Assembly (NCBI GenBank): GCA_025454875.1
Contig: JALONP010000001.1
Span: 124,001-188,000, forward strand
Direction of reading: 5' to 3'
From: Bacteroidia bacterium
GTDB taxonomy: Bacteria > Bacteroidota > Bacteroidia > UKL13-3
DNA: 64,000 nucleotides
In this document: one piece after another, positions 1 to 64,000 of the stretch
How positions within the stretch are numbered: position 1 is the first letter of the stretch
Layout: every line of letters starts with the position of its first letter
The notes under the pieces: generated by a model
What the model was told of the DNA's origin: nothing
The model's database searches: none
What the model saw: the letters and a program-made list of their open reading frames with translations, nothing else
Translations under genes and position numbers: made by a program

Positions 1-1
1 T

Positions 2-343
2 GAGCATACCGGTGGATTACATGCTTGTGCGCTATTTACAAAAGATGGCGCATTATTGCTTTTGCGAGAAGATGTGGGTAGGCATAATGCTATGGATAAG
101 TTGGTGGGAGCTCACTTCGGTAAACCAAATGCTGCAATTAACGAATACATCTTGCTTTTAAGCGGGCGGGCAAGTTTTGAATTGCTGCAAAAGGCATCCA
201 TGGCAGGTATTCCCATTGTTTGTGCTGTTGGTGCCCCAAGCAGTTTGGCTGTACAAACGGCACAAGAGTTTGGGATTACACTTATTGGTTTTTTAAGAGG
301 AAATAGGTTTAATATTTATTGCCACAGTGATCGTATTCAATAG
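2..343 (+). CDS. fdhD: FdhD sulfurtransferase, C-terminal part (5' end outside window)
   Basis: The reading frame is open from base 2, so the gene begins before the window; only the last 113 residues are present. The frame carries the FdhD C-terminal block [12 protein letters not shown] followed by [13 protein letters not shown] and [12 protein letters not shown], which are highly typical of the family. FdhD moves sulfur from a cysteine desulfurase onto the bis-MGD molybdenum cofactor of formate dehydrogenase-type enzymes in the cytoplasm. The cysteine pair that carries the sulfur lies in the missing N-terminal part and cannot be checked. A likely client, an FdhF/YdeP-type oxidoreductase, is encoded about 18 kb downstream at 18755-21064. 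Identification is secure; completeness is unknown. Confidence 0.93.
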
Positions 344-400
344 TATTCCATTTTCAAATTGAATTTGATTTCATACTTTGCATCCTCAATTGTTCAAAGC

Positions 401-3010
401 ATGAATAGACCTTTTTTTGGTTACTTATTAATCATTTTCATATCTGCACATCTTCATATCTGCACATCTGTATTTGCGCAAGCTCCCCGCTCCTATACTT
501 CGAGTGAAATTTTATTGCAACTGAAAAAGTTGAACACCGTTGGTTCGGTATTGTATATAGCAGCTCATCCTGATGATGAAAATACCCGACTGATTGCCTA
601 TTTGGCCAACGAAAAATGTTTGCGTACCGGTTATTTGAGTTTAACAAGAGGTGATGGCGGACAGAACTTAATTGGCCCTGAACAAGGAGTTGAATTGGGC
701 GTAATTCGAACACAAGAGCTTTTAGCTGCGCGTAGAATTGATGGTGGCGAACAATATTTTACCCGCGCATATGATTTTGGCTTTAGCAAATCGCCTGAAG
801 AGACTTTGCAAAAGTGGAACAAGGATTCTGTACTGAGTGATATGGTATGGGTGATTCGCAACTTTAGGCCTGATATTATCATTACCCGTTTCGCAACCGA
901 TGGCAGCGGTGGACATGGGCATCATACCACTTCAGCCATCTTAGCCGAAGAAGCTTTTGATGCTGCAGGCGACCCTACCCGATTCCCGGAGCAATTACAA
1001 TACGTGGATGTATGGAAACCACGCAGGTTGTTTTGGAATGTAAGTACACGCTTTCAAAACCCCAATGCAGATATGAGTGCGTATATTAAATTGGATGTAG
1101 GTGGATACAATCCATTGTTAGGAAAAAGTTATGGCGAAATAGCAGCCGAAAGCCGCAGCATGCACAAAAGCCAAGGTTTTGGCAGCGCTAAACAACGTGG
1201 CGAATACTTTGAATACTTTAAACCCATTAAAGGCGATACTACCGGATTGAAAGATATTTTTCAAGGGATTGATTTTAGTTGGAAGAGGGTGAAAGGTGGA
1301 GAGAAGATTGGAAGAATGATTGAAACGATTATAAAAGACTACAAGATTGAAAGTCCAGAAGAATCAATAAAAATGTTAATTAAAACAAGAAATGAGTTAA
1401 TTACAAGAACAGATACAAGAACTCCTACAGTTCAAAACAAGTTAATACAAATTGAAAAAAACTTTGAACTACTAACTGGAATTTTCTACGAGTTACAAGC
1501 TAAGGAATCAAGTTATTCTATTGAGGAATCTGTAAAGTACAAGTTTTCCTTCGTTAACCGAAGCACGTTTCCCATCTCAATATCTAACGGTTCTCCCCAT
1601 AGGGATACTAAACAAGAGTTTCTTCTACATCCGATAAAAGATTCTCTATATTTTGTTGATTTAAAGTGTCAATATTATTATAATGATCAATTACATAATG
1701 GCACATATTGGTTGGAAAAAGGAATTACCAATTCGATTTTTAATGTTAATGATAAATCTACTCTAGGCATGCCAGAAAAATATGTTCAAAGTCCTATGAA
1801 TCTTTATGTAGGACTTGACGGCAAAGTACCATTTAGTAGTTTTAACCAGCCATCTATCCAATACAAATGGGTTGACCCCGAAAAAGGTGAATTATACCGC
1901 CCGGTAGTGATTACGCCTCCTGTGATGATAAATTTGAGTGAGGATGTGTTGATATTTGATAAAAATGAGGAGAAAAAACTAACCATTACCTTAAAGGCAG
2001 GTAGAGATAGTGTAAATGGCAAGTATTACATAGATATTCCTAATGGATGGGAAATTGTTTGCGATGGAGATGGAGAATATGATATGTTTCTGTCAACCAA
2101 AGAACATATTGTTCCAGACAAACAAAGAGTTGTTTGTGAGTTCGCAATTGAAAAAAAAGGAAATGAAAAAACTTACATAGTTAAAGTTAAACCTATTAAC
2201 CAATCCACCAATCAACGTATCAACATCTATGCAGTAGTTGATAATCAAACCTACAACAAAGGCATCAAAGAAATTAAATACGACCATATTCCGATTCAAA
2301 CGTTGTTCCCAGAAGCAGAAGTTAAATTGGTAAAGTTGGATGTGGTGAAAGAGAGTAAACGTATTGGCTACATTCCAGGTGCAGGTGATGAAGTGCAAGC
2401 CTGTTTAAGCCAATTAGGATATGAAGTAACCACACTTACGGATGATAAACTCGCAAACGAAAACCTGAGTCAATACGATGCAATTGTAACTGGAGTGCGT
2501 GCATACAATACCAATGAAAAACTTCCATCTTTTAAACAAAAACTAATGGATTATGTGGCTGCTGGTGGTAACCTTATTGTTCAATACAATACCAATAGTT
2601 GGGCGGGCCCTTTAAGCAGTGATATTGGCCCCTACAAGTTTAAAATTACACGCAACCGCATCACCGATGAAGAGGCAAAAGTGAATTTCTTGTTGCCGAA
2701 TCATCCTGTATTGAATACGCCCAATAAAATTACTGAGAAAGATTTTGAAGGTTGGATTCAGGAGCGAAGCATTTACCACGCAGGCGAATGGGATAGCAAT
2801 TATGTGGCACCTATTAGCATGACAGACCCTTATGAAATGACGGTTGGCGGTGTATCTCCAAAAGGCAAACCTGATAATGGGGCATTGATTATTGCTAAAC
2901 ATGGTAAAGGAAATTTTGTGTATACAGGATTGGTGTTTTTTAGGGAATTACCCGCAGGTGTGCCGGGAGCCTATCGGTTAATGGTAAATTTGATTGAACT
3001 TGGGAAATAG
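401..3010 (+). CDS. Secreted PIG-L family deacetylase with C-terminal ThuA/GATase-like domain
   Basis: The protein has 869 residues. The start at ATG 401 gives a clean signal peptide ending near residue 27 (HICTSVFAQ); an in-frame TTG at 359 would add 14 residues without purpose. The PIG-L/LmbE zinc motif HPDDE is at residues 56-60, followed by TRGDGGQN and a second histidine cluster GGHGHH near residue 170, so this is probably a metal-dependent N-acetyl-sugar or amide deacetylase acting outside the inner membrane. The last 200 residues (GYIPGAGDEV, DAIVTGVRAYN, YVAAGGNLIVQYNT) look like a ThuA/glutamine-amidotransferase-like fold. The middle of the gene (about 1270-2280) uses more AGA, ATA and AAA codons than its flanks. 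Substrate unknown. The gene follows fdhD by 57 bases with no clear terminator between them. Confidence 0.85.
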   Translation: MNRPFFGYLLIIFISAHLHICTSVFAQAPRSYTSSEILLQLKKLNTVGSVLYIAAHPDDENTRLIAYLANEKCLRTGYLSLTRGDGGQNLIGPEQGVELGVIRTQELLAARRIDGGEQYFTRAYDFGFSKSPEETLQKWNKDSVLSDMVWVIRNFRPDIIITRFATDGSGGHGHHTTSAILAEEAFDAAGDPTRFPEQLQYVDVWKPRRLFWNVSTRFQNPNADMSAYIKLDVGGYNPLLGKSYGEIAAESRSMHKSQGFGSAKQRGEYFEYFKPIKGDTTGLKDIFQGIDFSWKRVKGGEKIGRMIETIIKDYKIESPEESIKMLIKTRNELITRTDTRTPTVQNKLIQIEKNFELLTGIFYELQAKESSYSIEESVKYKFSFVNRSTFPISISNGSPHRDTKQEFLLHPIKDSLYFVDLKCQYYYNDQLHNGTYWLEKGITNSIFNVNDKSTLGMPEKYVQSPMNLYVGLDGKVPFSSFNQPSIQYKWVDPEKGELYRPVVITPPVMINLSEDVLIFDKNEEKKLTITLKAGRDSVNGKYYIDIPNGWEIVCDGDGEYDMFLSTKEHIVPDKQRVVCEFAIEKKGNEKTYIVKVKPINQSTNQRINIYAVVDNQTYNKGIKEIKYDHIPIQTLFPEAEVKLVKLDVVKESKRIGYIPGAGDEVQACLSQLGYEVTTLTDDKLANENLSQYDAIVTGVRAYNTNEKLPSFKQKLMDYVAAGGNLIVQYNTNSWAGPLSSDIGPYKFKITRNRITDEEAKVNFLLPNHPVLNTPNKITEKDFEGWIQERSIYHAGEWDSNYVAPISMTDPYEMTVGGVSPKGKPDNGALIIAKHGKGNFVYTGLVFFRELPAGVPGAYRLMVNLIELGK

Positions 3011-3055
3011 AGGAATACCATTGATTCGCGCACTGAACGTTTGAAGAATAAAATA

Positions 3056-3110
3056 GCCGCTAATTACGCAGATTGATTAAAAAAATCTCTGCGTCTCTGC
3101 GTTTTAAACC
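3056..3110 (+). repeat. Dispersed intergenic repeat, copy 1
   Basis: The intergenic stretch begins GCCGCTAATTACGCAGATTG and ends with the CTCTGCGTCTCTGCG and TTTTAAACC blocks. A longer relative, with the same opening and closing blocks, lies at 8487-8614. Such 'tctgcgtctctgcg' elements are scattered through many Bacteroidota genomes; function unknown. No gene is seen inside. Confidence 0.6.
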
Positions 3111-3116
3111 AAAGAA

Positions 3117-3215
3117 ATGAAAGAAAATAATTTTACATATTTATACATAATCGTCATTGTTGCGTTGGCAATTGAAATCGCATTATTTTACTTTTTTACC
3201 CAATACTTTTCATGA
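3117..3215 (+). CDS. 32-residue single-span membrane peptide translationally coupled to the symporter
   Basis: An ATG at 3117 opens a 33-codon frame: a short charged head (MKENNFTYLY), about 18 hydrophobic residues (IIVIVALAIEIALFYFF) and TQYFS. Its TGA overlaps the ATG of the symporter as ATGA at 3212-3215, the usual form of translational coupling. The overlap, the well-formed transmembrane helix and the lack of other coding content support a real gene. It could be a small accessory subunit of the transporter or an upstream peptide that tunes its translation. No family is recognised. Confidence 0.55.
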   Translation: MKENNFTYLYIIVIVALAIEIALFYFFTQYFS

Positions 3216-4930
3216 GCATACTTGATTGGCTCGTACTTATTGTAACGCTTATTGCTGTTATTGGTTATGGCGTATACAAAAGCAAGCACGAAAAAACGCT
3301 AGATAGCTATTTTAAAAGCAATAACTCCATGAGTTGGTTTTTAATTTTGCTTTCCATAATGGGAACGCAAGCCAGCGCTATTACGTTTCTTTCTGCTCCC
3401 GGACAGGCCTATACCGATGGAATGCGCTTTGTGCAGTACTATTTTGGATTGCCGTTGGCCATGGTCGTGCTGTGCATTACGTTTGTTCCCATTTTTCATA
3501 AACTAAAGGTTTATACTGCTTATGAGTATTTAGAACAACGTTTCGATTTGCGCACCCGCACACTTACCTCCATTTTGTTTTTAATCTCTCGTGGACTTTC
3601 AACAGGGATCAGCATTTACGCACCTTCCATTATTTTATCATCATTATTGGGTTGGAATATTTACCTAACTAACCTTATTATGGGTGGTTTGCTAATTATT
3701 TATACCTTAACGGGTGGTGCCAAAGCCGTTGCTTACACGCAAATGCAGCAATTGTTTATTGTATTTATTGGAATGTTTTTGGCTGGATACATGGTTGTTC
3801 GATTGCTACCTGATGATATCGGATTTACAGATGCATTGCAAGTGGCCGGTAAAATGGGTAAACTCAATATCATTGAAACCAATATTGATGTTACAGATAG
3901 CGCTTGGTGGAAAGACAAATACAATATTTGGAGCGGATTGATTGGTGGATTCTTTTTGGCTCTCTCCTATTTTGGCACAGATCAAAGTCAGGTTGGTAGA
4001 TACCTTACGGCCAAAAATATTGGTGAAAGTCGAATGGGTTTATTAATGAATGGTTTGGTAAAAGTACCTATGCAGTTTTTGATTTTGTTGATTGGTGCCT
4101 TGGTATTTTCATTTTACCTTTTTTACAAGGCCCCCATCTTTTTCAATGAAGCACAACTAAACAAAACCTTCCAATCAAATTGTGTTGAATGTGCTGAAGA
4201 TTTGCGAATGCAAACAGCGAAACATGATTCACTTGCAGCCATGTCGCAATCAATGGTGCGCCTTTTAAATAAAGCGATTGATGCGAGCGATCAATCTGAA
4301 GCAGATCGGATTCAACAGCAATTACTACAAATTGAAACCGAAAAAAAACACGTTCGAACATTGGCCATTGCCAATATTAAAAAAGCCAATCCGGTAGCGG
4401 ATACCAATGATACGAACTATATCTTTTTATACTTTGTGGTGCATCATTTACCCAAAGGTTTAATTGGATTATTGATTGCAGTTATTTTTTTAGCAGCTTG
4501 GGGAAGTATTGCAGCAGCATTAAATTCATTGGCCTCTTCAACCGTTATTGATGTGTATAAAAGGTTATGGGTAAAAGAACAATCATCCAACCATTATTAC
4601 AAAGCAAGCAAATGGATTACGTTGTTTTGGGGCTTATTTTGCATTGCCACAGCCATGTTTGCCTCGCAATTGGGAAGTTTAATTGAAGCTGTGAATATTT
4701 TAGGCAGCTTATTTTATGGAACAATGTTGGGCATTTTTGTAGTGGCGTTCTATTTTAAGCGGATTGGTAGCAAAGCAGTGTTTTATGCAGCCTTAATAGC
4801 CGAAGCAGGAGTTATTGCCGTTTATGTAGCTGATATTGTTTCGTTTTTATGGTTGAATGTAATTGGGTGTTTATTGGTGGTTTTGGTAGCATTGGCAATA
4901 GAACGATTCAAAAGGATTATTTCTTTTTAG
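3212..4930 (+). CDS. Sodium:solute symporter (SSS family)
   Basis: The 572-residue protein is highly hydrophobic with about 13 membrane spans, beginning LDWLVLIVTLIAVIGYGVY. The SSS pattern is visible in GTQASAITFLSAPGQAY, YEYLEQRF and LALSYFGTDQSQVGRYLTAK. It is an inner-membrane Na+-driven importer; the substrate (sugar, sialic acid, amino acid or other) cannot be read from sequence. A hydrophilic insertion at about residues 310-400 separates two membrane spans, contains a CxxC pair (C324, C327) and is partly coiled-coil-like, which is unusual for the SSS core. The start is fixed by the ATGA overlap with the upstream 32-aa peptide. The MscS gene follows 39 bases later. Confidence 0.92.
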   Translation: MSILDWLVLIVTLIAVIGYGVYKSKHEKTLDSYFKSNNSMSWFLILLSIMGTQASAITFLSAPGQAYTDGMRFVQYYFGLPLAMVVLCITFVPIFHKLKVYTAYEYLEQRFDLRTRTLTSILFLISRGLSTGISIYAPSIILSSLLGWNIYLTNLIMGGLLIIYTLTGGAKAVAYTQMQQLFIVFIGMFLAGYMVVRLLPDDIGFTDALQVAGKMGKLNIIETNIDVTDSAWWKDKYNIWSGLIGGFFLALSYFGTDQSQVGRYLTAKNIGESRMGLLMNGLVKVPMQFLILLIGALVFSFYLFYKAPIFFNEAQLNKTFQSNCVECAEDLRMQTAKHDSLAAMSQSMVRLLNKAIDASDQSEADRIQQQLLQIETEKKHVRTLAIANIKKANPVADTNDTNYIFLYFVVHHLPKGLIGLLIAVIFLAAWGSIAAALNSLASSTVIDVYKRLWVKEQSSNHYYKASKWITLFWGLFCIATAMFASQLGSLIEAVNILGSLFYGTMLGIFVVAFYFKRIGSKAVFYAALIAEAGVIAVYVADIVSFLWLNVIGCLLVVLVALAIERFKRIISF

Positions 4931-4969
4931 CCATAAAATGTCGAACTTACCTATTCAAAATCATAAGCC

Positions 4970-6562
4970 ATGAAGCATTCGGTATTGCTATTTCTTCTGT
5001 TAAGCATTGTTCAAAAACATTTTGCTCAACCTGCTCCAGTTATAGTACATGATGATACCTTGTTTACAATGAAAGTACAAGTTGGTAGCTTTACGCCACA
5101 AGAGCGCGCAGCAGCCATCGCACAGCGTATTATCAATGTTACCGAACAGTCGGAAGAGTTCATTGCCGACTCATTAACCATTGTGAAAGACCCTTATGGA
5201 TACAATGTAAAGTATGGAAGCACCGTGGTAATGATTGTATTGCCGGTGGATACACCACTTGAAGGATTGGGTTTACTCGCATTGGCAGAACTCCGAAAAG
5301 AACAACTGGCTTCTGTAATGCTCAAAAATCACAAGGAATGGTCATATAGAGGAATTTTGAAAAAATCAATATATGCTGCCATTGCCATCTCCATTTTTAT
5401 ATTGCTGGTGTGGGGAGTGAATTGGTATTATCGAAAGTTATCAGTCAAAATTATAGCTCTAAGTGGTGTGCATTCTAAACAGTTTAAAATAGGAACATAC
5501 CCATTGCTAACCCCTGCAAGGCTTTCATCATTCTTGCTTTTTTTAATTAAAAGTATTAGGCTACTTATCATTCTCATTGCACTGTATGCAATTTTACCAG
5601 TGCTGTTTAGCTTGTTTCCTGAAACCAAACAATGGGCCGACTCGCTTATTGAATATACCATCAATCCTATTAAGAGTATTTTAGATGCCATCGTAGATTT
5701 TATTCCAAATTTCATTCGTATCATTGTTGTTTATGGTTTCGTTTTTTATTTGGTGAAAGGGCTTCATTTCATTACCCAAGAAATAGCCAAAGGAGCCTTA
5801 ACCATTAAAGGTTTTTATGCTGATTGGGCTAAACCTACTTTTAATATTATCCGATTTTTACTGTATGCATTTATGCTTATTGTAATTTGGCCTTATTTGC
5901 CTGGCTCTGGTTCGCCAGCGTTTCAGGGTGTTTCTGTCTTTTTAGGATTGTTAATTTCATTTGGGTCTTCATCAGCAATTGCCAATGCAGTAGCTGGATT
6001 GGTTATTACATATATGCGACCCTTTAAGTTGGGAGATCGGGTTAAAATTGGAGAAGTTTTGGGTGATGTTATTGAGAAAAATATGCTCGTAACCCGCATT
6101 CGAACACCTAAAAATGAAGATGTAACTTTGCCAAACTCCAGCATCCTATCTGGGTTTTCAATTAATTACAGCAGCCAGGCATCGGAACGTGGTTTAATCA
6201 TCAATACCAGCGTTACCATTGGATATGATGCCCCATGGCGAAAAGTACATGAGTTGTTAGTTGATGCCGCATTGGCTACCGAACATTTGCTTGATGACCC
6301 AAAACCATTTGTGCTGCAAACAGCATTAAATGATTTTTACGTAAGCTATCAAATTAATGCATATACCCGCAGTCCACGTTTAATGGTCAATATTTATTCA
6401 GAGCTTCATCAAAACATTCAGGATAAATTTAACGAAGGCGGAATTGAAATTATGAGTCCACATTATGGCGCCATTCGCAATGGAAACACTACTACGATTC
6501 CTGAAACCTATCGTCCACAATCTTATAAACCTGATACGTTTACAATCAAAAAGGACGAATAA
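4970..6562 (+). CDS. Mechanosensitive ion channel, MscS family
   Basis: The 530-residue protein has an N-terminal signal peptide (MKHSVLLFLLLSIVQKHFAQ), a roughly 100-residue periplasmic segment, about five membrane helices (near residues 125, 190, 250, 285 and 330) and then the MscS pore and beta domain. Diagnostic features are the pore-lining helix GSSSAIANAVAGLVITYMRP followed by FKLGDRVKIGEVLGDVIE and the LPNSSILSG strand. It opens under membrane tension to release solutes on osmotic downshock. The periplasmic N-terminal extension makes it longer than E. coli MscS (286 residues) and similar to many Bacteroidota homologues. A strong hairpin terminator follows the stop codon, so it ends a possible symporter-channel transcription unit. 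Confidence 0.93.
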   Translation: MKHSVLLFLLLSIVQKHFAQPAPVIVHDDTLFTMKVQVGSFTPQERAAAIAQRIINVTEQSEEFIADSLTIVKDPYGYNVKYGSTVVMIVLPVDTPLEGLGLLALAELRKEQLASVMLKNHKEWSYRGILKKSIYAAIAISIFILLVWGVNWYYRKLSVKIIALSGVHSKQFKIGTYPLLTPARLSSFLLFLIKSIRLLIILIALYAILPVLFSLFPETKQWADSLIEYTINPIKSILDAIVDFIPNFIRIIVVYGFVFYLVKGLHFITQEIAKGALTIKGFYADWAKPTFNIIRFLLYAFMLIVIWPYLPGSGSPAFQGVSVFLGLLISFGSSSAIANAVAGLVITYMRPFKLGDRVKIGEVLGDVIEKNMLVTRIRTPKNEDVTLPNSSILSGFSINYSSQASERGLIINTSVTIGYDAPWRKVHELLVDAALATEHLLDDPKPFVLQTALNDFYVSYQINAYTRSPRLMVNIYSELHQNIQDKFNEGGIEIMSPHYGAIRNGNTTTIPETYRPQSYKPDTFTIKKDE

Positions 6563-6564
6563 AA

Positions 6565-6598
6565 AAAGACGCATCACCAAGGCAATGCGTCTTTCAAA
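6565..6598. terminator. Bidirectional rho-independent terminator between mscS-like gene and DUF2911 gene
   Basis: A perfect 10-bp stem, AAAGACGCAT (6565-6574) and ATGCGTCTTT (6585-6594), closes a 10-base loop. The A-run before and T-run after it let it work on either strand. It lies directly after the TAA of the channel gene; the convergent DUF2911 gene ends at 6710. Confidence 0.8.
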
Positions 6599-6709
6599 AT
6601 CTATTCAGAAGTTACTAAATTCAAATCATCATATTTGGGTATCGCACTGATTACAATAGATTAATTGCAATTAATTTTGTTACCGGTGCCGATTAGATTC
6701 CGTACATTC

Positions 6710-7579
6710 TTATTTCTTTTTAGCTGGAGCTGGTTTGTAAGCAGGATTTGCTTTAATTTCTGCTTGCAATTTTTCATTGCGTTTCATGTAAGCATCATCT
6801 CCATCTTCTTTTGCCAGGTTCCACGATTCCATTGACGTTGCCATTGCACCATTGTAATCTTTCAAAGCCACTTGAATGCGTGCTTTGGTTAATACATTCC
6901 AATAAGCTTTAGGATTAGCAGCTATCGCTTTGTTAATCCACTCCAATGCTTTGTTTAAGTCTTTGCCATTGTCTAAATAATAGTTAGCAGCTGCTCCGTA
7001 TGGCCTTCTGTCTTTTGCCATCTCCTCCTCTATCTGCTTGCTAATGCGTGCGTCATAATCAGCGGTTACCTTAAAACTTACAGCTGTATTTTCCCATTTA
7101 ATTTCAATATCTGCCTCGTTGGTTTTGATGTTTGCCACTTCAATGGTAAATGTTTCAATACTGTAGTTTAATTTGATTGGCTTTACTTGCAAGCGAACCA
7201 CATCATTTTCTTGTTTATATGCACTTGCATCATTTACATTTAAATCTTTGGTTATAATGATTGTCCATTCAGTTTCATTTGGAATGGTTACCAATCCGTA
7301 TTTACCTGCTTTTACATCCATTCCGTTGAGTTTCACATCTTCACCAAACGTAATTGTAGTAGCCCCATTTGCACCGGTACGCCATAATTTTCCAAAAGAA
7401 ACAACATCGCCATACACCTTGCGACCTTTTGCACTAGGACGCGAATAGCTTATTTCAATTTTTGAAGTAGCAAATGCCTGAGTTACGGTAGCCAATGGGC
7501 TTGGCTGTGGGAAAGGAATGGTTTGTGCTTGCGAAGCCAAAGCATATGCAATGGCCAATGTTACAAATAGTTTTTTCAT
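6710..7579 (-). CDS. Secreted DUF2911 protein with TPR-like tail
   Basis: The 289-residue protein starts with a signal peptide (MKKLFVTLAIAYALASQAQ). Residues 25-170 match the DUF2911 pattern well known in Bacteroidota: ATVTQAFATSKIEISYSRPS, GRKVYGDVVSFGKLWRTGAN and the strand-rich block ending WTIIITKDLN. Residues 195-275 look like two tetratricopeptide-type helix pairs (LDNGKDLNKALEWINKAI, NPKAYWNVLTKARIQVALKD). The tail is lysine- and proline-rich. The protein probably sits in the periplasm; no enzymatic activity has been assigned to the family and I infer none. It stands alone on the minus strand. Confidence 0.88.
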   Translation of the reverse strand: MKKLFVTLAIAYALASQAQTIPFPQPSPLATVTQAFATSKIEISYSRPSAKGRKVYGDVVSFGKLWRTGANGATTITFGEDVKLNGMDVKAGKYGLVTIPNETEWTIIITKDLNVNDASAYKQENDVVRLQVKPIKLNYSIETFTIEVANIKTNEADIEIKWENTAVSFKVTADYDARISKQIEEEMAKDRRPYGAAANYYLDNGKDLNKALEWINKAIAANPKAYWNVLTKARIQVALKDYNGAMATSMESWNLAKEDGDDAYMKRNEKLQAEIKANPAYKPAPAKKK

Positions 7580-7632
7580 GTGTAATTATTTATTGTAGTT
7601 TGTTTTGATAGTATGATAACATTTGGTTTGTA

Positions 7633-8421
7633 TTAAAGGTTTCCTGTACGGCCACCATCAACGGGCAAATTAATTCCTGTAATATATGCTGCATATTCAC
7701 TGGCTAAAAATGCAGCAGCATAAGCCGTTTCTTCAGGGCTCGCAAATCTGGCTAATGGAATTTCATCAGTCATTTCTTTGCTTACTTCATCAATACTGTG
7801 GTTTTGTTTATTGGCTTTGCCTTCAATAATTTGGGTGAGCCTATCTGTAGCTGTTGCTCCCGGTAAAATATTATTCACTGTAATACCATATTGACCTAAT
7901 TCATTTGCCAGGGTTTTACTCCAATTGGCAACTGCACCACGAATACTATTGCTTACGCCCAATCCTTTCAATGGAATTTTAACCGAAGTAGAAATTATAT
8001 TGATAATGCGACCATAACCAGAGGCACGCATACCATCAACCACAGATTGCACCAAAACTTGGTTGCAAAGCAAGTGTTGTGTAAATGCAGTAGTAAATTC
8101 ATGCAGCTCAGCATCAATGGCAAGGCCTGCGGGTGGGCCACCGGTATTATTTACTAAAATGTGAAACACCTTGGGTTCATGAATTTTGACTTCGAGTTTT
8201 TGTTTAAGCTCCTCAGGCTTGTTAAAATCAGCTGCAATAAAATCGTGTTTTTGTCCTTTGCTTGTATCTAAATCGCGAACAATACGTTCCAAAATTGGTT
8301 CACTTCGCGAAACCAAGGTTACGTTGGCTCCTAATAAAGCAAATTGTTTAGCTATTGCATTTCCAATGCCGCGAGAAGCTCCGCAAACAAGTGCATTTTT
8401 TCCTTTTAAGTTAATATCCAT
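7633..8421 (-). CDS. Short-chain dehydrogenase/reductase with atypical active site
   Basis: The 262-residue Rossmann protein starts MDINLKGKNALVCG. The ATG at 8421 is chosen because the frame extension to 8478 would overlap the likely promoter at 8476-8483. The nucleotide-binding glycine motif GASRGIG is at residues 14-20 and NNTGG follows strand 4. At the catalytic position, where SDR enzymes carry YxxxK, this protein reads SNSIRGAVANWSKTLANELG, so the tyrosine is replaced by asparagine and the lysine by arginine. The C-terminus has the usual VDGGRTGNL. This matches a BKR-like SDR subgroup known to lack the standard tetrad, so fold and cofactor binding are secure but oxidoreductase activity is not. 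Confidence 0.88.
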   Translation of the reverse strand: MDINLKGKNALVCGASRGIGNAIAKQFALLGANVTLVSRSEPILERIVRDLDTSKGQKHDFIAADFNKPEELKQKLEVKIHEPKVFHILVNNTGGPPAGLAIDAELHEFTTAFTQHLLCNQVLVQSVVDGMRASGYGRIINIISTSVKIPLKGLGVSNSIRGAVANWSKTLANELGQYGITVNNILPGATATDRLTQIIEGKANKQNHSIDEVSKEMTDEIPLARFASPEETAYAAAFLASEYAAYITGINLPVDGGRTGNL

Positions 8422-8475
8422 AAATAAAGCCGCTAAGTAAGGGAATTTATTGTATGAAATGAATTTAAAATACGG

Positions 8476-8483
8476 CAAATATA
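8476..8483 (-). promoter_or_regulatory. Putative Bacteroidota -7 promoter element for the SDR gene
   Basis: On the minus strand this reads TATATTTG, a match to the phylum's TAnnTTTG element, 55 bases upstream of the chosen ATG. No good -33 TTG was found. The same octamer precedes the tRNA gene (41820-41827). Confidence 0.4.
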
Positions 8484-8486
8484 GCA

Positions 8487-8614
8487 GCCGCTAATTAGGC
8501 AGATTGGTTTAAATAATTCTATGTGGTTCTGTGTCCCAGTGGTTAGTTTATAGCCGCAGATTACGTAGATTAATTTCAAAAACGATTTGTGCCTTCGTGT
8601 CTCTGTGTTAAACC
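8487..8614 (+). repeat. Dispersed intergenic repeat, copy 2 (double unit)
   Basis: This begins GCCGCTAATTAGGCAGATTG, nearly identical to the start of copy 1 at 3056, and contains a second unit starting GCCGCAGATTACGTAGATTA at 8553, ending in GTCTCTGTGTTAAACC. It fills most of the 195-base gap between the SDR and thioesterase genes. No coding content is seen. Confidence 0.6.
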
Positions 8615-8616
8615 TA

Positions 8617-9006
8617 TTATAATGATTGAAATAATGAATTCAACTTCTCTTTCTTAATCACTTTTTGTCCAGTTTCACCAAATGCAACAACCCTTTCACC
8701 CACTTTTGCCGTAAAACTGCAAATAACCGAATTGCCAATAGCTGATTGCAGAGTGGCTTCAAATACAACTGTAGATCCAACCAATGCTGGTGAAGCATGC
8801 TCTATTTTTAAAAACGTGCCAATCCCCTCTTCATCCTCTTCTTTCATCTCAAGTACAAAAAGTCTGCAAGCCCATTCAGCATCGCGGCCTAAAGCAAAGG
8901 TTGCATACACAGGATGCACTTGGCCCGCTTCAAAGGTCGCTGTGTCTTCTGGTAATACTGTTTTGGTAAATGTTTTGGTAGAGCCAATTTGAAAAGGGAA
9001 AAGCAT
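8617..9006 (-). CDS. FlK-like hotdog thioesterase
   Basis: The 129-residue protein has the hotdog pattern of the fluoroacetyl-CoA thioesterase (FlK) family. Candidate catalytic residues are Thr36 (HPVYATFAL), Glu44 (GRDAEW) and His70 (KIEHASPALVGSTV). The spacings of 8 and 26 residues equal those of the FlK triad T42/E50/H76, which strengthens the call. The family hydrolyses acyl-CoA thioesters in the cytoplasm; most members are not fluoroacetate-specific, so the substrate here is open. The segment MKEEDEEGIG is a family-typical variable loop. It is transcribed alone or with ribBA, which ends 131 bases upstream of it. Confidence 0.82.
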   Translation of the reverse strand: MLFPFQIGSTKTFTKTVLPEDTATFEAGQVHPVYATFALGRDAEWACRLFVLEMKEEDEEGIGTFLKIEHASPALVGSTVVFEATLQSAIGNSVICSFTAKVGERVVAFGETGQKVIKKEKLNSLFQSL

Positions 9007-9137
9007 TGTTTTGTGATTTGTATTTAGGAGTAATGGTTTTGGGATTAGGTTTTTTAAAGTATTTAATGAGGTTAAAATACTGTTATAGAAGTAATTGAAA
9101 AAAGCCTCAATACCATAAAGCCAAAGTAACCTACAAC

Positions 9138-10337
9138 CTATTCATGTCCCATTCTGGTTTGTTTGGTTTCGATATACTTTTTGTTATGTGGATTTGGTGT
9201 AACCTTTATTGGTACATTTTCAACAATTTCCAATCCGTATCCGATAAGGCCTGCACGTTTGGTTGGATTGTTGGTCATGAGTCTCATTTTGTGTACGCCA
9301 ATATTTCTTAAAATTTGGGCCCCAACACCATAATCCCGTTCATCAGGCTTAAAACCCAATTGAACATTCGCATCAACAGTATCCAAGCCTTGTTCTTGGA
9401 GCTTGTATGCTTTCAATTTATTCATTAACCCAATTCCTCTTCCTTCTTGGTTAATGTAAATAACCACTCCTTTCCCTTCGTGTTCAATCATTTCCATTGC
9501 CTTTTGCAATTGGTCGCCACAATCGCACCGCATGCTGTGAAATATATCTCCAGTAACACAACTTGAATGAACCCTTACCAAAACTGGTTCATCCGCAGCC
9601 CATGTTCCCTTTACCAAAGCCAAATGTTCTTGGCCAGTATCTTTTTGTTCAAATGCGATTAATTCAAATTGTCCATGGTGTGTGGGCATATTTACCGCAA
9701 TAACACGTTTTACCAGCGACTCATGCTTTAATCGGTATTCGATTAAATCTTTGATGGTAATGAGTTTTAATTGAAAGCGCTCTGCAACTTTAATTAGGTC
9801 TGGCAGTCGAGCCATGCTGCCATCTTCATTCAAAATTTCAACAATACAACCAGCAGGTTCAAACCCAGCAAGCCGAGCCAAATCAATGGCAGCCTCAGTG
9901 TGTCCAGCCCTTCTGAGTACGCCATCTGCTTGCGCTTTGAGGGGGAAAATATGTCCTGGCCTTCCTAGTTCTTCTGGCTTGGTATCAGGATCAATAAGGG
10001 CTTGTACAGTTTTGGCTCTATCGTGCGCTGAAATGCCAGTTGTGCATCCTTTGCCCAACAAATCAATAGATACGGTAAAAGCAGTTTCATGAACAGCATT
10101 GTTGTCTTTCACCATTAAATTGAGGCCCAGCTCTTCGCATCTTTGGGCTGTAATTGGTGTGCAGATAAGTCCACGGCCATGAGTAGCCATAAAGTTAATT
10201 ACTTCTGGAGTTACATTTCTGGCAGCAGTTAAAAAATCGCCTTCATTCTCGCGGTCTTCATCATCTACTACAATTACAACTTTGCCATTGCGAATATCTT
10301 CAACAGCTTCTTCTATGGTATTAAAGGTAAAACTCAT
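9138..10337 (-). CDS. ribBA: Bifunctional DHBP synthase / GTP cyclohydrolase II
   Basis: The 399-residue protein fuses the two entry enzymes of riboflavin synthesis. Residues 1-200 are 3,4-dihydroxy-2-butanone-4-phosphate synthase ([11 protein letters not shown] at 25-35, [10 protein letters not shown], and [11 protein letters not shown] with [17 protein letters not shown]). Residues 205-399 are GTP cyclohydrolase II with its zinc cysteines in [20 protein letters not shown] and the GTP-binding NQEGRGIGL. Both halves keep their key residues, so both reactions (ribulose 5-phosphate to DHBP; GTP to the pyrimidine precursor) are likely. The leader is only about 50 bases and shows no FMN riboswitch; a TAnnTTTG promoter element lies at 10394-10401. 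Confidence 0.97.
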
Positions 10338-10393
10338 TTTTTGTTTTCTTCTCCAGAACTTATTGATTTAACCGATACTTTGTTTTCACACTT

Positions 10394-10401
10394 CAAAGAT
10401 A
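10394..10401 (-). promoter_or_regulatory. Putative ribBA promoter -7 element
   Basis: The minus strand reads TATCTTTG, a full match to TAnnTTTG, 57 bases upstream of the ribBA ATG, giving a leader of about 50 bases. No convincing -33 motif was found. Confidence 0.45.
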
Positions 10402-10418
10402 ACGGTTTAAACCATGAC

Positions 10419-11615
10419 TTATGAATTTAGGTTTTGGTAAAACGCTATAGCATCTGCTATAATTTTAGACTGGCTAAATTCTTCGGCAGCCAGCTGTCGC
10501 GCCTGTTTACTTATAACATTGCATAACTCTTGATTGTTCATCAATTGCACTATACACTGATAAAATTCATCAGCCGTATCGGCAATCATAATGTTTTGAC
10601 CGTGGGTATATGGAATACCTTGCGCCCCTAAAGAGGTACTGATAATCACTTTACCCAAGGCCATGCCCTCCACTATTTTTACGCGAATGCCACTACCCGA
10701 GAACAAAGGAACCAACATTATTTGGTGTTGCTGCATGTATGCGTGTGCATCGTCTACTTCACCGTCTACAAATACTTGTTGGGTAAATGGCAAATATGTT
10801 TGGGCATTCAACTTACGCCCAGCCAAATGCAATTGTGCGTTTTGATTGTTAGCAACAACTTTGGGCCATACATTTTTTAACAGCCAAGTCACACCATCTA
10901 TATTGGGTTGCCATTCCATTGAGCCAATATGAAAACACGAAAACGGAATTGGGTCTGACTTAGGAATCCTTTGAATTACTTCATTATCAATTCCCAATGG
11001 ACCAACATGCATTGGGATTTTACAGCCCATTTGAGCAAACACTATACTGTCATTTTGTGTCACTGTTGATAATCCATCAGCAGCATTAATCAAGGTTGTT
11101 TCGGCTTTTTTCAAACGGCTAGCAAGCAACTGATAATATCCTTTTTTGATTAAATTGGATTCGTTTATTGCAAGTGTTTTCCAAATTTGATGTTCTACAT
11201 TGTGTTGTCGCAATACAATTTTAGCCTTGCTGTATTTGCGAATAGTATCGATGTATTGAGCCATATAAATGGTTTCGCACACTACTGTATCAAAAGTAGT
11301 TTCTTGTAAAATTGAAATCAGTTTTTCTTCAAATGGCTTCGAATAAAATCGCTCCATATGATACGATTTACCACTGAACAAATTTAAAAATGCCTGTCCA
11401 ATTGTCACATCATTTTGGTGGGCTACCAAATGCCAATCAGCGATATTGGTAAGTGCAACTGGCAATTCGTTAACGTAGTGCTTCGAGGTATTTAGAGCAA
11501 TCACAGACACATCACAATTTGACCTTTGGTAACCATTCAAGTATTGATAATACATGATGCTTCCACCGTCAATAAGTGGCCAAGGAACCCGATTCATGAG
11601 TTGTAAAATGCGCAT
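10419..11615 (-). CDS. Glycosyltransferase family 4 protein
   Basis: The 398-residue GT-B protein starts MRILQLMNRVPWPLIDGGSI, a typical GT4 opening with a glycine-rich turn. The C-terminal half has the nucleotide-sugar-binding features FHIGSMEWQPNIDGV, LHLAGRKLNAQTYLPF, MLVPLFSGSGIRVKIVEGM and GKVIISTSLGAQGI. The catalytic glutamate position of GT4 enzymes is taken by the E of VKIVEGMALGK. It probably acts on the inner side of the inner membrane in lipopolysaccharide or glycolipid assembly. Only two bases separate it from the upstream lptF-like gene, so the two are one operon. Donor and acceptor sugars are unknown. Confidence 0.87.
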   Translation of the reverse strand: MRILQLMNRVPWPLIDGGSIMYYQYLNGYQRSNCDVSVIALNTSKHYVNELPVALTNIADWHLVAHQNDVTIGQAFLNLFSGKSYHMERFYSKPFEEKLISILQETTFDTVVCETIYMAQYIDTIRKYSKAKIVLRQHNVEHQIWKTLAINESNLIKKGYYQLLASRLKKAETTLINAADGLSTVTQNDSIVFAQMGCKIPMHVGPLGIDNEVIQRIPKSDPIPFSCFHIGSMEWQPNIDGVTWLLKNVWPKVVANNQNAQLHLAGRKLNAQTYLPFTQQVFVDGEVDDAHAYMQQHQIMLVPLFSGSGIRVKIVEGMALGKVIISTSLGAQGIPYTHGQNIMIADTADEFYQCIVQLMNNQELCNVISKQARQLAAEEFSQSKIIADAIAFYQNLNS

Positions 11616-11617
11616 GC

Positions 11618-13075
11618 TTACGAAGGAATAGCTTTATCGGATTTATGTTTTTGAAACAGCCGTTTCCACAAATCGAGCCATGCCGATTTATCAAACAATC
11701 CCGAATCATTGGCGGCTTGGTAAGTTAAAAAAACACCTAATGGCGATAATATCATAATGGCAAGCCACATACCCGACAATGGCGTTGCCGAACCTGTTTT
11801 AGCCATTTTTTCGCCTGTGAGCGAAATGATATGAAAGACAATATAAAGCAAAACAGAGATTACAACAGGAGCGCCAAAGCCACCTTTGCGAATAATGCTG
11901 CCGAGCGGAGCACCAATAAAAAACATAATTAAACATGCAATGGATAAGGTGTATTTTTTATGCCATTCAATGGTATACCGCACTTTTAACTTTTGGGCAT
12001 CCGCAATTTCGGTTGAAGTGTAATCCAAAACAGATTTGAGTGTTCGGGCATTGTTTAGTGCAGATGCAATCACATCTTGTTTGCTTCCATTTACCAATAA
12101 CAACAAATTGGTATCCGGAACGGTTGCAGCAATTACGTGGTGTCTACTTCTGATACTATCAGATATGCGTAGATACATATTTACATAATAATCTGGATTT
12201 TTAATTTTTTGTTGAATAATCCCACTTAACGAATCGATTTTTTCATTTAGCTGAACCACATTCAACATTTGATACCCTTCTTTAAACATGTTTTCGTCAG
12301 TTCGGTTAAGGTTAAATGCATACATGTCAAATATGATTTGCTCTTCGGCAAACGAAAGAGAAGTATGTGGCCTTGTTCGCTCATAACCTTGTTGTTTATC
12401 AAGTTCCTCATACCGTATTCCATTAAACAATGTGAAGATGAGGTAACGGTCGTTTGAGCTCATGCCCATCGTACCTTTTTGTGCTAAAATAACAACCGCA
12501 TGACCAGCGTGCGCACGGTTATCATAAATCAATATATCGCCCAATTCGCCCGTTTGCTCATTCCGTTTACCAACCCTCATGCTAATTCCTTCGATGCCGT
12601 TGTAAAAAACACCTTCTTTGATGAGCAGTGCTGGTTTTTGCTTTTTAATATCGTATAACAACGCTTTGTACTTGAGGGTTGCCCTCGGAATAAGTACATT
12701 TGAAACAAAAAAGCCAAACAAACTTAAACCAATCATTACGATGAACATTGGCCTAAACATTCGCCATATCGAAATGCCTGCCGCTTTTGCTGCTATAAGT
12801 TCATAGGATTCGCCTAAATTGCCAAAGGTCATGATAGAAGCTAGTAAAATAGCAAGTGGCAAAGCGAGCGGGATTATACTGGCCGAAAAGTAAAACATCA
12901 GTTGTAAGATGGTGAACCAGCTTAATCCTTTGCCAGCTAGGTCATCAATATACAGCCAAATAAATTGCATGAGCAGTATAAAAATAACCACCACGAATGT
13001 GGGAATAAAGGTTTGAAAAAACTTAAATGTGATGAGCTTGTTCAGCTTTTTAAGGGAGAATACACCCAATACCAT
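11618..13075 (-). CDS. LptF/LptG family lipopolysaccharide export permease
   Basis: The 485-residue YjgP/YjgQ-type permease starts MVLGVFSLKKLNKLITFKFF at ATG 13075; an upstream in-frame ATG would run into the divergent gene. Three membrane helices lie in the first 110 residues (FIPTFVVVIFILLMQFIWLY and following), then a large periplasmic jellyroll-like region (about 150-360) and three C-terminal helices (near LSIACLIMFFIGAPLGSIIRKGGFG, PVVISVLLYIVFHI and the last segment). The GAPLGSIIRKGG motif is typical. It forms the membrane part of the Lpt ABC exporter that pulls LPS from the inner membrane. Family placement is firm; LptF versus LptG cannot be settled. The glycosyltransferase gene downstream is two bases away. 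Confidence 0.9.
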   Translation of the reverse strand: MVLGVFSLKKLNKLITFKFFQTFIPTFVVVIFILLMQFIWLYIDDLAGKGLSWFTILQLMFYFSASIIPLALPLAILLASIMTFGNLGESYELIAAKAAGISIWRMFRPMFIVMIGLSLFGFFVSNVLIPRATLKYKALLYDIKKQKPALLIKEGVFYNGIEGISMRVGKRNEQTGELGDILIYDNRAHAGHAVVILAQKGTMGMSSNDRYLIFTLFNGIRYEELDKQQGYERTRPHTSLSFAEEQIIFDMYAFNLNRTDENMFKEGYQMLNVVQLNEKIDSLSGIIQQKIKNPDYYVNMYLRISDSIRSRHHVIAATVPDTNLLLLVNGSKQDVIASALNNARTLKSVLDYTSTEIADAQKLKVRYTIEWHKKYTLSIACLIMFFIGAPLGSIIRKGGFGAPVVISVLLYIVFHIISLTGEKMAKTGSATPLSGMWLAIMILSPLGVFLTYQAANDSGLFDKSAWLDLWKRLFQKHKSDKAIPS

Positions 13076-13076
13076 A

Positions 13077-13643
13077 ATGCGAAAATCAACAATTAATCTG
13101 ACAAAACATGAACTAGAGATGGCTACCGACACATTTTATCCTTTTATAAAGCAGCAAATCATGGATAAAATGTGCAGTATTCTTGATGAAGTAGGTAAAC
13201 AAGTATCTTCAGGAGTTTTTGTAAACAACCCAATTTACAAAGTAACCAAAGGTGAAAATTACAAGCGTTTGCCTTATGTGGTTGTTGATTGCCCACAATT
13301 GAGTGGCCCTCACCTTCCACTTGCTTGCCGCACTCTTTTTTGGTGGGGATATGGCTTCTCATTTAACCTTATCATACCCCAAGCCATGCTGGCAAATGAT
13401 GCTGCCGATAGCTTGAGTAAATTGGAAGATTGGATTTTAATTGGAGATCATTTATGGGAAAATGAAATTGATGATGCCTACTACAAACAAGGCTTAACTC
13501 AAACTGCACATTATTGGAAAGAACATATCAGCAATCAAACTTACGTGCGTATTGCCTGCATGCACGGCTTGCATCAATATGAGCGGATAAATGAAATGGC
13601 GGTTAAATGGTACGGTGACCGAATAAAAAACTTAACTGCATAA
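13077..13643 (+). CDS. Conserved-looking hypothetical protein
   Basis: I do not recognise this 188-residue soluble protein. The start at ATG 13077 is one base from the divergent lptF-like ATG (13075); an alternative ATG at 13119 would drop 14 residues. It begins MRKSTINLTKHELEMATDTF, has no signal peptide or membrane helix, and is rich in aromatic and tryptophan residues (FWWGYGFSFNL, KLEDWILIGDHLWENEIDD, HYWKEH, VKWYGDRI). Codon use resembles its neighbours, which argues for a real native gene. It probably folds as a mixed alpha/beta domain. No function is inferred. Confidence 0.65.
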   Translation: MRKSTINLTKHELEMATDTFYPFIKQQIMDKMCSILDEVGKQVSSGVFVNNPIYKVTKGENYKRLPYVVVDCPQLSGPHLPLACRTLFWWGYGFSFNLIIPQAMLANDAADSLSKLEDWILIGDHLWENEIDDAYYKQGLTQTAHYWKEHISNQTYVRIACMHGLHQYERINEMAVKWYGDRIKNLTA

Positions 13644-13663
13644 AAAAGGGAGCCTAGGCTCCC
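13642..13663 (-). terminator. Terminator overlapping the end of the START-like gene
   Basis: The 16-bp perfect palindrome GGGAGCCTAGGCTCCC (13648-13663) is followed on the minus strand by a T-run (the A-run at 13642-13647). The TAG stop codon of the minus-strand gene lies in the palindrome (13654-13656), so the terminator stem contains the last codons. It also sits just past the stop of the convergent plus-strand gene. Confidence 0.7.
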
Positions 13664-14034
13664 AAACTCATTTTTAACTCATGCACCTGGCTATCCCAAA
13701 GTTGCCCTGCATTTTTTTCATCAATGCTATCTACATAATCAGTCACCACAAGCGCTACATCGTCTGTTAATTCATCCTGAATAATTTCAAACTCAAAATA
13801 TTCGTCCTCGGCACCATCTCTCCACCTAAAACGAATGGATTTGTTAGCCGTTTTTTTCACAACCTCGGCTACTTGCTCATCCTTCCCCCACTTGAACTTG
13901 TAAAAATTATTGTAAATATCTACGTCATCAGCAAACCATTGCGATAAGCCAGAAGGGGTGCTTAAGTAATTGTACAACAAGGAAGGTGAAGCCTTAATTG
14001 GAAATTCGAGTCTGATTTTTTTCTTTTTGGTCAT
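13654..14034 (-). CDS. START-like domain protein
   Basis: The 126-residue protein starts MTKKKKIRLEFPIKASPSLL and fits the START/AHSA1-like helix-grip pattern: an N-terminal strand, a helix with SPSLLYNYLSTPSGLSQWFAD, several beta strands (FYKFKWGKDEQVAEVV, SIRFRWRDGAEDEYFEFEI) and a long C-terminal helix (LWDSQVHELKMSLGA). Small START-like proteins of this size are common in Bacteroidota, mostly without known ligands; a role in binding a hydrophobic molecule is only an inference. A TAnnTTTG promoter element lies 62 bases upstream. The stop codon is inside a terminator palindrome. Confidence 0.8.
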   Translation of the reverse strand: MTKKKKIRLEFPIKASPSLLYNYLSTPSGLSQWFADDVDIYNNFYKFKWGKDEQVAEVVKKTANKSIRFRWRDGAEDEYFEFEIIQDELTDDVALVVTDYVDSIDEKNAGQLWDSQVHELKMSLGA

Positions 14035-14095
14035 TGTTTCACAGGCATTGTTTCAAACCTGTCATCGGCAATTAATGTGTTTTGGGATTCAATTA

Positions 14096-14103
14096 CAAAT
14101 TTA
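14096..14103 (-). promoter_or_regulatory. Putative promoter -7 element for START-like gene
   Basis: The minus strand reads TAAATTTG (TAnnTTTG), giving a leader of about 55 bases. Just upstream (14119-14147) the 13-base string AGTCGTGGCTAAA occurs twice in direct orientation, which could be a duplication without function. Confidence 0.35.
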
Positions 14104-14153
14104 AAGTCGAAAAAAATCGAGTCGTGGCTAAATAAGTCGTGGCTAAAGCCAAT

Positions 14154-15980
14154 TTATTTCTTTGAGCTCCCGTATACCTTCACTTCTTCAGTATCATTAT
14201 GTGTCGATTCTGTTTTGATTTGAATATTTACTTCACCGTCATCTTCATCAATATTCCATTCAATACTCACATCATCGTCAGCCATTTCGTCTTCGGTATC
14301 TTCGCAATCAAGGCAAATCAACCCTTTGCGTGTCATTTTAAACGTTTCGCCCAAGTCAAAATCAGCTTCATAGTGTTTGTTAATCATTTTCATAATTTGT
14401 GGATCAACTTTTATTATGGTTCCCACTGGCACTTTAATGCGCGCCCATACTTGTTGGTACTTAAATCGTTGGTTTTTTTCGACCCTGATTCCATTATCAA
14501 GTTTCAAGGTATTGCCAATTAAATCAGCTTTGTACTGAATGGCGTTTGCTGTGCGAAGTGCATCATCAGGATTGTTACCTCTTGCTGTTTTAATCAATAC
14601 CACACTCATGCTATCGTTTACGCTTGGTTTAATAGACAAACGTGAATTGTAAAACACTTTTACCCAATGATCCATACCTGTGAGTTTAAATGTTTTGCTA
14701 CTAGTTTCATTGTTAATAACCACGGAGCCGTTGATTGATTCATTATCCAATACCGTTTCGTATTGCTCAGCTTCAATATATAGCGTATCTGGTGCTTGTG
14801 TTTGCAGTACGGTTTGCTTTACAGACATTTTTTCGTGAACACTCTGGCGGTATTGCCAACCAAAATGGAGTACCATTAACAAGCCTGTTACCATGCCAAT
14901 ACAAAGCAATAATGCCAAGTATTTGATTTTAATTCGGGTATGAAAAAGCAACTTCACTCCTACCACCAGTAATAATCCTGCTACAGATAAGCTAAATAGT
15001 CCAAAACCATATTCGAAGTATTTATAATATGAAGTGATATCGAGTTGCGTTAAAATATTTGCGAATGAGGTATTCCATAAAAACAATACAATTCCAATCG
15101 ACACAATAGAGCTGATGAGTAAGATACCACCAATTATTTTGGCAATAGCCGAAGCAATGGTTTTGATTCCTTTGGTTGCCGCGCTCTGGCTTACTAAAGT
15201 TCCTGAGGCACGATTGATACCATCGCGCACTACCCTTTCAATGTTCTGTACATCAACTGGCTCCCCTTTCATTTGTAGTTTTTCGGAAGGAGTTTTGGCA
15301 GCAGGAATTGCGATCCACAAGATCAAATACGCTAAGAAACCTGTACCGAAAAACAAAAATGCAGCTACAAAAGCGAGTCGAATCCAAATAGCATCAATTC
15401 CTAAGTAATCGGCAGCCCCCGAGCATACACCACCAATCGTTTGTTGTTCGGTATTGCGAAACAACCTGCGAATACTAGGTGAATCGGCTGAGTTTTCTTG
15501 TGCATTTGACTCAGGAATAACTGCCCAAAGAATAATGTAAATGAGTAACCCGGAACCAAACATTAAAAATGCTACCAAAAACAACACCCTTGGTACCATA
15601 ATATCGATGCCCAAATAATTTGCTATACCCGCACATACCCCGCCAATGGTTTTGTGTTTGGCATCTCTTCTTAGTTTACGTTCGTTGTTGGTTTGTTTGG
15701 CTTGCTCAGGTTCAGGATTGTCGGCAATTTCACCAGGATTACCCATTTGCGAAATCACTGCTTGCACATCATCAACCCCTACCACAACTTGTTGGTTGAT
15801 GATTCTTTGCGACAATAATTCAGCAATTCTGGCTTCAATGTCTTGCACGATTTCTGATGCTCCAGCTGTATTGCCAAAATATGTTTTTAGTTTATCTAAA
15901 TAAGCCTTTAACTGCTCGTATGCGTTTTCATCTATGGTAAATACAACGCCATTTAAATGAATGCTCACTACTTTATTCAT
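14154..15980 (-). CDS. PspC-domain membrane protein with two PspC repeats
   Basis: The 608-residue protein starts MNKVVSIHLNGVVFTIDENA at ATG 15980, just downstream of the padR stop. Residues 1-90 form a helical N-terminal domain. Two PspC domains follow, near residues 105-160 (KTIGGVCAGIANYLGID) and 180-240 (QTIGGVCSGAADYLGID), each ending in a membrane helix. About three further helices lie at residues 275-400, and the C-terminal 200 residues are strand-rich and acidic (DEDDGEVNIQIKTES), probably facing the periplasm. PspC proteins sense envelope stress in enterobacteria; the Bacteroidota homologues are mostly uncharacterised. Pairing with a padR gene eight bases upstream suggests repression relieved by a stress or ligand signal. 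Confidence 0.9.
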   Translation of the reverse strand: MNKVVSIHLNGVVFTIDENAYEQLKAYLDKLKTYFGNTAGASEIVQDIEARIAELLSQRIINQQVVVGVDDVQAVISQMGNPGEIADNPEPEQAKQTNNERKLRRDAKHKTIGGVCAGIANYLGIDIMVPRVLFLVAFLMFGSGLLIYIILWAVIPESNAQENSADSPSIRRLFRNTEQQTIGGVCSGAADYLGIDAIWIRLAFVAAFLFFGTGFLAYLILWIAIPAAKTPSEKLQMKGEPVDVQNIERVVRDGINRASGTLVSQSAATKGIKTIASAIAKIIGGILLISSIVSIGIVLFLWNTSFANILTQLDITSYYKYFEYGFGLFSLSVAGLLLVVGVKLLFHTRIKIKYLALLLCIGMVTGLLMVLHFGWQYRQSVHEKMSVKQTVLQTQAPDTLYIEAEQYETVLDNESINGSVVINNETSSKTFKLTGMDHWVKVFYNSRLSIKPSVNDSMSVVLIKTARGNNPDDALRTANAIQYKADLIGNTLKLDNGIRVEKNQRFKYQQVWARIKVPVGTIIKVDPQIMKMINKHYEADFDLGETFKMTRKGLICLDCEDTEDEMADDDVSIEWNIDEDDGEVNIQIKTESTHNDTEEVKVYGSSKK

Positions 15981-15988
15981 AATTGTAC

Positions 15989-16321
15989 TTAATTGTTTGG
16001 TTTGGTAATATGGGCAACCGCTATGGTTAGTTCGTCCCATGTTTTATTTAATTCCGCTATGTATAAACTTCCTTCTTCTGTTAACTGAAAGTATTTTCGT
16101 GGAGGTCCAGCAGTCGACTCTTCCCACCGGTATTTTAAGAGCCCTTCATTTTTTAAGCGGGTTAACAGCGGGTAAAGTGTTCCCTCTACCACAATCATTT
16201 TTGCAGATTTTAATTCCTCAATAATATCTGATGCATAGACTTCACCTCGAGCAATGATGCTCAAGATACACAATTCAAGAATACCCTTTTTCATTTGGGC
16301 TTTTGCATTTTCTACATTCAT
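15989..16321 (-). CDS. PadR family transcriptional regulator
   Basis: The 110-residue protein has the PadR winged helix: KKGILELCILSIIARGEVYA, SDIIEELKSAKMIVVEGTLYP (recognition helix region) and the wing WEESTAGPPRKYFQLTEEG. The C-terminal helix is short, as in PadR subfamily 2. It is the first gene of a padR-pspC operon. A TATGTA-N8-TACATA operator overlaps its promoter, so the protein probably represses its own operon; the phosphatase gene on the other side of the operator may also be affected. Ligand unknown. Confidence 0.93.
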   Translation of the reverse strand: MNVENAKAQMKKGILELCILSIIARGEVYASDIIEELKSAKMIVVEGTLYPLLTRLKNEGLLKYRWEESTAGPPRKYFQLTEEGSLYIAELNKTWDELTIAVAHITKPNN

Positions 16322-16349
16322 ACAGTAAGCATATTGCGGGTTAACGAAA

Positions 16350-16379
16350 CAAAGGTATGCTTAGTTATGTACTTTGCAA
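16350..16379 (-). promoter_or_regulatory. padR-pspC promoter
   Basis: The minus strand shows a -33 TTG (16377-16379), a 19-base spacer and TACCTTTG (16350-16357), a full match to the Bacteroidota TTG/TAnnTTTG promoter. Transcription would start near 16343, about 22 bases before the padR ATG. Confidence 0.65.
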
Positions 16380-16385
16380 TACATA
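16366..16385. promoter_or_regulatory. PadR-type operator
   Basis: The perfect inverted repeat TATGTA-N8-TACATA contains the known PadR core ATGT-N10-ACAT layout and covers the -33 element of the padR promoter, the position expected for autorepression. It also lies 31 bases upstream of the divergent PAP2 frame. Confidence 0.65.
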
Positions 16386-16416
16386 GTACTAAATTATTTA
16401 ATAAATAGCTGATTTA

Positions 16417-17106
16417 GTGTTGTATAAATTTTTTGTGGATTCACAGAATTTCATTCAACTTTGTTGCGTGTACCGCCAAAACCTGCGCCATACGCTTCAG
16501 TTAAACACACCAATGTATCTTGGATTTCTAGGTATTTGGGCCATTGGATGGATTTACCAACTTCAATACAGCCAAATGGCATTGAGTATTTGGATTAACC
16601 AAATGCACACCCCCTTGCTTGATTTGGTAATGGTATGTTTAACTTATGCTGGCGATGGCCTGTTGTTGTTGGTAGCAGGAATCCTTTTTATCATTTACCG
16701 TAAAAAAAATTGGTGGATGATTGTATTATGTCTTGCATTACCATCATTGGTTACACAGTTGTTAAAACACCAAGTATTTCCAGACCATTATAGACCTGCA
16801 ATTGTAATGGAAGGCATTACTGGATTGCATTGGCTAGAAAGCATCGACATCAACAAATACAATAGCTTTCCATCAGGTCATACAACAGCTGCTTTTTCAT
16901 TGTATACATTAACAGGGCTGCTTATTCCGCAGAAAAAGTGGGGCTGGGTATGGCCCGTAATTGCCGCATTGGTTGGGATATCGCGTATCTATTTACTGCA
17001 ACATTTTTGGGTAGATGTATTGGCGGGCGCAGCCATTGGCATTACGTTAACTACATTGTTATACGCTCTTCATCCTGTACAACACCACTCATATGAAATA
17101 CGCTAA
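16417..17106 (+). CDS. Phosphatase PAP2 family membrane protein
   Basis: The protein has 229 residues from a GTG at 16417; an ATG at 16513 would give 197 residues and start directly at the first membrane helix, so the start is uncertain. All three PAP2 motifs are present: KHQVFPDHYRP, FPSGHTTAAFS and SRIYLLQHFWVDVLAG, with the catalytic histidines in PSGH and in the third motif. About six membrane helices are visible. Such enzymes dephosphorylate undecaprenyl pyrophosphate or lipid phosphates such as lipid A. The gene overlaps the following GT39 gene by 14 bases, which supports a joint role in lipid-carrier or lipid A chemistry. Confidence 0.9.
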   Translation: MLYKFFVDSQNFIQLCCVYRQNLRHTLQLNTPMYLGFLGIWAIGWIYQLQYSQMALSIWINQMHTPLLDLVMVCLTYAGDGLLLLVAGILFIIYRKKNWWMIVLCLALPSLVTQLLKHQVFPDHYRPAIVMEGITGLHWLESIDINKYNSFPSGHTTAAFSLYTLTGLLIPQKKWGWVWPVIAALVGISRIYLLQHFWVDVLAGAAIGITLTTLLYALHPVQHHSYEIR

Positions 17107-18724
17107 CCATCCCATAGTTGCAGCCTTGGTTGCGGGCATTTTGTTTATTCCATTTTTGGGTAACGTACACTTATTTGATTGGGATGAAATCAATTTTGCG
17201 GAGTCGGCCAGAGAGATGTTGTATAGCGGGGAGTATTTTAGGGTGCAAATAAACTTTGAACCATTTTGGGAAAAACCACCTTTGTTTTTTTGGTTGCAGG
17301 CATTAAGCATGCGCCTTTTTGGTATCAATGAATTTGCTGCACGTTTTCCAAACGCCATTTGCGGGATGATAACAATTGGGTTGCTTTTTCATATTGGTAA
17401 AAAAACGGTGAGTACAAGATTTGCTTGGTTTTGGGTGTTGATGATGTTGGCTTCGATTACGCCATCCATGTATTTTAAAACAGGAATCATCGATCCGTGG
17501 TTTAACTTGTTCATCTTTTTGGCAATATGGCAACTCACGCTTGCCTCATTTGGTTCAAACAATCCTTCAAAAAATAAACGCTTTATATGGGCAGGAATTT
17601 GGCTGGGGTTGGCTGTTTTAACCAAAGGTCCAGTAGCCATTTTGGTTACGGCATTGTGTGTGCTTGCGTACATTGTTCGAAATGGGTTTACCTTCTTTTT
17701 TTCATGGCGACAGTTTTTGTATTTAGGATTGGCAACATCACTCATTTCAAGTTTGTGGGTAGCTGTTGAAATTGCGCAAAACGGATTTCAAGTATTGATT
17801 GATTTTATCGCGTATCAGGCCGAGTTGTTTAGTAAACCTGTAGCAGGCCATGGACAACCTTGGTTTTACCATCCAGTTGTACTGTTGTTAGGCTGTTTTC
17901 CAGCATCAGTTTTTGCCATTCAAGGTTTTTTTACTAGACCTCAGGCTCCTGAAACAAGGCATTTAAAACAGTGGATGTTTTTATTGTTTGCCGTAGTGCT
18001 TGTTTTGTTTTCAATCGTTACTACTAAAATTGTTCACTACAGCTCATTGTGTTGGATGCCACTTGCGTTTATGGCAGCATTGGCTGTAGAGCAAATGATA
18101 AATGAATCAAAACGAATGAATCGGTTACTCGTTTTGTTATTCCTAATCATTGGTGTATTGCTTGGTGTGTTGTTGTCGTTGCTCCCACTCATTGAACATT
18201 ACAAACAACAATTAATTCCACTCATCAAAGACGCATTTGTGGTTGCTTCGTTGAGCGAAAAAGCACCTTGGAACGGACTAGAATGGGTAATTGGGCTGAC
18301 ACTAGTTGTTGTTGTTTGTTACGGAACCATCCTTTTGTGGCGCAACAAAATTGGCAAAGCTGTATTGGCCATTTCAGTAGTATTTGGTGTTGCCATTCCT
18401 TGTTATTTAGCATGGGTTGTTCCAAAGGTTGAAGTGTATACCCAACTACCCGCAATTGAATTTTACCAACAGCTTCAAAACCAAGATGTGTACGTTGAAT
18501 CACTCGGACATAAAAGTTATGCACAGTACTTTTACACCCAGAGCAAACCACACACAAACACTGAAGCAAGCAATATTTCTTGGCTTTTAGAAGGGCCTAT
18601 TGATAAGCCAGCATATTTTGTGGTAAAAGTGCATCAAGTGAAACAATACCAACAGTATAACTTGCAAGTAATGGCTCAAAAAGGTGGATTTGCTTTATTG
18701 AAACGTGATTCTTTACCAAAATAA
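17093..18724 (+). CDS. GT39/ArnT-like lipid-linked glycosyltransferase
   Basis: The 543-residue polytopic protein has the signature acidic loop FDWDEINFAESAREML (D29, D31, E32) after the first helix and the EKPPLFFWLQALSMRLFG motif typical of dolichyl-phosphate-mannose protein mannosyltransferases and ArnT. About 11-12 membrane helices follow, then a C-terminal soluble segment (from about residue 450, VEVYTQLPAIEFYQQL). It uses a polyprenyl-phosphate sugar as donor on the periplasmic side of the inner membrane; the acceptor could be lipid A or a protein. The 14-base overlap with the PAP2 gene argues for a functional pair, since PAP2 enzymes recycle polyprenyl phosphates or expose lipid A positions. 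Confidence 0.88.
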   Translation: MKYANHPIVAALVAGILFIPFLGNVHLFDWDEINFAESAREMLYSGEYFRVQINFEPFWEKPPLFFWLQALSMRLFGINEFAARFPNAICGMITIGLLFHIGKKTVSTRFAWFWVLMMLASITPSMYFKTGIIDPWFNLFIFLAIWQLTLASFGSNNPSKNKRFIWAGIWLGLAVLTKGPVAILVTALCVLAYIVRNGFTFFFSWRQFLYLGLATSLISSLWVAVEIAQNGFQVLIDFIAYQAELFSKPVAGHGQPWFYHPVVLLLGCFPASVFAIQGFFTRPQAPETRHLKQWMFLLFAVVLVLFSIVTTKIVHYSSLCWMPLAFMAALAVEQMINESKRMNRLLVLLFLIIGVLLGVLLSLLPLIEHYKQQLIPLIKDAFVVASLSEKAPWNGLEWVIGLTLVVVVCYGTILLWRNKIGKAVLAISVVFGVAIPCYLAWVVPKVEVYTQLPAIEFYQQLQNQDVYVESLGHKSYAQYFYTQSKPHTNTEASNISWLLEGPIDKPAYFVVKVHQVKQYQQYNLQVMAQKGGFALLKRDSLPK

Positions 18725-18754
18725 TTGTACGTTTAAACCTGAAATTGCTTGATT

Positions 18755-21064
18755 ATGGAACCAAATGAGTTACCCAATCCGGAAAATCCTGAGTTGTTTT
18801 CAGAACTAAAACGTACAGCACCTAAAAAAACTGCTGCGGGTATTCCAGCAGTTGTTTCAGCAGTGAAGCATATATTTAGTGAGATGGATTTGGCAAGAGG
18901 AACCAAGGCATTGTTGAGCTTAAACCAAAAAAAAGGATTTGATTGCCCCGGATGTGCTTGGCCTGACCCTGATGATGAACGATCAGCTGTAGCTGAATAC
19001 TGTGAAAACGGGGCAAAAGCAATTGCAGAAGAAGCCACAACCAAAGCACTGTGGGCTTCCTTTTTTGAATCGCATTCCATTAATGAACTTGCTACATTTA
19101 CTGATTATGAAATTGGCAAAAGTGGCCGCATAGCCGAGCCCCTTTATTTACCGCAAGGTGGTACACATTACCAATCGATTACCTGGGATGCTGCATTTGA
19201 ATTAATTGCCAACAGGCTTAACGAACTACCTTCGCCCAACGATGCTGTTTTTTATACTTCGGGTAGAACCAGCAATGAAGCCGCCTTTTTGTACCAACTT
19301 TTTGTGAGGGCATTTGGCACCAATAATTTGCCCGATTGTAGCAATATGTGCCACGAAAGCAGTGGTGTTGCGCTAAATGAGTCGGTTGGTATAGGCAAAG
19401 GCTCTGTTACCTTAGCTGATTTTGAACACGCAGAAGTGATTATTATTTTGGGACAAAATCCAGGCACCAACCACCCTCGAATGTTGTCGGCTTTGCAGCA
19501 GGCCAAATCAAAAGGATGCACCATTATTTCTGTAAATCCATTACCCGAAGCTGGTTTGCTTGCTTTTAATAATCCACAGAAACTAAAAGGTGTTTTGGGC
19601 CTGCAGCCAGAGCTTACCGATTTGTTTTTACAAGTAAAAATCAATGGCGATTTGGCTTTGCTAAAGGCAATTGAAATGGTGTTATGGGAAAGTGAAAAAG
19701 AAAAGCCTGGGGCGGTATTTGACCTTGAATTTATTAAACAAAACACGGATGGATACGATGGGTTGGTTCAAACTTTTTCAAATTACACACTTACTGAGTT
19801 AAGTGAAATATGTGGTATAAGTGAAACTGATATTCGAAAAGCTGCGGCCATTTTACAAAACAAAAACAAAATTATTGCGTGCTGGGCTATGGGACTTACC
19901 CAACACAAAAATGCAGTTGATACAATAAAAGAAGTAGTGAATTTGCTCCTGTTAAAAGGCAGCATTGGCAAACAAGGCGCTGGAACATGCCCTGTGCGTG
20001 GGCATAGCAATGTACAAGGCGACCGAACAATGGGGATTTATGAAAAACCATCAAAAGCGTTTATTGATAAGTTAAACAATGTGTTTGGCATACAAGCTCC
20101 TTATGAAGCTGGATACGATGTGGTTGATTGTATTAAAGCCATGTATGAAGAGCCAGGCAAGGTATTTATTGCAATGGGTGGAAATTTTTTATCAGCAACT
20201 CCCGATACGTTATACACTGCCAAAGCACTGCGTAATTGTAGACTTACAGTTCATATAAGCACCAAGTTAAACCGAAGCCATTTGATATGCGGAACCGAAG
20301 CCCTTATTTTACCCACCTTAGGCCGAAGCGATGCCGATGTTAATGCAATTGGTGAGCATCAATTTGTTACTTGTGAAAACTCAATGGGTGTGGTGCAAAT
20401 GAGTAAAGGTAATTTAAAACCTGTGAGTCAATTATTGCTAAGCGAAGCAGCCATTGTATGCCGCCTTGCAAAAGCAACATTGAGAAACAAGACCACAATA
20501 AATTGGAATCAATTTGAAGGAAACAATGATGCCATTCGTAATGCCATTGAACAAACAATACCTGGGTTTGAAGATTACAATACACGTGTGCGTATTCCTG
20601 GAGGATTTTACTTGCCTAATGGCTCACGTGAAGGAAAATTCTTTACTGGCAGTGGTAAAGCGCATTTTAATGCAGCCAAAATTGTTCGTCAACAATTGAA
20701 TGAGGGGGAGTTAATGATGATGACCATTCGCACACACGACCAATTTAACACGACAATTTATGGGATGGATGATCGGTACAGGGGAATTTACAATGAGCGA
20801 AGGGTTGTATTGCTCAACAAAGCTGATATGCAAAAACTGGGTTTAGAAGAGCGTGATATTGTAGACTTACACAATCATTTTGGAGGTGTAAACCGGGTGG
20901 CTCGAAAGTTTAAAGTGATTGCCTACCCTATTCCCGAACAATGCGCTGCAACGTATTTTCCCGAAACCAATGTATTGGTTCCAATTGATTCAGTAGCTGA
21001 AAAAAGCAACACCCCTACAAGCAAATTGGTGGTCATTACCATTCAAAAGTCAGCCGCATCTTAG
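18755..21064 (+). CDS. FdhF/YdeP family molybdopterin oxidoreductase
   Basis: The 769-residue protein starts at ATG 18755 (an in-frame TTG at 18749 adds two residues). It belongs to the YdeP branch of the DMSO-reductase superfamily: FDCPGCAWPDPD with C64 and C67, then C83 (possible Fe-S ligands), the molybdopterin-binding blocks YTSGRTSNEAAFLYQ, DCSNMCHESSGVALNES, ILGQNPGTNHPRM, CPVRGHSNVQGDRTMG and the C-terminal cap HDQFNTTIYGMDDRYRGIYN. E. coli YdeP is linked to acid resistance, but the substrate of the family is unknown. No signal peptide is seen, so it is cytoplasmic. FdhD, encoded at the window start, probably sulfurates its cofactor. The small [2Fe-2S] protein gene converges on it. Confidence 0.93.
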   Translation: MEPNELPNPENPELFSELKRTAPKKTAAGIPAVVSAVKHIFSEMDLARGTKALLSLNQKKGFDCPGCAWPDPDDERSAVAEYCENGAKAIAEEATTKALWASFFESHSINELATFTDYEIGKSGRIAEPLYLPQGGTHYQSITWDAAFELIANRLNELPSPNDAVFYTSGRTSNEAAFLYQLFVRAFGTNNLPDCSNMCHESSGVALNESVGIGKGSVTLADFEHAEVIIILGQNPGTNHPRMLSALQQAKSKGCTIISVNPLPEAGLLAFNNPQKLKGVLGLQPELTDLFLQVKINGDLALLKAIEMVLWESEKEKPGAVFDLEFIKQNTDGYDGLVQTFSNYTLTELSEICGISETDIRKAAAILQNKNKIIACWAMGLTQHKNAVDTIKEVVNLLLLKGSIGKQGAGTCPVRGHSNVQGDRTMGIYEKPSKAFIDKLNNVFGIQAPYEAGYDVVDCIKAMYEEPGKVFIAMGGNFLSATPDTLYTAKALRNCRLTVHISTKLNRSHLICGTEALILPTLGRSDADVNAIGEHQFVTCENSMGVVQMSKGNLKPVSQLLLSEAAIVCRLAKATLRNKTTINWNQFEGNNDAIRNAIEQTIPGFEDYNTRVRIPGGFYLPNGSREGKFFTGSGKAHFNAAKIVRQQLNEGELMMMTIRTHDQFNTTIYGMDDRYRGIYNERRVVLLNKADMQKLGLEERDIVDLHNHFGGVNRVARKFKVIAYPIPEQCAATYFPETNVLVPIDSVAEKSNTPTSKLVVITIQKSAAS

Positions 21065-21072
21065 GCTGTTAA

Positions 21073-21378
21073 CTAAAACTGAAGTTCGAGTTCTTTAATG
21101 ACTTTACCCTCAATGATGTGTTCATTCACAATACGTTCAATATCCGATGGTTGAAGATGCCCGTAGTAAGTACCCTCTGGGTAAATAACCAAAGCTGGCC
21201 CTTTGCTGCAAGCATCTAAACAGCCGCTACGTTGGGCTCTTATTTTTCCCTTTAACCCTTTTTCGGCCAGTACTTCCCTCATTTTTTCAACCAATTCCAT
21301 TCCGCGTTGCTCTCCGCAACAAGCCTTCCCTTCCGCTTTTTGGTTGGCACAAATAAAAATATGTTTTTCAAATCGCAT
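21073..21378 (-). CDS. Thioredoxin-like [2Fe-2S] ferredoxin
   Basis: The 101-residue protein starts MRFEKHIFICANQKAEGKA. The family pattern is clear: cysteines in FICANQ, KACCGEQRG, RSGCLDACSKGP and the ending LVIYPEGTYYGHLQPSDIE. These are thioredoxin-fold [2Fe-2S] proteins related to the NuoE C-terminal domain and the Aquifex/Azotobacter ferredoxins. It may shuttle electrons; its position, convergent with the molybdenum oxidoreductase and nine bases from its stop codon, hints at that partner but does not show it. The 250-base region between this gene and the SMC operon contains no gene that I can see. Confidence 0.85.
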   Translation of the reverse strand: MRFEKHIFICANQKAEGKACCGEQRGMELVEKMREVLAEKGLKGKIRAQRSGCLDACSKGPALVIYPEGTYYGHLQPSDIERIVNEHIIEGKVIKELELQF

Positions 21379-21629
21379 GGTGCGAACATACACAAACCAC
21401 TTTATTAATAAAATGAAACTTGGCTTCCCTCTGCGGTGTCGCTTATGATATCCAACTTGGTCGATAGACCTCTTGTTTTCATCAGGAAATATCAGAAGTT
21501 AAAGAAATCCTATTTTGCATAACCCCTTGTTATACAAGCATTGTAACCGATGGTGCCGCTGTGCAAAAATGGTAGATAACTGCTGCCACAGCTTACCTAA
21601 TTTGCTTGCATTAACAACAGCACCATTAC

Positions 21630-24290
21630 ATGCTTACTAGACTCATTGTTCTCAATTCTAAAGTGTACGGCAAAGCCGAGGTAAGGCTAGATGATTGCGA
21701 CTCATTGCAATTGGTTGGGCCAAATAATATTGGAAAAAGTACACTCATTTACGCCCTTAACTTTTTGTTCATTATTGATGGGCAAAAAATGTCGTTTAGC
21801 GGAAACCGTAAAGGCGATAAAGAAACCATTCACCACTATTTCCCCAACCACAACCAAAGCTTCATTGTATTTGAGGTTTTCAAAAAATCGTATTACAGCA
21901 TTATTGTGAAACGAGACAGTGAGAGTAACCTTGAATATTACTTGCTTAATAGCGAATACAAGGAAGATTACTTTGTTGGCGAAGAAAAACGTTTGCTCAA
22001 GTTTGAAGAGGTGAAAGAGAAGATTGCAGCTTCAGGTCTTGAACTTCAATTGTTTAAAGACAAACGCGAAGTGTTTCAGTTTGTATACCAACGTGGTAAA
22101 CGCAACAACGCAGTTGTGTGGTTAGATGACAGTGTACGCAGCGAAGGTATCAGCAATAATTTTTCGCGCATTTACCGCTACCTTATTAATACCAAGTTAA
22201 TTACCAATAAAAACCTGAAAGAGGCCCTTATTATTGCCGATAACAGGGAAAACGAGACCCTTAACTTCTCACAAAAGAACAAAAAAGATATTAATGACCT
22301 GAAACGTGTGAACAACGAAATCAGGAATTTGAAATCTGTTAAAAATGAGTTTGATGAGTTTAGGGAATTGGTTAGCCAATACAATGCAAAAGCGCGTATT
22401 ATATCGGAACTGTATTATGGCTTTGATAAGAACTACAAGCATACATTACCTGAATTGCAGGTACAATTGCATGATAAAGACAAAGCAATTGGTCGGTTAA
22501 ATACCGAAATGAACGAGGAGTTGATTCCGCAAAAAGCAGAGCTTGATCGCAAAATTGGAGGCAAAGAAGCCGAGATTACCGCTAAATCGCAGTTCTTTTC
22601 AGAAAGGGAGCAAGAGCTTAAAGAAATTGACTCGTACGAACCTGTTAATATCTTAAATGAGCAATTGGCAAACTACGATCAGCAGCGCAAAGAAATTGAA
22701 AGCCGCATGACCATGGCTGAGTTGCAAAAGCTGAACAGCCAACAAATCGAAAATAAAATTGAAACCCTTGGCAGCCAAATAGCAAGGGTGGATATGCAGG
22801 TAAAAAATTACAGCAACTTACTTATCAATAAAATTTCAGGTTCAGTTGAAAATCGCAAGCTGCTCAACTCCATTTTAAGCGAGCAAGTAAGCAGTTTACC
22901 TGGAGATCAAGTATTGAAGCAGATACACAAAATCAGCCAAACCCTTTCGGTTTTTGATGGCCAAATTGATATTTCGAAAAACATCACCATTAAAGACTTT
23001 AAAAACGTTGATGAACTAAAGGCCGAACTTGCCCAGTTAAAAGAAGAAAAGAACCAACAAGAAGCTTTACTCAAAGTAGTAAAGGATATGGAAAAATCGG
23101 GCAATGAATTGAGCCAGATTCAAGCCCATATAGAAACGGTTAAAGTCAAACTTGCCAAAATTAAATCAAAACCAAACTTGGTTAAAACCTTAGAAAAAAT
23201 GAAAGCTGAGGTAAACGAGTTAATGGCGCAAAAGGAAAAGTTTGAAACTGAGCAAAAACAAATTGCCAAAACCATTGCCCGTAAAAGCAATGAGTTACGC
23301 GACTTGCTTGACGACAAACAAAAACGTGCAGAACGTATTAACCGCCTCATTGAAATGAAGCACGAAATTGATGAGTTAGGCTTGGTTGGCGAAGAATTTG
23401 AAACCAACGAAAGCCTAGACCAATTGTTTAACAAGATTAAATTAAACTGGCAGGACCGAATTACCCTCAAAGCTAACAAAGACCATTTATTCGAGAAATT
23501 ACGCGACAAATTGCAAAGCACGTTTGCTGATGAAATGGATTTTATCAAATACGTAGAAGAAGAAGTTGCGTTAATTGAAGACAAAGAGCGCAGCGTGCAG
23601 TCGTTGCTCGAAAGCATTTCGGCACAATTTGCAACACCAGCATATACCTTGCTTAAGCGCTACGAAGAGTTCAAGGAATTTATTTACAATAAGTTCAATA
23701 CCAAACTTTCGCAAACCCGTATCTCCGACATCGAATCGCTTACCATTGAGTTGATGGACAATAAACGCTTGGTGGATGAGGTGCGCAAAATATCGCAAAT
23801 CCAGCAAATTAGCGGTCAGTTGATGTTTGAGTTTGACAATAGTGAGAACTTGAAAGTGCTTGACCACTACCTCGAAAGTGGCCAACAAATTGAGTTTGAC
23901 GATTTGTTCGATATTACACTTCACTTAAGCCGTAAAGGAAGCACCAAGCAGGTAGACTTAGGGCAACAAATTGAAAGTGATGGAACCGACAAGATGATTC
24001 GTTTGGTGATTGTAATGAACATCATTAACCGTTTGGCTTTAGCCGATCATGAGAACCGAATTGCTTTGTTTATTGATGAGGTAGCAACCATCGACAAACA
24101 AAACCGACCTGAGTTGGTGCGTTTTTGCAAAGACCATTTTTTCATTCCGATTTTTGCTGCACCTGATGCCGTTCCCGGATTTGGTAAGTATTACTTCATT
24201 TTCCGCAATGCAGGAAAAATCAATATCAACGAAAAAACCAATGCTGCTTATGGCGAGGTATTGGATAAAACCTTAAAACTGGAAGTGTAA
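21630..24290 (+). CDS. Short MukB/MksB/JetC-like SMC ATPase
   Basis: The 886-residue protein has the SMC plan. Walker A GPNNIGKST is at 30-38 after a short N-terminal strand region; long coiled-coil segments span about 240-720 (many E/K/Q/L heptads such as LAQLKEEKNQQEALLKVV); a signature-like SDGTDKMIRLV lies near 783-793; and Walker B ALFIDEVATID has D816 and E817. It is shorter than MukB (about 1480) or usual JetC (about 1100), so its coiled-coil arms are short. With the next two genes it forms a likely condensin-like complex acting on chromosome or plasmid DNA. No JetD/MksG nuclease is adjacent. MksB or JetC is my inference from fold plan and context, not from a search. Confidence 0.8.
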   Translation: MLTRLIVLNSKVYGKAEVRLDDCDSLQLVGPNNIGKSTLIYALNFLFIIDGQKMSFSGNRKGDKETIHHYFPNHNQSFIVFEVFKKSYYSIIVKRDSESNLEYYLLNSEYKEDYFVGEEKRLLKFEEVKEKIAASGLELQLFKDKREVFQFVYQRGKRNNAVVWLDDSVRSEGISNNFSRIYRYLINTKLITNKNLKEALIIADNRENETLNFSQKNKKDINDLKRVNNEIRNLKSVKNEFDEFRELVSQYNAKARIISELYYGFDKNYKHTLPELQVQLHDKDKAIGRLNTEMNEELIPQKAELDRKIGGKEAEITAKSQFFSEREQELKEIDSYEPVNILNEQLANYDQQRKEIESRMTMAELQKLNSQQIENKIETLGSQIARVDMQVKNYSNLLINKISGSVENRKLLNSILSEQVSSLPGDQVLKQIHKISQTLSVFDGQIDISKNITIKDFKNVDELKAELAQLKEEKNQQEALLKVVKDMEKSGNELSQIQAHIETVKVKLAKIKSKPNLVKTLEKMKAEVNELMAQKEKFETEQKQIAKTIARKSNELRDLLDDKQKRAERINRLIEMKHEIDELGLVGEEFETNESLDQLFNKIKLNWQDRITLKANKDHLFEKLRDKLQSTFADEMDFIKYVEEEVALIEDKERSVQSLLESISAQFATPAYTLLKRYEEFKEFIYNKFNTKLSQTRISDIESLTIELMDNKRLVDEVRKISQIQQISGQLMFEFDNSENLKVLDHYLESGQQIEFDDLFDITLHLSRKGSTKQVDLGQQIESDGTDKMIRLVIVMNIINRLALADHENRIALFIDEVATIDKQNRPELVRFCKDHFFIPIFAAPDAVPGFGKYYFIFRNAGKININEKTNAAYGEVLDKTLKLEV

Positions 24291-24302
24291 CCAAGAGAAC
24301 CC

Positions 24303-25514
24303 ATGAGAACAGAACCAAGGACGATCTTAAACTTCCTCTCCACCTATTTTGATACCATCAAAGCATTATTTGATGTTCAAGCAAAAGATGGTTTGGTAAA
24401 GGTAGAAGTACTTAACCGCATATTAGCTGATGCAGAGCACGAACTGTTGCCTAAACTTATAGAATATAAGTTTTTAAAAAAGGTAGCCGATGATTTTGAG
24501 ATTAGACCTGTGTACTTTAAACTACTTGAGTTTATTTTAAGTGAGTTTAAACCACTGTTACCCGAAACCATTGAGAAATATGAGCATTCCATTACATCTT
24601 TGTTTAAAAAGATAAAAGAAGGCATTGCCAAAGACCGCAATATTTTATTGCAACGCATCACTGATTTAAATAATGAGGTACGTGATTTTACTGAGGCGGT
24701 TGAAAAAAATACAATTCGATTAATCAGTGAAACCAAAGAACTTAAATCGAACGTTGATAAAATTGACTACCGCGAAAAAGTGCGTAAAGCAAGCTTCTGG
24801 ATTGACTATTACATTACCCCTCTTAATAGCATTTTAGATGTAACCAATCCGCACTCAATTACCAATAGGTTGCTTGACGTGTCGCAGTATGTGAATGTGC
24901 GCAGGCTTAATTTTGATGATGAATTGGCACGTCAACAATTTGAAAAGCTTTATACCTTTCTGGTGCAAACCAACGATGACTTGTTGCGTCAGTCCAAAAT
25001 CTTAACCAACGAGTTACTTCCACTAATTGAGCGCATTCGAAGTGAATCCATGATTCTTACTGGTTGGATAGAGTTTTTAAAGAATCCAAATAAAGTAAAA
25101 GACATTTTGCCGTTTGTGCCTAAATCGCTGCGCACCTACCCGTACAACGACAATATGTACTTTAATGCCAAGGAGTTTGTTGACCAATTTATGCAAGTGT
25201 ACGAAGTATACTTAGAGGATACTGTTTTAAGTGCAAGCGATAAATGGATTTTTAACAAAGAGTTTTACCTCACTAAACTCACGCAAGAGCTCCCTGTTTC
25301 CAACTTTTTTGAGTGGGCAGGCAAAACACTGCGTGGCGAATACAAGGAGATTGAAACTGAAAAGTTTTTCTCCCTCTCTACCCTTTTGTTCGAAGACAGT
25401 ATTGAACTTGAATTTGACGATAAAGCCGATCGCATGGTAATACGCACATCTGAAATGAATTTACGAGTACCAAAAATTAAAATTAACCGACATGGATTTT
25501 CCCAGATATCATAA
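24303..25514 (+). CDS. Kleisin-like subunit, MksF/JetA-like
   Basis: The 403-residue protein starts 12 bases after the ATPase gene. It is mostly helical. Residues 10-90 look like a winged-helix domain (VEVLNRILADAEHELLPKL, KKVADDFEIRPVYFKLLEF), residues 95-290 are long amphipathic helices (ITDLNNEVRDFTEAVEKNTI), and the last 100 residues return to a compact winged-helix-like fold (NFFEWAGKTLRGEYKEIETE, ELEFDDKADRMVIRTSEMNL). This is the plan of MukF/MksF/JetA, the kleisin that bridges SMC heads. The call rests on architecture and on position between an SMC ATPase and a MukE-like gene; sequence motifs for this family are weak. It overlaps the next gene by 23 bases. Confidence 0.65.
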   Translation: MRTEPRTILNFLSTYFDTIKALFDVQAKDGLVKVEVLNRILADAEHELLPKLIEYKFLKKVADDFEIRPVYFKLLEFILSEFKPLLPETIEKYEHSITSLFKKIKEGIAKDRNILLQRITDLNNEVRDFTEAVEKNTIRLISETKELKSNVDKIDYREKVRKASFWIDYYITPLNSILDVTNPHSITNRLLDVSQYVNVRRLNFDDELARQQFEKLYTFLVQTNDDLLRQSKILTNELLPLIERIRSESMILTGWIEFLKNPNKVKDILPFVPKSLRTYPYNDNMYFNAKEFVDQFMQVYEVYLEDTVLSASDKWIFNKEFYLTKLTQELPVSNFFEWAGKTLRGEYKEIETEKFFSLSTLLFEDSIELEFDDKADRMVIRTSEMNLRVPKIKINRHGFSQIS

Positions 25515-26043
25515 AGAGATAGTAGCAGATTTGCTTGATGGCAAATTTATTTTGGCAACCGATGCCAAGTTTGTAGAATTAAAAAACAGCGCTGATTTTT
25601 ATGGCAAGTTTTTTAAAGAAACCTTTGAGTTTTACCTCGATATTAAATCAGATTATGCCTACTTGATTAGCGAAGAAACCATGGAAATGCTTAGCCGTGA
25701 CATCTGCATTTTTATTGGTTTGCTATGTTATGAGTTGGATAAGGAAGGCAAAAATTTCCTAGAAGAAATTCAGTATGCCGAGTTTGATTACGATTATATC
25801 GATCAATTGTTCGACAATTCATCTTATATTGATTTGGTTCAAAACAATAACCAGCTTAAAAACAGTGAAGCACGCAGGCAGTTTATTGGAACCCTAAACC
25901 GCAGAAATATTATTGACCGTAGCAACAGCGAGCGCAAGTTCACGTTTACGCCTGCCTACAAAGTATTTATGGACTTTGCTAAAAACTTTGCCAAAGGGCG
26001 CTTAAATGCAGCCGAGGCAGAGGTTGAGGCACTAGAGGAATAA
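25492..26043 (+). CDS. KITE-like subunit, MksE/JetB-like
   Basis: The 183-residue protein overlaps the kleisin-like gene by 23 bases. Its first part (MDFPRYHKEIVADLLDGKFI) and acidic middle (YAEFDYDYIDQLFDNSSYIDL) precede a C-terminal winged-helix stretch, LNRRNIIDRSNSERKFTFTP. MukE/MksE/JetB proteins have two winged-helix domains and bind the kleisin. Size, position and fold plan agree, but I cannot confirm homology without a profile search. A strong terminator 20 bases after the stop closes the operon, so no fourth (nuclease) gene is cotranscribed. Confidence 0.65.
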   Translation: MDFPRYHKEIVADLLDGKFILATDAKFVELKNSADFYGKFFKETFEFYLDIKSDYAYLISEETMEMLSRDICIFIGLLCYELDKEGKNFLEEIQYAEFDYDYIDQLFDNSSYIDLVQNNNQLKNSEARRQFIGTLNRRNIIDRSNSERKFTFTPAYKVFMDFAKNFAKGRLNAAEAEVEALEE

Positions 26044-26062
26044 GTGCGTTTGATTTGACACC

Positions 26063-26102
26063 AAAATGCCCTGCCAGTAAAAAGGCGGGGTATTTTGTTT
26101 TT
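26063..26102 (+). terminator. Terminator of the SMC-like operon
   Basis: A 13-bp stem AAAATGCCCTGCC (26063-26075) and GGCGGGGTATTTT (26084-26096) with two G-T pairs closes an 8-base loop (AGTAAAAA), followed by GTTTTT. Confidence 0.8.
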
Positions 26103-26106
26103 GGGC

Positions 26107-26320
26107 GTGCCCCTTACCCCAATTACTCGGGGCGCGGGTCGGGCTGTACTTGCTTTGCGTAGCTTCAGCGAAGCAAAGCTTGCTCTCGCGTAGCTTCAGC
26201 GAAGCAAAGCTTGCTCTCGCGTAGCTTCAGCGAAGCAAAGCGCTGTATCTGCTTGCCTTGCAAGCAGGATGCCGCTCCCATCCCTCCCGCGGATCGCGCG
26301 GCCGCAGGCCGCGCATATCA
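26107..26320. repeat. GC-rich palindromic repeat block, copy A
   Basis: The 280-base gap between the SMC operon and the GIY-YIG gene holds no gene but a structured repeat. It has a CCCCAATTACTCGGGG hairpin; 31-bp direct repeats at 26157-26187 and 26188-26218 plus a 23-bp partial third at 26219-26241, each containing AGCTTCAGCGAAGCAAAGC; and a GCGCGGCC-GCA-GGCCGCGC hairpin at 26296-26314. A related block is at 36897-37060. The block is much richer in G+C than its surroundings. Confidence 0.75.
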
Positions 26321-26323
26321 TTG

Positions 26324-26932
26324 TTATTGCAAATAAGTTTCGTTGTAAATATCCCTGAGTAACCTGCCATTAAATGTCCAATAAGGTCCTGGTGCCACAC
26401 TGTAGTCCAACTCCAAAATGGCTTTTGTGGCATTGGTTAAAGAAGTTTCTTCACCCCTAAATAGAACAGTACGAGCAGTCTGAACAATAGCAGACTCTCC
26501 ATTTCGAACACATACCAATTCTGAGCCGGCTGCAATTTGCATTTCTGTAAAGTTAAAATTTGGCCTTTTTTTACGCATCGCCTCCCCTGCTTCAAGCGAT
26601 GTAGCATCTACCAACTCAGGCTCCGCATCTACTTGTTGGGTTTGGTCGGCTATTTCCAATAATTTCAAAATAGCAATTGCTTGCAAGGGTTCAATACTAA
26701 AAAACTCACGCTTGGCATTAATTCTGTTCGGACTAAATGCTGTGTGCAATGCCATTTCCACTTTATCTGGGTTGTTTACTTTAGCTGCATAAGCACAATC
26801 AAATGGCACTGGAACACCCGTGCTGTACAATTCGAACATTCGTTGCTTTACATCTACACGGTTGGTTTTGCCAATCTTTACTAGCCCCGGCATGGCAGGG
26901 TTGGTTAAAATATAAATAAGGCCTTGTTCCAT
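26324..26932 (-). CDS. GIY-YIG (T5orf172-type) nuclease-domain protein with RAMA/DUF4357-like tail
   Basis: The 202-residue protein has an N-terminal T5orf172-type GIY-YIG domain: GLIYILTNPAMPGLVKIGKT, KQRMFELYSTGVPVPFDCAY, VEMALHTAFSPNRINAKREF, with the expected Y, R and E positions. Residues 125-202 (AAGSELVCVRNGESAIVQ, LFRGEETSLTNATKAIL, PYWTFNGRLLRDIYNETY) resemble the small RAMA/DUF4357 module found beside restriction enzymes. Its job may be DNA cleavage or DNA binding; it is not part of the nearby operons, being on the opposite strand from the SMC genes and separate from the HIRAN gene by 46 bases. The palindromic repeat block touches its 3' end. Confidence 0.78.
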   Translation of the reverse strand: MEQGLIYILTNPAMPGLVKIGKTNRVDVKQRMFELYSTGVPVPFDCAYAAKVNNPDKVEMALHTAFSPNRINAKREFFSIEPLQAIAILKLLEIADQTQQVDAEPELVDATSLEAGEAMRKKRPNFNFTEMQIAAGSELVCVRNGESAIVQTARTVLFRGEETSLTNATKAILELDYSVAPGPYWTFNGRLLRDIYNETYLQ

Positions 26933-26978
26933 TTAATTGATTGGGTTATGGCTAATATATTTCTTACTAGTACTGTTG

Positions 26979-27638
26979 TCAAAAAGTACTGTCAATAGTA
27001 ATGAAAATGTTTTTAACAATACCATTTTCTTCAATTTGTTTAACCGAAACATTTAACTTCTTATTCGATTCTAAGAAAATATTATTGTGCACATTTTTTA
27101 TGTAACCTATCTCTGTCGTCTGCCAAATTAACTTCACGGCCTTTTTTTTAAAGGCGTGTTTATGGGACTCAATCTTGTAGTCTAGAACATCTCCTACTTT
27201 TATTAAACCTGACTCAATTTTAAAGTGCGATAAGCCAGCGATATCTGAAACAAACTTGAAGCCTTTTTTAGGATAAAAAAGCCCTAAAAATTCATAATTA
27301 TCGGTTGGAAGTAAGCCTTGAGTTAAGGCTAACAATTCGAACTTATCAGTTACTCCTTCTGCCTCCCAGAAATGCAAAATTTTAGAACTTTCTTTTCTTT
27401 CTAATGGAACCAATCTTAATGAAAATATATCTAAATCTCTTTCTTTATATATCGCACTATAGTCTAATGGAAATCCAGAATAACCTTCAAACCCCTCCTT
27501 TTCTGCCTCTTTTCCATCTTCGCTAAGATATTGGAAAGTAATACCTTTGTTGGCAGAACGCTTTAATACACCAACAAGCTTACGCCTTGAGCCATCTCCG
27601 CTTCTCCATGATACATAAATCTCCCTAACTTTAATCAT
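26979..27638 (-). CDS. HIRAN-domain protein with HipA N-terminal-like region
   Basis: The 219-residue protein begins MIKVREIYVSWRSGDGSRRK with RKLVGVLKR, resembling the N-subdomain 1 of HipA (Couple_hipA). The next part (GITFQYLSEDGKEAEKEGF, EGYSGFPLDYS, FSLRLVPLERKE, LLALTQGLLPTDNYEF) is the linker known from bacterial HIRAN proteins. Residues 130-205 (IAGLSHFKIESGLIKVGDVL, LIWQTTEIGYIKNVHNNIF) match the HIRAN beta-barrel, which in eukaryotic helicases binds 3' DNA ends. Its ATG overlaps the kinase stop by eight bases (ATGATTAA), so it is the third gene of the operon. It may be the kinase's inhibitory or targeting partner, as HipS is for HipT; this is inference. Confidence 0.72.
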   Translation of the reverse strand: MIKVREIYVSWRSGDGSRRKLVGVLKRSANKGITFQYLSEDGKEAEKEGFEGYSGFPLDYSAIYKERDLDIFSLRLVPLERKESSKILHFWEAEGVTDKFELLALTQGLLPTDNYEFLGLFYPKKGFKFVSDIAGLSHFKIESGLIKVGDVLDYKIESHKHAFKKKAVKLIWQTTEIGYIKNVHNNIFLESNKKLNVSVKQIEENGIVKNIFITIDSTF

Positions 27639-28638
27639 TACTTAAGACCCTTTCAAGTGCATTAAAACGGGTACAAATTAATCTAAATATTAATTCTTTT
27701 CTTGTTAAAGTTAATTTGCTTGATTCAAACTTATTGGGCAAGCTAAAATCAATTCTTCCTATCATTTCTTTTAATTGTGCTTCATTAAACTGCTTTTGAA
27801 CCCTCTTAATAATTGTACTCAATTCATTAGGATACAAGTTCATGATATTAGAAAGGAATGCAAAATGACCAATTTTATTACCATCTAACCTAATTTCAGA
27901 CTCTCCCTTATGGATATAACGAAGTATTTTATAATCGTCTAACAAAAACTCCTTTATTCTTGCTTCATCAACCTCTCTACCCAAGCTACTGCCACTATCG
28001 TAGATTGGTGCAAATGTGTACTGAAGCATATTCTCTTGGTGCAATATATTGATTAGCGATTTTCTGAATGGCAACTTTTTCAAAGTTAAACCTGATTCTT
28101 TATAATTCTTATATGCCCACCGTATAAATCTGCTTTTGTTGGAAACCAATTTATCCCTTTGAAGCGAACGAATAACTGCCCAATTTTCAGAATGCCTGTC
28201 TTGATTACCAATCAAGGCATCAAAAACCATTATTTCTAGAAAACTTACAATAAAATCGTTACTCTGCAGTGAATTTATGACTTCATTGAAATAGATAGCT
28301 GGTCTTTCAGTTATTTTAAAAAGAGGATTGCTTCTTTTAATTAAACCTATTCCATGTTCTAACTCTTCATGTGTTTGATCTATCATAGATTCACACAAAC
28401 ATCCTACTGTAGTGCAGTAAACAGCGATATTATAGTCTAGCATATTAAAGCCTAACATCTTACCTAGTTTACTCGCGATAATTTCAGACCAAAACTCAGA
28501 AGGATATTTTGATATAGACTCTTTAAAATAATATTGCTTACCGTTCGCAGGGTTTTCTACGAAAAACTTCTCACGTGTGCCAATGGTTTGAATCCAATCT
28601 TTTATCCACCAATCTGATATGTCATAAAATTCTTCCAT
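27631..28638 (-). CDS. HipA-like serine/threonine kinase
   Basis: The 335-residue protein lacks the HipA N-subdomain and starts directly with the kinase-like core. The catalytic loop GNQDRHSENW is at 144-153 (D147, N152) and the metal-binding DSGSSLG at 214-220 (D214), both in HipA_C style. K39 (YYFKES) and E52 (SEIIASKLG) are candidates for the nucleotide-binding lysine-glutamate pair. HipA kinases phosphorylate targets such as glutamyl- or tryptophanyl-tRNA synthetase and stop growth. Two cysteine-rich positions (C75, C80, C82) are noted without a role. The region is AT-richer than the neighbourhood, with many AAA, ATA and AGA codons, which suggests transfer. The gene follows a 56-aa frame by one base. 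Confidence 0.78.
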   Translation of the reverse strand: MEEFYDISDWWIKDWIQTIGTREKFFVENPANGKQYYFKESISKYPSEFWSEIIASKLGKMLGFNMLDYNIAVYCTTVGCLCESMIDQTHEELEHGIGLIKRSNPLFKITERPAIYFNEVINSLQSNDFIVSFLEIMVFDALIGNQDRHSENWAVIRSLQRDKLVSNKSRFIRWAYKNYKESGLTLKKLPFRKSLINILHQENMLQYTFAPIYDSGSSLGREVDEARIKEFLLDDYKILRYIHKGESEIRLDGNKIGHFAFLSNIMNLYPNELSTIIKRVQKQFNEAQLKEMIGRIDFSLPNKFESSKLTLTRKELIFRLICTRFNALERVLSND

Positions 28639-28639
28639 C

Positions 28640-28810
28640 TCACTTCCCCTCCACTATCTTAATCTCCTCCTCTGCAAAGCTATATAGCTGTTTAGCTGCG
28701 TCATACGATGCAAATTTGTTGCTTTTTAAACCTTCTATTTGATTGCGGCTAGGCTTGACCTTTAAATAGGATTTAATAAGTACTTTTCTAGGTTTTACTT
28801 CGGTTAACAT
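28640..28810 (-). CDS. 56-residue peptide, first gene of HipA/HIRAN-like operon
   Basis: From ATG 28810 a 56-codon frame reads MLTEVKPRKVLIKSYLKVKP and continues SRNQIEGLKSNKFASYDAAK to LYSFAEEEIKIVEGK, ending at TGA 28640-28642. One base separates it from the kinase ATG, and no stop interrupts it, as expected for a real small gene in an operon. The first half is basic and the second half forms an amphipathic acidic helix. It may be the antitoxin-like or DNA-binding partner of the system, but no HipB helix-turn-helix is evident and no family is recognised. Confidence 0.6.
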   Translation of the reverse strand: MLTEVKPRKVLIKSYLKVKPSRNQIEGLKSNKFASYDAAKQLYSFAEEEIKIVEGK

Positions 28811-29003
28811 GCGTATCTACAATTCAGAATCAGCGTGTAATATACATGTTTGAATTTATTTATCTTAAACCGCTTGAAAAAAGTTGCTATAGTATCATTT
28901 AACGGTTGTCCACCCTTCAATACATGAAATCCAGCGCAAATCTCTTCACAACCATTTATCAAAAAAAATTAGCCGTTTTAGTTACTCCACTTATTTTGTG
29001 TAC

Positions 29004-30065
29004 ATGAAATTTACCTGTATCCTTTTACTGCTGCTCCCCGTTTTTTGTATTGCCCAACAAGTTACTTGGCAAAAACTAAACACACAATCCTATCCAGGCA
29101 AACAAGATGATATCTACTTTGTAGATGAACAAAACGGTTGGTATGTAAACGGATACGGACGTATTTACCGCACACGTAATGCCGGACAATCATGGGAACT
29201 CCAACTCGAACAAAAAGGAACTTTTTTTCGTTGCATCGCTTTTATTGATACTTTAACCGGTTTTGCAGGTACTGTTGGTACTGAGTATTTTCCAAATGTA
29301 ACCGATACCATTCCGCTCTATAAAACAACCAATGGTGGACTCACTTGGCAGCCAGTTTCGTATATGGGTAATTACGTTAAGGGTTTATGCGCAATTGATA
29401 TTGTAAAAGAACTATACATTAACCATGGTGTAGCTGATTACAAATACCATGTATACGCGGTGGGCCGTGTGGGTGGGCCAGCTAATATCCTTGTGAGTCA
29501 CGATAACGGTAACACGTTTACCTCAATGGAAATGAATGCATACGGAACCATGCTATTTGATATAGATATGTTTAACACCACTGAGGGAATTGCATGTTCT
29601 GCGAGTGATGTAGATGTAAGCAAAAGCCATGCACGCTTATTGCGAACCACTGATGGAGGCAAAACATGGAAAACGGTTTACCAATCCAAACGCCATTATG
29701 AACTTACTTGGAAATGTTTTTTCCCATCATCTAAGGTTGGTTATGCCACTGTTCAAAGTTACAATCCAGACACAACCATTAGCCAACAAATTGTTTTAAA
29801 AACAACTGATGGAGGTAAAAGTTGGAAAGAGTTTAAGCTGGTAAACAACCACAAAGCTAGGCCATTTGGTATTGGCTTTGTAAACGAGCAGCAAGGATAT
29901 GTTGGCACACTGACATCTGGTTACGAAACCAATGATGGAGGCCGGAACTGGCAACCAATTGACTTGGGTAAGGCATGCAACAAAATTCGAATCGTGCACA
30001 AACCGGATGGCAGTGTGTATGGATACGCAATTGGAGTGAGTGTTTATAAATTGGTGGTTAATTGA
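29004..30065 (+). CDS. Secreted beta-propeller protein with BNR/Ycf48-like repeats
   Basis: The 353-residue protein starts at ATG 29004 (the GTG at 28998 would add two residues) with a signal peptide (MKFTCILLLLLPVFCIAQ). The rest consists of repeated blades with the Asp-box-like motif: RTRNAGQSWELQL, KTTNGGLTWQPVS, VSHDNGNTFTSME, RTTDGGKTWKTVY, KTTDGGKSWKEF and TNDGGRNWQPI, each followed by a FVDEQNGW or VGYATVQ type strand. Such sialidase-fold or YCF48/HCF136-like propellers in Bacteroidota are secreted or periplasmic; no sialidase active site is visible, so binding is likelier than hydrolysis. It has no T9SS tail. It stands alone between the HipA-like operon and the DUF5686 gene. Confidence 0.82.
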   Translation: MKFTCILLLLLPVFCIAQQVTWQKLNTQSYPGKQDDIYFVDEQNGWYVNGYGRIYRTRNAGQSWELQLEQKGTFFRCIAFIDTLTGFAGTVGTEYFPNVTDTIPLYKTTNGGLTWQPVSYMGNYVKGLCAIDIVKELYINHGVADYKYHVYAVGRVGGPANILVSHDNGNTFTSMEMNAYGTMLFDIDMFNTTEGIACSASDVDVSKSHARLLRTTDGGKTWKTVYQSKRHYELTWKCFFPSSKVGYATVQSYNPDTTISQQIVLKTTDGGKSWKEFKLVNNHKARPFGIGFVNEQQGYVGTLTSGYETNDGGRNWQPIDLGKACNKIRIVHKPDGSVYGYAIGVSVYKLVVN

Positions 30066-30124
30066 ATTCTATGTGCCGCTGGTTATTTGTGGTAAAAATT
30101 AAACAGCAAATACAAATAAAATAC

Positions 30125-32746
30125 TCAATTAAACTGAGCAAGTGAAACCGATAACCTCACACCCCAATTGCTGTAGCTGCTGTTTGTAAAGCCTGCAAAT
30201 ACATCGAGTCTGCCTACACCTAACAAGTTAGTAAGGCTGTATCCTAACTCTTGGTAATGGATAGTTGGCGTAAACAGTGAATTGTAAAAAACCGCTTCTT
30301 TGATGGTTAACATGTTTACATATGGCAGTCGTTTGAGCACAATTCGTTTACATTCTATTTCATTTAACCACATGGTTAGCCATTGTGTATTTGCATATGC
30401 ATAATAATCCAGCTGCCTAAAACGGTTGAAGGCATTTCCGGAAAATACAGGCGATTCATTTCCAAAAACATGATTTGCATCTGGCAAATAACTTTGGTTA
30501 TTGTAAACAAAGAACTGGTGGCTCACCATTGATTGAAGTTGCAACCAATGAAGAGGTTGTATTTTTTCGGTTGCACTCAATTGCACGCGCATATAATCTA
30601 CATTACTGCCAGCAATGCCTGATAAGCCATTCCAAGAATTGAATGCCAACGTAGGCCAATTGCTAGGCTGGTATACCTTTTTGCCCCTAATCATTTTGTA
30701 ATAAACAAAAGGTGTATACGCAAACTTATTGGTAAGCAATACCGCATTGTGTGTTGGAAAAACATCATTTGGCAAAGGTTCATTGGGCGTGATATGATAG
30801 TCTTCAATACTTTCTTGTTTTTGGTACCTGCTTGTATTTGAGAGTGCATACCTGTGATAATAACCCATGCTCAGTTCCCATACCAAACCATTTGCCAATT
30901 CGTATTGGTGCGTAATGCTCAGGTAGTCTTGCTGGAATAACTTTGCAGGATTACGATGTGCAAAAACAAGTAGTAAGGATTGCTCAAATTGTGCTGCTCC
31001 GCCAGTTGGATTAAAATCACTTACGTAAGAGCCTCCTTCTAACTTAACCTGACCAAAAGATGCTGGAGCATACGTGCACGAAAACAAAGCAAATGTATTC
31101 ACAGCTTTGCGTTCAAACGGAACACGAATACGATTTGAAAAAAGCCAATCTTTGCCATCTGTGCGGTTATTCCCAATCGACCATCGAACACTGGCACCCC
31201 AACCATCTACAGTATTGACAAAAATTTCACTGCCTGGACCAATCCCGCTCCAACCATAACGTAATTTTGAAGAAGCAAGAACACCTGAATCTCCTTGCAA
31301 TACCCCACCAATCCAGCCATATTTAGTGGGCTTCTTACTTGCTGTATCGGGTTTGGCATTAGCCTGAATGGAATCATATTGTCTGTAGCTGCTCACTTCA
31401 CTTTCCATCAGTGGAACAGGCCTATTAGCTTCCCAAAAACTAATGTCTCGTTGCGTTGCTAAACTATCCACAATCATCTCCGATGAATCAGTGGGTATTT
31501 CTTTGGTTTGCCTCACCTCTGATTCGGCCTCTGCTTTCATCTTTGATGCAAGTTTAAGCATCTCCATTTTGGTAAGTGAATCCTTGGCAAGAAGTTCATC
31601 AATTTGTGTTTGACGCTTGGTTTTAACAGGTGTTGGCTGTACCGCTTTAGGTTCAATTACTTCACCTTGAGTTTGAGGTATTATATTGCCTTTCTGTAGC
31701 CACGAATGATCCAGTAATGGGTTAAGCATTACATTGTAATCGCTCACAGAAGCCAGGTACCTAAAACTGCCTTTAAATCCTAAAAATCCGCCTTTAGCTT
31801 TAATATCATAGGTAACTGGCATCCAAACATAATCAAAGCCTTCTACCGGCCTAAATGATGTAACTATTGTGGTTGTAAACTGGCCATCATTTACCGTTAA
31901 ATCAGTACTGTGCAAACACCATAGCTTTTCCATAATGTACACGTATCCGGTAAATACATCCTTGCCTTTGCGTTTGGGTGTAACCCTAATACGATTTACT
32001 TCCCTCCCATTTTCATAAAAACTTCCTTCTAAGGTAAAGTTGTATACAGAAAATGCTTGTGGTGATAATGGTGAAATCAACTCGGTACGATCTGTATTGT
32101 ACAAGCTACCCCGAATCATGCGAATAGGCTCGGGTGCTCCTTCTTGTGGCAACGAACTTTTAATTGAAATAGCTTTTTCTTTATAGGTATTTGGTTGCGA
32201 AAACGAAAGCTCGTTAATGCTTTCTACCAAAAAGGTCTGGCCTTCGGTAAACCCTTCTTCTTCCAACAGTTTTTTAAACACAAACGGAACTTTTTCAAGG
32301 GTACCACTTCCTTTAACGTATACAGTAGACGTATATTTAAGCACTTGCCTTCGGTAATACGGTGCAGCTGCAATTGCTTTGCGCATAATCCAAACTGCGG
32401 GGTTAACACCACCTAATTGCACATTCACTTCTTTAAGCGAGTATGTTTGTTCGGCTAACCTAACGTCAATAGAATTGGCTTGTTGGCTTGATGCAAGGTT
32501 TAGTACCTTGGTTTGGTATCCTACACACTGAAAATAAACTTCATGATTACCCTCGGGAAGCTGGAGTTTAAAGGTGCCATCTGCGTTGCTGTTGGTGCCC
32601 GCTTGTGGACTTTTACAGTAAATGGTTACAAAACCAATTGGGTTTCCATTTGTATCGATTACTTTGCCATTAATGCTAGGTTGGGCAAACAGATTGCTGT
32701 TGCACCAAAACAATAAGACAGATAACAAACTAAACGATCGTAACAC
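30125..32746 (-). CDS. DUF5686 outer-membrane protein with carboxypeptidase-like regulatory domain
   Basis: I chose the GTG at 32746, one base after the rsmG TGA, because it gives an 873-residue protein beginning with a good signal peptide (MLRSFSLLSVLLFWCNSNLF); the alternative ATG at 32821 lies inside rsmG. Residues 25-110 form a CarboxypepD_reg-like Ig fold (INGKVIDTNGNPIGFVTIYC, LQLPEGNHEVYFQCVGYQTK). The middle matches DUF5686 (AIAAAPYYRRQVLKYTSTVY, PQAFSVYNFTLEGSFYENGR), and the C-terminal 350 residues look like a beta-barrel with aromatic-rich strands ending LSVSLAQFN. It is probably an outer-membrane protein of unknown transport or surface role. A lysine/proline/alanine-rich spacer at 375-480 separates the two parts. 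Confidence 0.82.
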   Translation of the reverse strand: MLRSFSLLSVLLFWCNSNLFAQPSINGKVIDTNGNPIGFVTIYCKSPQAGTNSNADGTFKLQLPEGNHEVYFQCVGYQTKVLNLASSQQANSIDVRLAEQTYSLKEVNVQLGGVNPAVWIMRKAIAAAPYYRRQVLKYTSTVYVKGSGTLEKVPFVFKKLLEEEGFTEGQTFLVESINELSFSQPNTYKEKAISIKSSLPQEGAPEPIRMIRGSLYNTDRTELISPLSPQAFSVYNFTLEGSFYENGREVNRIRVTPKRKGKDVFTGYVYIMEKLWCLHSTDLTVNDGQFTTTIVTSFRPVEGFDYVWMPVTYDIKAKGGFLGFKGSFRYLASVSDYNVMLNPLLDHSWLQKGNIIPQTQGEVIEPKAVQPTPVKTKRQTQIDELLAKDSLTKMEMLKLASKMKAEAESEVRQTKEIPTDSSEMIVDSLATQRDISFWEANRPVPLMESEVSSYRQYDSIQANAKPDTASKKPTKYGWIGGVLQGDSGVLASSKLRYGWSGIGPGSEIFVNTVDGWGASVRWSIGNNRTDGKDWLFSNRIRVPFERKAVNTFALFSCTYAPASFGQVKLEGGSYVSDFNPTGGAAQFEQSLLLVFAHRNPAKLFQQDYLSITHQYELANGLVWELSMGYYHRYALSNTSRYQKQESIEDYHITPNEPLPNDVFPTHNAVLLTNKFAYTPFVYYKMIRGKKVYQPSNWPTLAFNSWNGLSGIAGSNVDYMRVQLSATEKIQPLHWLQLQSMVSHQFFVYNNQSYLPDANHVFGNESPVFSGNAFNRFRQLDYYAYANTQWLTMWLNEIECKRIVLKRLPYVNMLTIKEAVFYNSLFTPTIHYQELGYSLTNLLGVGRLDVFAGFTNSSYSNWGVRLSVSLAQFN

Positions 32747-32747
32747 A

Positions 32748-33392
32748 TCAATAAATGTATACCAATTTTTTGGTTTCAAAAAACGATTCTTCAAACCATT
32801 TAGTAAGCGGATACTCTTCAATAATCAGTTTTTTATTTTGCAATTGAAGTGTTTTTAGCTCTTCTTTTAAATCGCCCCCTTTAAGCAGCAAGTACCCATT
32901 GTATTGGGCATTTAATTGTTTGCTGCTTATGTAACTTTGTGTCCACCTGTACAACTGATCTGCAGGCGCAACAGCCCTACTCACAATAAAATCAAACGAT
33001 TCTTTGAGCCGTTCAACCCTGCCAATTGCAAAATCAGTATTACGCAACCCAATGGTTTCAGATATTGATTCAGCTACGGTAATTTTTTTAGCGATGGAGT
33101 CACACAAAACAAATTGAACTTTGGGAAAAAAGATGCTAAGCGGTATACCCGGAAAACCGCCACCCGTGCCAATATCGAGTACACGCGTACCTTGGTTAAA
33201 CTCTATAAACTTAGCAATAGCTAAAGAATGTAAAATATGCTTTTCGAAAAGTGAATCAATATCCTTTCGCGAAACAACATTGATTTTTTCATTCCAATCT
33301 TTGTATAATTCGAAAGCAGTTTCGAATTGTAACAATTGTTGTTCGGTTAAATCTATAAAGTACTTTTGAATAAGTTCAATTCCAGTTTCCAT
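32748..33392 (-). CDS. rsmG: 16S rRNA (guanine527-N7) methyltransferase RsmG
   Basis: The 214-residue protein shows the RsmG/GidB pattern: YKDWNEKINVVSRKDIDSLF, HILHSLAIAKF, the SAM-binding VLDIGTGGGFPGIPLSIFFP, the VLCDSIAKKITV strand and SRAVAPADQLYRW. It methylates G527 in the 530 loop of 16S rRNA; loss gives low-level streptomycin resistance in other bacteria. It lies 22 bases after a GT2 gene and one base before the DUF5686 gene, so the three are probably one transcript. Confidence 0.96.
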   Translation of the reverse strand: METGIELIQKYFIDLTEQQLLQFETAFELYKDWNEKINVVSRKDIDSLFEKHILHSLAIAKFIEFNQGTRVLDIGTGGGFPGIPLSIFFPKVQFVLCDSIAKKITVAESISETIGLRNTDFAIGRVERLKESFDFIVSRAVAPADQLYRWTQSYISSKQLNAQYNGYLLLKGGDLKEELKTLQLQNKKLIIEEYPLTKWFEESFFETKKLVYIY

Positions 33393-33413
33393 GGTTGCAA
33401 AGAAACAGCATTG

Positions 33414-34544
33414 TTACCACTTTTTACGGTTACGGGTGAATAACGAGATAGCCCCAAAAACAACCATATTGAATGTGTAAATGATATCCCAAATTGGCAA
33501 GCCCCAGAGCAAAGGAGCTGCTTTGAGTTTAATGGCCGCGTTGTAATACACCACAACCTGAACCACTAGCCGCAATGCATACAAACCAACTACCATTGGC
33601 CAGGTATGAATATCAATAACCAAAGCAGCTACACTTACAATATAAAACAATAACTGACCAATATAAAAAGAAGCTAGGGCTACTCTGTGTTCATTTTTGT
33701 AATATTTACCTGCAACCAAATGCCTTGTTTTTTGCCTTATCCATGCTGAGAATGTTGTTTTAGCGGGTGTATACACAAAGCTGTCTTCGCTACATTCGAT
33801 GGCTATATTGGTTGCAGTGGCAGCTTGGTTTACAAATAAATCATCATCACCTGTTAACAAATGTTGGTGTGAAGCAAATCCCTTGTGTTTAAAAAACAGT
33901 TCTTTCCGATAAGCCAAGTTTCGGCCAACACCCATAAATGCTGTCTTTCGTAAGGCAAATGCAAAATAAAAAATGGCGGTCATTAAATCATGAAAGCGAG
34001 CATATTTATTTAAAAATCCAGGTTGTTTAAAAAAAGGTGAATAGCCTAATACGATTTCAGTTTGTGGCGAAAAGCGACTTTGCATATTAGCCAACCAATT
34101 GTTGCTGGCAGGTTCACAATCAGCATCGGTAAACAATAACTGGTCGTATTTTGCAGCTTTAATTCCTATCGTTAAGGCAAATTTTTTACCCGTTGGGTAT
34201 TTTTCTTGCTCTAAAAGTTGCGATACTTTTAGACGAGGGTAGGTCGCTTGCATGCTTTCTAAATACTGTTGGCTTTGGTCCCATGAACAATGGTTTACCA
34301 CCACCACTTCAAACTCAGGGTATTCTTGATTTAAAATAGATGGTAAAAACCGCTGCAAGTTTTCATATTCATTGCGTGCAGCAATAATGATGGAAACTGG
34401 TTCTTGTTTAGTGTGAACAGCTGGTTGTGGTTTGTAAAAAGAGAATTTACCCAATACGCCCAAACCATACCAAATTTGAAAAAGTACAATAGCTGCCAAT
34501 ACTCCACAGCATACCAATCCGAGTAACGAAATCACATCAAACAT
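33414..34544 (-). CDS. Glycosyltransferase family 2 membrane protein
   Basis: The 376-residue protein has one N-terminal membrane helix (VISLLGLVCCGVLAAIVLFQ), a GT-A domain with PVSIIIAARNEYENLQRFL, the DxD-type QLLFTDADCEP, the acceptor-binding HLLTGDDDLFVNQAA and the Q/RxxRW-like IRQKTRHLVAGKYY, then about three C-terminal helices. This is the layout of processive or polyprenyl-type GT2 enzymes such as hyaluronan- or ceramide-glucosyltransferase-like proteins. The substrate is unknown. It is the first gene of a likely transcript with rsmG and the DUF5686 gene. Confidence 0.87.
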   Translation of the reverse strand: MFDVISLLGLVCCGVLAAIVLFQIWYGLGVLGKFSFYKPQPAVHTKQEPVSIIIAARNEYENLQRFLPSILNQEYPEFEVVVVNHCSWDQSQQYLESMQATYPRLKVSQLLEQEKYPTGKKFALTIGIKAAKYDQLLFTDADCEPASNNWLANMQSRFSPQTEIVLGYSPFFKQPGFLNKYARFHDLMTAIFYFAFALRKTAFMGVGRNLAYRKELFFKHKGFASHQHLLTGDDDLFVNQAATATNIAIECSEDSFVYTPAKTTFSAWIRQKTRHLVAGKYYKNEHRVALASFYIGQLLFYIVSVAALVIDIHTWPMVVGLYALRLVVQVVVYYNAAIKLKAAPLLWGLPIWDIIYTFNMVVFGAISLFTRNRKKW

Positions 34545-34625
34545 GGAAACGAAATTACATGCTTCAAAACCGTTGCTTACAAGGTTATTTCAACACCATG
34601 TGGGCAACATTTTAAAACTGTACAA

Positions 34626-34961
34626 TCAATTTGAAGATACGTGTTCAGCAACTTCTTCAGGCATAATACCTGAATGTGACTCATTGTAAATGCAGCTTCC
34701 GTTTTGAATAACCAAAACTTGAGGCGATTGGTGTTCTACTCCATAATTTACCGCTACAGCATTTGAAATGTCTCGGTGAGCCAATAAATCTAAGTAATAT
34801 GTTTTAACACCATCTTTTTGCCAACCTCTTTCCATGCGTGCAAGTGCCGCTGAACTAATCGAACAACGTGTGCTGTGTTTAAAGATAACCACAGGGTTAG
34901 TTAGCGATTCTTGTTGAATGGTATTCAATTGCCCAATATCAGTTAATGCAATCCAGTTCAT
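34626..34961 (-). CDS. ytxJ: Bacillithiol system protein YtxJ
   Basis: The 111-residue thioredoxin-fold protein has the monothiol motif HSTRCSISSAA (C33) followed by YYLDLLAHRDISNAVAVNYG and HQSPQVLVIQNG, the YtxJ (DUF2847) pattern. YtxJ is a candidate monothiol bacilliredoxin that removes bacillithiol from proteins. It is the third gene of a tight trxB - hydrolase - ytxJ operon (two bases from the hydrolase stop), which links it to thiol redox control. The presence of bacillithiol in this organism is implied, not shown. Confidence 0.9.
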   Translation of the reverse strand: MNWIALTDIGQLNTIQQESLTNPVVIFKHSTRCSISSAALARMERGWQKDGVKTYYLDLLAHRDISNAVAVNYGVEHQSPQVLVIQNGSCIYNESHSGIMPEEVAEHVSSN

Positions 34962-34963
34962 AT

Positions 34964-35815
34964 TTATTTTATTTTCAACGCTTTTCGTAGATAAGGCAAT
35001 ACCTTGTTCTCATAAGCGTCTTTGGCTGCTTGCTGGTTGTAATCAGGGTTGCTTGGATTTGCAAAAGCATGCACCGCTACATAATTGTAAACAGTTATTT
35101 GTTTACCTGCTTCGGCCAGTTTCAATTCAAACTGTTTCACCGTTTCCACATTGATAAAGGCATCTTTTTCTGCAAAAATACCCAAGATAGATGTTTGCAA
35201 ACGCTTAAGTTTTTCTACATTCATTTCAGGAAACCCATAATACATTACGCATCCTTTTACTTGTTTGGTGCCAGCAATTGCAGCTTGTAAGCTCCAAGCA
35301 CCTCCCATGCACCATCCGGTGGTAGCCACTTTGGCATTTTTACCCGCATAAGCAAAAGCACCAGCAACAATGGCTTGCGCCCTAGCTTCTGACAAGCCCG
35401 ACATTAACTTTGCAGCCTCTTCTCTATTAGCAGTTACAGCGCCATCATACAAATCAATGGCTACAATATTTACACCTGGTAAGTCAGCAGCAAACTGGTC
35501 GGCTTCACGTTTGATATAATCATTTAAACCCCACCATTCGTGAAAAACAAACAAGTATTTTTTAGATTTTTTTGCTGCTTTTACAACGTACGCATTTGCT
35601 TGCTTGCCATCTGGTGTTGCAAATTGAATCATGATTCCAGCCGCGTTGTTTAAGGTAAATGGTCTTGGTTCAGCATGCACTTGCGCAAAATCAGGTTGTT
35701 GGGCCATGAGTTGGTTTTGCAATGTAACATTGCTTGCAACACAACAAGCGTGTTGTGCTAAGCCAATGGTATGAAAGCCAAAAACGAATGCAATTATTAT
35801 AAACAGTTTTTTCAT
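34964..35815 (-). CDS. Secreted dienelactone hydrolase family protein
   Basis: The 283-residue protein starts at ATG 35815, one base after the trxB stop; the upstream in-frame ATG lies inside trxB. It has a signal peptide (MKKLFIIIAFVFGFHTIGLA). The alpha/beta-hydrolase signs are FVFHEWWGLNDYIKREAD, the nucleophile TTGWCMGGAWSLQAA (C169), IFAEKDAFINVETVKQ (acid) and YVAVHAFANPS (histidine), the Cys-Asp-His triad of dienelactone hydrolases. It is exported to the periplasm, unlike the classic cytoplasmic enzyme, and the substrate is not known. It sits between trxB and ytxJ in one operon. Confidence 0.9.
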   Translation of the reverse strand: MKKLFIIIAFVFGFHTIGLAQHACCVASNVTLQNQLMAQQPDFAQVHAEPRPFTLNNAAGIMIQFATPDGKQANAYVVKAAKKSKKYLFVFHEWWGLNDYIKREADQFAADLPGVNIVAIDLYDGAVTANREEAAKLMSGLSEARAQAIVAGAFAYAGKNAKVATTGWCMGGAWSLQAAIAGTKQVKGCVMYYGFPEMNVEKLKRLQTSILGIFAEKDAFINVETVKQFELKLAEAGKQITVYNYVAVHAFANPSNPDYNQQAAKDAYENKVLPYLRKALKIK

Positions 35816-35816
35816 A

Positions 35817-36773
35817 TTAGTGAGCTGCAGCATGGTGTTTGGCACTTAAATAACGTTCGGCATCCAATGCAGCCATGCACCCGCTTCCAGCAGCGGTAAC
35901 TGCTTGGCGGTATATTTTATCTTGCGCATCACCACAAGCAAATACACCTTCAATATTGGTTTTTGACGAACCAGGTTGCGTAATGATATAACCTGTTTCG
36001 TCCATTGTAATAAATGATTTAAAAATCTCAGTATTGGGCTGGTGACCAATTGCCACGAAAAAACCTTGAACCGCAATTTCTTTTTTCTCACCCGTAACAT
36101 TGTTATGAATTCGAACTCCTTCCACTTTCATATCACCTAATATCTCATCCGTTTCTGAGTTAAACAAGATTTCAATATTCGGTGTATTTTCAACCCTGTG
36201 CTGCATGGCCTTGCTTGCTCTAAACTCATCTCTACGAACAATCATGTATACCTTATTGCAAATTTTAGCTAAGTAACTGGCCTCTTCGCAAGCCGTATCA
36301 CCAGCGCCCACAATCGCAACATCTTTGCCCCTAAAAAAGAAACCATCACAAACAGCACAAGCCGAAACACCTCTTCCATTTAGTTTTTCTTCAGATGGAA
36401 TACCTAACCATTTTGCAGATGCACCAGTGGATATAATAACCGTTTCAGCTAGTATTTCGTGCTTCTCATCCACTACTACTTTATAAGGTGGTTTGCCTGT
36501 AAAATCTACAGCTGTCACCATTCCATAACGAACATCTGTACCAAGTCGTTCGGCTTGTTTCCTAAAATTTTCCATCATTTCCGGTCCCATAATTCCGTCC
36601 GGATAACCGGGATAATTTTCAACATCAGTTGTAATGGTGAGTTGTCCTCCTGGTTGCATACCTGCGTATACAACAGGTTTCATATCAGCACGAGCGGCAT
36701 AGATGGCTGCGGTATAACCTGCAGGGCCGCTACCTATAATTAAGCATTCAATTTTTTCAGGTGTCGTAGTCAT
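35817..36773 (-). CDS. trxB: Thioredoxin-disulfide reductase
   Basis: The 318-residue flavoprotein starts MTTTPEKIECLIIGSGPAG at ATG 36773. FAD-binding GSGPAGYTAAIYAARA is at 14-29, the redox-active CAVC at 139-142, the NADPH-binding GAGDTACEEASYLAK follows, and the C-terminal FAD motif is VFACGDAQDKIYRQ. It reduces thioredoxin with NADPH in the cytoplasm. It leads the trxB - hydrolase - ytxJ operon. An alternative start 13 codons upstream has no support. Confidence 0.97.
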   Translation of the reverse strand: MTTTPEKIECLIIGSGPAGYTAAIYAARADMKPVVYAGMQPGGQLTITTDVENYPGYPDGIMGPEMMENFRKQAERLGTDVRYGMVTAVDFTGKPPYKVVVDEKHEILAETVIISTGASAKWLGIPSEEKLNGRGVSACAVCDGFFFRGKDVAIVGAGDTACEEASYLAKICNKVYMIVRRDEFRASKAMQHRVENTPNIEILFNSETDEILGDMKVEGVRIHNNVTGEKKEIAVQGFFVAIGHQPNTEIFKSFITMDETGYIITQPGSSKTNIEGVFACGDAQDKIYRQAVTAAGSGCMAALDAERYLSAKHHAAAH

Positions 36774-36896
36774 AAACAATAAATAAAGTGGTAAAATTAG
36801 GTGTATGGGCAACAGAGTTATCCATGATTTATAAACAAGCCAATATCTTAAAAGGATTAAGGGCTAAAGTATGATTTTAAGCAGTTGTTGGCTGTA

Positions 36897-37060
36897 AGAC
36901 CCGCGCCCCGATTGCTCGGGGCGCGGGTTGTGCTGTAATTGCTTTGTGTAAGTTCAGCGAAGCAAAGCTTGCTTTGCATAGCTTCAGCGAAGTAAAGCGC
37001 AATATCTTTTGCTTAGCAATTGCATACTTTTTCGCAGCAAAGGTTACCGCTGGCACCACT
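36897..37060. repeat. GC-rich palindromic repeat block, copy B
   Basis: In the 305-base gap between trxB and the SBBP gene the stem CCCGCGCCCCGA-TTGC-TCGGGGCGCGGG (36900-36927) is perfect over 12 bp. After it come two imperfect copies of the GTTCAGCGAAGCAAAGC unit, the same order as in copy A (26107-26320). Bases 36774-36896 before it are AT-rich with no gene or clear promoter. No gene is seen in the rest up to 37078. Confidence 0.75.
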
Positions 37061-37078
37061 TACGCAAATACGATGAAG

Positions 37079-40000
37079 TTATTTCGCAATTAATAACTTG
37101 CCCCTATATACAGTATTGCCGTTCGAATATTGTACTAAGTATAAGCCATTGGCTAAACTAAGTTGGGTATTCACCCGTGCTTCACCTGGTGCTACAGCGA
37201 TTGTTTGTGCAAGCTTTCCATCCATGCTTAATAATTCAATTGCCTTAACATCATGAGTCAATGGCAATTCAATTGTAACAAATCCAGTTGATGGATTAGG
37301 ATACAATGAAATAGGTTTTGATTGTATGTGCTCCTGTATAGATGCACAAATAACAACTTGAACCATTATCGAATCACTGTTTGCGCAACCACTTGTATTG
37401 GTAAAAGTGATTTTATAATAACCCGAATCGCCAAATTGCATATTGGCACGCATTGGGTTTAAAGCAGTAGTTGCATAACCGTTTGGTCCCCTCCAAAGAG
37501 CCGTTCCATTATCTGTTTTAATCGCCACCAGTTCCAAGGTACCTCCACGGCAAACAGGTCCATTGCTTGCTGCTGTAATCGCTGGCAATGCCAAAATACT
37601 CACAGAAACGGTTGTGTCAAAAACACATCCATTTTGATCGATTGTTTGTAGCGCAAAAAAGCCGTTATCACTAAGTTGTACATTGGGCACAAATGCTTGG
37701 CTTCCGGTGTAAATACCGTTGGTTGGCGAAGTCCATTTGGTTGAAACAATTCCTGTTCCACCTGCAGCTAACGACAAGGTGTTACCGGCACAAATAGGTG
37801 CATTTGTAGCCAAGTTAGCAAGACGTATAGCCCGTCTGATTTGCACTTGTTGTTCTGTTGTATTTTTACACCCATTCGAATCTACAACAGTTAATCGGTA
37901 ATTACCTTCGTACACTTTACTTGCGTTTAAAACGGTTACTTGGCGATTGTTGCTTTGCAAATCAGAAGGACCAACCCAAGTGTAAGATGCAAATGCTTGG
38001 TTTGTATTGAGCACCAATGTATCTCCTTCACATACTCCCGTATTGGATACAATAGCTACTTGTGGCCTTGGATTTACTCTAACAAAAACAGAATCTCTGC
38101 TTGAGCAATTACCTACACCAACACCTACTAACCTGTAAAATCCACTGAAATTAGGCTGTACATTTACTCGTATAAATGAAGACATGCTCCATGTAAAACC
38201 AGCAGGACCAGTCCATGCATAACTTGTTAATCCAGATACGGCAGCAATACTCATGGTATCTCCAGTGCATATTGCTGTATCAGTTGCAATAGACAAAACA
38301 GGTTTTGGATTAACGGTTAGTGAAAAAGATACGCTGTCAAAACATACTCCTCCATTACTCATTACTACTTTATAGGCTCCAGTATTACTAACTGATGCGT
38401 TGGGAATACGAACGATTGAATCACTTGAAACAAAACCCGATGGGCCTGTCCAAGTTAAATTGTTGGCATTAAATGTTCTGAATTTGATGGTGTCGCCACT
38501 GCAGACTGCGTTAACAATATTGGCAATTGGCAAAGTTGAAAGTGATAAGTTAAACGAATCTGCATTTGCACAACCTCCAGGGCTTGTTGCTTGGAGTTTG
38601 TATTTACCACCATTTACCCTAAAATTACCCAGTACAGTTGGATTGAGTTGGGTAGATGCAAAACCATTTGGCCCACTCCAAGTATACGTTATTCCGTTCG
38701 ATATAGCCGATAACCTTACAGTATCTGTAACGCACCAATTGGCTTTATTGGTAATGTCAACAATAGGTTTAGCAGAAACTGAAACTTGCAAGTTAACACT
38801 GGCAGTGCAGCCAACACTCGAAACCATTGTGACCGAATAAGTGCCGGAAAATGTTGAGTCTAATGTTTTAATGGTTGGGTTTCTCAAGAAGGAAGTGAAG
38901 CCATTTGGGCCAGCCCAATTTTGAATATTTGCGTTAACTGCAAATAAACGTAATGAATCTCCTTCGCAAATCGGGCTATTCGATACAGCAGTTGGCATTG
39001 TGCTTAACCCTACATTCACCGATGCGACATTTACACAACCTTTAGATGAAATTGCCCTCACAGAGTATGCACCTGCAAAAGCCACAACAATTGACGGACG
39101 TATAGGGTTGGCCATTGAGGATGTAAAACCAGCAGGTCCTGTCCATGTATATTGATTGGTTGTGTCTGAATTTCCAGAACTTAACCGAATGGTATCTCCT
39201 ATACAGGTTCTTGTATTTAACAAACTTGGAGCTAAAACTGGTATTGTGTCGGGTTTCACCACTATTGAAATGGAATCATAGTGCTCAGATCTTCCACAAA
39301 CATTAAATGCGATTGCGTAAATCTTCATTGATTTTGTTGCGGCAAAATTTATCACTTGATTAAAACCAATCGCTGATCCATTTAAAGAATCGGCAAACCA
39401 AATAATGGAATCCGCTGTAACAGCATTCAATAATTGAGCAGTTAATTGAACATTTTGATTTACACAAAAAGTATCCGCACCGTTGTTTACTATTTGTGGT
39501 CGTATTCGAGCGCAATCCTTAAACTGAGTAAAAAATGCATCTGTATTCGCCCCAAGGGTTGTTTGATAACCATTTACAGTTGCTATTCCAGAAGTGCTGG
39601 CTGTTTGCCCTCCAAAGTAAATATTTAAGTTTTGATCTACCTCTAATAAATAAAAGCTCTCACTTCCAAGTCCTCCATAATAAGTGGCGTATTCACGCAT
39701 TCCTGTAAGACTTAATTTGGCCATAAAAGCATCGACACTCCCAGATTTTATCGTTAAAAAACCATCAGTCGTTGCAATATTGTTAGTTGATTCTGTTATC
39801 CCTCCAACATAAATTCTACCTTCTTTTCGTTCTACTCTCCAAATTTGGTCAGCAGCATTGCCACCAAAATAAGTTCCCCAAATTCGAGTTCCATTGAGAT
39901 TAAACGCTGCAACAAATCCGTCTTGTCCAACATCTTTAGTAGTCTTAAATGCTCCTGTTGATGCTATTCCTGTTGTAGAAGAAGTTACTCCTGCTATATA

Positions 40001-41569
40001 TAGTACATTGTCACTTACTTCTAGCCCAAAAACTTGATCAGAAGAACTTCCACCAAAATAAGTTCCCCAATTTTTGGTTCCTGAAGTGTCATAACTCATA
40101 ATGAAACCATCAGTATTTGATTGATAGATAGGTTGGAATGTTCCAACTGTCGAAATGTTACTTGTTGAAGTAGTCCATCCGGCAATAAAAGGATTGTTCT
40201 GCTCATTTATTTTAACAACAAATGACCTATCTTGTCCACTCCCGTTAATATTGCTCCTCCATATTAATTGGCCTCCAGTGGTAAATTTAGCTAAATAGCC
40301 ATCTTGGCCAGTGCTCGAATTCACAACATAGCCTGTAATGTATACCTCTCCGGAACTTGGCACAACTGCAATCGACTGCAAAAAATCATCTACCGCTGAG
40401 CCAAAATAACTTCCCCAAGTTCTAATTCCATTTTGATCAAATTTAACCAAGAATCCGTCTACTTGCCCGTTGAGGTTAGATGAATGAACACCAGGCGTGG
40501 CAATATTTGAAGAGGAGTTTGTATATCCACTGAAGTAAATATTGTATTGCTGGTCAATGCCTATTCCTCCTCCTTCATCAGTATTATTACCACCATAATA
40601 GGTCGTAAAAATCATACTTCCATCATCATTAAATTTTGAAAAAAAAGCATCATAAACACCTCCTGCATAGGTATTCATGTGTGTACCTGAAGTAGCAATA
40701 TTGTTTGTAGAAGCTGTTGTTCCTGAAAAAAGAATGGTATTATTTTCCGCAAGACCCGTATTAAAAGCTATATCCAATTGGTTTCCGCCAAGATAAGTTC
40801 CCCAAACCCTTACAGGGGGATCAATCACCATTTTAAAATCAGGTTGATAATTTTCGATAGCCAACGTAACAACGTCATTTTGCACAACCCATTTTGAAGG
40901 CAATAATTGGTTGTTTTGAAACACCTTGAGCCCACCTTCAATAATATCACCCAATGGAGTTTTAATAACAAGTTCATTTTGGTCGTTGGTAAACAAGTTA
41001 CCTCCTGCTATCTGAATGCGAATTTGGCGAAAATCGGCTCCAGGCGCTAGTACAAAATCGTACTCAGGTTGCCCGCTTTTGTTGGTAAACCATACCAAGT
41101 CAATTCCTTTATACAATTCTTTGTAAACAATTTTGCTGTATGTTTTCACATACAAAGCGGGTTGATTGCCTTCGGGCACATTGTAATAATGTTCAAACGA
41201 AGAAAAAGGTTCAACAGCCTCGATGGTACCATTCTTGTTGGCATTTAACCATTCAATATCAACACGAAACGAGCTTATTTGATTTAATTCATTGATATTT
41301 TCAAGTTTAGTTGATACGTCCAATTTTGATGCAATTATTCCTTCGTTTTTAGTAAGGGTATAATGCATACCAAATTGCTTAAAATGACAGCTTAAGCCAT
41401 TCCATTCACCATAATACATGATATCGTTTCTTGGCAGCCAATATTGGTCGCGCACTTGCCCCTTATTTTCCTTAAAACCTTGGATATTGTTTTTGGGAAA
41501 TGGTGCTAATTGCTGACTAAATGCTATGAAATTGGTTAAAAGAAATAAGGAAAGGGTTAGGGTTTTCAT
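37079..41569 (-). CDS. Very large T9SS cargo protein: SBBP propeller plus Ig-like repeats
   Basis: The 1496-residue protein starts at ATG 41569 with a signal peptide (MKTLTLSLFLLTNFIAFSQ). Residues 25-250 are the N-terminal domain common to SBBP proteins (GFKENKGQVRDQYWLPRNDI). Residues 255-690 contain seven SBBP-type blades (WGTYLGGNQ, FTTYYGGNN, WGSYFGSAV, WRSNINGSG, WGTYFGGSS, WGTYFGGNA, YATYYGGLG), enough for a seven-bladed propeller. Residues 690-1415 hold about eight Ig-like repeats (W-GP-GF, then a GxY-x-GC block). A T9SS type A sorting domain ends the protein (YPNPSTGFVTIELP, GLYLVQYSNG). It is probably displayed on the cell surface as adhesin or binding protein. No enzymatic motif is seen. 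Confidence 0.87.
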   Translation of the reverse strand: MKTLTLSLFLLTNFIAFSQQLAPFPKNNIQGFKENKGQVRDQYWLPRNDIMYYGEWNGLSCHFKQFGMHYTLTKNEGIIASKLDVSTKLENINELNQISSFRVDIEWLNANKNGTIEAVEPFSSFEHYYNVPEGNQPALYVKTYSKIVYKELYKGIDLVWFTNKSGQPEYDFVLAPGADFRQIRIQIAGGNLFTNDQNELVIKTPLGDIIEGGLKVFQNNQLLPSKWVVQNDVVTLAIENYQPDFKMVIDPPVRVWGTYLGGNQLDIAFNTGLAENNTILFSGTTASTNNIATSGTHMNTYAGGVYDAFFSKFNDDGSMIFTTYYGGNNTDEGGGIGIDQQYNIYFSGYTNSSSNIATPGVHSSNLNGQVDGFLVKFDQNGIRTWGSYFGSAVDDFLQSIAVVPSSGEVYITGYVVNSSTGQDGYLAKFTTGGQLIWRSNINGSGQDRSFVVKINEQNNPFIAGWTTSTSNISTVGTFQPIYQSNTDGFIMSYDTSGTKNWGTYFGGSSSDQVFGLEVSDNVLYIAGVTSSTTGIASTGAFKTTKDVGQDGFVAAFNLNGTRIWGTYFGGNAADQIWRVERKEGRIYVGGITESTNNIATTDGFLTIKSGSVDAFMAKLSLTGMREYATYYGGLGSESFYLLEVDQNLNIYFGGQTASTSGIATVNGYQTTLGANTDAFFTQFKDCARIRPQIVNNGADTFCVNQNVQLTAQLLNAVTADSIIWFADSLNGSAIGFNQVINFAATKSMKIYAIAFNVCGRSEHYDSISIVVKPDTIPVLAPSLLNTRTCIGDTIRLSSGNSDTTNQYTWTGPAGFTSSMANPIRPSIVVAFAGAYSVRAISSKGCVNVASVNVGLSTMPTAVSNSPICEGDSLRLFAVNANIQNWAGPNGFTSFLRNPTIKTLDSTFSGTYSVTMVSSVGCTASVNLQVSVSAKPIVDITNKANWCVTDTVRLSAISNGITYTWSGPNGFASTQLNPTVLGNFRVNGGKYKLQATSPGGCANADSFNLSLSTLPIANIVNAVCSGDTIKFRTFNANNLTWTGPSGFVSSDSIVRIPNASVSNTGAYKVVMSNGGVCFDSVSFSLTVNPKPVLSIATDTAICTGDTMSIAAVSGLTSYAWTGPAGFTWSMSSFIRVNVQPNFSGFYRLVGVGVGNCSSRDSVFVRVNPRPQVAIVSNTGVCEGDTLVLNTNQAFASYTWVGPSDLQSNNRQVTVLNASKVYEGNYRLTVVDSNGCKNTTEQQVQIRRAIRLANLATNAPICAGNTLSLAAGGTGIVSTKWTSPTNGIYTGSQAFVPNVQLSDNGFFALQTIDQNGCVFDTTVSVSILALPAITAASNGPVCRGGTLELVAIKTDNGTALWRGPNGYATTALNPMRANMQFGDSGYYKITFTNTSGCANSDSIMVQVVICASIQEHIQSKPISLYPNPSTGFVTIELPLTHDVKAIELLSMDGKLAQTIAVAPGEARVNTQLSLANGLYLVQYSNGNTVYRGKLLIAK

Positions 41570-41697
41570 TCTTAGATTTATTTTTACAACTATATGCAAT
41601 CTACTAGTCAAAAAAAAAACATTCTGTGGATTTTGTTATTGCATTTCCGAGAATGAATGTTAAATGAGGTGCTCATGGTTAAGCAGATTACAAACAA

Positions 41698-41726
41698 AAA
41701 AGCCAACATAAATGATGTTGGCTTTT
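41698..41726 (-). terminator. Terminator downstream of tRNA-Arg
   Basis: A perfect 12-bp stem AAAAGCCAACAT (41698-41709) and ATGTTGGCTTTT (41715-41726) closes a 5-base loop; on the minus strand it lies just past the tRNA and is followed by a T-run. Confidence 0.8.
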
Positions 41727-41730
41727 GCGG

Positions 41731-41804
41731 TGGTCTCGACAGGATTCAAACCTGTAACCTTCTGATCCGTAGTCAGATGCTCTATTCAGTTGAGCTACGA
41801 AACC
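41731..41804 (-). tRNA. tRNA-Arg (anticodon ACG)
   Basis: The 74-base gene folds fully: acceptor GGTTTCG with CGAGACC, D arm GCTC...GAGC, anticodon stem TCTGA/TCAGA with loop CTACGGA, and T arm ACAGG-TTTGAAT-CCTGT. The anticodon ACG reads CGU-type arginine codons after A34-to-I editing by TadA. The genome does not encode the CCA end (next bases read CCG), so it is added by the CCA enzyme. A TATATTTG promoter element precedes it and a terminator follows. Confidence 0.96.
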
Positions 41805-41819
41805 ATTTTATTAGGGTGG

Positions 41820-41827
41820 CAAATATA
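41820..41827 (-). promoter_or_regulatory. tRNA-Arg promoter -7 element
   Basis: The minus strand reads TATATTTG (TAnnTTTG), 16 bases upstream of the tRNA 5' end. Confidence 0.5.
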
Positions 41828-41872
41828 TAAATACTTTTTACATACCACACGATTTCTCAAAAAATTATCAAA

Positions 41873-41906
41873 AAACTTCGCCAACCATTTTTGATTGGCG
41901 AAGTTT
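41873..41906 (-). terminator. Terminator of the 228-residue T9SS protein gene
   Basis: A perfect 12-bp stem AAACTTCGCCAA (41873-41884) and TTGGCGAAGTTT (41895-41906) closes a 10-base loop, followed on the minus strand by T-rich sequence. Confidence 0.8.
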
Positions 41907-41913
41907 AGTTGAA

Positions 41914-42600
41914 TTAGTGTATTACTGAAAAACGACCTGTTGTGATGTTTGCTCCTGTTGCTGATTGTATGCGGTAAACATAGATACCGTTTGCATAATT
42001 ACTTACATTGGTTCTTGCCTCTCCCATTGATACTGGGACTGTTTCAATTAATTTACCCGAAACATCTAAAATCTCAACTAATACATTATCGGCTGTTAAA
42101 GAAATAGTGAATGTTTGAGAGGCTGGATTTGGATATGCTTTTACCGAGTTAGCTATCGCAGCCAACTCAGGAGTAGTTGTAGGGAAAAACTTCAACGATC
42201 CCAAAACACAATCACCATTATTCAAATCATTTGTATCAATTGTAGAATCGGCAAAAAATGCAACCACGCACATGAGTGCAGAATCTAGTTCTTCTGTAAA
42301 TGTTAAGTTTAAGCCTCCATTTGGGGGTGAAAGCAGCAATGAATCACCAGGAGCAATTTTTACTGCACCCCTCAATTGGTTTCCAATAACCTGAAAATTC
42401 AATAAAATAGCCACATTAAAAGTATCTGTGGTTTGTATGGTATCCGTTCCAACATTTTTTACTCTAAAGTTCACTGGAAAAGGACGCTGATCGTTAATCT
42501 CAAAACCGTCTTGTGGATTCACGAATTGAATTTGTAGATCTTTTTGCGCACTTGCTGTTAATGCCCAAATGCCAAGCATTGATAGTAATAGTTTTTTCAT
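41914..42600 (-). CDS. Small secreted protein with T9SS type A sorting domain
   Basis: The 228-residue protein starts at ATG 42600 with a signal peptide (MKKLLLSMLGIWALTASAQ). Residues 20-135 form a CARDB-like Ig fold (NFRVKNVGTDTIQTTDTFNV, LTFTEELDSALMCVVAFFAD). Residues 150-228 are the T9SS type A sorting domain with AYPNPASQTFTISL, EILDVSGKLIETV and YANGIYVYRIQ. It is cleaved and anchored or released by the type IX system; the cargo role is unknown. It has no catalytic motif. The uvrC gene lies upstream with a 126-base gap between them. Confidence 0.88.
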   Translation of the reverse strand: MKKLLLSMLGIWALTASAQKDLQIQFVNPQDGFEINDQRPFPVNFRVKNVGTDTIQTTDTFNVAILLNFQVIGNQLRGAVKIAPGDSLLLSPPNGGLNLTFTEELDSALMCVVAFFADSTIDTNDLNNGDCVLGSLKFFPTTTPELAAIANSVKAYPNPASQTFTISLTADNVLVEILDVSGKLIETVPVSMGEARTNVSNYANGIYVYRIQSATGANITTGRFSVIH

Positions 42601-42726
42601 TTTATGAAATTGATAGTTTAAAACAAAGATGCAGCTTTTTATTGAAAGGTTGCGTATATCACACACTAATCTTATTTAGGATTATTGTGAATAACTGGTC
42701 AAAAGAATCCTAAAATCAAGACACGA

Positions 42727-44529
42727 TCATGATTGACTCTTAAAATATTCCCAGATAAGTCTTCCTTTTGATTTACCCGCTATTTGCTCCAACACCAATA
42801 AGTCGGCCTCTTTTACTTTTTTAACTGATTTCAATTCTTTGAGCACCAACTTTACTGTTTCGGGACCAACTCCTTTAATTTCATCTAACTCGGACACAAA
42901 AGTTCCTTTGCTTCTTCGGTTGCGGTGATGGGTAATACCGAACCGATGCGCTTCATCTCTTAATTGCTGGATAATTTTAAGTGTTTCCGACTTCTTGTCA
43001 ATATACAATGGCAATTCATCTTCTGGATAATAAAGTTCTTCTAACCTTTTGGCTATTCCCAAAATTGGAACCTTGCCGTATAACCCAAGTTGCTTCAAGC
43101 TTTCCACAGCTGAACTCAACTGCCCTTTACCGCCATCCACAATAATCAAATCGGGCAAGGGAATTTGCTCTTCCAGTACCCTCTTGTACCTGCGGGTAAT
43201 AACTTCTTGCATGGTAGCAAAATCATTAGGACCTACTACCGTTTGAACATTAAAATGCCTATAATCTTTTTTACTTGGCTTTGCATCTTTAAACACCACC
43301 ATTGCTGATACTGGGTAATTTCCTTGAATATTTGAATTGTCGAAACACTCAATATGCCGTGGTAATTGTGTTAAACGTAAATCTGTTTTCATCTGCGTCA
43401 ACACGCGCTCTACCTTGAGTTCAGGGTTCAGCTTTTCGTACTGACTAAGCTTTTCTTTTTTATAATAAATAGCGTTCTTTAATGAAAGGTCGAGCAGCTT
43501 CTTTTTATCACCTGCCTTGGGTATGGTGAATAAAATACCGGTAGCTTCTAAATCAATTTCGAATGGAAGAATCACTTCGGTTGAAGTACTGTTGTATTCT
43601 TCTCGCACTTGACCAATGGCAAACTCGAGCAGTTCATTATCTGGTTCATCTAACTTCTTTTTTAGTTCAAAGGTTTGTGTTTGAACAATCATTCCTTTCG
43701 AAACTTTTAAATAATTAACAAAAGCATATTTATCATTACTTGTGATGCTAAATACGTCTACATCGTGTGGAATTGCATTCACAATGGTAGACTTACTTTG
43801 ATAGCGCTCTAACAATTCCAGTTTCTTTTTCAGTTGTGCTGCTTGCTCAAAAGCCAGTTTTTCGGAAGCGTCATGCATCAATTGCCGAAGTTGCTGAACA
43901 GGTTCATTAACGTTTCCTTTTAAGATGCTTTTGATTTGTTTAATAGCGATATCATAATCTATTTCGGATTGTTCACCAATGCACGGAGCCTTGCAATTGC
44001 CAATTTGAAATTCCATACATGCCTTAAACTTTTGTGCTGCGATATTCTCAGCAGAAAGGTTTAGGTTGCAATTGCGTGTGGGATACAATTGCTTAATTAA
44101 ATCCAAAATGGTGTGCATCATCCCTACAGAAGCGTATGGACCAAAATACTCCGACCCATCTTTGATTCTTGTTCGAGTAGGAAAAATTCGAGGGAAGCGC
44201 TCGTTTTTAATGCAAATCCACGGATAGGTCTTGTCATCTTTTAAATTGATGTTGAAGCGTGGTTGAAACTTTTTAATGAGCGCATTTTCCAAAAGCAAAG
44301 CATCAATTTCAGTATCAACTAATGTATACTGAATATCTGCGATTTTACCAACCATAACAGCCGTTTTTCGATTATCAAAACGACCTTTGGTAAAATAAGA
44401 TGAAACCCTTTTTTTTAAATTTTTGGCTTTGCCAATATACATTAACACCTGGTTGGCATCGAAATACTTATACACTCCCGGGCTATCTGGAAGTCCGTCA
44501 ATAATGCGTTTGATGTTAGGTAACGACAT
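42727..44529 (-). CDS. uvrC: Excinuclease ABC subunit C
   Basis: The 600-residue protein has the GIY-YIG 3'-incision domain at the N-terminus (GVYKYFDANQVLMYIGKAKN, LKKRVSSYF), a cysteine-bearing segment (QIGNCKAPCIGEQSE), the UVR motif around 205-240, the RNase H-like 5'-incision domain with ECFDNSNIQG and DGGKGQLSSAVE, and a C-terminal helix-hairpin-helix (ELDEIKGVGPETVKLVLKEL). It incises both sides of a lesion with UvrAB in nucleotide excision repair. It may be cotranscribed with the TonB gene 35 bases upstream. Confidence 0.97.
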   Translation of the reverse strand: MSLPNIKRIIDGLPDSPGVYKYFDANQVLMYIGKAKNLKKRVSSYFTKGRFDNRKTAVMVGKIADIQYTLVDTEIDALLLENALIKKFQPRFNINLKDDKTYPWICIKNERFPRIFPTRTRIKDGSEYFGPYASVGMMHTILDLIKQLYPTRNCNLNLSAENIAAQKFKACMEFQIGNCKAPCIGEQSEIDYDIAIKQIKSILKGNVNEPVQQLRQLMHDASEKLAFEQAAQLKKKLELLERYQSKSTIVNAIPHDVDVFSITSNDKYAFVNYLKVSKGMIVQTQTFELKKKLDEPDNELLEFAIGQVREEYNSTSTEVILPFEIDLEATGILFTIPKAGDKKKLLDLSLKNAIYYKKEKLSQYEKLNPELKVERVLTQMKTDLRLTQLPRHIECFDNSNIQGNYPVSAMVVFKDAKPSKKDYRHFNVQTVVGPNDFATMQEVITRRYKRVLEEQIPLPDLIIVDGGKGQLSSAVESLKQLGLYGKVPILGIAKRLEELYYPEDELPLYIDKKSETLKIIQQLRDEAHRFGITHHRNRRSKGTFVSELDEIKGVGPETVKLVLKELKSVKKVKEADLLVLEQIAGKSKGRLIWEYFKSQS

Positions 44530-44564
44530 GCTGCAAAATACAGCATTCTTAGGCTATTGAACAA

Positions 44565-45365
44565 CTACTCTAGTTTAAAATAAAATGGAAGGTTTAATTG
44601 AACGGGCAATGCTTTCCCATTTTGCATTCCCGGATTCCATTTAGGCATTTCACTTACTACACGCACAGCTTCTGCATCGCAACCAAAACCAATACCTTGC
44701 AGTACCTTTATATTTGTAATTTCACCATTAGGCTGTATTATAAAAGAAAGCATTACCCTGCCCTCTATTCCATTTTCCCTTGCATGGTTAGGATAAGCAG
44801 TTTGTTGGTTAATGTATTTAAACATTTCATCATCACCGCCTGGAAAACTAGGCATCACCTCAGCAAAGGTTACAAAAGGTTGTTTAGTTGAAGTTTCAAA
44901 AATCCCCGTATTGATTCCTGCAGAGTCTTTGCCATTGGCGCTGCCAAATGCTGCTGTTCCTGCTGCTGTTGTTATCGTTGCCACACTATCAATACCTTTT
45001 GGAAAAGTAGCTATAGATGGATCAGGCATCACCAATGTATCTTTTACAATGGTAAATACGCCTGAACGTTTTGCTCCAGTAGTACCAGACGATGGTGGTT
45101 GTTCAATAACGATATCAGTTTTAGGATTTGGCAATTGCACATCAATTATCTTCAAGCCGTCATTGGCTAATATACTTTCAACAATTACAGGTTTTTTAAA
45201 TAAAAAGGTACTTCCCCAGAACAAACATAAAAGGGCCAACACAACTGCAATGGCCTTATTCAAATGATTAGGATACGATTTGCGAAGCACATAGGCTCCA
45301 TAAGATTGATTGCGGCCTTCAAAGACCAATTCATCAAGTACTTGCTGTTGGTTCGTAACGATCAT
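44565..45365 (-). CDS. Energy transducer TonB
   Basis: The 266-residue protein follows the usual Bacteroidota TonB plan: cytoplasmic ELVFEGRNQSYGAYVLRKSY, one membrane helix (AIAVVLALLCLFWGSTFLF), a proline- and threonine-containing periplasmic spacer, and the C-terminal TonB domain with GGDDEMFKYINQQTAYPN, GIEGRVMLSFIIQPNGEI and KWNPGMQNGKALPVQLNLPF. It passes inner-membrane proton energy to outer-membrane receptors. No ExbB/ExbD genes are adjacent. Confidence 0.93.
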   Translation of the reverse strand: MIVTNQQQVLDELVFEGRNQSYGAYVLRKSYPNHLNKAIAVVLALLCLFWGSTFLFKKPVIVESILANDGLKIIDVQLPNPKTDIVIEQPPSSGTTGAKRSGVFTIVKDTLVMPDPSIATFPKGIDSVATITTAAGTAAFGSANGKDSAGINTGIFETSTKQPFVTFAEVMPSFPGGDDEMFKYINQQTAYPNHARENGIEGRVMLSFIIQPNGEITNIKVLQGIGFGCDAEAVRVVSEMPKWNPGMQNGKALPVQLNLPFYFKLE

Positions 45366-45450
45366 GGCTAGGTGTATTTACCTAACTAACTCCTCATCCT
45401 TCCATGATTGTATAATCCAAATTCAATTTGACAATTAGATTACCGTTCAC

Positions 45451-47112
45451 TTATTGCGGAAGTTTATCTAACCGTTTGGTTTGAATGAGTGAACGAGTGG
45501 TGTCTATTTTAAAATCGTTCTCATCAAAGTAGTTTAAATCCAACACCTGCCAACCTTTAGTTGGCGTAACAAACTCATACTTGTTTTTGGTAACGGTAAC
45601 ATAAACAGGCATGTCGAAATTGTTAACCGCATTGGCCCATCGATACCTAACCACTTGCTTTTCGTCAGCTCCTTGTTGAATCACATATTCAAACACTGGC
45701 AAACTTGATTGGTAAAGATACTGATTAAAAAAACGGTTTAGCGGTATTCGCAAACGCATGCTGATGTAATCCGTTAATTCTTGTGTACTCACTTGTTTGT
45801 GCCTAAATTGTTTGTTTACATCACGTAGCATATTGATAAACAAACTGTCGTTATCAACCATTGTTCTGAGTGAATGCAACATCCAAGCTCCTTTATAATA
45901 AATATCGTTATCCGTTCTTCCATGATAATGCTGTCCATAAGGCCCAACTAAAGGCTGTTTGTTTTTGATATTTTGCTTTTGCATATTTAAATACGCAATC
46001 GCCTTTTGTTTGCCCTGGGTTCGCTCTACAAATAACGATTCAAGATATGTGGTAAATGATTCATGAATCCACATATCAGCAGGATCTGACGCAGTGATAT
46101 TGTTGCCAAACCACTCATGTCCACTTTCATGCACGATGATAAAGTCAAAACCCCATTCGTTGTTCTCAAATTGGTTACCGTAGGCTATGCAGCTTTGATG
46201 CTCCATGCCCCAATACGGTGTTTGAACCAATTTATAACCGTCATGCCAAAATGGATAATCACCAACATAATAAGCAAACACATCCAACATTCGACTGACT
46301 TGTTTGAAATGAGTTTCCGCCTTTTGTTCATTACCCCTCAGTACATAATAGTTGAGTAACATTGGTGCTATTGTATCAGATAATGTAGAACGATAATTAT
46401 CTGACAACAACACATAGTCACCTATATTGATTGAAATATTGTAGGCATTAATCGGATTTTGAGTTTTCCATTCAAAGCATTCCCAACCTGATTGAAACCC
46501 TTTCCTTTTCCCTACAAATTGACCATTGCACACACCTATTAAACCCTCTGGCACTTCCAAATGTATATTGATACTATCTGGTTCATCACTCCAATGGTCT
46601 TTGCAAGGAAGCCAACTGCTTGCGCCTAAACTTTCGCATGCCAAACCTACCCAAGGTTTTCCATTCACATCCTTCGACCATACAAAACCTCCATCCCATG
46701 GTGCTTTTTGTGCAATGGGTGGTTTACCATGGTAATAAATACAAATAGAATCTAACTTCCCTTTGGCAACAATTGATGGTAAAGTGATAATGTATGCATT
46801 AAACTGGCTAACAGATTCCAACTGAATTCCATTATAAACAATACTATCGATGGTATAGGTTGACCATAAATCAATTTGCAGTTGCTTAAGGTCTTTAACT
46901 GCCTTAAAATGAACTTGATTGCTACCTGCAATGGTTTGTTGTTGCGGATCTACTTTAATATGGATATCGTAATGTGTAACATCAAAGCTTTGTCTTAAGG
47001 GAGTAAGTTTACCTTGCATTACCGCTTGCTTACTAGGCTGTTGACAGTATGCTTTAAGAACAAATAAAAAAACTGCAGTGAATAAATTGAATTTGTTTGG
47101 TGCTGCAAACAT
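45451..47112 (-). CDS. Secreted M1 family metallopeptidase
   Basis: The 553-residue protein has a signal peptide (MFAAPNKFNLFTAVFLFVLK). The zinc motif HESGH is at 328-332 with E329 catalytic and the third ligand E351 (WIHESFTTYLE), the HExxH-x18-E pattern of M1 aminopeptidases. The GxMEN-like exopeptidase motif appears as YWGMEHQS. It lacks the long C-terminal armadillo domain of larger M1 enzymes. It probably trims peptides in the periplasm or at the cell surface. A TAnnTTTG element lies 27 bases upstream of the ATG. Confidence 0.93.
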   Translation of the reverse strand: MFAAPNKFNLFTAVFLFVLKAYCQQPSKQAVMQGKLTPLRQSFDVTHYDIHIKVDPQQQTIAGSNQVHFKAVKDLKQLQIDLWSTYTIDSIVYNGIQLESVSQFNAYIITLPSIVAKGKLDSICIYYHGKPPIAQKAPWDGGFVWSKDVNGKPWVGLACESLGASSWLPCKDHWSDEPDSINIHLEVPEGLIGVCNGQFVGKRKGFQSGWECFEWKTQNPINAYNISINIGDYVLLSDNYRSTLSDTIAPMLLNYYVLRGNEQKAETHFKQVSRMLDVFAYYVGDYPFWHDGYKLVQTPYWGMEHQSCIAYGNQFENNEWGFDFIIVHESGHEWFGNNITASDPADMWIHESFTTYLESLFVERTQGKQKAIAYLNMQKQNIKNKQPLVGPYGQHYHGRTDNDIYYKGAWMLHSLRTMVDNDSLFINMLRDVNKQFRHKQVSTQELTDYISMRLRIPLNRFFNQYLYQSSLPVFEYVIQQGADEKQVVRYRWANAVNNFDMPVYVTVTKNKYEFVTPTKGWQVLDLNYFDENDFKIDTTRSLIQTKRLDKLPQ

Positions 47113-47138
47113 TGTTGATAATCGAATATGAAAGTTAT

Positions 47139-47146
47139 CAAATCTA
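47139..47146 (-). promoter_or_regulatory. Putative promoter -7 element of the M1 peptidase gene
   Basis: The minus strand reads TAGATTTG (TAnnTTTG), giving a leader of about 20 bases. No clear -33 motif was seen. Confidence 0.4.
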
Positions 47147-47199
47147 AAAGGAATTTTGATAAACTTGCATGCAGTAACAATTATTAAAACCGATTAACT

Positions 47200-48018
47200 A
47201 TGGCAAACGGACTCTTAAAAGGAAAAAAAGGAATCATATTTGGGGCCTTAAACGATAAATCTATCGCTTGGCAAGTTGCCTTAAAAGCACATGCTGAAGG
47301 CGCACAATTTGTACTAACCAATGCCCCAATTGCAATGCGTATGGGCGAAATAAACAATTTGGCTGCCGCTTGTGGCAATGCGCAAATTATCCCTTGTGAT
47401 GTTAGCAAAGATGATGAAATGCAACAGTTGGTTTCAAAATCAATGGAGATTTTAGGAGGAAAACTCGATTTTGTTTTGCACTCAGTTGGCATGAGCATGA
47501 ATATTCGCAAGGGAAAAGCTTATACGGACCTTGATTATAAGTTTATGCATGACACTTTGGACATTTCTGCAATTTCATTTCACCGTTTAATGAAAACATT
47601 ATACAACAGCGATGCCATGCAAAATGAAGGCTCCATTTTGGCATTAACTTATATTGCTGCCCAACGCGTGTTTCCTGATTACAGTGAAATGGCTGATGCT
47701 AAATCATTGCTCGAAAGTATCACCCGGAGTTTTGGTTACCACTTTGGCAAACGCAATAAAGTAAGGGTAAATACGATTTCGCAAAGTCCAACAATGACCA
47801 CAGCTGGAAGTGGCGTAAAAGGTTTTGGTACTTTTTACGATTACGCTGAAGCGTTATCACCATTGGGAAATGCAGATGCAGCTGAATGCGCTGAATATTG
47901 CATTAGCATGTTTAGCGACTACACCAAAAAGGTTACTATGCAAAACTTATTTCATGATGGTGGATTTAGCTTTACCGGATTTACTGAAGATGTTTTCAAA
48001 ATTGGTAAAGAAGATTGA
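47200..48018 (+). CDS. fabI: Enoyl-[acyl-carrier-protein] reductase FabI
   Basis: The 272-residue SDR protein has the FabI traits: the N-terminal GIIFGALNDKSIAW, LHSVGMSM, and the catalytic triplet Y151, Y161, K168 (LTYIAAQRVFPDYSEMADAK) with the same spacings (10 and 7) as E. coli FabI Y146/Y156/K163. The IS-SPTMTTAGSGVKGFG block and the C-terminal TMQNLFHDGGFS complete the call. It catalyses the last reduction step of each fatty-acid elongation cycle and is the triclosan target. It is divergent from the M1 gene and followed by ruvB after 46 bases. Confidence 0.96.
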   Translation: MANGLLKGKKGIIFGALNDKSIAWQVALKAHAEGAQFVLTNAPIAMRMGEINNLAAACGNAQIIPCDVSKDDEMQQLVSKSMEILGGKLDFVLHSVGMSMNIRKGKAYTDLDYKFMHDTLDISAISFHRLMKTLYNSDAMQNEGSILALTYIAAQRVFPDYSEMADAKSLLESITRSFGYHFGKRNKVRVNTISQSPTMTTAGSGVKGFGTFYDYAEALSPLGNADAAECAEYCISMFSDYTKKVTMQNLFHDGGFSFTGFTEDVFKIGKED

Positions 48019-48064
48019 TTCATTAAATAGCCTCGTGTTCTTAAAATGTATTTAACCAATTTGC

Positions 48065-49090
48065 ATGTCGCGTAATCCAAATCTAAACAGTGATGAAGAA
48101 AACCTATCTGGTCCTGAAAAGGAATTGGAAAGGGTATTAAGACCAAAGCAATTTGAGGATTTTACTGGGCAGGAACAAATCATTGAAAACCTTAAAGTAT
48201 TTGTAAAGGCTGCAGCTCTTCGTGACGAAGCTTTGGATCATGTTTTATTGCACGGTCCGCCTGGTTTGGGCAAAACAACCTTAAGTTATATTATCGCTAA
48301 CGAGCTTGGTGCCAATATCAAAACAACTTCAGGCCCTGTGCTTGAGAAACCAGGTGACTTAGCAGGTCTTTTAACCAACCTCGAAAAAGGAGACGTGTTG
48401 TTTATTGATGAGATCCACCGGTTAAGTCCTGTGGTAGAAGAGTTTTTGTACTCCGCAATGGAAGACTACAAAATCGACATCATGATCGATTCGGGGCCTA
48501 ATGCGAGAAGCATCCAACTAGAGATTCACCCATTTACCTTAATTGGCGCAACAACGAGGTCGGGATTGCTGACATCGCCTTTACGGGCTCGATTTGGAAT
48601 TAACGCGCGGCTTGAATATTATGATAAAAAATTAATGCATCAAATCATTACGAGATCAGCCGCTATCATCAACTCTCCTATCGAGTCAGATGCTGCTTAT
48701 GAAATTGCGCGCAGAAGCAGAGGTACGCCACGTATTGGAAATGCCTTACTAAGAAGAACGCGTGATTTTGCGCAAATTAAAGGAGATGGAACCATTACTC
48801 TCGATATTGCCAAATTCGCATTAAACGCCTTAAATGTAGATGCCGAAGGATTGGATGAAATGGATAATAAAATCCTTAAAACCATTATCGAAAAATTCAA
48901 GGGCGGACCTGTGGGTATTACAACCATTGCAACCGCAATCGGTGAAGAATCTGGAACAATTGAAGAAGTGTATGAGCCTTACTTAATTCAAGAAGGTTTT
49001 TTAACCCGCACTCCTCGTGGACGTGAGGCAACTGAAAAAGCGTTTAAACATTTTGGCAAGCTATCACACAAAGGTGGTTCACTGTTTTAA
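48065..49090 (+). CDS. ruvB: Holliday junction branch-migration helicase RuvB
   Basis: The 341-residue AAA+ protein has the full RuvB pattern: [19 protein letters not shown], Walker A GPPGLGKT at 64-71, Walker [18 protein letters not shown], the sensor region [39 protein letters not shown] and the C-terminal winged helix ([19 protein letters not shown]). It drives branch migration with RuvA during recombination repair. Its last 12 bases overlap the convergent GT2 gene end at 49079. Confidence 0.98.
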
Positions 49091-50059
49091 CAACGCTTTT
49101 GCAGTTAAATACATTCCTTTATAAAACGGCTGCTTATACCAATTTGGTAATTGACGGTGCCCCCTCAAGTATTGGTATAATCTTGGAGAAACGGCAAAAT
49201 GATAATAAAGTGCATTGTTGCACACTTCGGTTAATAGCATGTTCGATTCTTGTTGTAAGATAGCACTAACACGCGATAACAAAGCGGTTAAATACTCAGG
49301 CTGTGTTGGTGGTTTTTGGTAACGATTGGTTAATAAAATAAGCGCTTCGATAGCATCCAACGACAGATTTGGCATAAGGTACCGTGCATGTTCAATTTGC
49401 AATTGCTTGCTTTTACTTGAAATCGCTGCAACGTTTTTTTGGTAAGTGGCATTGTGCTTTCTAAACCTAATAAGGGTATCTGGTAAATTGGCCAACTTGG
49501 TTCGTTGAGCAATCCGCATCCACAAATCAAGATCCTCACAATATTCAAACTGCAATCGGTAGGGATCACCAAGTTGTATCAATAAACTTTTGCGCATGCA
49601 TACGGCTGAATGAACAAAAGGATTTGAGGTTAACATTTGCCAACAAATGGCACTATGCGATAACGGTAGGCTTATCGCTCTTCCTCCTATACATGTGTAT
49701 TGTGTACCAAGCAATCCAACTTCAGGATGTGCCTCTAAATAACCAACTTGCTTTTCAATACGTTGTTTGTGGGCAATATCATCTGCATCCATTCGAATAA
49801 TGTATTTACCCTGAGCAAGGGAAAAACCCATATTAAGCGCTGCAACAATTCCTTTATTCGCTTGATGTGTAACAACCCGAATGCGCGAATCATTAAATAA
49901 TCTAATGGTTTCTGCACTGTTGTCGGTACTACCATCATTCACTATAATGAATTCGAAATGAGGATAGGTTTGATTGCAAATACTCTGAATAGCCTTTTGT
50001 AAGTAAGCTCCTCCATTAAATACAGGCATTACAACCGATACCAAAACAGGGTTATCCAT
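49079..50059 (-). CDS. Glycosyltransferase family 2 protein
   Basis: The 326-residue GT-A protein has the GT2 A family signature: [33 protein letters not shown], the nucleotide-binding [14 protein letters not shown] and [14 protein letters not shown]. It adds one sugar to a growing glycan on the cytosolic side of the inner membrane. It is the last gene of the glycan locus, overlapping its upstream GT4 gene by eight bases (ATGGATAA). Confidence 0.9.
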
Positions 50060-51203
50060 TTTGTACTCCTTCCCAAATTTTCAGAAACTGTTGCCACTGC
50101 ACCTGTTTGGTAAATGTTTGTTGGGCCAATGACTCACTTTGTTGCTGCTTAAATAACAAATGCTCATCCTGCATCGCTTCGATCATGGATTTAGCGAGTT
50201 CTTGTCCATTAAGTGGGGTAACAAGCCAGCCATTGTTAGCCCATAAATCTCGCAAACCACCTACATCGCTCATAACAAAACCGAGCCCTGCACCTAATGC
50301 TTCCAGTGCAAAAATTGACAGCCCTTCATACCTACTAGGCATTAAGACTACATCACTTTTTTGCAAAATAGATGCGATGTGTTCATGCGGTAATTCCTCA
50401 ATATGATTTACCCATGCATATTGCGATACTTCCTTTTTAAATTGATTCGCATATTCTCCGGAGCCTATAATGGTTAGTTTTGCATCCAACCGAAGCGCAG
50501 TTTCATTTACCAAAGGCAGTGCTTCCAGTACCAAATCAAATCCCTTTTGTTTGTAACCTTCTCTATCCATCCTACCAAGCATTACAAATTGCTTAGCAGC
50601 ATGAATAGCGCTTCTATTAGACACCGCCTTATTTACAGTATTGATGCAAACTCCTGCCCCTACAATTGAAGCCGATTTTAAAAGGTATTGCATTGCAAAA
50701 TGAAGATGATACGCATTGGTAGCACTTACAAACCGAATATTATAGGCACTTAAATTGCGCCATACAAATTTACGGATACGGTATTTTTTTGCTTTACTAA
50801 CCAGCAAATACTCTGTATCACTTGTGGCATGAAAACGTACCACTGTTTTGTGCAGCACCTTTCGGTTTAAGGATGCTAACAACAGTGGATCATCTCCCGT
50901 CTCAACCCAAACCATATCATATGAATAGGCGTCATTGAGTTTATTAATAAATCCTGCACGTTTACCAGAACTGTAAAGCAAACCCAACAACCAAACAGAC
51001 AATTTTGGCGTGTACCTAAAAATACGAAGCAGCGGATGTTGAAAAGGCTCTTCTCGACCAGCTTCTAATAATTCAGGCGTTACAACATCAACTTGTACCC
51101 CTTGTTCGAGTAAGGTATCAATCAACTGCACAAATGCATGGCTGTATCCCGATTGTTGGGGCAAAAAAACAGGGCAATAAACAAGAATGTGTTTAGGTTT
51201 CAT
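50052..51203 (-). CDS. Glycosyltransferase family 4 protein
   Basis: The 383-residue GT-B protein starts MKPKHILVYCPVFLPQQSGY at ATG 51203, which overlaps glf by 11 bases. The GT4 signs are VMLGRMDREGYKQKGFDLVL, LTIIGSGEYANQFKKEV, VLMPSRYEGLSIFALEALGA (with the EGLSIFALEA E-x7-E motif) and FVMSDVGGLRDLW. It probably adds a sugar, possibly galactofuranose given the neighbouring glf, to the polymer; that is inference. Confidence 0.88.
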   Translation of the reverse strand: MKPKHILVYCPVFLPQQSGYSHAFVQLIDTLLEQGVQVDVVTPELLEAGREEPFQHPLLRIFRYTPKLSVWLLGLLYSSGKRAGFINKLNDAYSYDMVWVETGDDPLLLASLNRKVLHKTVVRFHATSDTEYLLVSKAKKYRIRKFVWRNLSAYNIRFVSATNAYHLHFAMQYLLKSASIVGAGVCINTVNKAVSNRSAIHAAKQFVMLGRMDREGYKQKGFDLVLEALPLVNETALRLDAKLTIIGSGEYANQFKKEVSQYAWVNHIEELPHEHIASILQKSDVVLMPSRYEGLSIFALEALGAGLGFVMSDVGGLRDLWANNGWLVTPLNGQELAKSMIEAMQDEHLLFKQQQSESLAQQTFTKQVQWQQFLKIWEGVQNG

Positions 51204-52305
51204 TTTGCAAGTGTTTTTGAGCCTTATGTAATGCCGATGCAATTACTTGGTGCATATCGTAATACTGATAATCAGCAAGCCTCCCCCCTACAATCAAACG
51301 TGAATCTTTTTTAACCATGTCACGGTATTGCCTGTACCGAGCATTGTTGGCAACATCATTCACAGGATAATATGGTTCTACGCTTTCATTGTAAGCTTGA
51401 GGAAACTCATAAGTAATCACTGTATCAGGTGTTGATTTGAAATCAAAATGTTTGTGTTCAATAATGCGCGTATAAGGCACATCGTTCGAAGTGTAATTTA
51501 CGACCGCATGCTGTTGAAAATTAGAAACACCTTCCAACAAACGATGCTCAAACCGCAACGATCTGTACTCAAGTTTACCGAAACAATAATTAAAAAAAGC
51601 ATCAATAGGTCCGGTATATACAATATGCATGGCCTGTTTGTTCCAATATTCACGATCAGTTAGAAAATCAATGTTTAATTCTATGTCAATTCCGGCAGTT
51701 AAGCCATTGATTAAGGGATTGTATCCTCCAACTGGAATTCCTTGGTACAAATCAGCAAAATAATTGTTGTTGTAAGTAAGCCTAATGGGAATGCGTGTGA
51801 TTAAGAATGCAGGCAATTCTGAACAAGGTTTCCCCCATTGTTTTTCAGTATAATGCTTAATGAGCGTTTCATAAAGCTCGGGGCCAACCAATTGCAGTGC
51901 TTGCTGCTCTAAGTTTATCGGCTTTTGTTTTTTGTATGGAGCCGTTTCAATATCCAATTTCAGCCTAGCCTCTTCTGCAGTTGTTACGCCCCACATCTGC
52001 TCAAACGTATTCATGTTAAATGGCAATGCGTATAAAGTATCAAAATATTTTGCTTTAGGCGAGTGCACAAATGGCTTCATTTGAACAAATTGATTAACAA
52101 ATTGCCAAATTGATAAATCACTCGTATGAAAAATATGAGCTCCGTATTGATGTACTTGAATGCCATTTACTTCTTGGCACCAAACATTGCCACCAGCATG
52201 TGCTCTTTTATCTATTATTAAACAACGTTTGCCTGCCTGCCTCATGGCATAAGCAAAGGTGCTTCCAAACAAACCAGATCCAACAATCACAAAATCATAT
52301 TTCAT
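51193..52305 (-). CDS. glf: UDP-galactopyranose mutase
   Basis: The 370-residue flavoprotein starts MKYDFVIVGSGLFGSTFAYA at ATG 52305, in a 4-base ATGA overlap with the flippase. FAD-binding GSGLFGST, HIFHTSDLSIWQFVN, the substrate region YNNNYFADLYQGIPVGGYN and the C-terminal IVGGRLADYQYYDMHQVIAS are all typical. It interconverts UDP-galactopyranose and UDP-galactofuranose, so the encoded glycan probably contains galactofuranose. Confidence 0.96.
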   Translation of the reverse strand: MKYDFVIVGSGLFGSTFAYAMRQAGKRCLIIDKRAHAGGNVWCQEVNGIQVHQYGAHIFHTSDLSIWQFVNQFVQMKPFVHSPKAKYFDTLYALPFNMNTFEQMWGVTTAEEARLKLDIETAPYKKQKPINLEQQALQLVGPELYETLIKHYTEKQWGKPCSELPAFLITRIPIRLTYNNNYFADLYQGIPVGGYNPLINGLTAGIDIELNIDFLTDREYWNKQAMHIVYTGPIDAFFNYCFGKLEYRSLRFEHRLLEGVSNFQQHAVVNYTSNDVPYTRIIEHKHFDFKSTPDTVITYEFPQAYNESVEPYYPVNDVANNARYRQYRDMVKKDSRLIVGGRLADYQYYDMHQVIASALHKAQKHLQNET

Positions 52306-53765
52306 ACGGATGCTGTTTGTTTGGTTAACAATTGTTGAAAAGCAAAACAAAGAGTTGATTGCTTGAATAACCAATACTGCAATCCACCATAAATAAAGGT
52401 GCAAAGTAAAACACTTAAGAAAAGTACTGCCCAATTAGGCAATTGCATTTCTCTAACTACCCAAATAATCGGAATAAAGGTTAGTGCAATGAAAGCATTA
52501 TACAATAATTGAATCCATGGAAACTGGATTGCGAACTGTTTTCGTACAAAAACCATTGTTGCAGTTAACACTGCAAGCTCTGCTCCTAACATTGCCCATG
52601 CCGCACCAATATGTGCATTTATCGGAATACATATCAATGCTAATACAAGGTGGATAACCAACCCCCAAAACACACTTATGAGCAATGCCATATCTTTTCC
52701 TGCTACCGCAAGGATTTGCATACCAAATAAATTACTTAGTCCTATACTTATTGGCAATATGGCTAAAATTTTCATAGCAGCAATAGCCGGCATATATGCT
52801 GTTCCTGAAAAAAGCAAGATGCATTCGGGTGCCAATAAAAACAAACCTACAGACATTGGAACAGCCAAATCGGCAACAAATAAAAATGAATAGTGTAAAT
52901 GGATATTTTGAGTATCGCTCTGGTTTAAACTGCGGGCAGTTCGAGGAATGAGCATATTGCCTAATGAAGTTACGAATGCAATTCCAATTTTACTAAGCTT
53001 TAAGGCAGTGGTGTAAAACCCCACTGCAATAGCTGTGCTTAGCAATCCAACCCATACTGTATCAAAAACAGTATACATAATAATGCAGAGTTGAGTAAGC
53101 CCTAAAATCAAAATGGGTTTAAGGTGTGTTGCGATTCGTCCCTTTATTAAAGATAGTTTCATGTTGACTTGATATAGATGTATCCACAACAATGCGTTTC
53201 CACCAACAAATGAAACGACAACAATCAATACATACCAAATGGCATCTGAAGGATTGTGAATACACAAAAACATAGCAACAGAAGCCCCCAATCTTAAAAT
53301 CAATGTTCTTAAGGCAATTGCTCTAAACGCCTCAAGTCCAACCAGTAACCACTCAATAGATGTCCAACTCAAAAACACCTGCACACCAGCAACCCATAAT
53401 AATTTTGTAGAGGCAACTTGCAATTCAAAAAAGGAAATTACAACAATATAAACGATACTGGTTGCAAATGCAGTTATGAGTTGCAAACGCAATAATGCAG
53501 CACACAAATTGTTTCGCTCCTCCATGTTTTCATTGGCTTTCGCCAACTCACGTACGCCATAAATTGGAATACCTAACGAGGCTACAAGCATAAAATACCT
53601 GCTAAACTGCAAAGCAAATTGTGCTTCTCCTAAACCCTGAGGTTCAAGGAATCTGGCAATGTATGGAAATACAAATACTGGAAACAGCAAATTGGATACT
53701 GTCCACATGAAGTAATAACCATATTGTTTTTGCAACGAAACCATGCTTGTTGAAGCTTGACGCAT
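52302..53765 (-). CDS. Wzx-type polysaccharide flippase
   Basis: The 487-residue protein has about 12-14 membrane helices and the MATE/MOP flippase opening YFMWTVSNLLFPVFVFPYIA with LEPQGLGEAQFALQFSRYF, typical of O-antigen Wzx. It moves undecaprenyl-linked oligosaccharide units across the inner membrane. The start may be ATG 53765 or ATG 53741 (MVSLQKQYGYYF). No Wzy polymerase is visible in this window, so polymerisation is either done elsewhere or the unit is transferred singly. Confidence 0.88.
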   Translation of the reverse strand: MRQASTSMVSLQKQYGYYFMWTVSNLLFPVFVFPYIARFLEPQGLGEAQFALQFSRYFMLVASLGIPIYGVRELAKANENMEERNNLCAALLRLQLITAFATSIVYIVVISFFELQVASTKLLWVAGVQVFLSWTSIEWLLVGLEAFRAIALRTLILRLGASVAMFLCIHNPSDAIWYVLIVVVSFVGGNALLWIHLYQVNMKLSLIKGRIATHLKPILILGLTQLCIIMYTVFDTVWVGLLSTAIAVGFYTTALKLSKIGIAFVTSLGNMLIPRTARSLNQSDTQNIHLHYSFLFVADLAVPMSVGLFLLAPECILLFSGTAYMPAIAAMKILAILPISIGLSNLFGMQILAVAGKDMALLISVFWGLVIHLVLALICIPINAHIGAAWAMLGAELAVLTATMVFVRKQFAIQFPWIQLLYNAFIALTFIPIIWVVREMQLPNWAVLFLSVLLCTFIYGGLQYWLFKQSTLCFAFQQLLTKQTASV

Positions 53766-53798
53766 ATTACATTATTTCTTGCTCAATTGGATAAACAG

Positions 53799-54779
53799 TT
53801 ACGCACCACCAACGCAAAAAGCAGCAAGCGGTTTAATCCAGTTGCTAGCTGTAGTTGCTTCATACCGGTGAACAAAAGCAGGATTCGCCTTATTAAATTT
53901 ACCCGATACAATAGTTGAAAACGCTTCATCAATGGTAGAAAAAGTCGTACAACCAGACTCGTTTGCCAAATCAGCCAACCCGCCAATGGGATATGCTACC
54001 AAATTGGTTCCAACCAAAATGCTTTCATGAGCAACCCGGTTCCAACCTTCTTTTACAAAAGGGAAAGCAACACTACAATATGCTGAACCAAGTCGTGCCA
54101 AATATGACTCAAAATCTTCATGGATAACTTCAAATGGGTGCAAAGTGTCAGCTAGTTTTACAGGATGCAAAGAAGCAAAGTAACACTTGAAGCCCGCACC
54201 ATGCAATCGAGAAGCAAGGGCAAATATATCAGGATGGTTTTTGGATGACCACTGCCCCAAACAAATATACCTCGATTTACCAGTTGTTTGATAGCGCTTA
54301 TATTGAGCTACTTCAAACACGTTTGGAAAATGAATTACAGGTATTCGGTGCTGAACTTCATTTTCAAAAAAGTGAATCCAAAAAGGCGAAACTCCAACAA
54401 TGGCAAATCGCTCTTTAGGCAAATGTCGCACTAGCTTTATCAGCAAGTAATAATAGACCTTTAATAAATGCGAGCCAAAATAACGTGAATCAAAATGATG
54501 GAGCACCACAATCACTTTTCGTTTCGAAAACAGGTTTCGAATGATGGCACTTACCCCTAACCTACCAACAACAATATTGATGTCGGCATTTGATTGAATC
54601 ACTCCCCAACATAGTAAATACAATTGTGCAATACCTTTAAAAAAACGCCATTTTCTAGTTATACGAAGTGTGGATGGTTGCAGTTCTTGTTGCAAAGTTT
54701 TGGCTAAAAAAGATTCGTGTGCGAATCCTCCTGTTGGCAGTGGGCCATGTGATAAGTATACAATTGATAATGGATTCAC
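53799..54779 (-). CDS. Glycosyltransferase, GT4-like
   Basis: The 326-residue protein uses a GTG start directly after the PorU2-like TAA (TAAGTG, no intergenic base; AGG precedes as a Shine-Dalgarno hint). N-terminal SIVYLSHGPLPTGGFAHESF is GT-B-like. The C-terminal domain has YICLGQWSSKNHPDIFAL and the motif VAFPFVKEGWNRVAHESILV with the E of EGWNRVAHE typical of the GT4 E-x7-E region. Family assignment is moderate; it may belong to a less common GT-B branch. It is cotranscribed with its neighbours. Confidence 0.75.
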   Translation of the reverse strand: MNPLSIVYLSHGPLPTGGFAHESFLAKTLQQELQPSTLRITRKWRFFKGIAQLYLLCWGVIQSNADINIVVGRLGVSAIIRNLFSKRKVIVVLHHFDSRYFGSHLLKVYYYLLIKLVRHLPKERFAIVGVSPFWIHFFENEVQHRIPVIHFPNVFEVAQYKRYQTTGKSRYICLGQWSSKNHPDIFALASRLHGAGFKCYFASLHPVKLADTLHPFEVIHEDFESYLARLGSAYCSVAFPFVKEGWNRVAHESILVGTNLVAYPIGGLADLANESGCTTFSTIDEAFSTIVSGKFNKANPAFVHRYEATTASNWIKPLAAFCVGGA

Positions 54780-57700
54780 TTACCTCATTAAATATATTTT
54801 GCCGGTGTTTTGGATAAAATAATTGTCTTTCACCGTTTCCTTATGCTTTATCGATTGGCCGTTTAGTTGCGTTTGCACTTGGTATAAATAAACACCATTG
54901 GCTAAACGATCGCCAAAATTGTCTGTTCCATCCCAAACAAAAGTAGAAACGTTATGCCCTATTTTGATTGGGCCAAATTCATCTTGCCGAACTTCACGCA
55001 CCACCTTCCCTGTGATAGTCATAATTCGAACCAATAAACCATCCGGAGGCTGCGAACCAGTTACGGTAAATACAAAGCGCATTTGGGTTGTACACGGATT
55101 GGGATATGGATAAAAATGGGTAATGCTGCTCTCATTTACAACATTAAACTCTACTTCATAACCATTCGTCCCAGCTGCATTTCCACTCGCATCTTTGCTC
55201 AACACTTTAAATTTATAAAGTCCGTCTGCTAAAGCTTGAGGTTGGTATCGTAACTCAGCTTTGTTTTGAGAAGTAGATGCGGGGATAAATTGCATCTCAC
55301 TGCTTTGAATAGGAATTTGGGTGTAGTTTGCATCTGTCGGTTTTTTAAGCCATACAGCAAACGTACCCGTATCAATTTGCAACTTAAACGGATTGGCATC
55401 TGTTGAGCTAATTCGTATAGTGGGTGACGGTGAAACATAATCACCATTCATGATTCGGTATCCATCAAACGTTACATCCATCAATGGATTTGACTGATCT
55501 GTTGCAACCTCAATTGCTTGTGTGTAAATATTATTCACTAGGTTACGTTCTGCAATCATTCGGTTAGGATTAACTGTTACCACCATTTGGCACTTGCCCG
55601 AAAGTGTTGTTGTAGCCAAAGTATCACCAATAATAAAAAATTGTTGCGGGGCAAGTGGGGCAAACTTTTGCAATTGACTGTATTGCAATGTTCGATCGCT
55701 GCCAAACAACTCTATTCTTACAGGAACACTATCCATTGGCTGTGTCGACACGTTTTGAAACGCAATTTGAAAACGCACCGAGTCGCCTTGATCAAGCTTC
55801 GGTTTGTAAAATACATTTTTAATGGTAGGTGCCAAAGTACCTTCTGGCGCAGCATCATAGAGCACTGACCATTGAACAAGTTGGCTCGGGGTGCGCGCAA
55901 TAGAGTCTGTCATTAATAGTTTTAACCGCACAAAAGGATACGTTTGGAAAGGCACATCTGTTATGGTGTATTCATTAGGTCCATTCCACTCCTTTAACAA
56001 GGTGTCTTCACCAAAACCTTTGTTGCCCCAAAGTTGAATTTTGAGAATATCAGTTGACATAGGCTCCCTACTGCGTGTAGCAATGCTTACTGTTTTCCAA
56101 CTTGTTGATGGCCCAATTAGTGAAGACATGAGTTCACCTGATTTTTGAAACCCTTGCAATACTGATGTAGCAACGACCAGATTAGCTGTATCGGCTGGGT
56201 TTGGCGCATTGTATAGGTTGTTAAAAATCGTATCTTCGGCTATCGTGCCAGGGGTGCTTCCTTTGCGGCCAATCATTGCAAATGCCGAATAAAAATTTTG
56301 AATTGCTGCAGTTTTAGTCGATCCTATTTTTGTAAATGCAGCACGGGTTTGTGGAGTCCAAGTATCTGAACCAACATTGTAATAGCTATAAGAGGCCACA
56401 ACATAGCCATCAGGTACTGAGTCAATAAACCGTTGAAACTCTTGCTGACCAATAAGTGTCTTGGTATCAAATGTATAATACTTATGTCCAAAACTACTTG
56501 GAAAAGAACAGTTAATTGGAAAACGCGGATTCACAAATGGCTGCAAGGTAACAGGGTTAAACAAAATACACACAACACCGCCTGAGCCAATACAATTAAA
56601 AACACCAGGGTTCAATGGTTCCGGATATAACACCCCTAACCCACCATGTACCCACCTTCCAATTTTCACGGTTAACAATGCACTAAAATCTAAAAAGTTA
56701 AATGTATTTTGAGTTGAGTCCCATACCAAATCGGTAGTACCATTGGTTTTAAATTGTTTAGGTGCAACTTGGCTCCAACCTAACCTACCTGATGAAACAT
56801 GGCTAAAACTTTCAGTAACCCAATAACCACCTTCGGCAAGAGGAACATTGAGTCTGGCACGCCAAAAATAAGCAACTGTATCTTCTGATTGTTGCAATGC
56901 TACTTTCCAAGTTGCTAAGTTCGGTGCTGAAACTATTCCTGACGTTTTAAGCCAGGAGGAATTAAATAGTGGCGTAGTATCCAACTCAAAAATAAATTCA
57001 TTTTGAGCAGCAAATACATTATTGCTTTGTGCGAGCAGCATTACCGTATCATTGGGAACAACCTGATAAGGATAAGGCTCGATGAGTTGTAAACCTTGCC
57101 CTGGCAAAAAGTAGGTAAAGGTTGCTGCATTGTTTTGAGCGGTAATTTCTGACACCGTATTCAATGGATTTAAAGTAACTTCAAACACATTGTTGCCCAC
57201 CATTTGGTTGTCTTTCCCTGGAACCCAAACAAAAAAAGTGTCTTTATAAAACAATGGAGATTTGATAAATGGTCCATAAGTAAACCGCCTTCCATCTGGT
57301 AACGTTCGGGTCAAGGTAAATGAAAATGAATCGGACGTGGCTTTGGCCAAATTACGCGCAATAATGGCTACCGCAAATGAATCATCTTGTACAGTGGCAT
57401 TTTGAGGAAAAACAAATAAGTCGGAATTTTGAATTGCATAATCCGGTTTAGAAGGCTGGTAAATGACTACAGCAGGATCACCTTGATAAAGCCACTGCGT
57501 GATATGCGACTTCGAAACTTCGTCAGTTCCAGGAAAATTGGCTGCTATTGATTGAATAAGTTTGCCAATTGGAACACCATATTGGGTTACGGTATAACGT
57601 TGGTAAAAGCTATTCAACAACGTGTTGAGTTGGTTTGTGTAAGAAAAGTTGGTATGAGCCAACCACCCTATTGCGCCTTTGTTAGGAAAACACAGATAGT

Positions 57701-59771
57701 TTTTTGCGTAAACATCTCCAGAATTACCTGGGTCTTCTACATTGGCATTTCCCACATTGCAACCGCTGAAGTAATACAATGGATACTTCCGAGGATTGTT
57801 AAGTTCAAAAATGTTCCCAATATCCATATCCAGTACTGTTAAAGATGCATGTCCGTAAAAGGAAACCATGCTCACACCACTATTTTGCACTGCCAAAATA
57901 CGCTCACGCAAATTAGCCTGTTGTGAACTTAAAGAGTTTTTATTAAAAGTAGTTACATTCGCTCCAACATAAGCACCTTCAATGGTTTGTTCATTTGACT
58001 TAAATTGGTTTTGAAATGAAATTTGCTCGGCCTCACCAGTACCTCCAGTTACGTGCAACACTTCTTTTCGCCATGGCAAAATCGAATCAGGTGCCGTTTC
58101 GTAATCAATTAGTTTTGCTAAATAATTATTGAGTTCTTCATTCGTTGCAGCTGGAATTCTACCAGTGGCTATTTGAGGATAAACACCATTGTTTGTGATA
58201 CCTGAAGTAAATAAATGATCTGAAGAAGGTACACCAATTGCAGGAACCAAATTTTGTTGGTAATACAACCCGTTGTTTCTGGTTAAGTTATTTTGGTAAC
58301 CTCTTCCTGCTAATAATAAATACTCTGGAGCAATATTCGAATTTTGAATGATATGTGAAGCAAACTTTCGAATTGCCAATGGATGAACCTGACCAAAGGT
58401 GTAAGTATTATATAACTGTTGGGTAGTAACAGTAAGTACTTTAAAACGACTGCTTCTGTACTGCGCATAACTAGTAGCTGCAGGCAATAAATTGTCGGAA
58501 GTAACAATTAGAAACTCATAATTTTCTCCTGGATCGGGAATATTGAATACAATGGGCTGCAACTTTGAAACTGGAATACGATTGAGGCTATCTGTTAAAA
58601 AAATGGCATGTGGCACACCATCATTTGTAATCAATCCATTTACCACCCCACTACTGTAAGTTGTTACAATACGTTGGTTTAACGTTAAATCATACAATAC
58701 TGGATTTTGCTGCAAGCCATTACCATAGTTTACAAACTGCAGCCTCGATTTGAGCCCTCCTTTATGGTGATTAACAGAAGCAAGCAACTGAGTAGTGTTT
58801 AGCAATTGCGGCTCTCGTGCATAGGTTAAAGTCACAAACGCCAACGAATTAAAATCAGCAGCAACGCCTAAGTCATTAATTACCCTTAGGCTAAAATCGG
58901 TTGTATTGTTTCCGATCTGGTTAACATTAACTGTTCCCGACAAATTAACAACATCATAACCTCTGTATGTTCGATCGGCTAACTGAACGTATCCATTATT
59001 ATCGCCTCCAACCCAAAGCTGGATATGGTGATTCACATTACTGGTCGTTGCTGCATTGGATGTACCTAAAACCTTGGCAGCAAATGTTGGGGTAAAAGAT
59101 GCGGCAGACTTTGCTGGCGTTTGGAGTGAAAAAATACGCTGGGTGCCCGCTCCAACACGATAGCTAGCCCACCCTTCACCCAAATCATATGCAGAAAGAT
59201 AATACCTTACTTCAGAGGCAATACCTGCATAGTCTTGACCTTGATAGTACTCTTCAAATGGAACCGACCTCACTTCACTTAGCACATAATCTTGTGGGGT
59301 GTATAAGCCAAAATTAACATCTGATGTTTCTATCATTCGCAATCCATTCCTGACACTTGTATCGGGAAGAACAGTTAAAAAATAATAAGAGGTGTCGGAG
59401 TATAAACTTTTAAAATCCAACAATTGAGCCGAGGCTGGTGTGTAAAGCATACTATCCATCTTGCCATCATTGGGCTTAGCATAAAACTCAATTACATCTG
59501 TACTGTTAAAAACACCATCTGCTTGACCTCTAATAAAAATTGGAACCTCGGTACCATTTACAAAAAGCTGAAAACGTTTAGGATGAACCCCGGATAAAGA
59601 TAAGCCACTATTTGCGAGTGTAGTTGAATCGATGGTATATATGCCTGAATTGGCAATGGGAAACTTAAAATAAGGTTGATAGGTTTTAATCCAATCGAAA
59701 CCAAACTGTGCGTTTGAAATTACCGTTACTGTAAGCAGCACGAATAACAAGTTTATCTTTACAAAACGCAT
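54780..59771 (-). CDS. PorU2-like C25 peptidase of the type IX secretion system
   Basis: The 1663-residue protein starts at ATG 59771 (the TTG at 59780 is weaker) with a signal peptide (MRFVKINLLFVLLTVTVISN). The gingipain-type C25 domain is in the middle: GRIPAATNEELNNYLAKLID, catalytic H641 (FYGHASLTVLD) and C671 (YYFSGCNVGNANV), spacing 30 as in gingipains (33). N- and C-terminal flanks hold Ig/CARDB-like strands (RNLVNNIYTQAIEV) and the end carries a FlgD-like Ig segment (TFVWDGTDNFGDRLANGVYL) without the PNP T9SS tail motif seen in cargo proteins. PorU cleaves sorting domains and attaches cargo to A-LPS; PorU2 is the name used for this long relative. The gene lies inside the glycan locus. 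Confidence 0.85.
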   Translation of the reverse strand: MRFVKINLLFVLLTVTVISNAQFGFDWIKTYQPYFKFPIANSGIYTIDSTTLANSGLSLSGVHPKRFQLFVNGTEVPIFIRGQADGVFNSTDVIEFYAKPNDGKMDSMLYTPASAQLLDFKSLYSDTSYYFLTVLPDTSVRNGLRMIETSDVNFGLYTPQDYVLSEVRSVPFEEYYQGQDYAGIASEVRYYLSAYDLGEGWASYRVGAGTQRIFSLQTPAKSAASFTPTFAAKVLGTSNAATTSNVNHHIQLWVGGDNNGYVQLADRTYRGYDVVNLSGTVNVNQIGNNTTDFSLRVINDLGVAADFNSLAFVTLTYAREPQLLNTTQLLASVNHHKGGLKSRLQFVNYGNGLQQNPVLYDLTLNQRIVTTYSSGVVNGLITNDGVPHAIFLTDSLNRIPVSKLQPIVFNIPDPGENYEFLIVTSDNLLPAATSYAQYRSSRFKVLTVTTQQLYNTYTFGQVHPLAIRKFASHIIQNSNIAPEYLLLAGRGYQNNLTRNNGLYYQQNLVPAIGVPSSDHLFTSGITNNGVYPQIATGRIPAATNEELNNYLAKLIDYETAPDSILPWRKEVLHVTGGTGEAEQISFQNQFKSNEQTIEGAYVGANVTTFNKNSLSSQQANLRERILAVQNSGVSMVSFYGHASLTVLDMDIGNIFELNNPRKYPLYYFSGCNVGNANVEDPGNSGDVYAKNYLCFPNKGAIGWLAHTNFSYTNQLNTLLNSFYQRYTVTQYGVPIGKLIQSIAANFPGTDEVSKSHITQWLYQGDPAVVIYQPSKPDYAIQNSDLFVFPQNATVQDDSFAVAIIARNLAKATSDSFSFTLTRTLPDGRRFTYGPFIKSPLFYKDTFFVWVPGKDNQMVGNNVFEVTLNPLNTVSEITAQNNAATFTYFLPGQGLQLIEPYPYQVVPNDTVMLLAQSNNVFAAQNEFIFELDTTPLFNSSWLKTSGIVSAPNLATWKVALQQSEDTVAYFWRARLNVPLAEGGYWVTESFSHVSSGRLGWSQVAPKQFKTNGTTDLVWDSTQNTFNFLDFSALLTVKIGRWVHGGLGVLYPEPLNPGVFNCIGSGGVVCILFNPVTLQPFVNPRFPINCSFPSSFGHKYYTFDTKTLIGQQEFQRFIDSVPDGYVVASYSYYNVGSDTWTPQTRAAFTKIGSTKTAAIQNFYSAFAMIGRKGSTPGTIAEDTIFNNLYNAPNPADTANLVVATSVLQGFQKSGELMSSLIGPSTSWKTVSIATRSREPMSTDILKIQLWGNKGFGEDTLLKEWNGPNEYTITDVPFQTYPFVRLKLLMTDSIARTPSQLVQWSVLYDAAPEGTLAPTIKNVFYKPKLDQGDSVRFQIAFQNVSTQPMDSVPVRIELFGSDRTLQYSQLQKFAPLAPQQFFIIGDTLATTTLSGKCQMVVTVNPNRMIAERNLVNNIYTQAIEVATDQSNPLMDVTFDGYRIMNGDYVSPSPTIRISSTDANPFKLQIDTGTFAVWLKKPTDANYTQIPIQSSEMQFIPASTSQNKAELRYQPQALADGLYKFKVLSKDASGNAAGTNGYEVEFNVVNESSITHFYPYPNPCTTQMRFVFTVTGSQPPDGLLVRIMTITGKVVREVRQDEFGPIKIGHNVSTFVWDGTDNFGDRLANGVYLYQVQTQLNGQSIKHKETVKDNYFIQNTGKIYLMR

Positions 59772-59840
59772 ACTGATCAAACGAATCCCTTTTGGTTATA
59801 GTATGGCTCGAAAATAACACTAAATTGTGTAAAACGAACG

Positions 59841-61730
59841 TTAAAAACGGTACTGAAAAATCTTGGATAGTGGCTTAAGCAATAATGTGTACCACTTAGG
59901 TTTCAAATCGTTTACTTCCCAGGCTTTCAAGTCTTCGCGGTTTGCTTTGTAACGGTTTTGTAAACTGCGGTTGCTTTGTCCACCTATGCGCATTTTAACC
60001 CAAACTTGTGGTATGTAAAAAACCTTGGCTTTGTGTACAAGTAAAAAACGAAGCATTAACTCATAATCTGCTGCAGATCGAAGTTCCGTATTAAATCCCC
60101 CGAATTTTTTATATGCTTCTTTGCGAGCAAAAAAAGTTGGATGTGGTGGCATCCATCCTTTATAAAACGAATTGGGACGGTATTTTCCTGAGCGCCATTT
60201 GCGAAGTACTTTGTCTTGGTTTTTACGGTGAACATAATCCAAATCAGCATATACAGCATCTGTATTTTCATTTTCAAACACAGAAAGTACCTGCCTTAAT
60301 ACGTTTGGCCCAGCATAAAAATCATCTGCATGCAAAAAGCCTATAACTTCCCCTGTAGCCAACTCAATGCCTTTGTTCATAGCAAAGTACATTCCTTCAT
60401 CTGGCTCTGAAATTACATGGGTAATTTGGCTTGCATACCTATTAATAATTTCTTTGCTTCCATCATAAGACCCTCCATCAATTACGATGTATTCTACATT
60501 CACCAAACGTTGACTAAGCACTGATTCAATGGCTTGGGCAATAAAATCTTTATTATTTAAAAGTACGGTAATAATGGTAATTTTAACCTTGCTAAGGGTA
60601 ACTTCTGGAAGCTGGTAAAAATGAAACGTTTGGTTCAATACTTTATCCAGCGTGAGTTCACGAAGCATCTTTGCTCTGGATGCTTGTCCCATTTGTAAAC
60701 GCAAGTCAGCGCTCGACAACAAATTATCAATCGCATCTGCCAATTCTGTGGTAGATTTTACAGGAACCAAAAAGCCATTTACCCCATCGTCAACACATGA
60801 TTTGCAACCTGCAGTATCCGTTGTTACAATTGGCCTCCCAACTGCCATAGCTTCTACCAATGATTTAGGCAGTCCCTCTCGGTACGATGGCAGGCAAACA
60901 ATATCTGCTTTCACACATTGCTCATACATATTCTCCATATGCCCTAACCACGTTAGATATCCCGGTACATGAATTCCAAATAATTCACTTTCATGCATCG
61001 TTGAAGGGTTGTTTGTGTCAGTAGCTCCTACCAGAACAAATTCGACCTTTCCTTGCCATTTTTCTTTAAGTAAAATTGCAGCTTTAATATACTCCCTCAC
61101 TCCTTTATCAAGTAACATTCGACCTGAGAAAAGCACCCTTATCTTCGACTTTACTTCGGGTTCTTTATATGCGAAGAGTTGTTCATTTACTCCAGAACCT
61201 TTAATAATGATGTGATTACCTGAGTGAACATATCCTAACTGCATGTAAAAATCTCGGTCGTCTTCATTTTGAAAAATGAACTTGATTGATTTATACTTAA
61301 AAGCAAAATTCATTAGCCCCTTTACGAGGGTGCGCATCACATATCGGGTATTATCGGTAAATACATAACCTAAACCAGCTACAGCATTTACAACCATCGG
61401 TTTTGTTTGTGCAAAGAACCGAACTGCGATAGACCCATACAATACCGGCTTAATGGTTACATGATGGATAATAACAGGATTGTGTTGGTTATAGATATGG
61501 CCTAATGCCCAAATTAGCCTAAAATCTTTAAATGGATTTTTACTAGATGAGTCGAAATCTACGTCAATAAACCCAATACCATACGATTCAATCTCTTTTC
61601 GTTTTCCTGTGTTTTTAGACACCAACAATACATGGTAACCACGATTCATCGCCTCAATTGCCAGTGGCAACCTGTGCGATAGGAAGAACCAATCGGAATT
61701 AACTACATATATAATGGTATTTTTATGCAT
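59841..61730 (-). CDS. Bifunctional glycosyltransferase, GT4-GT2 fusion
   Basis: The 629-residue protein fuses two enzymes. Residues 1-375 are GT4: YVVNSDWFFLSHRLPLAIEA, FSGRMLLDKGVREYIKAA, FVLVGATDTNNPSTM and VCLPSYREGLPKSLVEAMAV. Residues 380-629 are GT2: ITIITVLLNNKDFIAQAIES, IVIDGGSYDGSKEII, the metal-binding GFLHADDFYAG and RSAADYELMLRFLLVH. It could add two successive sugars. The linker near residue 375 (FHFYQLPEVTLSKVK) is short and the frame is uninterrupted, so this is one protein and not a sequencing artefact. Confidence 0.92.
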   Translation of the reverse strand: MHKNTIIYVVNSDWFFLSHRLPLAIEAMNRGYHVLLVSKNTGKRKEIESYGIGFIDVDFDSSSKNPFKDFRLIWALGHIYNQHNPVIIHHVTIKPVLYGSIAVRFFAQTKPMVVNAVAGLGYVFTDNTRYVMRTLVKGLMNFAFKYKSIKFIFQNEDDRDFYMQLGYVHSGNHIIIKGSGVNEQLFAYKEPEVKSKIRVLFSGRMLLDKGVREYIKAAILLKEKWQGKVEFVLVGATDTNNPSTMHESELFGIHVPGYLTWLGHMENMYEQCVKADIVCLPSYREGLPKSLVEAMAVGRPIVTTDTAGCKSCVDDGVNGFLVPVKSTTELADAIDNLLSSADLRLQMGQASRAKMLRELTLDKVLNQTFHFYQLPEVTLSKVKITIITVLLNNKDFIAQAIESVLSQRLVNVEYIVIDGGSYDGSKEIINRYASQITHVISEPDEGMYFAMNKGIELATGEVIGFLHADDFYAGPNVLRQVLSVFENENTDAVYADLDYVHRKNQDKVLRKWRSGKYRPNSFYKGWMPPHPTFFARKEAYKKFGGFNTELRSAADYELMLRFLLVHKAKVFYIPQVWVKMRIGGQSNRSLQNRYKANREDLKAWEVNDLKPKWYTLLLKPLSKIFQYRF

Positions 61731-61806
61731 GCGTTAGGCCTTGCAATTAACTTATATTAAAACAAAAAGTCACTATACTGTTATCCATTTATGGGTTATT
61801 GAGTTT

Positions 61807-62916
61807 TTAGCCAATCTGTTCAAATGTTTGTTTGTAGTATTGAATAATGTATTGCTCATCAAATGATGCGCACATTTTAGTTCGACTTGCGGCACCCATT
61901 CTAACCCGTTGTTGCTCGCCCAGTTGAATAAATGTCAACATGCACTGAGCAAGTGATTCTGCATTTTTTACTTCACACAAATAACCATTTTCACCATGCA
62001 CAATTAACTCTTTGCAACCGGTAACGTTTGTTGCAATGAGGGGCTTGGCCATAGATGCTGCCTCCATAAGTACTTTAGAAATACCTTCGCGGTAAGAAGG
62101 TAAAACCACACAATCAGCATCTCTTATTTGGTTTTTTACCTCCTGTGAGGTCCCTAAATAGTCAATGTACCCTGCTTCGTGCCATTGCATCACTGTGCTT
62201 TTCGAAACCGCACTTGGATTGTCTGCATCGGTTGGACCTAAAAGCTGAAAAATAGCATTCGGATATTGGGATTTAACTATTTGTGCTGCGTTAACGTATT
62301 CCATTACCCCTTTATCCCAAAGTACCCTTGCAATCATAAGAAACCGGATATGAGTATCATTGATTTGCTTAGGCTCTGGAGCAAATTCGGTTGTATTTAC
62401 ACCCTCACCCGGCAAAAGCACCACTTTCTGAGAGTCTACGAGTTTTTGATTGATGAAATAATCAATATCATCTTGGTTTAAAAACCATACCTGTGTTGCT
62501 TTGCTCAAAGCATAACGGTACATCTTTTTAACAAGTGTATTAATCCATCTTTTGGTTATAAATGCATATCCCAATCCGGTTATAATTGCAATACTTGGAA
62601 TTTTTAAACGCTCAGCAGCGGTTGTTCCATAAATATTAGGCTTAATGGTGTATTGAAAAATAATGTCTGGCTTAATCTTCGCATACACTTTTTTGAGCTG
62701 AGCGTATAGCTTGAGTTCTTGCAATGGATTAAGCGTTTTAGTTTGAAACTGAATGGGGTGAAAATAACACCCGAGGTTTTGAACTTCATGCGTTTTATGA
62801 TCTACCGGAGCTATTACATGTACTTCATAACCTTGTTCAATAAAGTACTTCAATACCCCCTTGCGGAAATAGTACATGCTGAATGAAGAGTTTGACACAA
62901 AGGCTATTTTTGGCAT
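61807..62916 (-). CDS. Glycosyltransferase family 4 protein
   Basis: The 369-residue GT-B protein starts MPKIAFVSNSSFSMYYFRKG. GT4 signs are IRFLMIARVLWDKGVMEYVN, AIFQLLGPTDADNPSAVSKS and CVVLPSYREGISKVLMEAAS, then ATNVTGCKELIVHGENGYLC. The segment FQYTIKPNIYGTTAAERLKI is shared in type with the first half of the GT4-GT2 fusion downstream, so the two genes look like relatives that arose by duplication. It overlaps the next upstream gene by 13 bases. Confidence 0.92.
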   Translation of the reverse strand: MPKIAFVSNSSFSMYYFRKGVLKYFIEQGYEVHVIAPVDHKTHEVQNLGCYFHPIQFQTKTLNPLQELKLYAQLKKVYAKIKPDIIFQYTIKPNIYGTTAAERLKIPSIAIITGLGYAFITKRWINTLVKKMYRYALSKATQVWFLNQDDIDYFINQKLVDSQKVVLLPGEGVNTTEFAPEPKQINDTHIRFLMIARVLWDKGVMEYVNAAQIVKSQYPNAIFQLLGPTDADNPSAVSKSTVMQWHEAGYIDYLGTSQEVKNQIRDADCVVLPSYREGISKVLMEAASMAKPLIATNVTGCKELIVHGENGYLCEVKNAESLAQCMLTFIQLGEQQRVRMGAASRTKMCASFDEQYIIQYYKQTFEQIG

Positions 62917-63995
62917 CCGTTGTTTATTACATCAATCCATTGAAGTATCGAACGTTTTTTGTCAAACTTTTTTGCCAAAACTGCATATCCGTTATCAATA
63001 AAACGTTTGCGCATTTCGGGTTGTGTGCAAAGCAAATTAATACCATTTGCAATGTTTTGCAAATCTCCTGGCGAATAAAGCAATCCATTTTCATTATGGG
63101 TAACCTGTTCCGGTATTCCGTCTATTGCAGTACTCACAATTGGAATACCGTATTGCATCGCCTCTAGTAGAACCGTTGGCATGCCTTCACGGTAGGTTGG
63201 TAAAACAAAAAGATCAATCGAACCAAAAAAGGAAGCTTTATCGTTGATATGACCAATCAATTTAAAATGTTTGTCAAGTTGAGCTTGTTTGACCTTAAGA
63301 GAAAAATCGCCATTTGTTAAATCTTCTCCTGCGCACAAAAAAGTGGGTGAAATCCCTTTTTGTAAAAGCAATACACAAATACCAATTAAGTCGTAATGGC
63401 CTTTCGACTCCCTGATATTGGCGAGTAATCCAATATTAGGGTTTTGGAGTATACTGGTTGCAATATTATTTGCTTGAACTTGAATCGAATCAATATAGTT
63501 GTAAATAACTTGGATGCGGTTTGGGTTAATTTTTTCTCGATGCACAAATGCCTCCTTCCCTGCTTGCGAGTTTGCAACCCAACAACTTACACTTCCTTGC
63601 GAAATGCGATCAATGAATACATGCCAGTGGTTACGAAAGCTATCGGTACTTCGTATATTTGAAATAATGCGTGCTTTAGGTAAAAAAATGGGTGTCAATA
63701 TTCGGGAGAAAAACTCTACTCTTAAACCAAAGTTCATCACCACATCAAACTTTTCGTTTTGCAACAATTTTTTATAAACGCTTATCGTATGAAATGGGGT
63801 AATACTTGTTTTGCCTACCAAAGTGCAACTTATTCCCTGTTTAGCAGCTTGCTCAAAAAGGGTTCCGTTGTTTTCGGCTGCTGCAAAGTGAACCTTGTAT
63901 CCCTTCGACATCAACTCAACTGCAACTTTAAGCATATTGGTTTCGGCTCCACCTATTCTAGTTACTGAGAAGAAAAAGAGTATACTCTTCGACAT
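62904..63995 (-). CDS. Glycosyltransferase family 4 protein
   Basis: The 363-residue GT-B protein starts MSKSILFFFSVTRIGGAETN five bases inside the right edge, so the gene is complete but its promoter and any upstream partners are not seen. GT4 signs are NIGLLANIRESKGHYDLIGI, TFLCAGEDLTNGDFSL, LFVLPTYREGMPTVLLEAMQ and IVSTAIDGIPEQVTHNENGL. It probably continues the glycan locus to the right. Confidence 0.92.
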   Translation of the reverse strand: MSKSILFFFSVTRIGGAETNMLKVAVELMSKGYKVHFAAAENNGTLFEQAAKQGISCTLVGKTSITPFHTISVYKKLLQNEKFDVVMNFGLRVEFFSRILTPIFLPKARIISNIRSTDSFRNHWHVFIDRISQGSVSCWVANSQAGKEAFVHREKINPNRIQVIYNYIDSIQVQANNIATSILQNPNIGLLANIRESKGHYDLIGICVLLLQKGISPTFLCAGEDLTNGDFSLKVKQAQLDKHFKLIGHINDKASFFGSIDLFVLPTYREGMPTVLLEAMQYGIPIVSTAIDGIPEQVTHNENGLLYSPGDLQNIANGINLLCTQPEMRKRFIDNGYAVLAKKFDKKRSILQWIDVINNGCQK

Positions 63996-64000
63996 CTGTT

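Follow-up and report, generated by a model that had tools for sequence, protein, structure and literature searches.

A probable MksBEF-type condensin of Bacteroidota with an unusual gene order and nuclease-carrying relatives

The operon described here lies in a window of 64,000 nucleotides from a Bacteroidia bacterium (contig JALONP010000001.1, positions 124,001 to 188,000). A first-pass annotation had left three options for it: a chromosome-organising MksBEF, a Wadjet-like plasmid defence with its nuclease elsewhere, or a distinct branch. Of these the chromosomal MksBEF fits best: this is a real MksBEF-type condensin, belonging to a Bacteroidota branch with an unusual gene order. We estimate at roughly two in three the chance that this condensin is a general chromosome organiser that arose when a Wadjet-like module of four genes, either its direct forebear or a relative through a recent common ancestor, lost the nuclease.

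The three reading frames (886, 403 and 183 residues), their 12-base gap and their 23-base overlap had been placed exactly to the base, and the reported terminator is there as a 14-pair terminator-like stem (Table 1). The operon is not a chance arrangement, because the order SMC-kleisin-KITE and similar protein lengths recur in about 90 related loci, with low dN/dS in mksF and mksE (0.059 and 0.024 against UKL13-3, for nuclease-free operons; mksB is saturated at silent sites).

Table 1. Features of the operon and their positions in the window
Feature	Positions	Strand	Basis
mksB-like gene, short-armed SMC ATPase of 886 aa	21630..24290	+	ORF, motifs kept in relatives
mksB-mksF junction, 12 bp	24291..24302		slot of nuclease gene or remnant in some relatives
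mksF-like gene, 403-aa kleisin	24303..25514	+	AlphaFold2 model, Foldseek
mksE gene, 183-aa KITE subunit	25492..26043	+	Pfam PF21980
Intrinsic terminator-like hairpin at operon end	26062..26097	+	14-pair stem, then T run

The identities of all three proteins are supported, that of the kleisin least strongly, and the earlier description of an SMC-kleisin-KITE operon of the MukBEF, MksBEF or JetABC kind is borne out for each subunit. In MksB, residues 30-38 form the Walker A motif GPNNIGKST, S783-x-G785-T786 the signature and D816/E817 the Walker B; these motifs are kept in relatives, with K36, D816 and E817 invariant wherever the alignment column is filled (78 nuclease-free and 10 nuclease-carrying rows). 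The window protein itself reaches no curated model; its Nonlabens homologue passes PF12128 DUF3584 (E 2.5e-16). Profile search places the third protein, previously called KITE-like, in the MksE family (PF21980, E 5.7e-21, 76 bits against a cut-off of 27). In PADLOC the second and third proteins were unmatched and the first had only weak matches (JetC1 at E 0.007), and no sequence family matched the second. Since PDB sequence searches with all four subunits, the nuclease of relatives included, gave only coiled-coil or chance matches, folds were compared instead. The AlphaFold2 model of MksF is of moderate confidence (mean pLDDT 71), and its top Foldseek matches are MukF chains (9gm7, E 4.3e-4; 3euh; 7nyw). 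In VIA-align, MukF scored a Z of about 13 and the Wadjet-II JetA 9qe0 a Z of 10.6, with unrelated helical bundles (syntaxin, STAT, CorA) nearly equal to MukF by Z. The kleisin assignment, which agrees with the first reading of this protein, is carried by the ranking of the Foldseek matches and by the coverage of the winged-helix part, not by Z.

Inspection of reading frames found no nuclease gene next to the operon in the window, as had been stated, and the window's genome gave no match to the short nuclease described here. Ten relatives do carry a TOPRIM nuclease gene, of 261-279 residues, between mksB and mksF. Three are in the window's family (G025, G011 and G012); the others are in Pontibacter, Nonlabens, Mesonia, Arenibacter, a Cyclobacteriaceae MAG (G248), G425 and the second operon copy of G252. 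That relatives have a linked nuclease was missed at first because other genomes were needed to see it. The motifs VENxxxF, DYDxxGL and FLEQE of the short nuclease stand against TENxxxF, DIDxHG and RLEQE in JetD, and PF09983 JetD_C was passed by one short nuclease (26.7 bits, cut-off 22) and just passed by another (22.3). Comparison with JetD by hhalign was weak (probability 1.4, E 0.036), with the catalytic motifs aligned, and the fold comparison decided the assignment as MksG/JetD-like. The predicted structure (mean pLDDT 84) has a winged-helix-like N-terminal domain and is closest to Corynebacterium glutamicum MksG (8b7f; Z 13.7, rmsd 2.8 over 152 residues), followed by Pseudomonas aeruginosa JetD (7til; Z 12.3, rmsd 3.0 over 157 residues) and then topoisomerase VI A.

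A linked nuclease is not a feature of all homologous loci: only a minority are armed, one has a remnant and most have neither. The remnant, at locus L063 (genome G034), consists of about 150 bases of the 3' end of the nuclease gene left in the junction, and it documents at least one nuclease loss. At most of the remaining loci the junction is short and bears no nuclease trace, and tblastn of the other widened junctions found no further remnants. One such junction (L089) holds two unrelated surface-protein genes and another (L094) an unrelated reverse-strand ORF. In one genus group (L061:7653-7893 and the junctions of L063 and L121) the junction is filled with short repeats, about ataaatagccgttagcggttactgagcgaag, which looks as though repeats gather where the nuclease was lost.

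Known operons of this kind run kleisin-KITE-SMC, with or without a nuclease gene at the end, and the mksFEB order is usual for MksBEF without being strictly defining. The operon departs from that order: the window and its branch have SMC-kleisin-KITE, and F-E-B occurs only in divergent relatives (f9). The unusual order pointed out in the first-pass annotation thus stands; the short arms listed beside it are present, but MksB normally has a shortened coiled coil (PMC4255302). With MksBEF (Petrushenko 2011, reviewed in PMC4255302), the window operon shares a short-armed SMC, a kleisin, an MksE-family KITE and a nuclease-free operon. Apart from gene order, it differs in that its proteins have diverged too far to give solid sequence matches in PADLOC, NCBIfam or the PDB and that hosts of the window type have no detected SMC-ScpAB, whereas P. 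aeruginosa has both systems. The SMC-kleisin-KITE core is also that of Wadjet (JetABCD, MksBEFG; PMC10123090, PMC10586767), and the nuclease of some relatives has a predicted fold resembling MksG and JetD. Unlike JetABCD, however, the window locus has no nuclease gene, and that of armed relatives is short (the JetD of the window's genome has 390 residues) and is placed between the SMC and kleisin genes. Similarities to MukBEF lie in the MukF-like kleisin fold, in a probable chromosomal role and in the replacement of SMC-ScpAB in its hosts, and differences in gene order, in phylum and in the long arms that the window SMC lacks. The general condensin role proposed for the operon would be shared with SMC-ScpAB, although the operon has no ScpA homologue and its SMC falls under the TIGR02168 cut-off.

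Relatives of the operon are nearly all in Bacteroidota, the closest named relative being Bacteroidetes bacterium UKL13-3 (93%). Genes split over contigs aside, one copy of mksB per genome occurs in 52 of the 64 genomes of the window's family and in 38 of the 45 of high quality; it is missing from the other 7, so the operon is not indispensable. Four good-quality genomes of family f1 (G027, G066, G007 and G004) have neither an MksB of this branch nor ScpA, possibly having no known condensin at all. A record titled Candidatus Competibacteraceae (L117, JACSSC010000028.1) has a Bacteroidota-type operon whose SMC is nested among Flavobacteriales-labelled MAGs, and its title looks wrong.

Neither ScpA (PF02616) nor an SMC above the TIGR02168 cut-off was found in any of 35 tested family genomes, the window's own included. 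In this family the operon is probably the general chromosome organiser, and probably the sole machine of that kind that remains. The four class relatives with such an SMC are the same four that have ScpA. Across 396 Bacteroidia genomes, the operon SMC was found in 53, ScpA in 94 and both in 2 (Fisher p 5e-5, counted by genome). Grouped by taxonomic family the avoidance is gone (two of ten families, p 1.0), and it thus reflects few clades. Most sampled Bacteroidia have neither, so absence of the one does not require the other. In the three tested genomes that have the operon together with ScpA (G248, G425 and Pontibacter) it is always armed, and G252 has two copies, one of them armed (L139); among the tested genomes, none with ScpA had the operon in its nuclease-free form. 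Over 26 rows the link between nuclease and ScpA has p 0.046, without kinship correction. Six armed genomes, the three in the window's family and the Flavobacteriaceae Nonlabens, Mesonia and Arenibacter, have no ScpA alongside, and in the first three the armed operon looks like the sole condensin. The pattern of operon, ScpA and nuclease rests on few lineages.

Neighbouring genes of the window locus are not conserved, except a ferredoxin gene common to UKL13-3. Within clades they are: a tRNA-methylthiotransferase-like gene recurs in 16 loci and chorismate synthase in 11, which fits vertical descent. One genus has parA and parB about 3 kb upstream of the operon in four loci; parS-like sites were found neither in the window (up to 2 mismatches) nor in the loci (up to 1 mismatch). 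Just 3' of the operon terminator, a 31-bp repeat stands in three head-to-tail copies (window 26157-26249; two identical, one 84%), and just downstream (26324-28638) are a reverse-strand T5orf172/GIY-YIG-like gene, an uncharacterised ORF and a HipA-like kinase gene; these neighbours were not found beside the operons of relatives.

One could imagine that the complex borrows a nuclease in trans, and a JetD does exist in the same genome. It is, however, the only one there, and it closes a complete JetABCD operon of type I Wadjet, as its fourth gene, on contig C15 (L042:6547-13102; PADLOC matched JetA, JetB and JetD). Upstream of that operon lies a serine-recombinase-like gene (L042:2886-4484), and downstream an XRE/LexA-like regulator. 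Moreover, a full-scoring JetD_C was found in only 2 of 35 tested family members, this genome and G028, whereas mksB is nearly universal (a weak third match, in G025, is the short in-operon nuclease). JetD so restricted cannot serve a core operon, and we regard its use in trans as very improbable; the earlier option of a Wadjet-like system with its nuclease elsewhere is disfavored on the same grounds. Whether nucleases were lost or gained is a different matter, and either would be compatible with a chromosomal role. The three-gene form might be ancestral, the nuclease having entered the mksB-mksF junction repeatedly. A tree of 94 SMC proteins shows at least 7 changes of nuclease state, a count that omits six rows without downstream DNA and that fits gain or loss alike. 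Inside the window's family the nucleases are only 33-38% identical against 59-74% for mksB, as expected of separate acquisition, although rapid divergence of the nuclease genes, or their exchange, could also give this; and the nuclease-free sisters L070 and L083 have junctions of only 9-10 bp. Against repeated gain, outside the family nuclease and SMC have diverged to about the same degree (47-52% identity), with the same supported clades in both trees, and the L063 stump records a loss. Since change counts cannot separate the two directions and the divergence of the family nucleases is odd, the direction is certain only at that stump. We consider repeated gain rather unlikely, and descent from a nuclease-carrying module the better account.

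A defensive role for the nuclease-free form is also conceivable: the complex would compact and silence plasmid or phage DNA by extrusion, or recruit a host nuclease. Homologues in Nonlabens, Mesonia, Arenibacter, Pontibacter and the Cyclobacteriaceae MAG are armed and patchy, and subunits are 91-98% identical across three Flavobacteriaceae genera, as for a moving defense module. The nuclease-free copies, by contrast, are single-copy through the family with neighbors conserved in clades, unlike a defense island, and a complete Wadjet is separately present; such a defense therefore seems improbable to us. In favor of a chromosomal role we count this family-wide single-copy presence, the lack of ScpA and of an above-cut-off SMC in the tested family genomes, the ScpA avoidance by genome, the nuclease carried by all three tested genomes with both operon and ScpA, the armed second copy of G252, the parAB vicinity, the L063 remnant, the low dN/dS of nuclease-free mksF and mksE, and a separate Wadjet that already offers plasmid defense. 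Counted against it are the high-quality genomes that lack mksB, the absence of avoidance by family, the armed genomes in which the operon looks like the sole condensin, the many Bacteroidia with neither system, and the moderate confidence of the kleisin model. On balance the chromosomal role is the reading we prefer. A more specific version, in which an anti-plasmid SMC-nuclease module became the sole general condensin of the cell while one family still contains armed, relic and disarmed forms side by side, we hold tentatively, at a little short of an even bet.

By analogy with MukBEF, MksBEF and Wadjet, we imagine that the MksF kleisin would link two MksB ATPases and carry the MksE KITE subunits, and that ATP-driven engagement of the MksB heads, the kleisin bridge and KITE-assisted handling of DNA would together drive loop extrusion. 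The nuclease-free motor would then only organise DNA, while the armed form might extrude a small circle completely and then cut it, complete extrusion being the trigger for cutting proposed for Wadjet (PMC10586767). The complex most likely derives from, or is recent kin to, a module of SMC, short TOPRIM nuclease, kleisin and KITE from which the nuclease was later lost. How the complex assembles, that it extrudes loops and works on the chromosome, and which way the change went in most parts of the tree are all inferred.

In a Hi-C study of gut bacteria, two Bacteroidetes turned out to have none of the known condensins, and its authors suggested that further SMC complexes await identification (PMC10197239); the branch described here is a condensin candidate for several other Bacteroidia families, not all. 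The idea that JetD loss turned Wadjet into MksBEF and MukBEF is not new, having been proposed in a review on indirect grounds (PMC10586767). The branch itself, the order of its genes and the intermediate states are new, and because armed, decayed and disarmed operons occur in close relatives, the idea becomes testable. If it is true, the conversion of an SMC complex from defense to housekeeping can be watched directly.

Two further loci were noted in the course of this work. In G334, a JetD-like ORF of 314 residues (L153:1498-2442) lies on a separate contig from the mksFEB genes of that genome, upstream of a Cas9-like protein start (L153:2-775) on the same strand. In G096, a DUF3584 SMC gene (L154:2-2112) is directly followed by a 284-residue DUF7281 protein (E 5.6e-13) that resembles the short TOPRIM nuclease, perhaps another system of an SMC plus a short nuclease.

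Follow-up and report, generated by a model that had tools for sequence, protein, structure and literature searches.

PorU2, a putative sortase of the type IX secretion system (T9SS), adjoins a divergent glycosyltransferase, gtW11, in the window, as we call the whole 64,000-nucleotide stretch of Bacteroidia DNA analyzed here. The informative links of PorU2 are those with gtW11 specifically and with a POMGnT1-stem-like domain inside PorU2. Because PorU2 lies beside a glycosyltransferase that keeps close to it in many relatives and has a sugar-binding-like module of its own, it may anchor secreted proteins on a chain of surface sugars. As a whole, we tentatively read PorU2 as joining T9SS cargo to a gtW11-finished glycan with the sugar held in cis, which is possible but falls somewhat short of probable. 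Below, handles denote genera (g), genomes (G), loci (L) and contigs (C).

PorU2 is 1663 aa long and encoded at 54780..59771 on the minus strand (open frame 54780-59780, first ATG at 59771), with a signal-peptide-like N-terminus. Its residues 9-881 match the NCBIfam model NF052324, ‘putative type IX secretion system sortase PorU2’, at 711.1 bits against a cut-off of 450. The PorU model NF033707 scores 211.7 bits, under its cut-off of 420, so the protein is not PorU. It is a known kind, as NCBIfam already names PorU2 and PorV2. The peptidase C25 domain spans residues 420-768 (57468..58514, minus strand; PF01364, E 3.5e-54). G640-H641 and C671 are invariant in 28/28 PorU2s of alignment A3, which holds the window PorU2 and 27 of the 40 listed ones. 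By analogy to C25 peptidases, we take His641 (57849-57851, minus strand) and Cys671 (57759-57761, minus strand) to be the candidate catalytic pair. Judged from sequence, this second anchoring enzyme is probably active. Its C-terminal T9SS-signal-like or FlgD-Ig-like domain (54846..55106, minus strand) scores 28.6 bits with FlgD_ig (PF13860), and with TIGR04183 20.2 bits per protein or 27.0 bits in the genome search (cut-off 23). A sequence search of PDB with PorU2 gave 0 matches at E 0.01.

The true PorU of the window's genome is its second C25 protein, on contig C16. PorZ and PorV2 are also present, away from PorU2, along with 117 TIGR04183 and 13 TIGR04131 matches. Since PorU and PorZ are there as well, PorU2 may be dispensable for anchoring cargo. 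The precedent is P. gingivalis, in which removal of the CTD and attachment of cargo to A-LPS are the work of PorU, to which the A-LPS is delivered by its binding protein PorZ (PMC8545088; PMC7468200). There, PorZ has two propellers (PMC8545088), PorU is described as a transpeptidase, and the linking sugar is described as well (PMC7468200). PorU2 resembles the P. gingivalis PorU/PorV/PorQ/PorZ complex in sharing the C25 domain, the GH and C positions and the FlgD-Ig/T9SS-like C-terminus, a likeness judged against PorU of the same order. It differs from PorU in length (~1660 vs ~1290 aa), in scoring under the PorU equivalog cut-off, and in having the stem/CBM-like region described below, while coexisting with a true PorU. 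With respect to NCBIfam PorU2 and PorV2 (NF052325), the window PorU2 is over the cut-off and PorV2 is in the genome, but the two are unlinked. No paper naming PorU2, or PorV2 in the T9SS sense, was found in the open-access literature, which is weak evidence as subscription papers lie outside it.

The PorU2 TAA (54782-54780) abuts the GTG (54779-54777) of the 326-aa gtW11 frame on the minus strand with no base between. Thus, the direct run of stop into glycosyltransferase start (TAAGTG) that the first-pass annotation had described is borne out by the frames 54780-59771 and 53799-54779. The GTG start is credible because the resulting N-terminus equals that of the homologues (...YLSHG...TGG..HE; alignment A1). 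The spacing is 0 bp in the window, L014 and L015, and -1 bp in L018 and L019; with near-zero spacing recurring in relatives, the abutment is no accident of one genome. A single message for PorU2 and the glycan genes is plausible, although PorU2 is separated from its upstream gene by 60 bp.

The minus strand carries every gene between 49079 and 64034. Read downstream, they are two GT4 glycosyltransferases (62904..63995, with the open frame continuing to 64034 beyond the window, and 61807..62916), a GT4-GT2 fusion (59841..61730), PorU2, gtW11 (53799..54779), a Wzx-like polysaccharide flippase (52302..53765; PF01943) whose position is the same in genus g14, the UDP-galactopyranose mutase glf (51193..52434; TIGR00031, 385.6 bits, cut-off 303.75), another GT4 (50052..51242) and, at the 3′ end of the run, a GT2 (49079..50059), the free-standing GT4 and GT2 genes being assigned by Pfam. 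The true start of glf is probably near 52305. The whole PorU2-containing polysaccharide locus is ~32 kb and continues past the window as far as about 80888 by the same numbering. That outer part encodes a UDP-GlcNAc 6-dehydrogenase (TviB over cut-off), a TviC-like epimerase, a Gfo/Idh dehydrogenase, a DegT-type aminotransferase resembling 4-aminotransferases, a NeuD-type acetyltransferase, a second Wzx-like protein, a polysaccharide deacetylase, a formyltransferase and a RimK-like ATP-grasp protein.

Judging by its genes, this surface-polysaccharide locus probably uses an N-acylated (N-acetylated) uronic-acid sugar. Judged by family assignment, the genes fit an N-acetylated uronic-acid sugar but do not establish a complete A-LPS linking-sugar pathway, taken as WbpA, WbpB, WbpD, WbpE, VimA and VimE, and the claim of such a pathway in the locus was rejected. 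Separately, the deacetylase and formyltransferase form a plus-strand pair (L003:8092-9869, or 64092-65869 in window numbering) that breaks the minus-strand glycan locus.

Loci were fetched around 40 PorU2 genes of the family, 21 PorU genes as control and 20 PorU2 genes of other families; the GTDB family and order contain the identical 64 genomes. PorU2-model matches at E 0.001 or better occur in 64/64 family genomes and exceed the cut-off in 59/64, the weaker second matches being PorU. GT4/GT2 genes make up 53/559 genes in family PorU2 loci, 5/296 in PorU loci and 8/287 in other-family PorU2 loci, although the profiles were built partly from PorU2-locus genes, favoring matches there. Loci with at least one GT4/GT2 number 15/40, 4/21 and 4/20, respectively, so glycan settings are over-represented in some of the family without being a rule. 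A general PorU2-glycan rule is rejected, as there is no ordinary GT4/GT2 near PorU2 in 25/40 family and 16/20 other-family loci. The first-pass annotation held that gene order itself ties a PorU relative to glycan assembly. This stands insofar as PorU2, its catalytic pair intact, is part of a glycan operon and its abutment on a glycosyltransferase recurs, but it fails as a general rule; the distance from glycan genes that was named there as counting against the idea was found, in this survey of PorU2 homologues, in much of the family and in most of the other families sampled.

In the other families, a PorV2-like gene is followed directly by PorU2 in 11/20 loci, and a 140-aa piece of one such neighbor matches NF052325, ‘putative type IX sorting system protein PorV2’. 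Here, in contrast, PorU2 is beside gtW11, and PorV2, present in 61/64 genomes of the order, is apart from PorU2 except in G032. Alternatively, PorU2 could be a T9SS sortase or peptidase that acts together with PorV2 on some of the cargo; operon shuffling would have brought it into the glycan locus as a by-product, with no common substrate. The adjacency in other families, the wide occurrence of PorV2 in the order even if unlinked, and the lack of ordinary glycosyltransferases in most PorU2 loci agree with this. However, it leaves unexplained why gtW11 is near PorU2 in non-glycan settings, why gtW11 is absent where PorU2 is solely of the early-branching kind, and what the stem-like domain is for, and we regard it as a serious but rather doubtful alternative. 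Incidentally, tandem PorU2 copies occur in two other-family loci (L144:7336-17937 and L148:1311-12546), the latter with a PorV2-like gene between the copies.

Linkage of PorU2 to gtW11 was followed across the order. Both genes are found in 51/64 genomes; gtW11 is missing from 10 others and a listed PorU2 from 3. The distance is ≤6 kb in 25/51 genomes from 8 genera (g1, g4, g5, g6, g9, g10, g11 and g14) and 9.9-16.7 kb in 9/51, all g2, and the genes are on different contigs in 17/51. Four contigs break inside PorU2 and retain its end next to gtW11 (L110, L111, L114 and L115; by coordinates G060, G061, G054 and G056), so that adjacency is hidden in g14, which affects 3 of the 17 different-contig genomes and one genome without a listed PorU2. 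gtW11 is directly downstream of PorU2 in g1 (G000), g5, g6, g10, g11 and g14. One gene intervenes in G063 and in two g4 loci, and two in a third g4 locus. In g9, gtW11 is divergent, about 112 bp upstream of PorU2, beside genes that read as DnaJ- and GrpE-like from sequence. gtW11 keeps near PorU2 in g4, g6 and g9 despite other surroundings. Among the fetched loci, it is found in 17/40 family PorU2 loci by clustering (18/40 by profile) and near PorU in 0/21.

A cluster c35 gene also appears at this position in two genomes. It lies between PorU2 and gtW11 in G063, and between PorU2 and Wzx in place of the missing gtW11 in L026 (genome G058, g14). By sequence, the other c35 members look like heptosyltransferase-type GT9.

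The presence of gtW11 varies with the kind of PorU2. It is absent from 6/6 genomes having early-branching PorU2 alone (G020, G032-G035 and G053) and present in 53/58 others, where genomes outside the PorU2 tree were assigned to clades by genus and the 58 include G014, G055 and G056, without a listed PorU2 match. Fisher's test gives p 6e-6, treating genomes as independent with kinship uncorrected. The six genomes reflect one deep split plus G020, few independent events; G020 is 99% complete and lacks both the second PorU2 and gtW11, which three of its four congeners have. Overall, the PorU2-gtW11 linkage is of few independent origins as the sequences read, and the link is new as far as searches of the open literature go.

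The PorU2 tree (36 rows: 29 family loci, the window and 6 of the 20 other-family loci; SH-aLRT support, quick method) places g3 copy 1, g7, g8 and g13 as early branches, followed by the second g3 copy, then g10, and then two clades. All members of the g1/g5/g11/g14 clade are in glycan loci, and those of the g2/g4/g6/g9/g12 clade are outside them. The glycan-locus state needs two changes on this tree. One reading is a single entry before g10 with a later exit in the second clade, when gtW11 went with PorU2 and the GT2 neighbor stayed; two separate entries are equally cheap. In genus g3 (G021-G024), each genome has two diverged PorU2s; the first branches early, and the second is sister to the clade linked with gtW11.

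That GT2 neighbor lies 5′ of PorU2 and is represented in the window by the GT2 domain of the fusion (59841-60596), a conserved neighbor in five genera. Relatives of at least 45% identity are found in 19 other fetched loci, all at position -1 on the same strand; several of these are one assembly counted twice, and all were fetched around PorU2, PorU or gtW11. Genome-wide, it occurs in 50/64 genomes, adjoining PorU2 in 15 genomes, all from g1, g5, g10, g11 and g14, and lying elsewhere in g2, g4, g6, g9 and g12. The block GT2-PorU2-gtW11-Wzx-glf-GT4-GT2 is common to the window and g14. GT2 has different N-terminal fusion partners in three genera, GT4 in the window (59841-61730) and others in L014:5510-7327 and L025:5744-7384, and is otherwise free-standing.

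gtW11 is nearly confined to the order, where 53/64 genomes have it. It occurs in 1/296 genomes of a phylum sample, that one being the window's own, while PorU2 is over cut-off in 28/296; being much wider than gtW11, PorU2 in general does not need it. A scan of named genome contigs yielded 69 gtW11 loci; uncultured Bacteroidota account for nearly all the strong ones. Conversely, for 31/60 rows of the gtW11 tree the DNA stretch around the gene contains no PorU2, suggesting that gtW11 also works away from PorU2. As for gene integrity, gtW11 is longer than the usual ~328 aa in several g9 genomes (351-420 aa; L021, L121, L122 and L090), and its profile match is in two pieces in G040, G041 and G043, as if by a mid-gene insert.

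The AlphaFold model of gtW11 (pLDDT 94.4) has a GT-B fold with Z 24 to BshA and HepE, and is alike over its whole length to the GT4-family GT-B enzymes BshA, HepE, PglA and PimA (Z 22-24). E244 and E252 are invariant within EGW.R..HES in alignment A6 (the window gtW11 and 32 of the 53 listed), in agreement with the C-terminal E-x7-E-like motif of a GT4/GT-B enzyme. Unlike those enzymes, the window gtW11 has no glycosyltransferase match in Pfam at E 1 or in NCBIfam, and weak PF13692 and PF00534 matches appear in 24/33 and 23/33 members. The gtW11 profile gave 0 matches against PDB.

With such an enzyme next to PorU2, gtW11 and the flanking GT2 might instead O-glycosylate PorU2 or its cargo, making the link one of enzyme and glycoprotein and not of acceptor supply. 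T9SS cargo CTDs are reported to be glycosylated in Cytophaga hutchinsonii (PMC11858162), and the protein O-glycosyltransferase SdgB is among the gtW11 fold neighbors, as are many other enzymes. Yet those neighbors are functionally diverse, and gtW11 accompanied by Wzx and glf in g1 and g14 fits lipid-linked assembly better, making O-glycosylation improbable.

Within PorU2, a POMGnT1-stem/FAM3 (ILEI)-like domain is predicted at residues ~1029-1209 (56145..56687, minus strand). PF15711 (ILEI) matches residues 1100-1172 (E 6.7e-8, 33.4 bits, gathering 27). The domain interrupts, as an insert, a predicted CBM-like β-sandwich at residues ~994-1307 (55851..56792, minus strand). The model of residues 985-1320 (pLDDT 82.4) superposes on the human POMGnT1 stem with Z 18.8 and 2.2 Å over 149 residues at 17% identity, and FAM3 proteins come next with Z 14-16. 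The sandwich reaches Z about 9 to CBM61, CBM16 and CBM4, and also to MAM and ephrin-receptor folds, a middling score that gives a fold class only. The profile of the stem part matches 37/40 family PorU2s, 9/19 other-family PorU2s and 0/21 PorUs. Likewise, Pfam ILEI is found in 13/28 PorU2s and 0/20 PorUs (alignment A4, 20 of the 21 PorUs).

GlcNAc is among the sugars bound by the POMGnT1 stem and FAM3C, and the POMGnT1 contacts are Arg129, Asp179 and Arg207 (PMC9802357). In FAM3 alignments, whose mapping is uncertain, at least two contact residues, the Asp and the second Arg, are apparently replaced in PorU2. Taking the stem fold as proof of sugar binding was therefore rejected: the fold match is strong but the residues apparently differ, and a fold shows no function. 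The PorU2 domain is like the POMGnT1 stem and FAM3 domain in predicted fold, but is bacterial, is inside a sortase and apparently has not kept the sugar-contact residues. As modeled, such a domain in a T9SS sortase is new as far as searches of the open literature go.

C25 peptidases include secreted proteases. PorU2 could accordingly be imagined as a peptidase releasing or trimming surface proteins instead of anchoring them, with the stem/CBM-like module tethering it to surface polysaccharide, and its own T9SS-signal-like C-terminus would suit this, but the idea is very unlikely given that a PorU-type sortase model is the family it matches best and that P. gingivalis PorU is described as a transpeptidase (PMC7468200).

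From the PorU2 identity, the conserved catalytic residues, the gene order, the linkage and co-occurrence with gtW11 and the predicted folds, we infer sortase activity, a glycan acceptor, sugar binding and a part of gtW11 in making the acceptor. In the reading we favor, PorU2 would be a second T9SS sortase, a PorU paralogue. After outer-membrane crossing, it would cut off the C-terminal signal of cargo via His641/Cys671 and attach the C-terminus so formed to a glycan on the cell surface. The acceptor, in this order, would be made or finished with gtW11 as a dedicated GT-B glycosyltransferase; in genera that have PorU2 within the polysaccharide locus, that locus would supply the rest. The POMGnT1-stem-like domain and the CBM-like sandwich would hold or position the glycan in cis, doing what PorZ does for Porphyromonas PorU. 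PorZ and PorU2 would then share the role of bringing glycan to a sortase, PorZ as a separate two-propeller protein and PorU2 with an inbuilt part, although this genome has PorZ too. That PorU2 is a self-contained glycan-recognizing sortase with PorZ-type function in cis, forming with gtW11 a second anchoring pathway parallel to PorU/PorZ, is a stronger statement and an unlikely one.

Detailed knowledge of the chemistry of T9SS anchoring comes mainly from oral pathogens, where PorU needs PorZ to bring A-LPS (PMC8545088). A PorU2 with a sugar-binding-like fold and a tied gtW11 offers a testable route to the glycan of environmental Bacteroidota having both PorU and PorU2. Two more T9SS type A sorting domains are in the window, at 37088-37306 and 41929-42138 (contig C26:161088-161306 and 165929-166138), on frames of 1510 aa and 250 aa, respectively.
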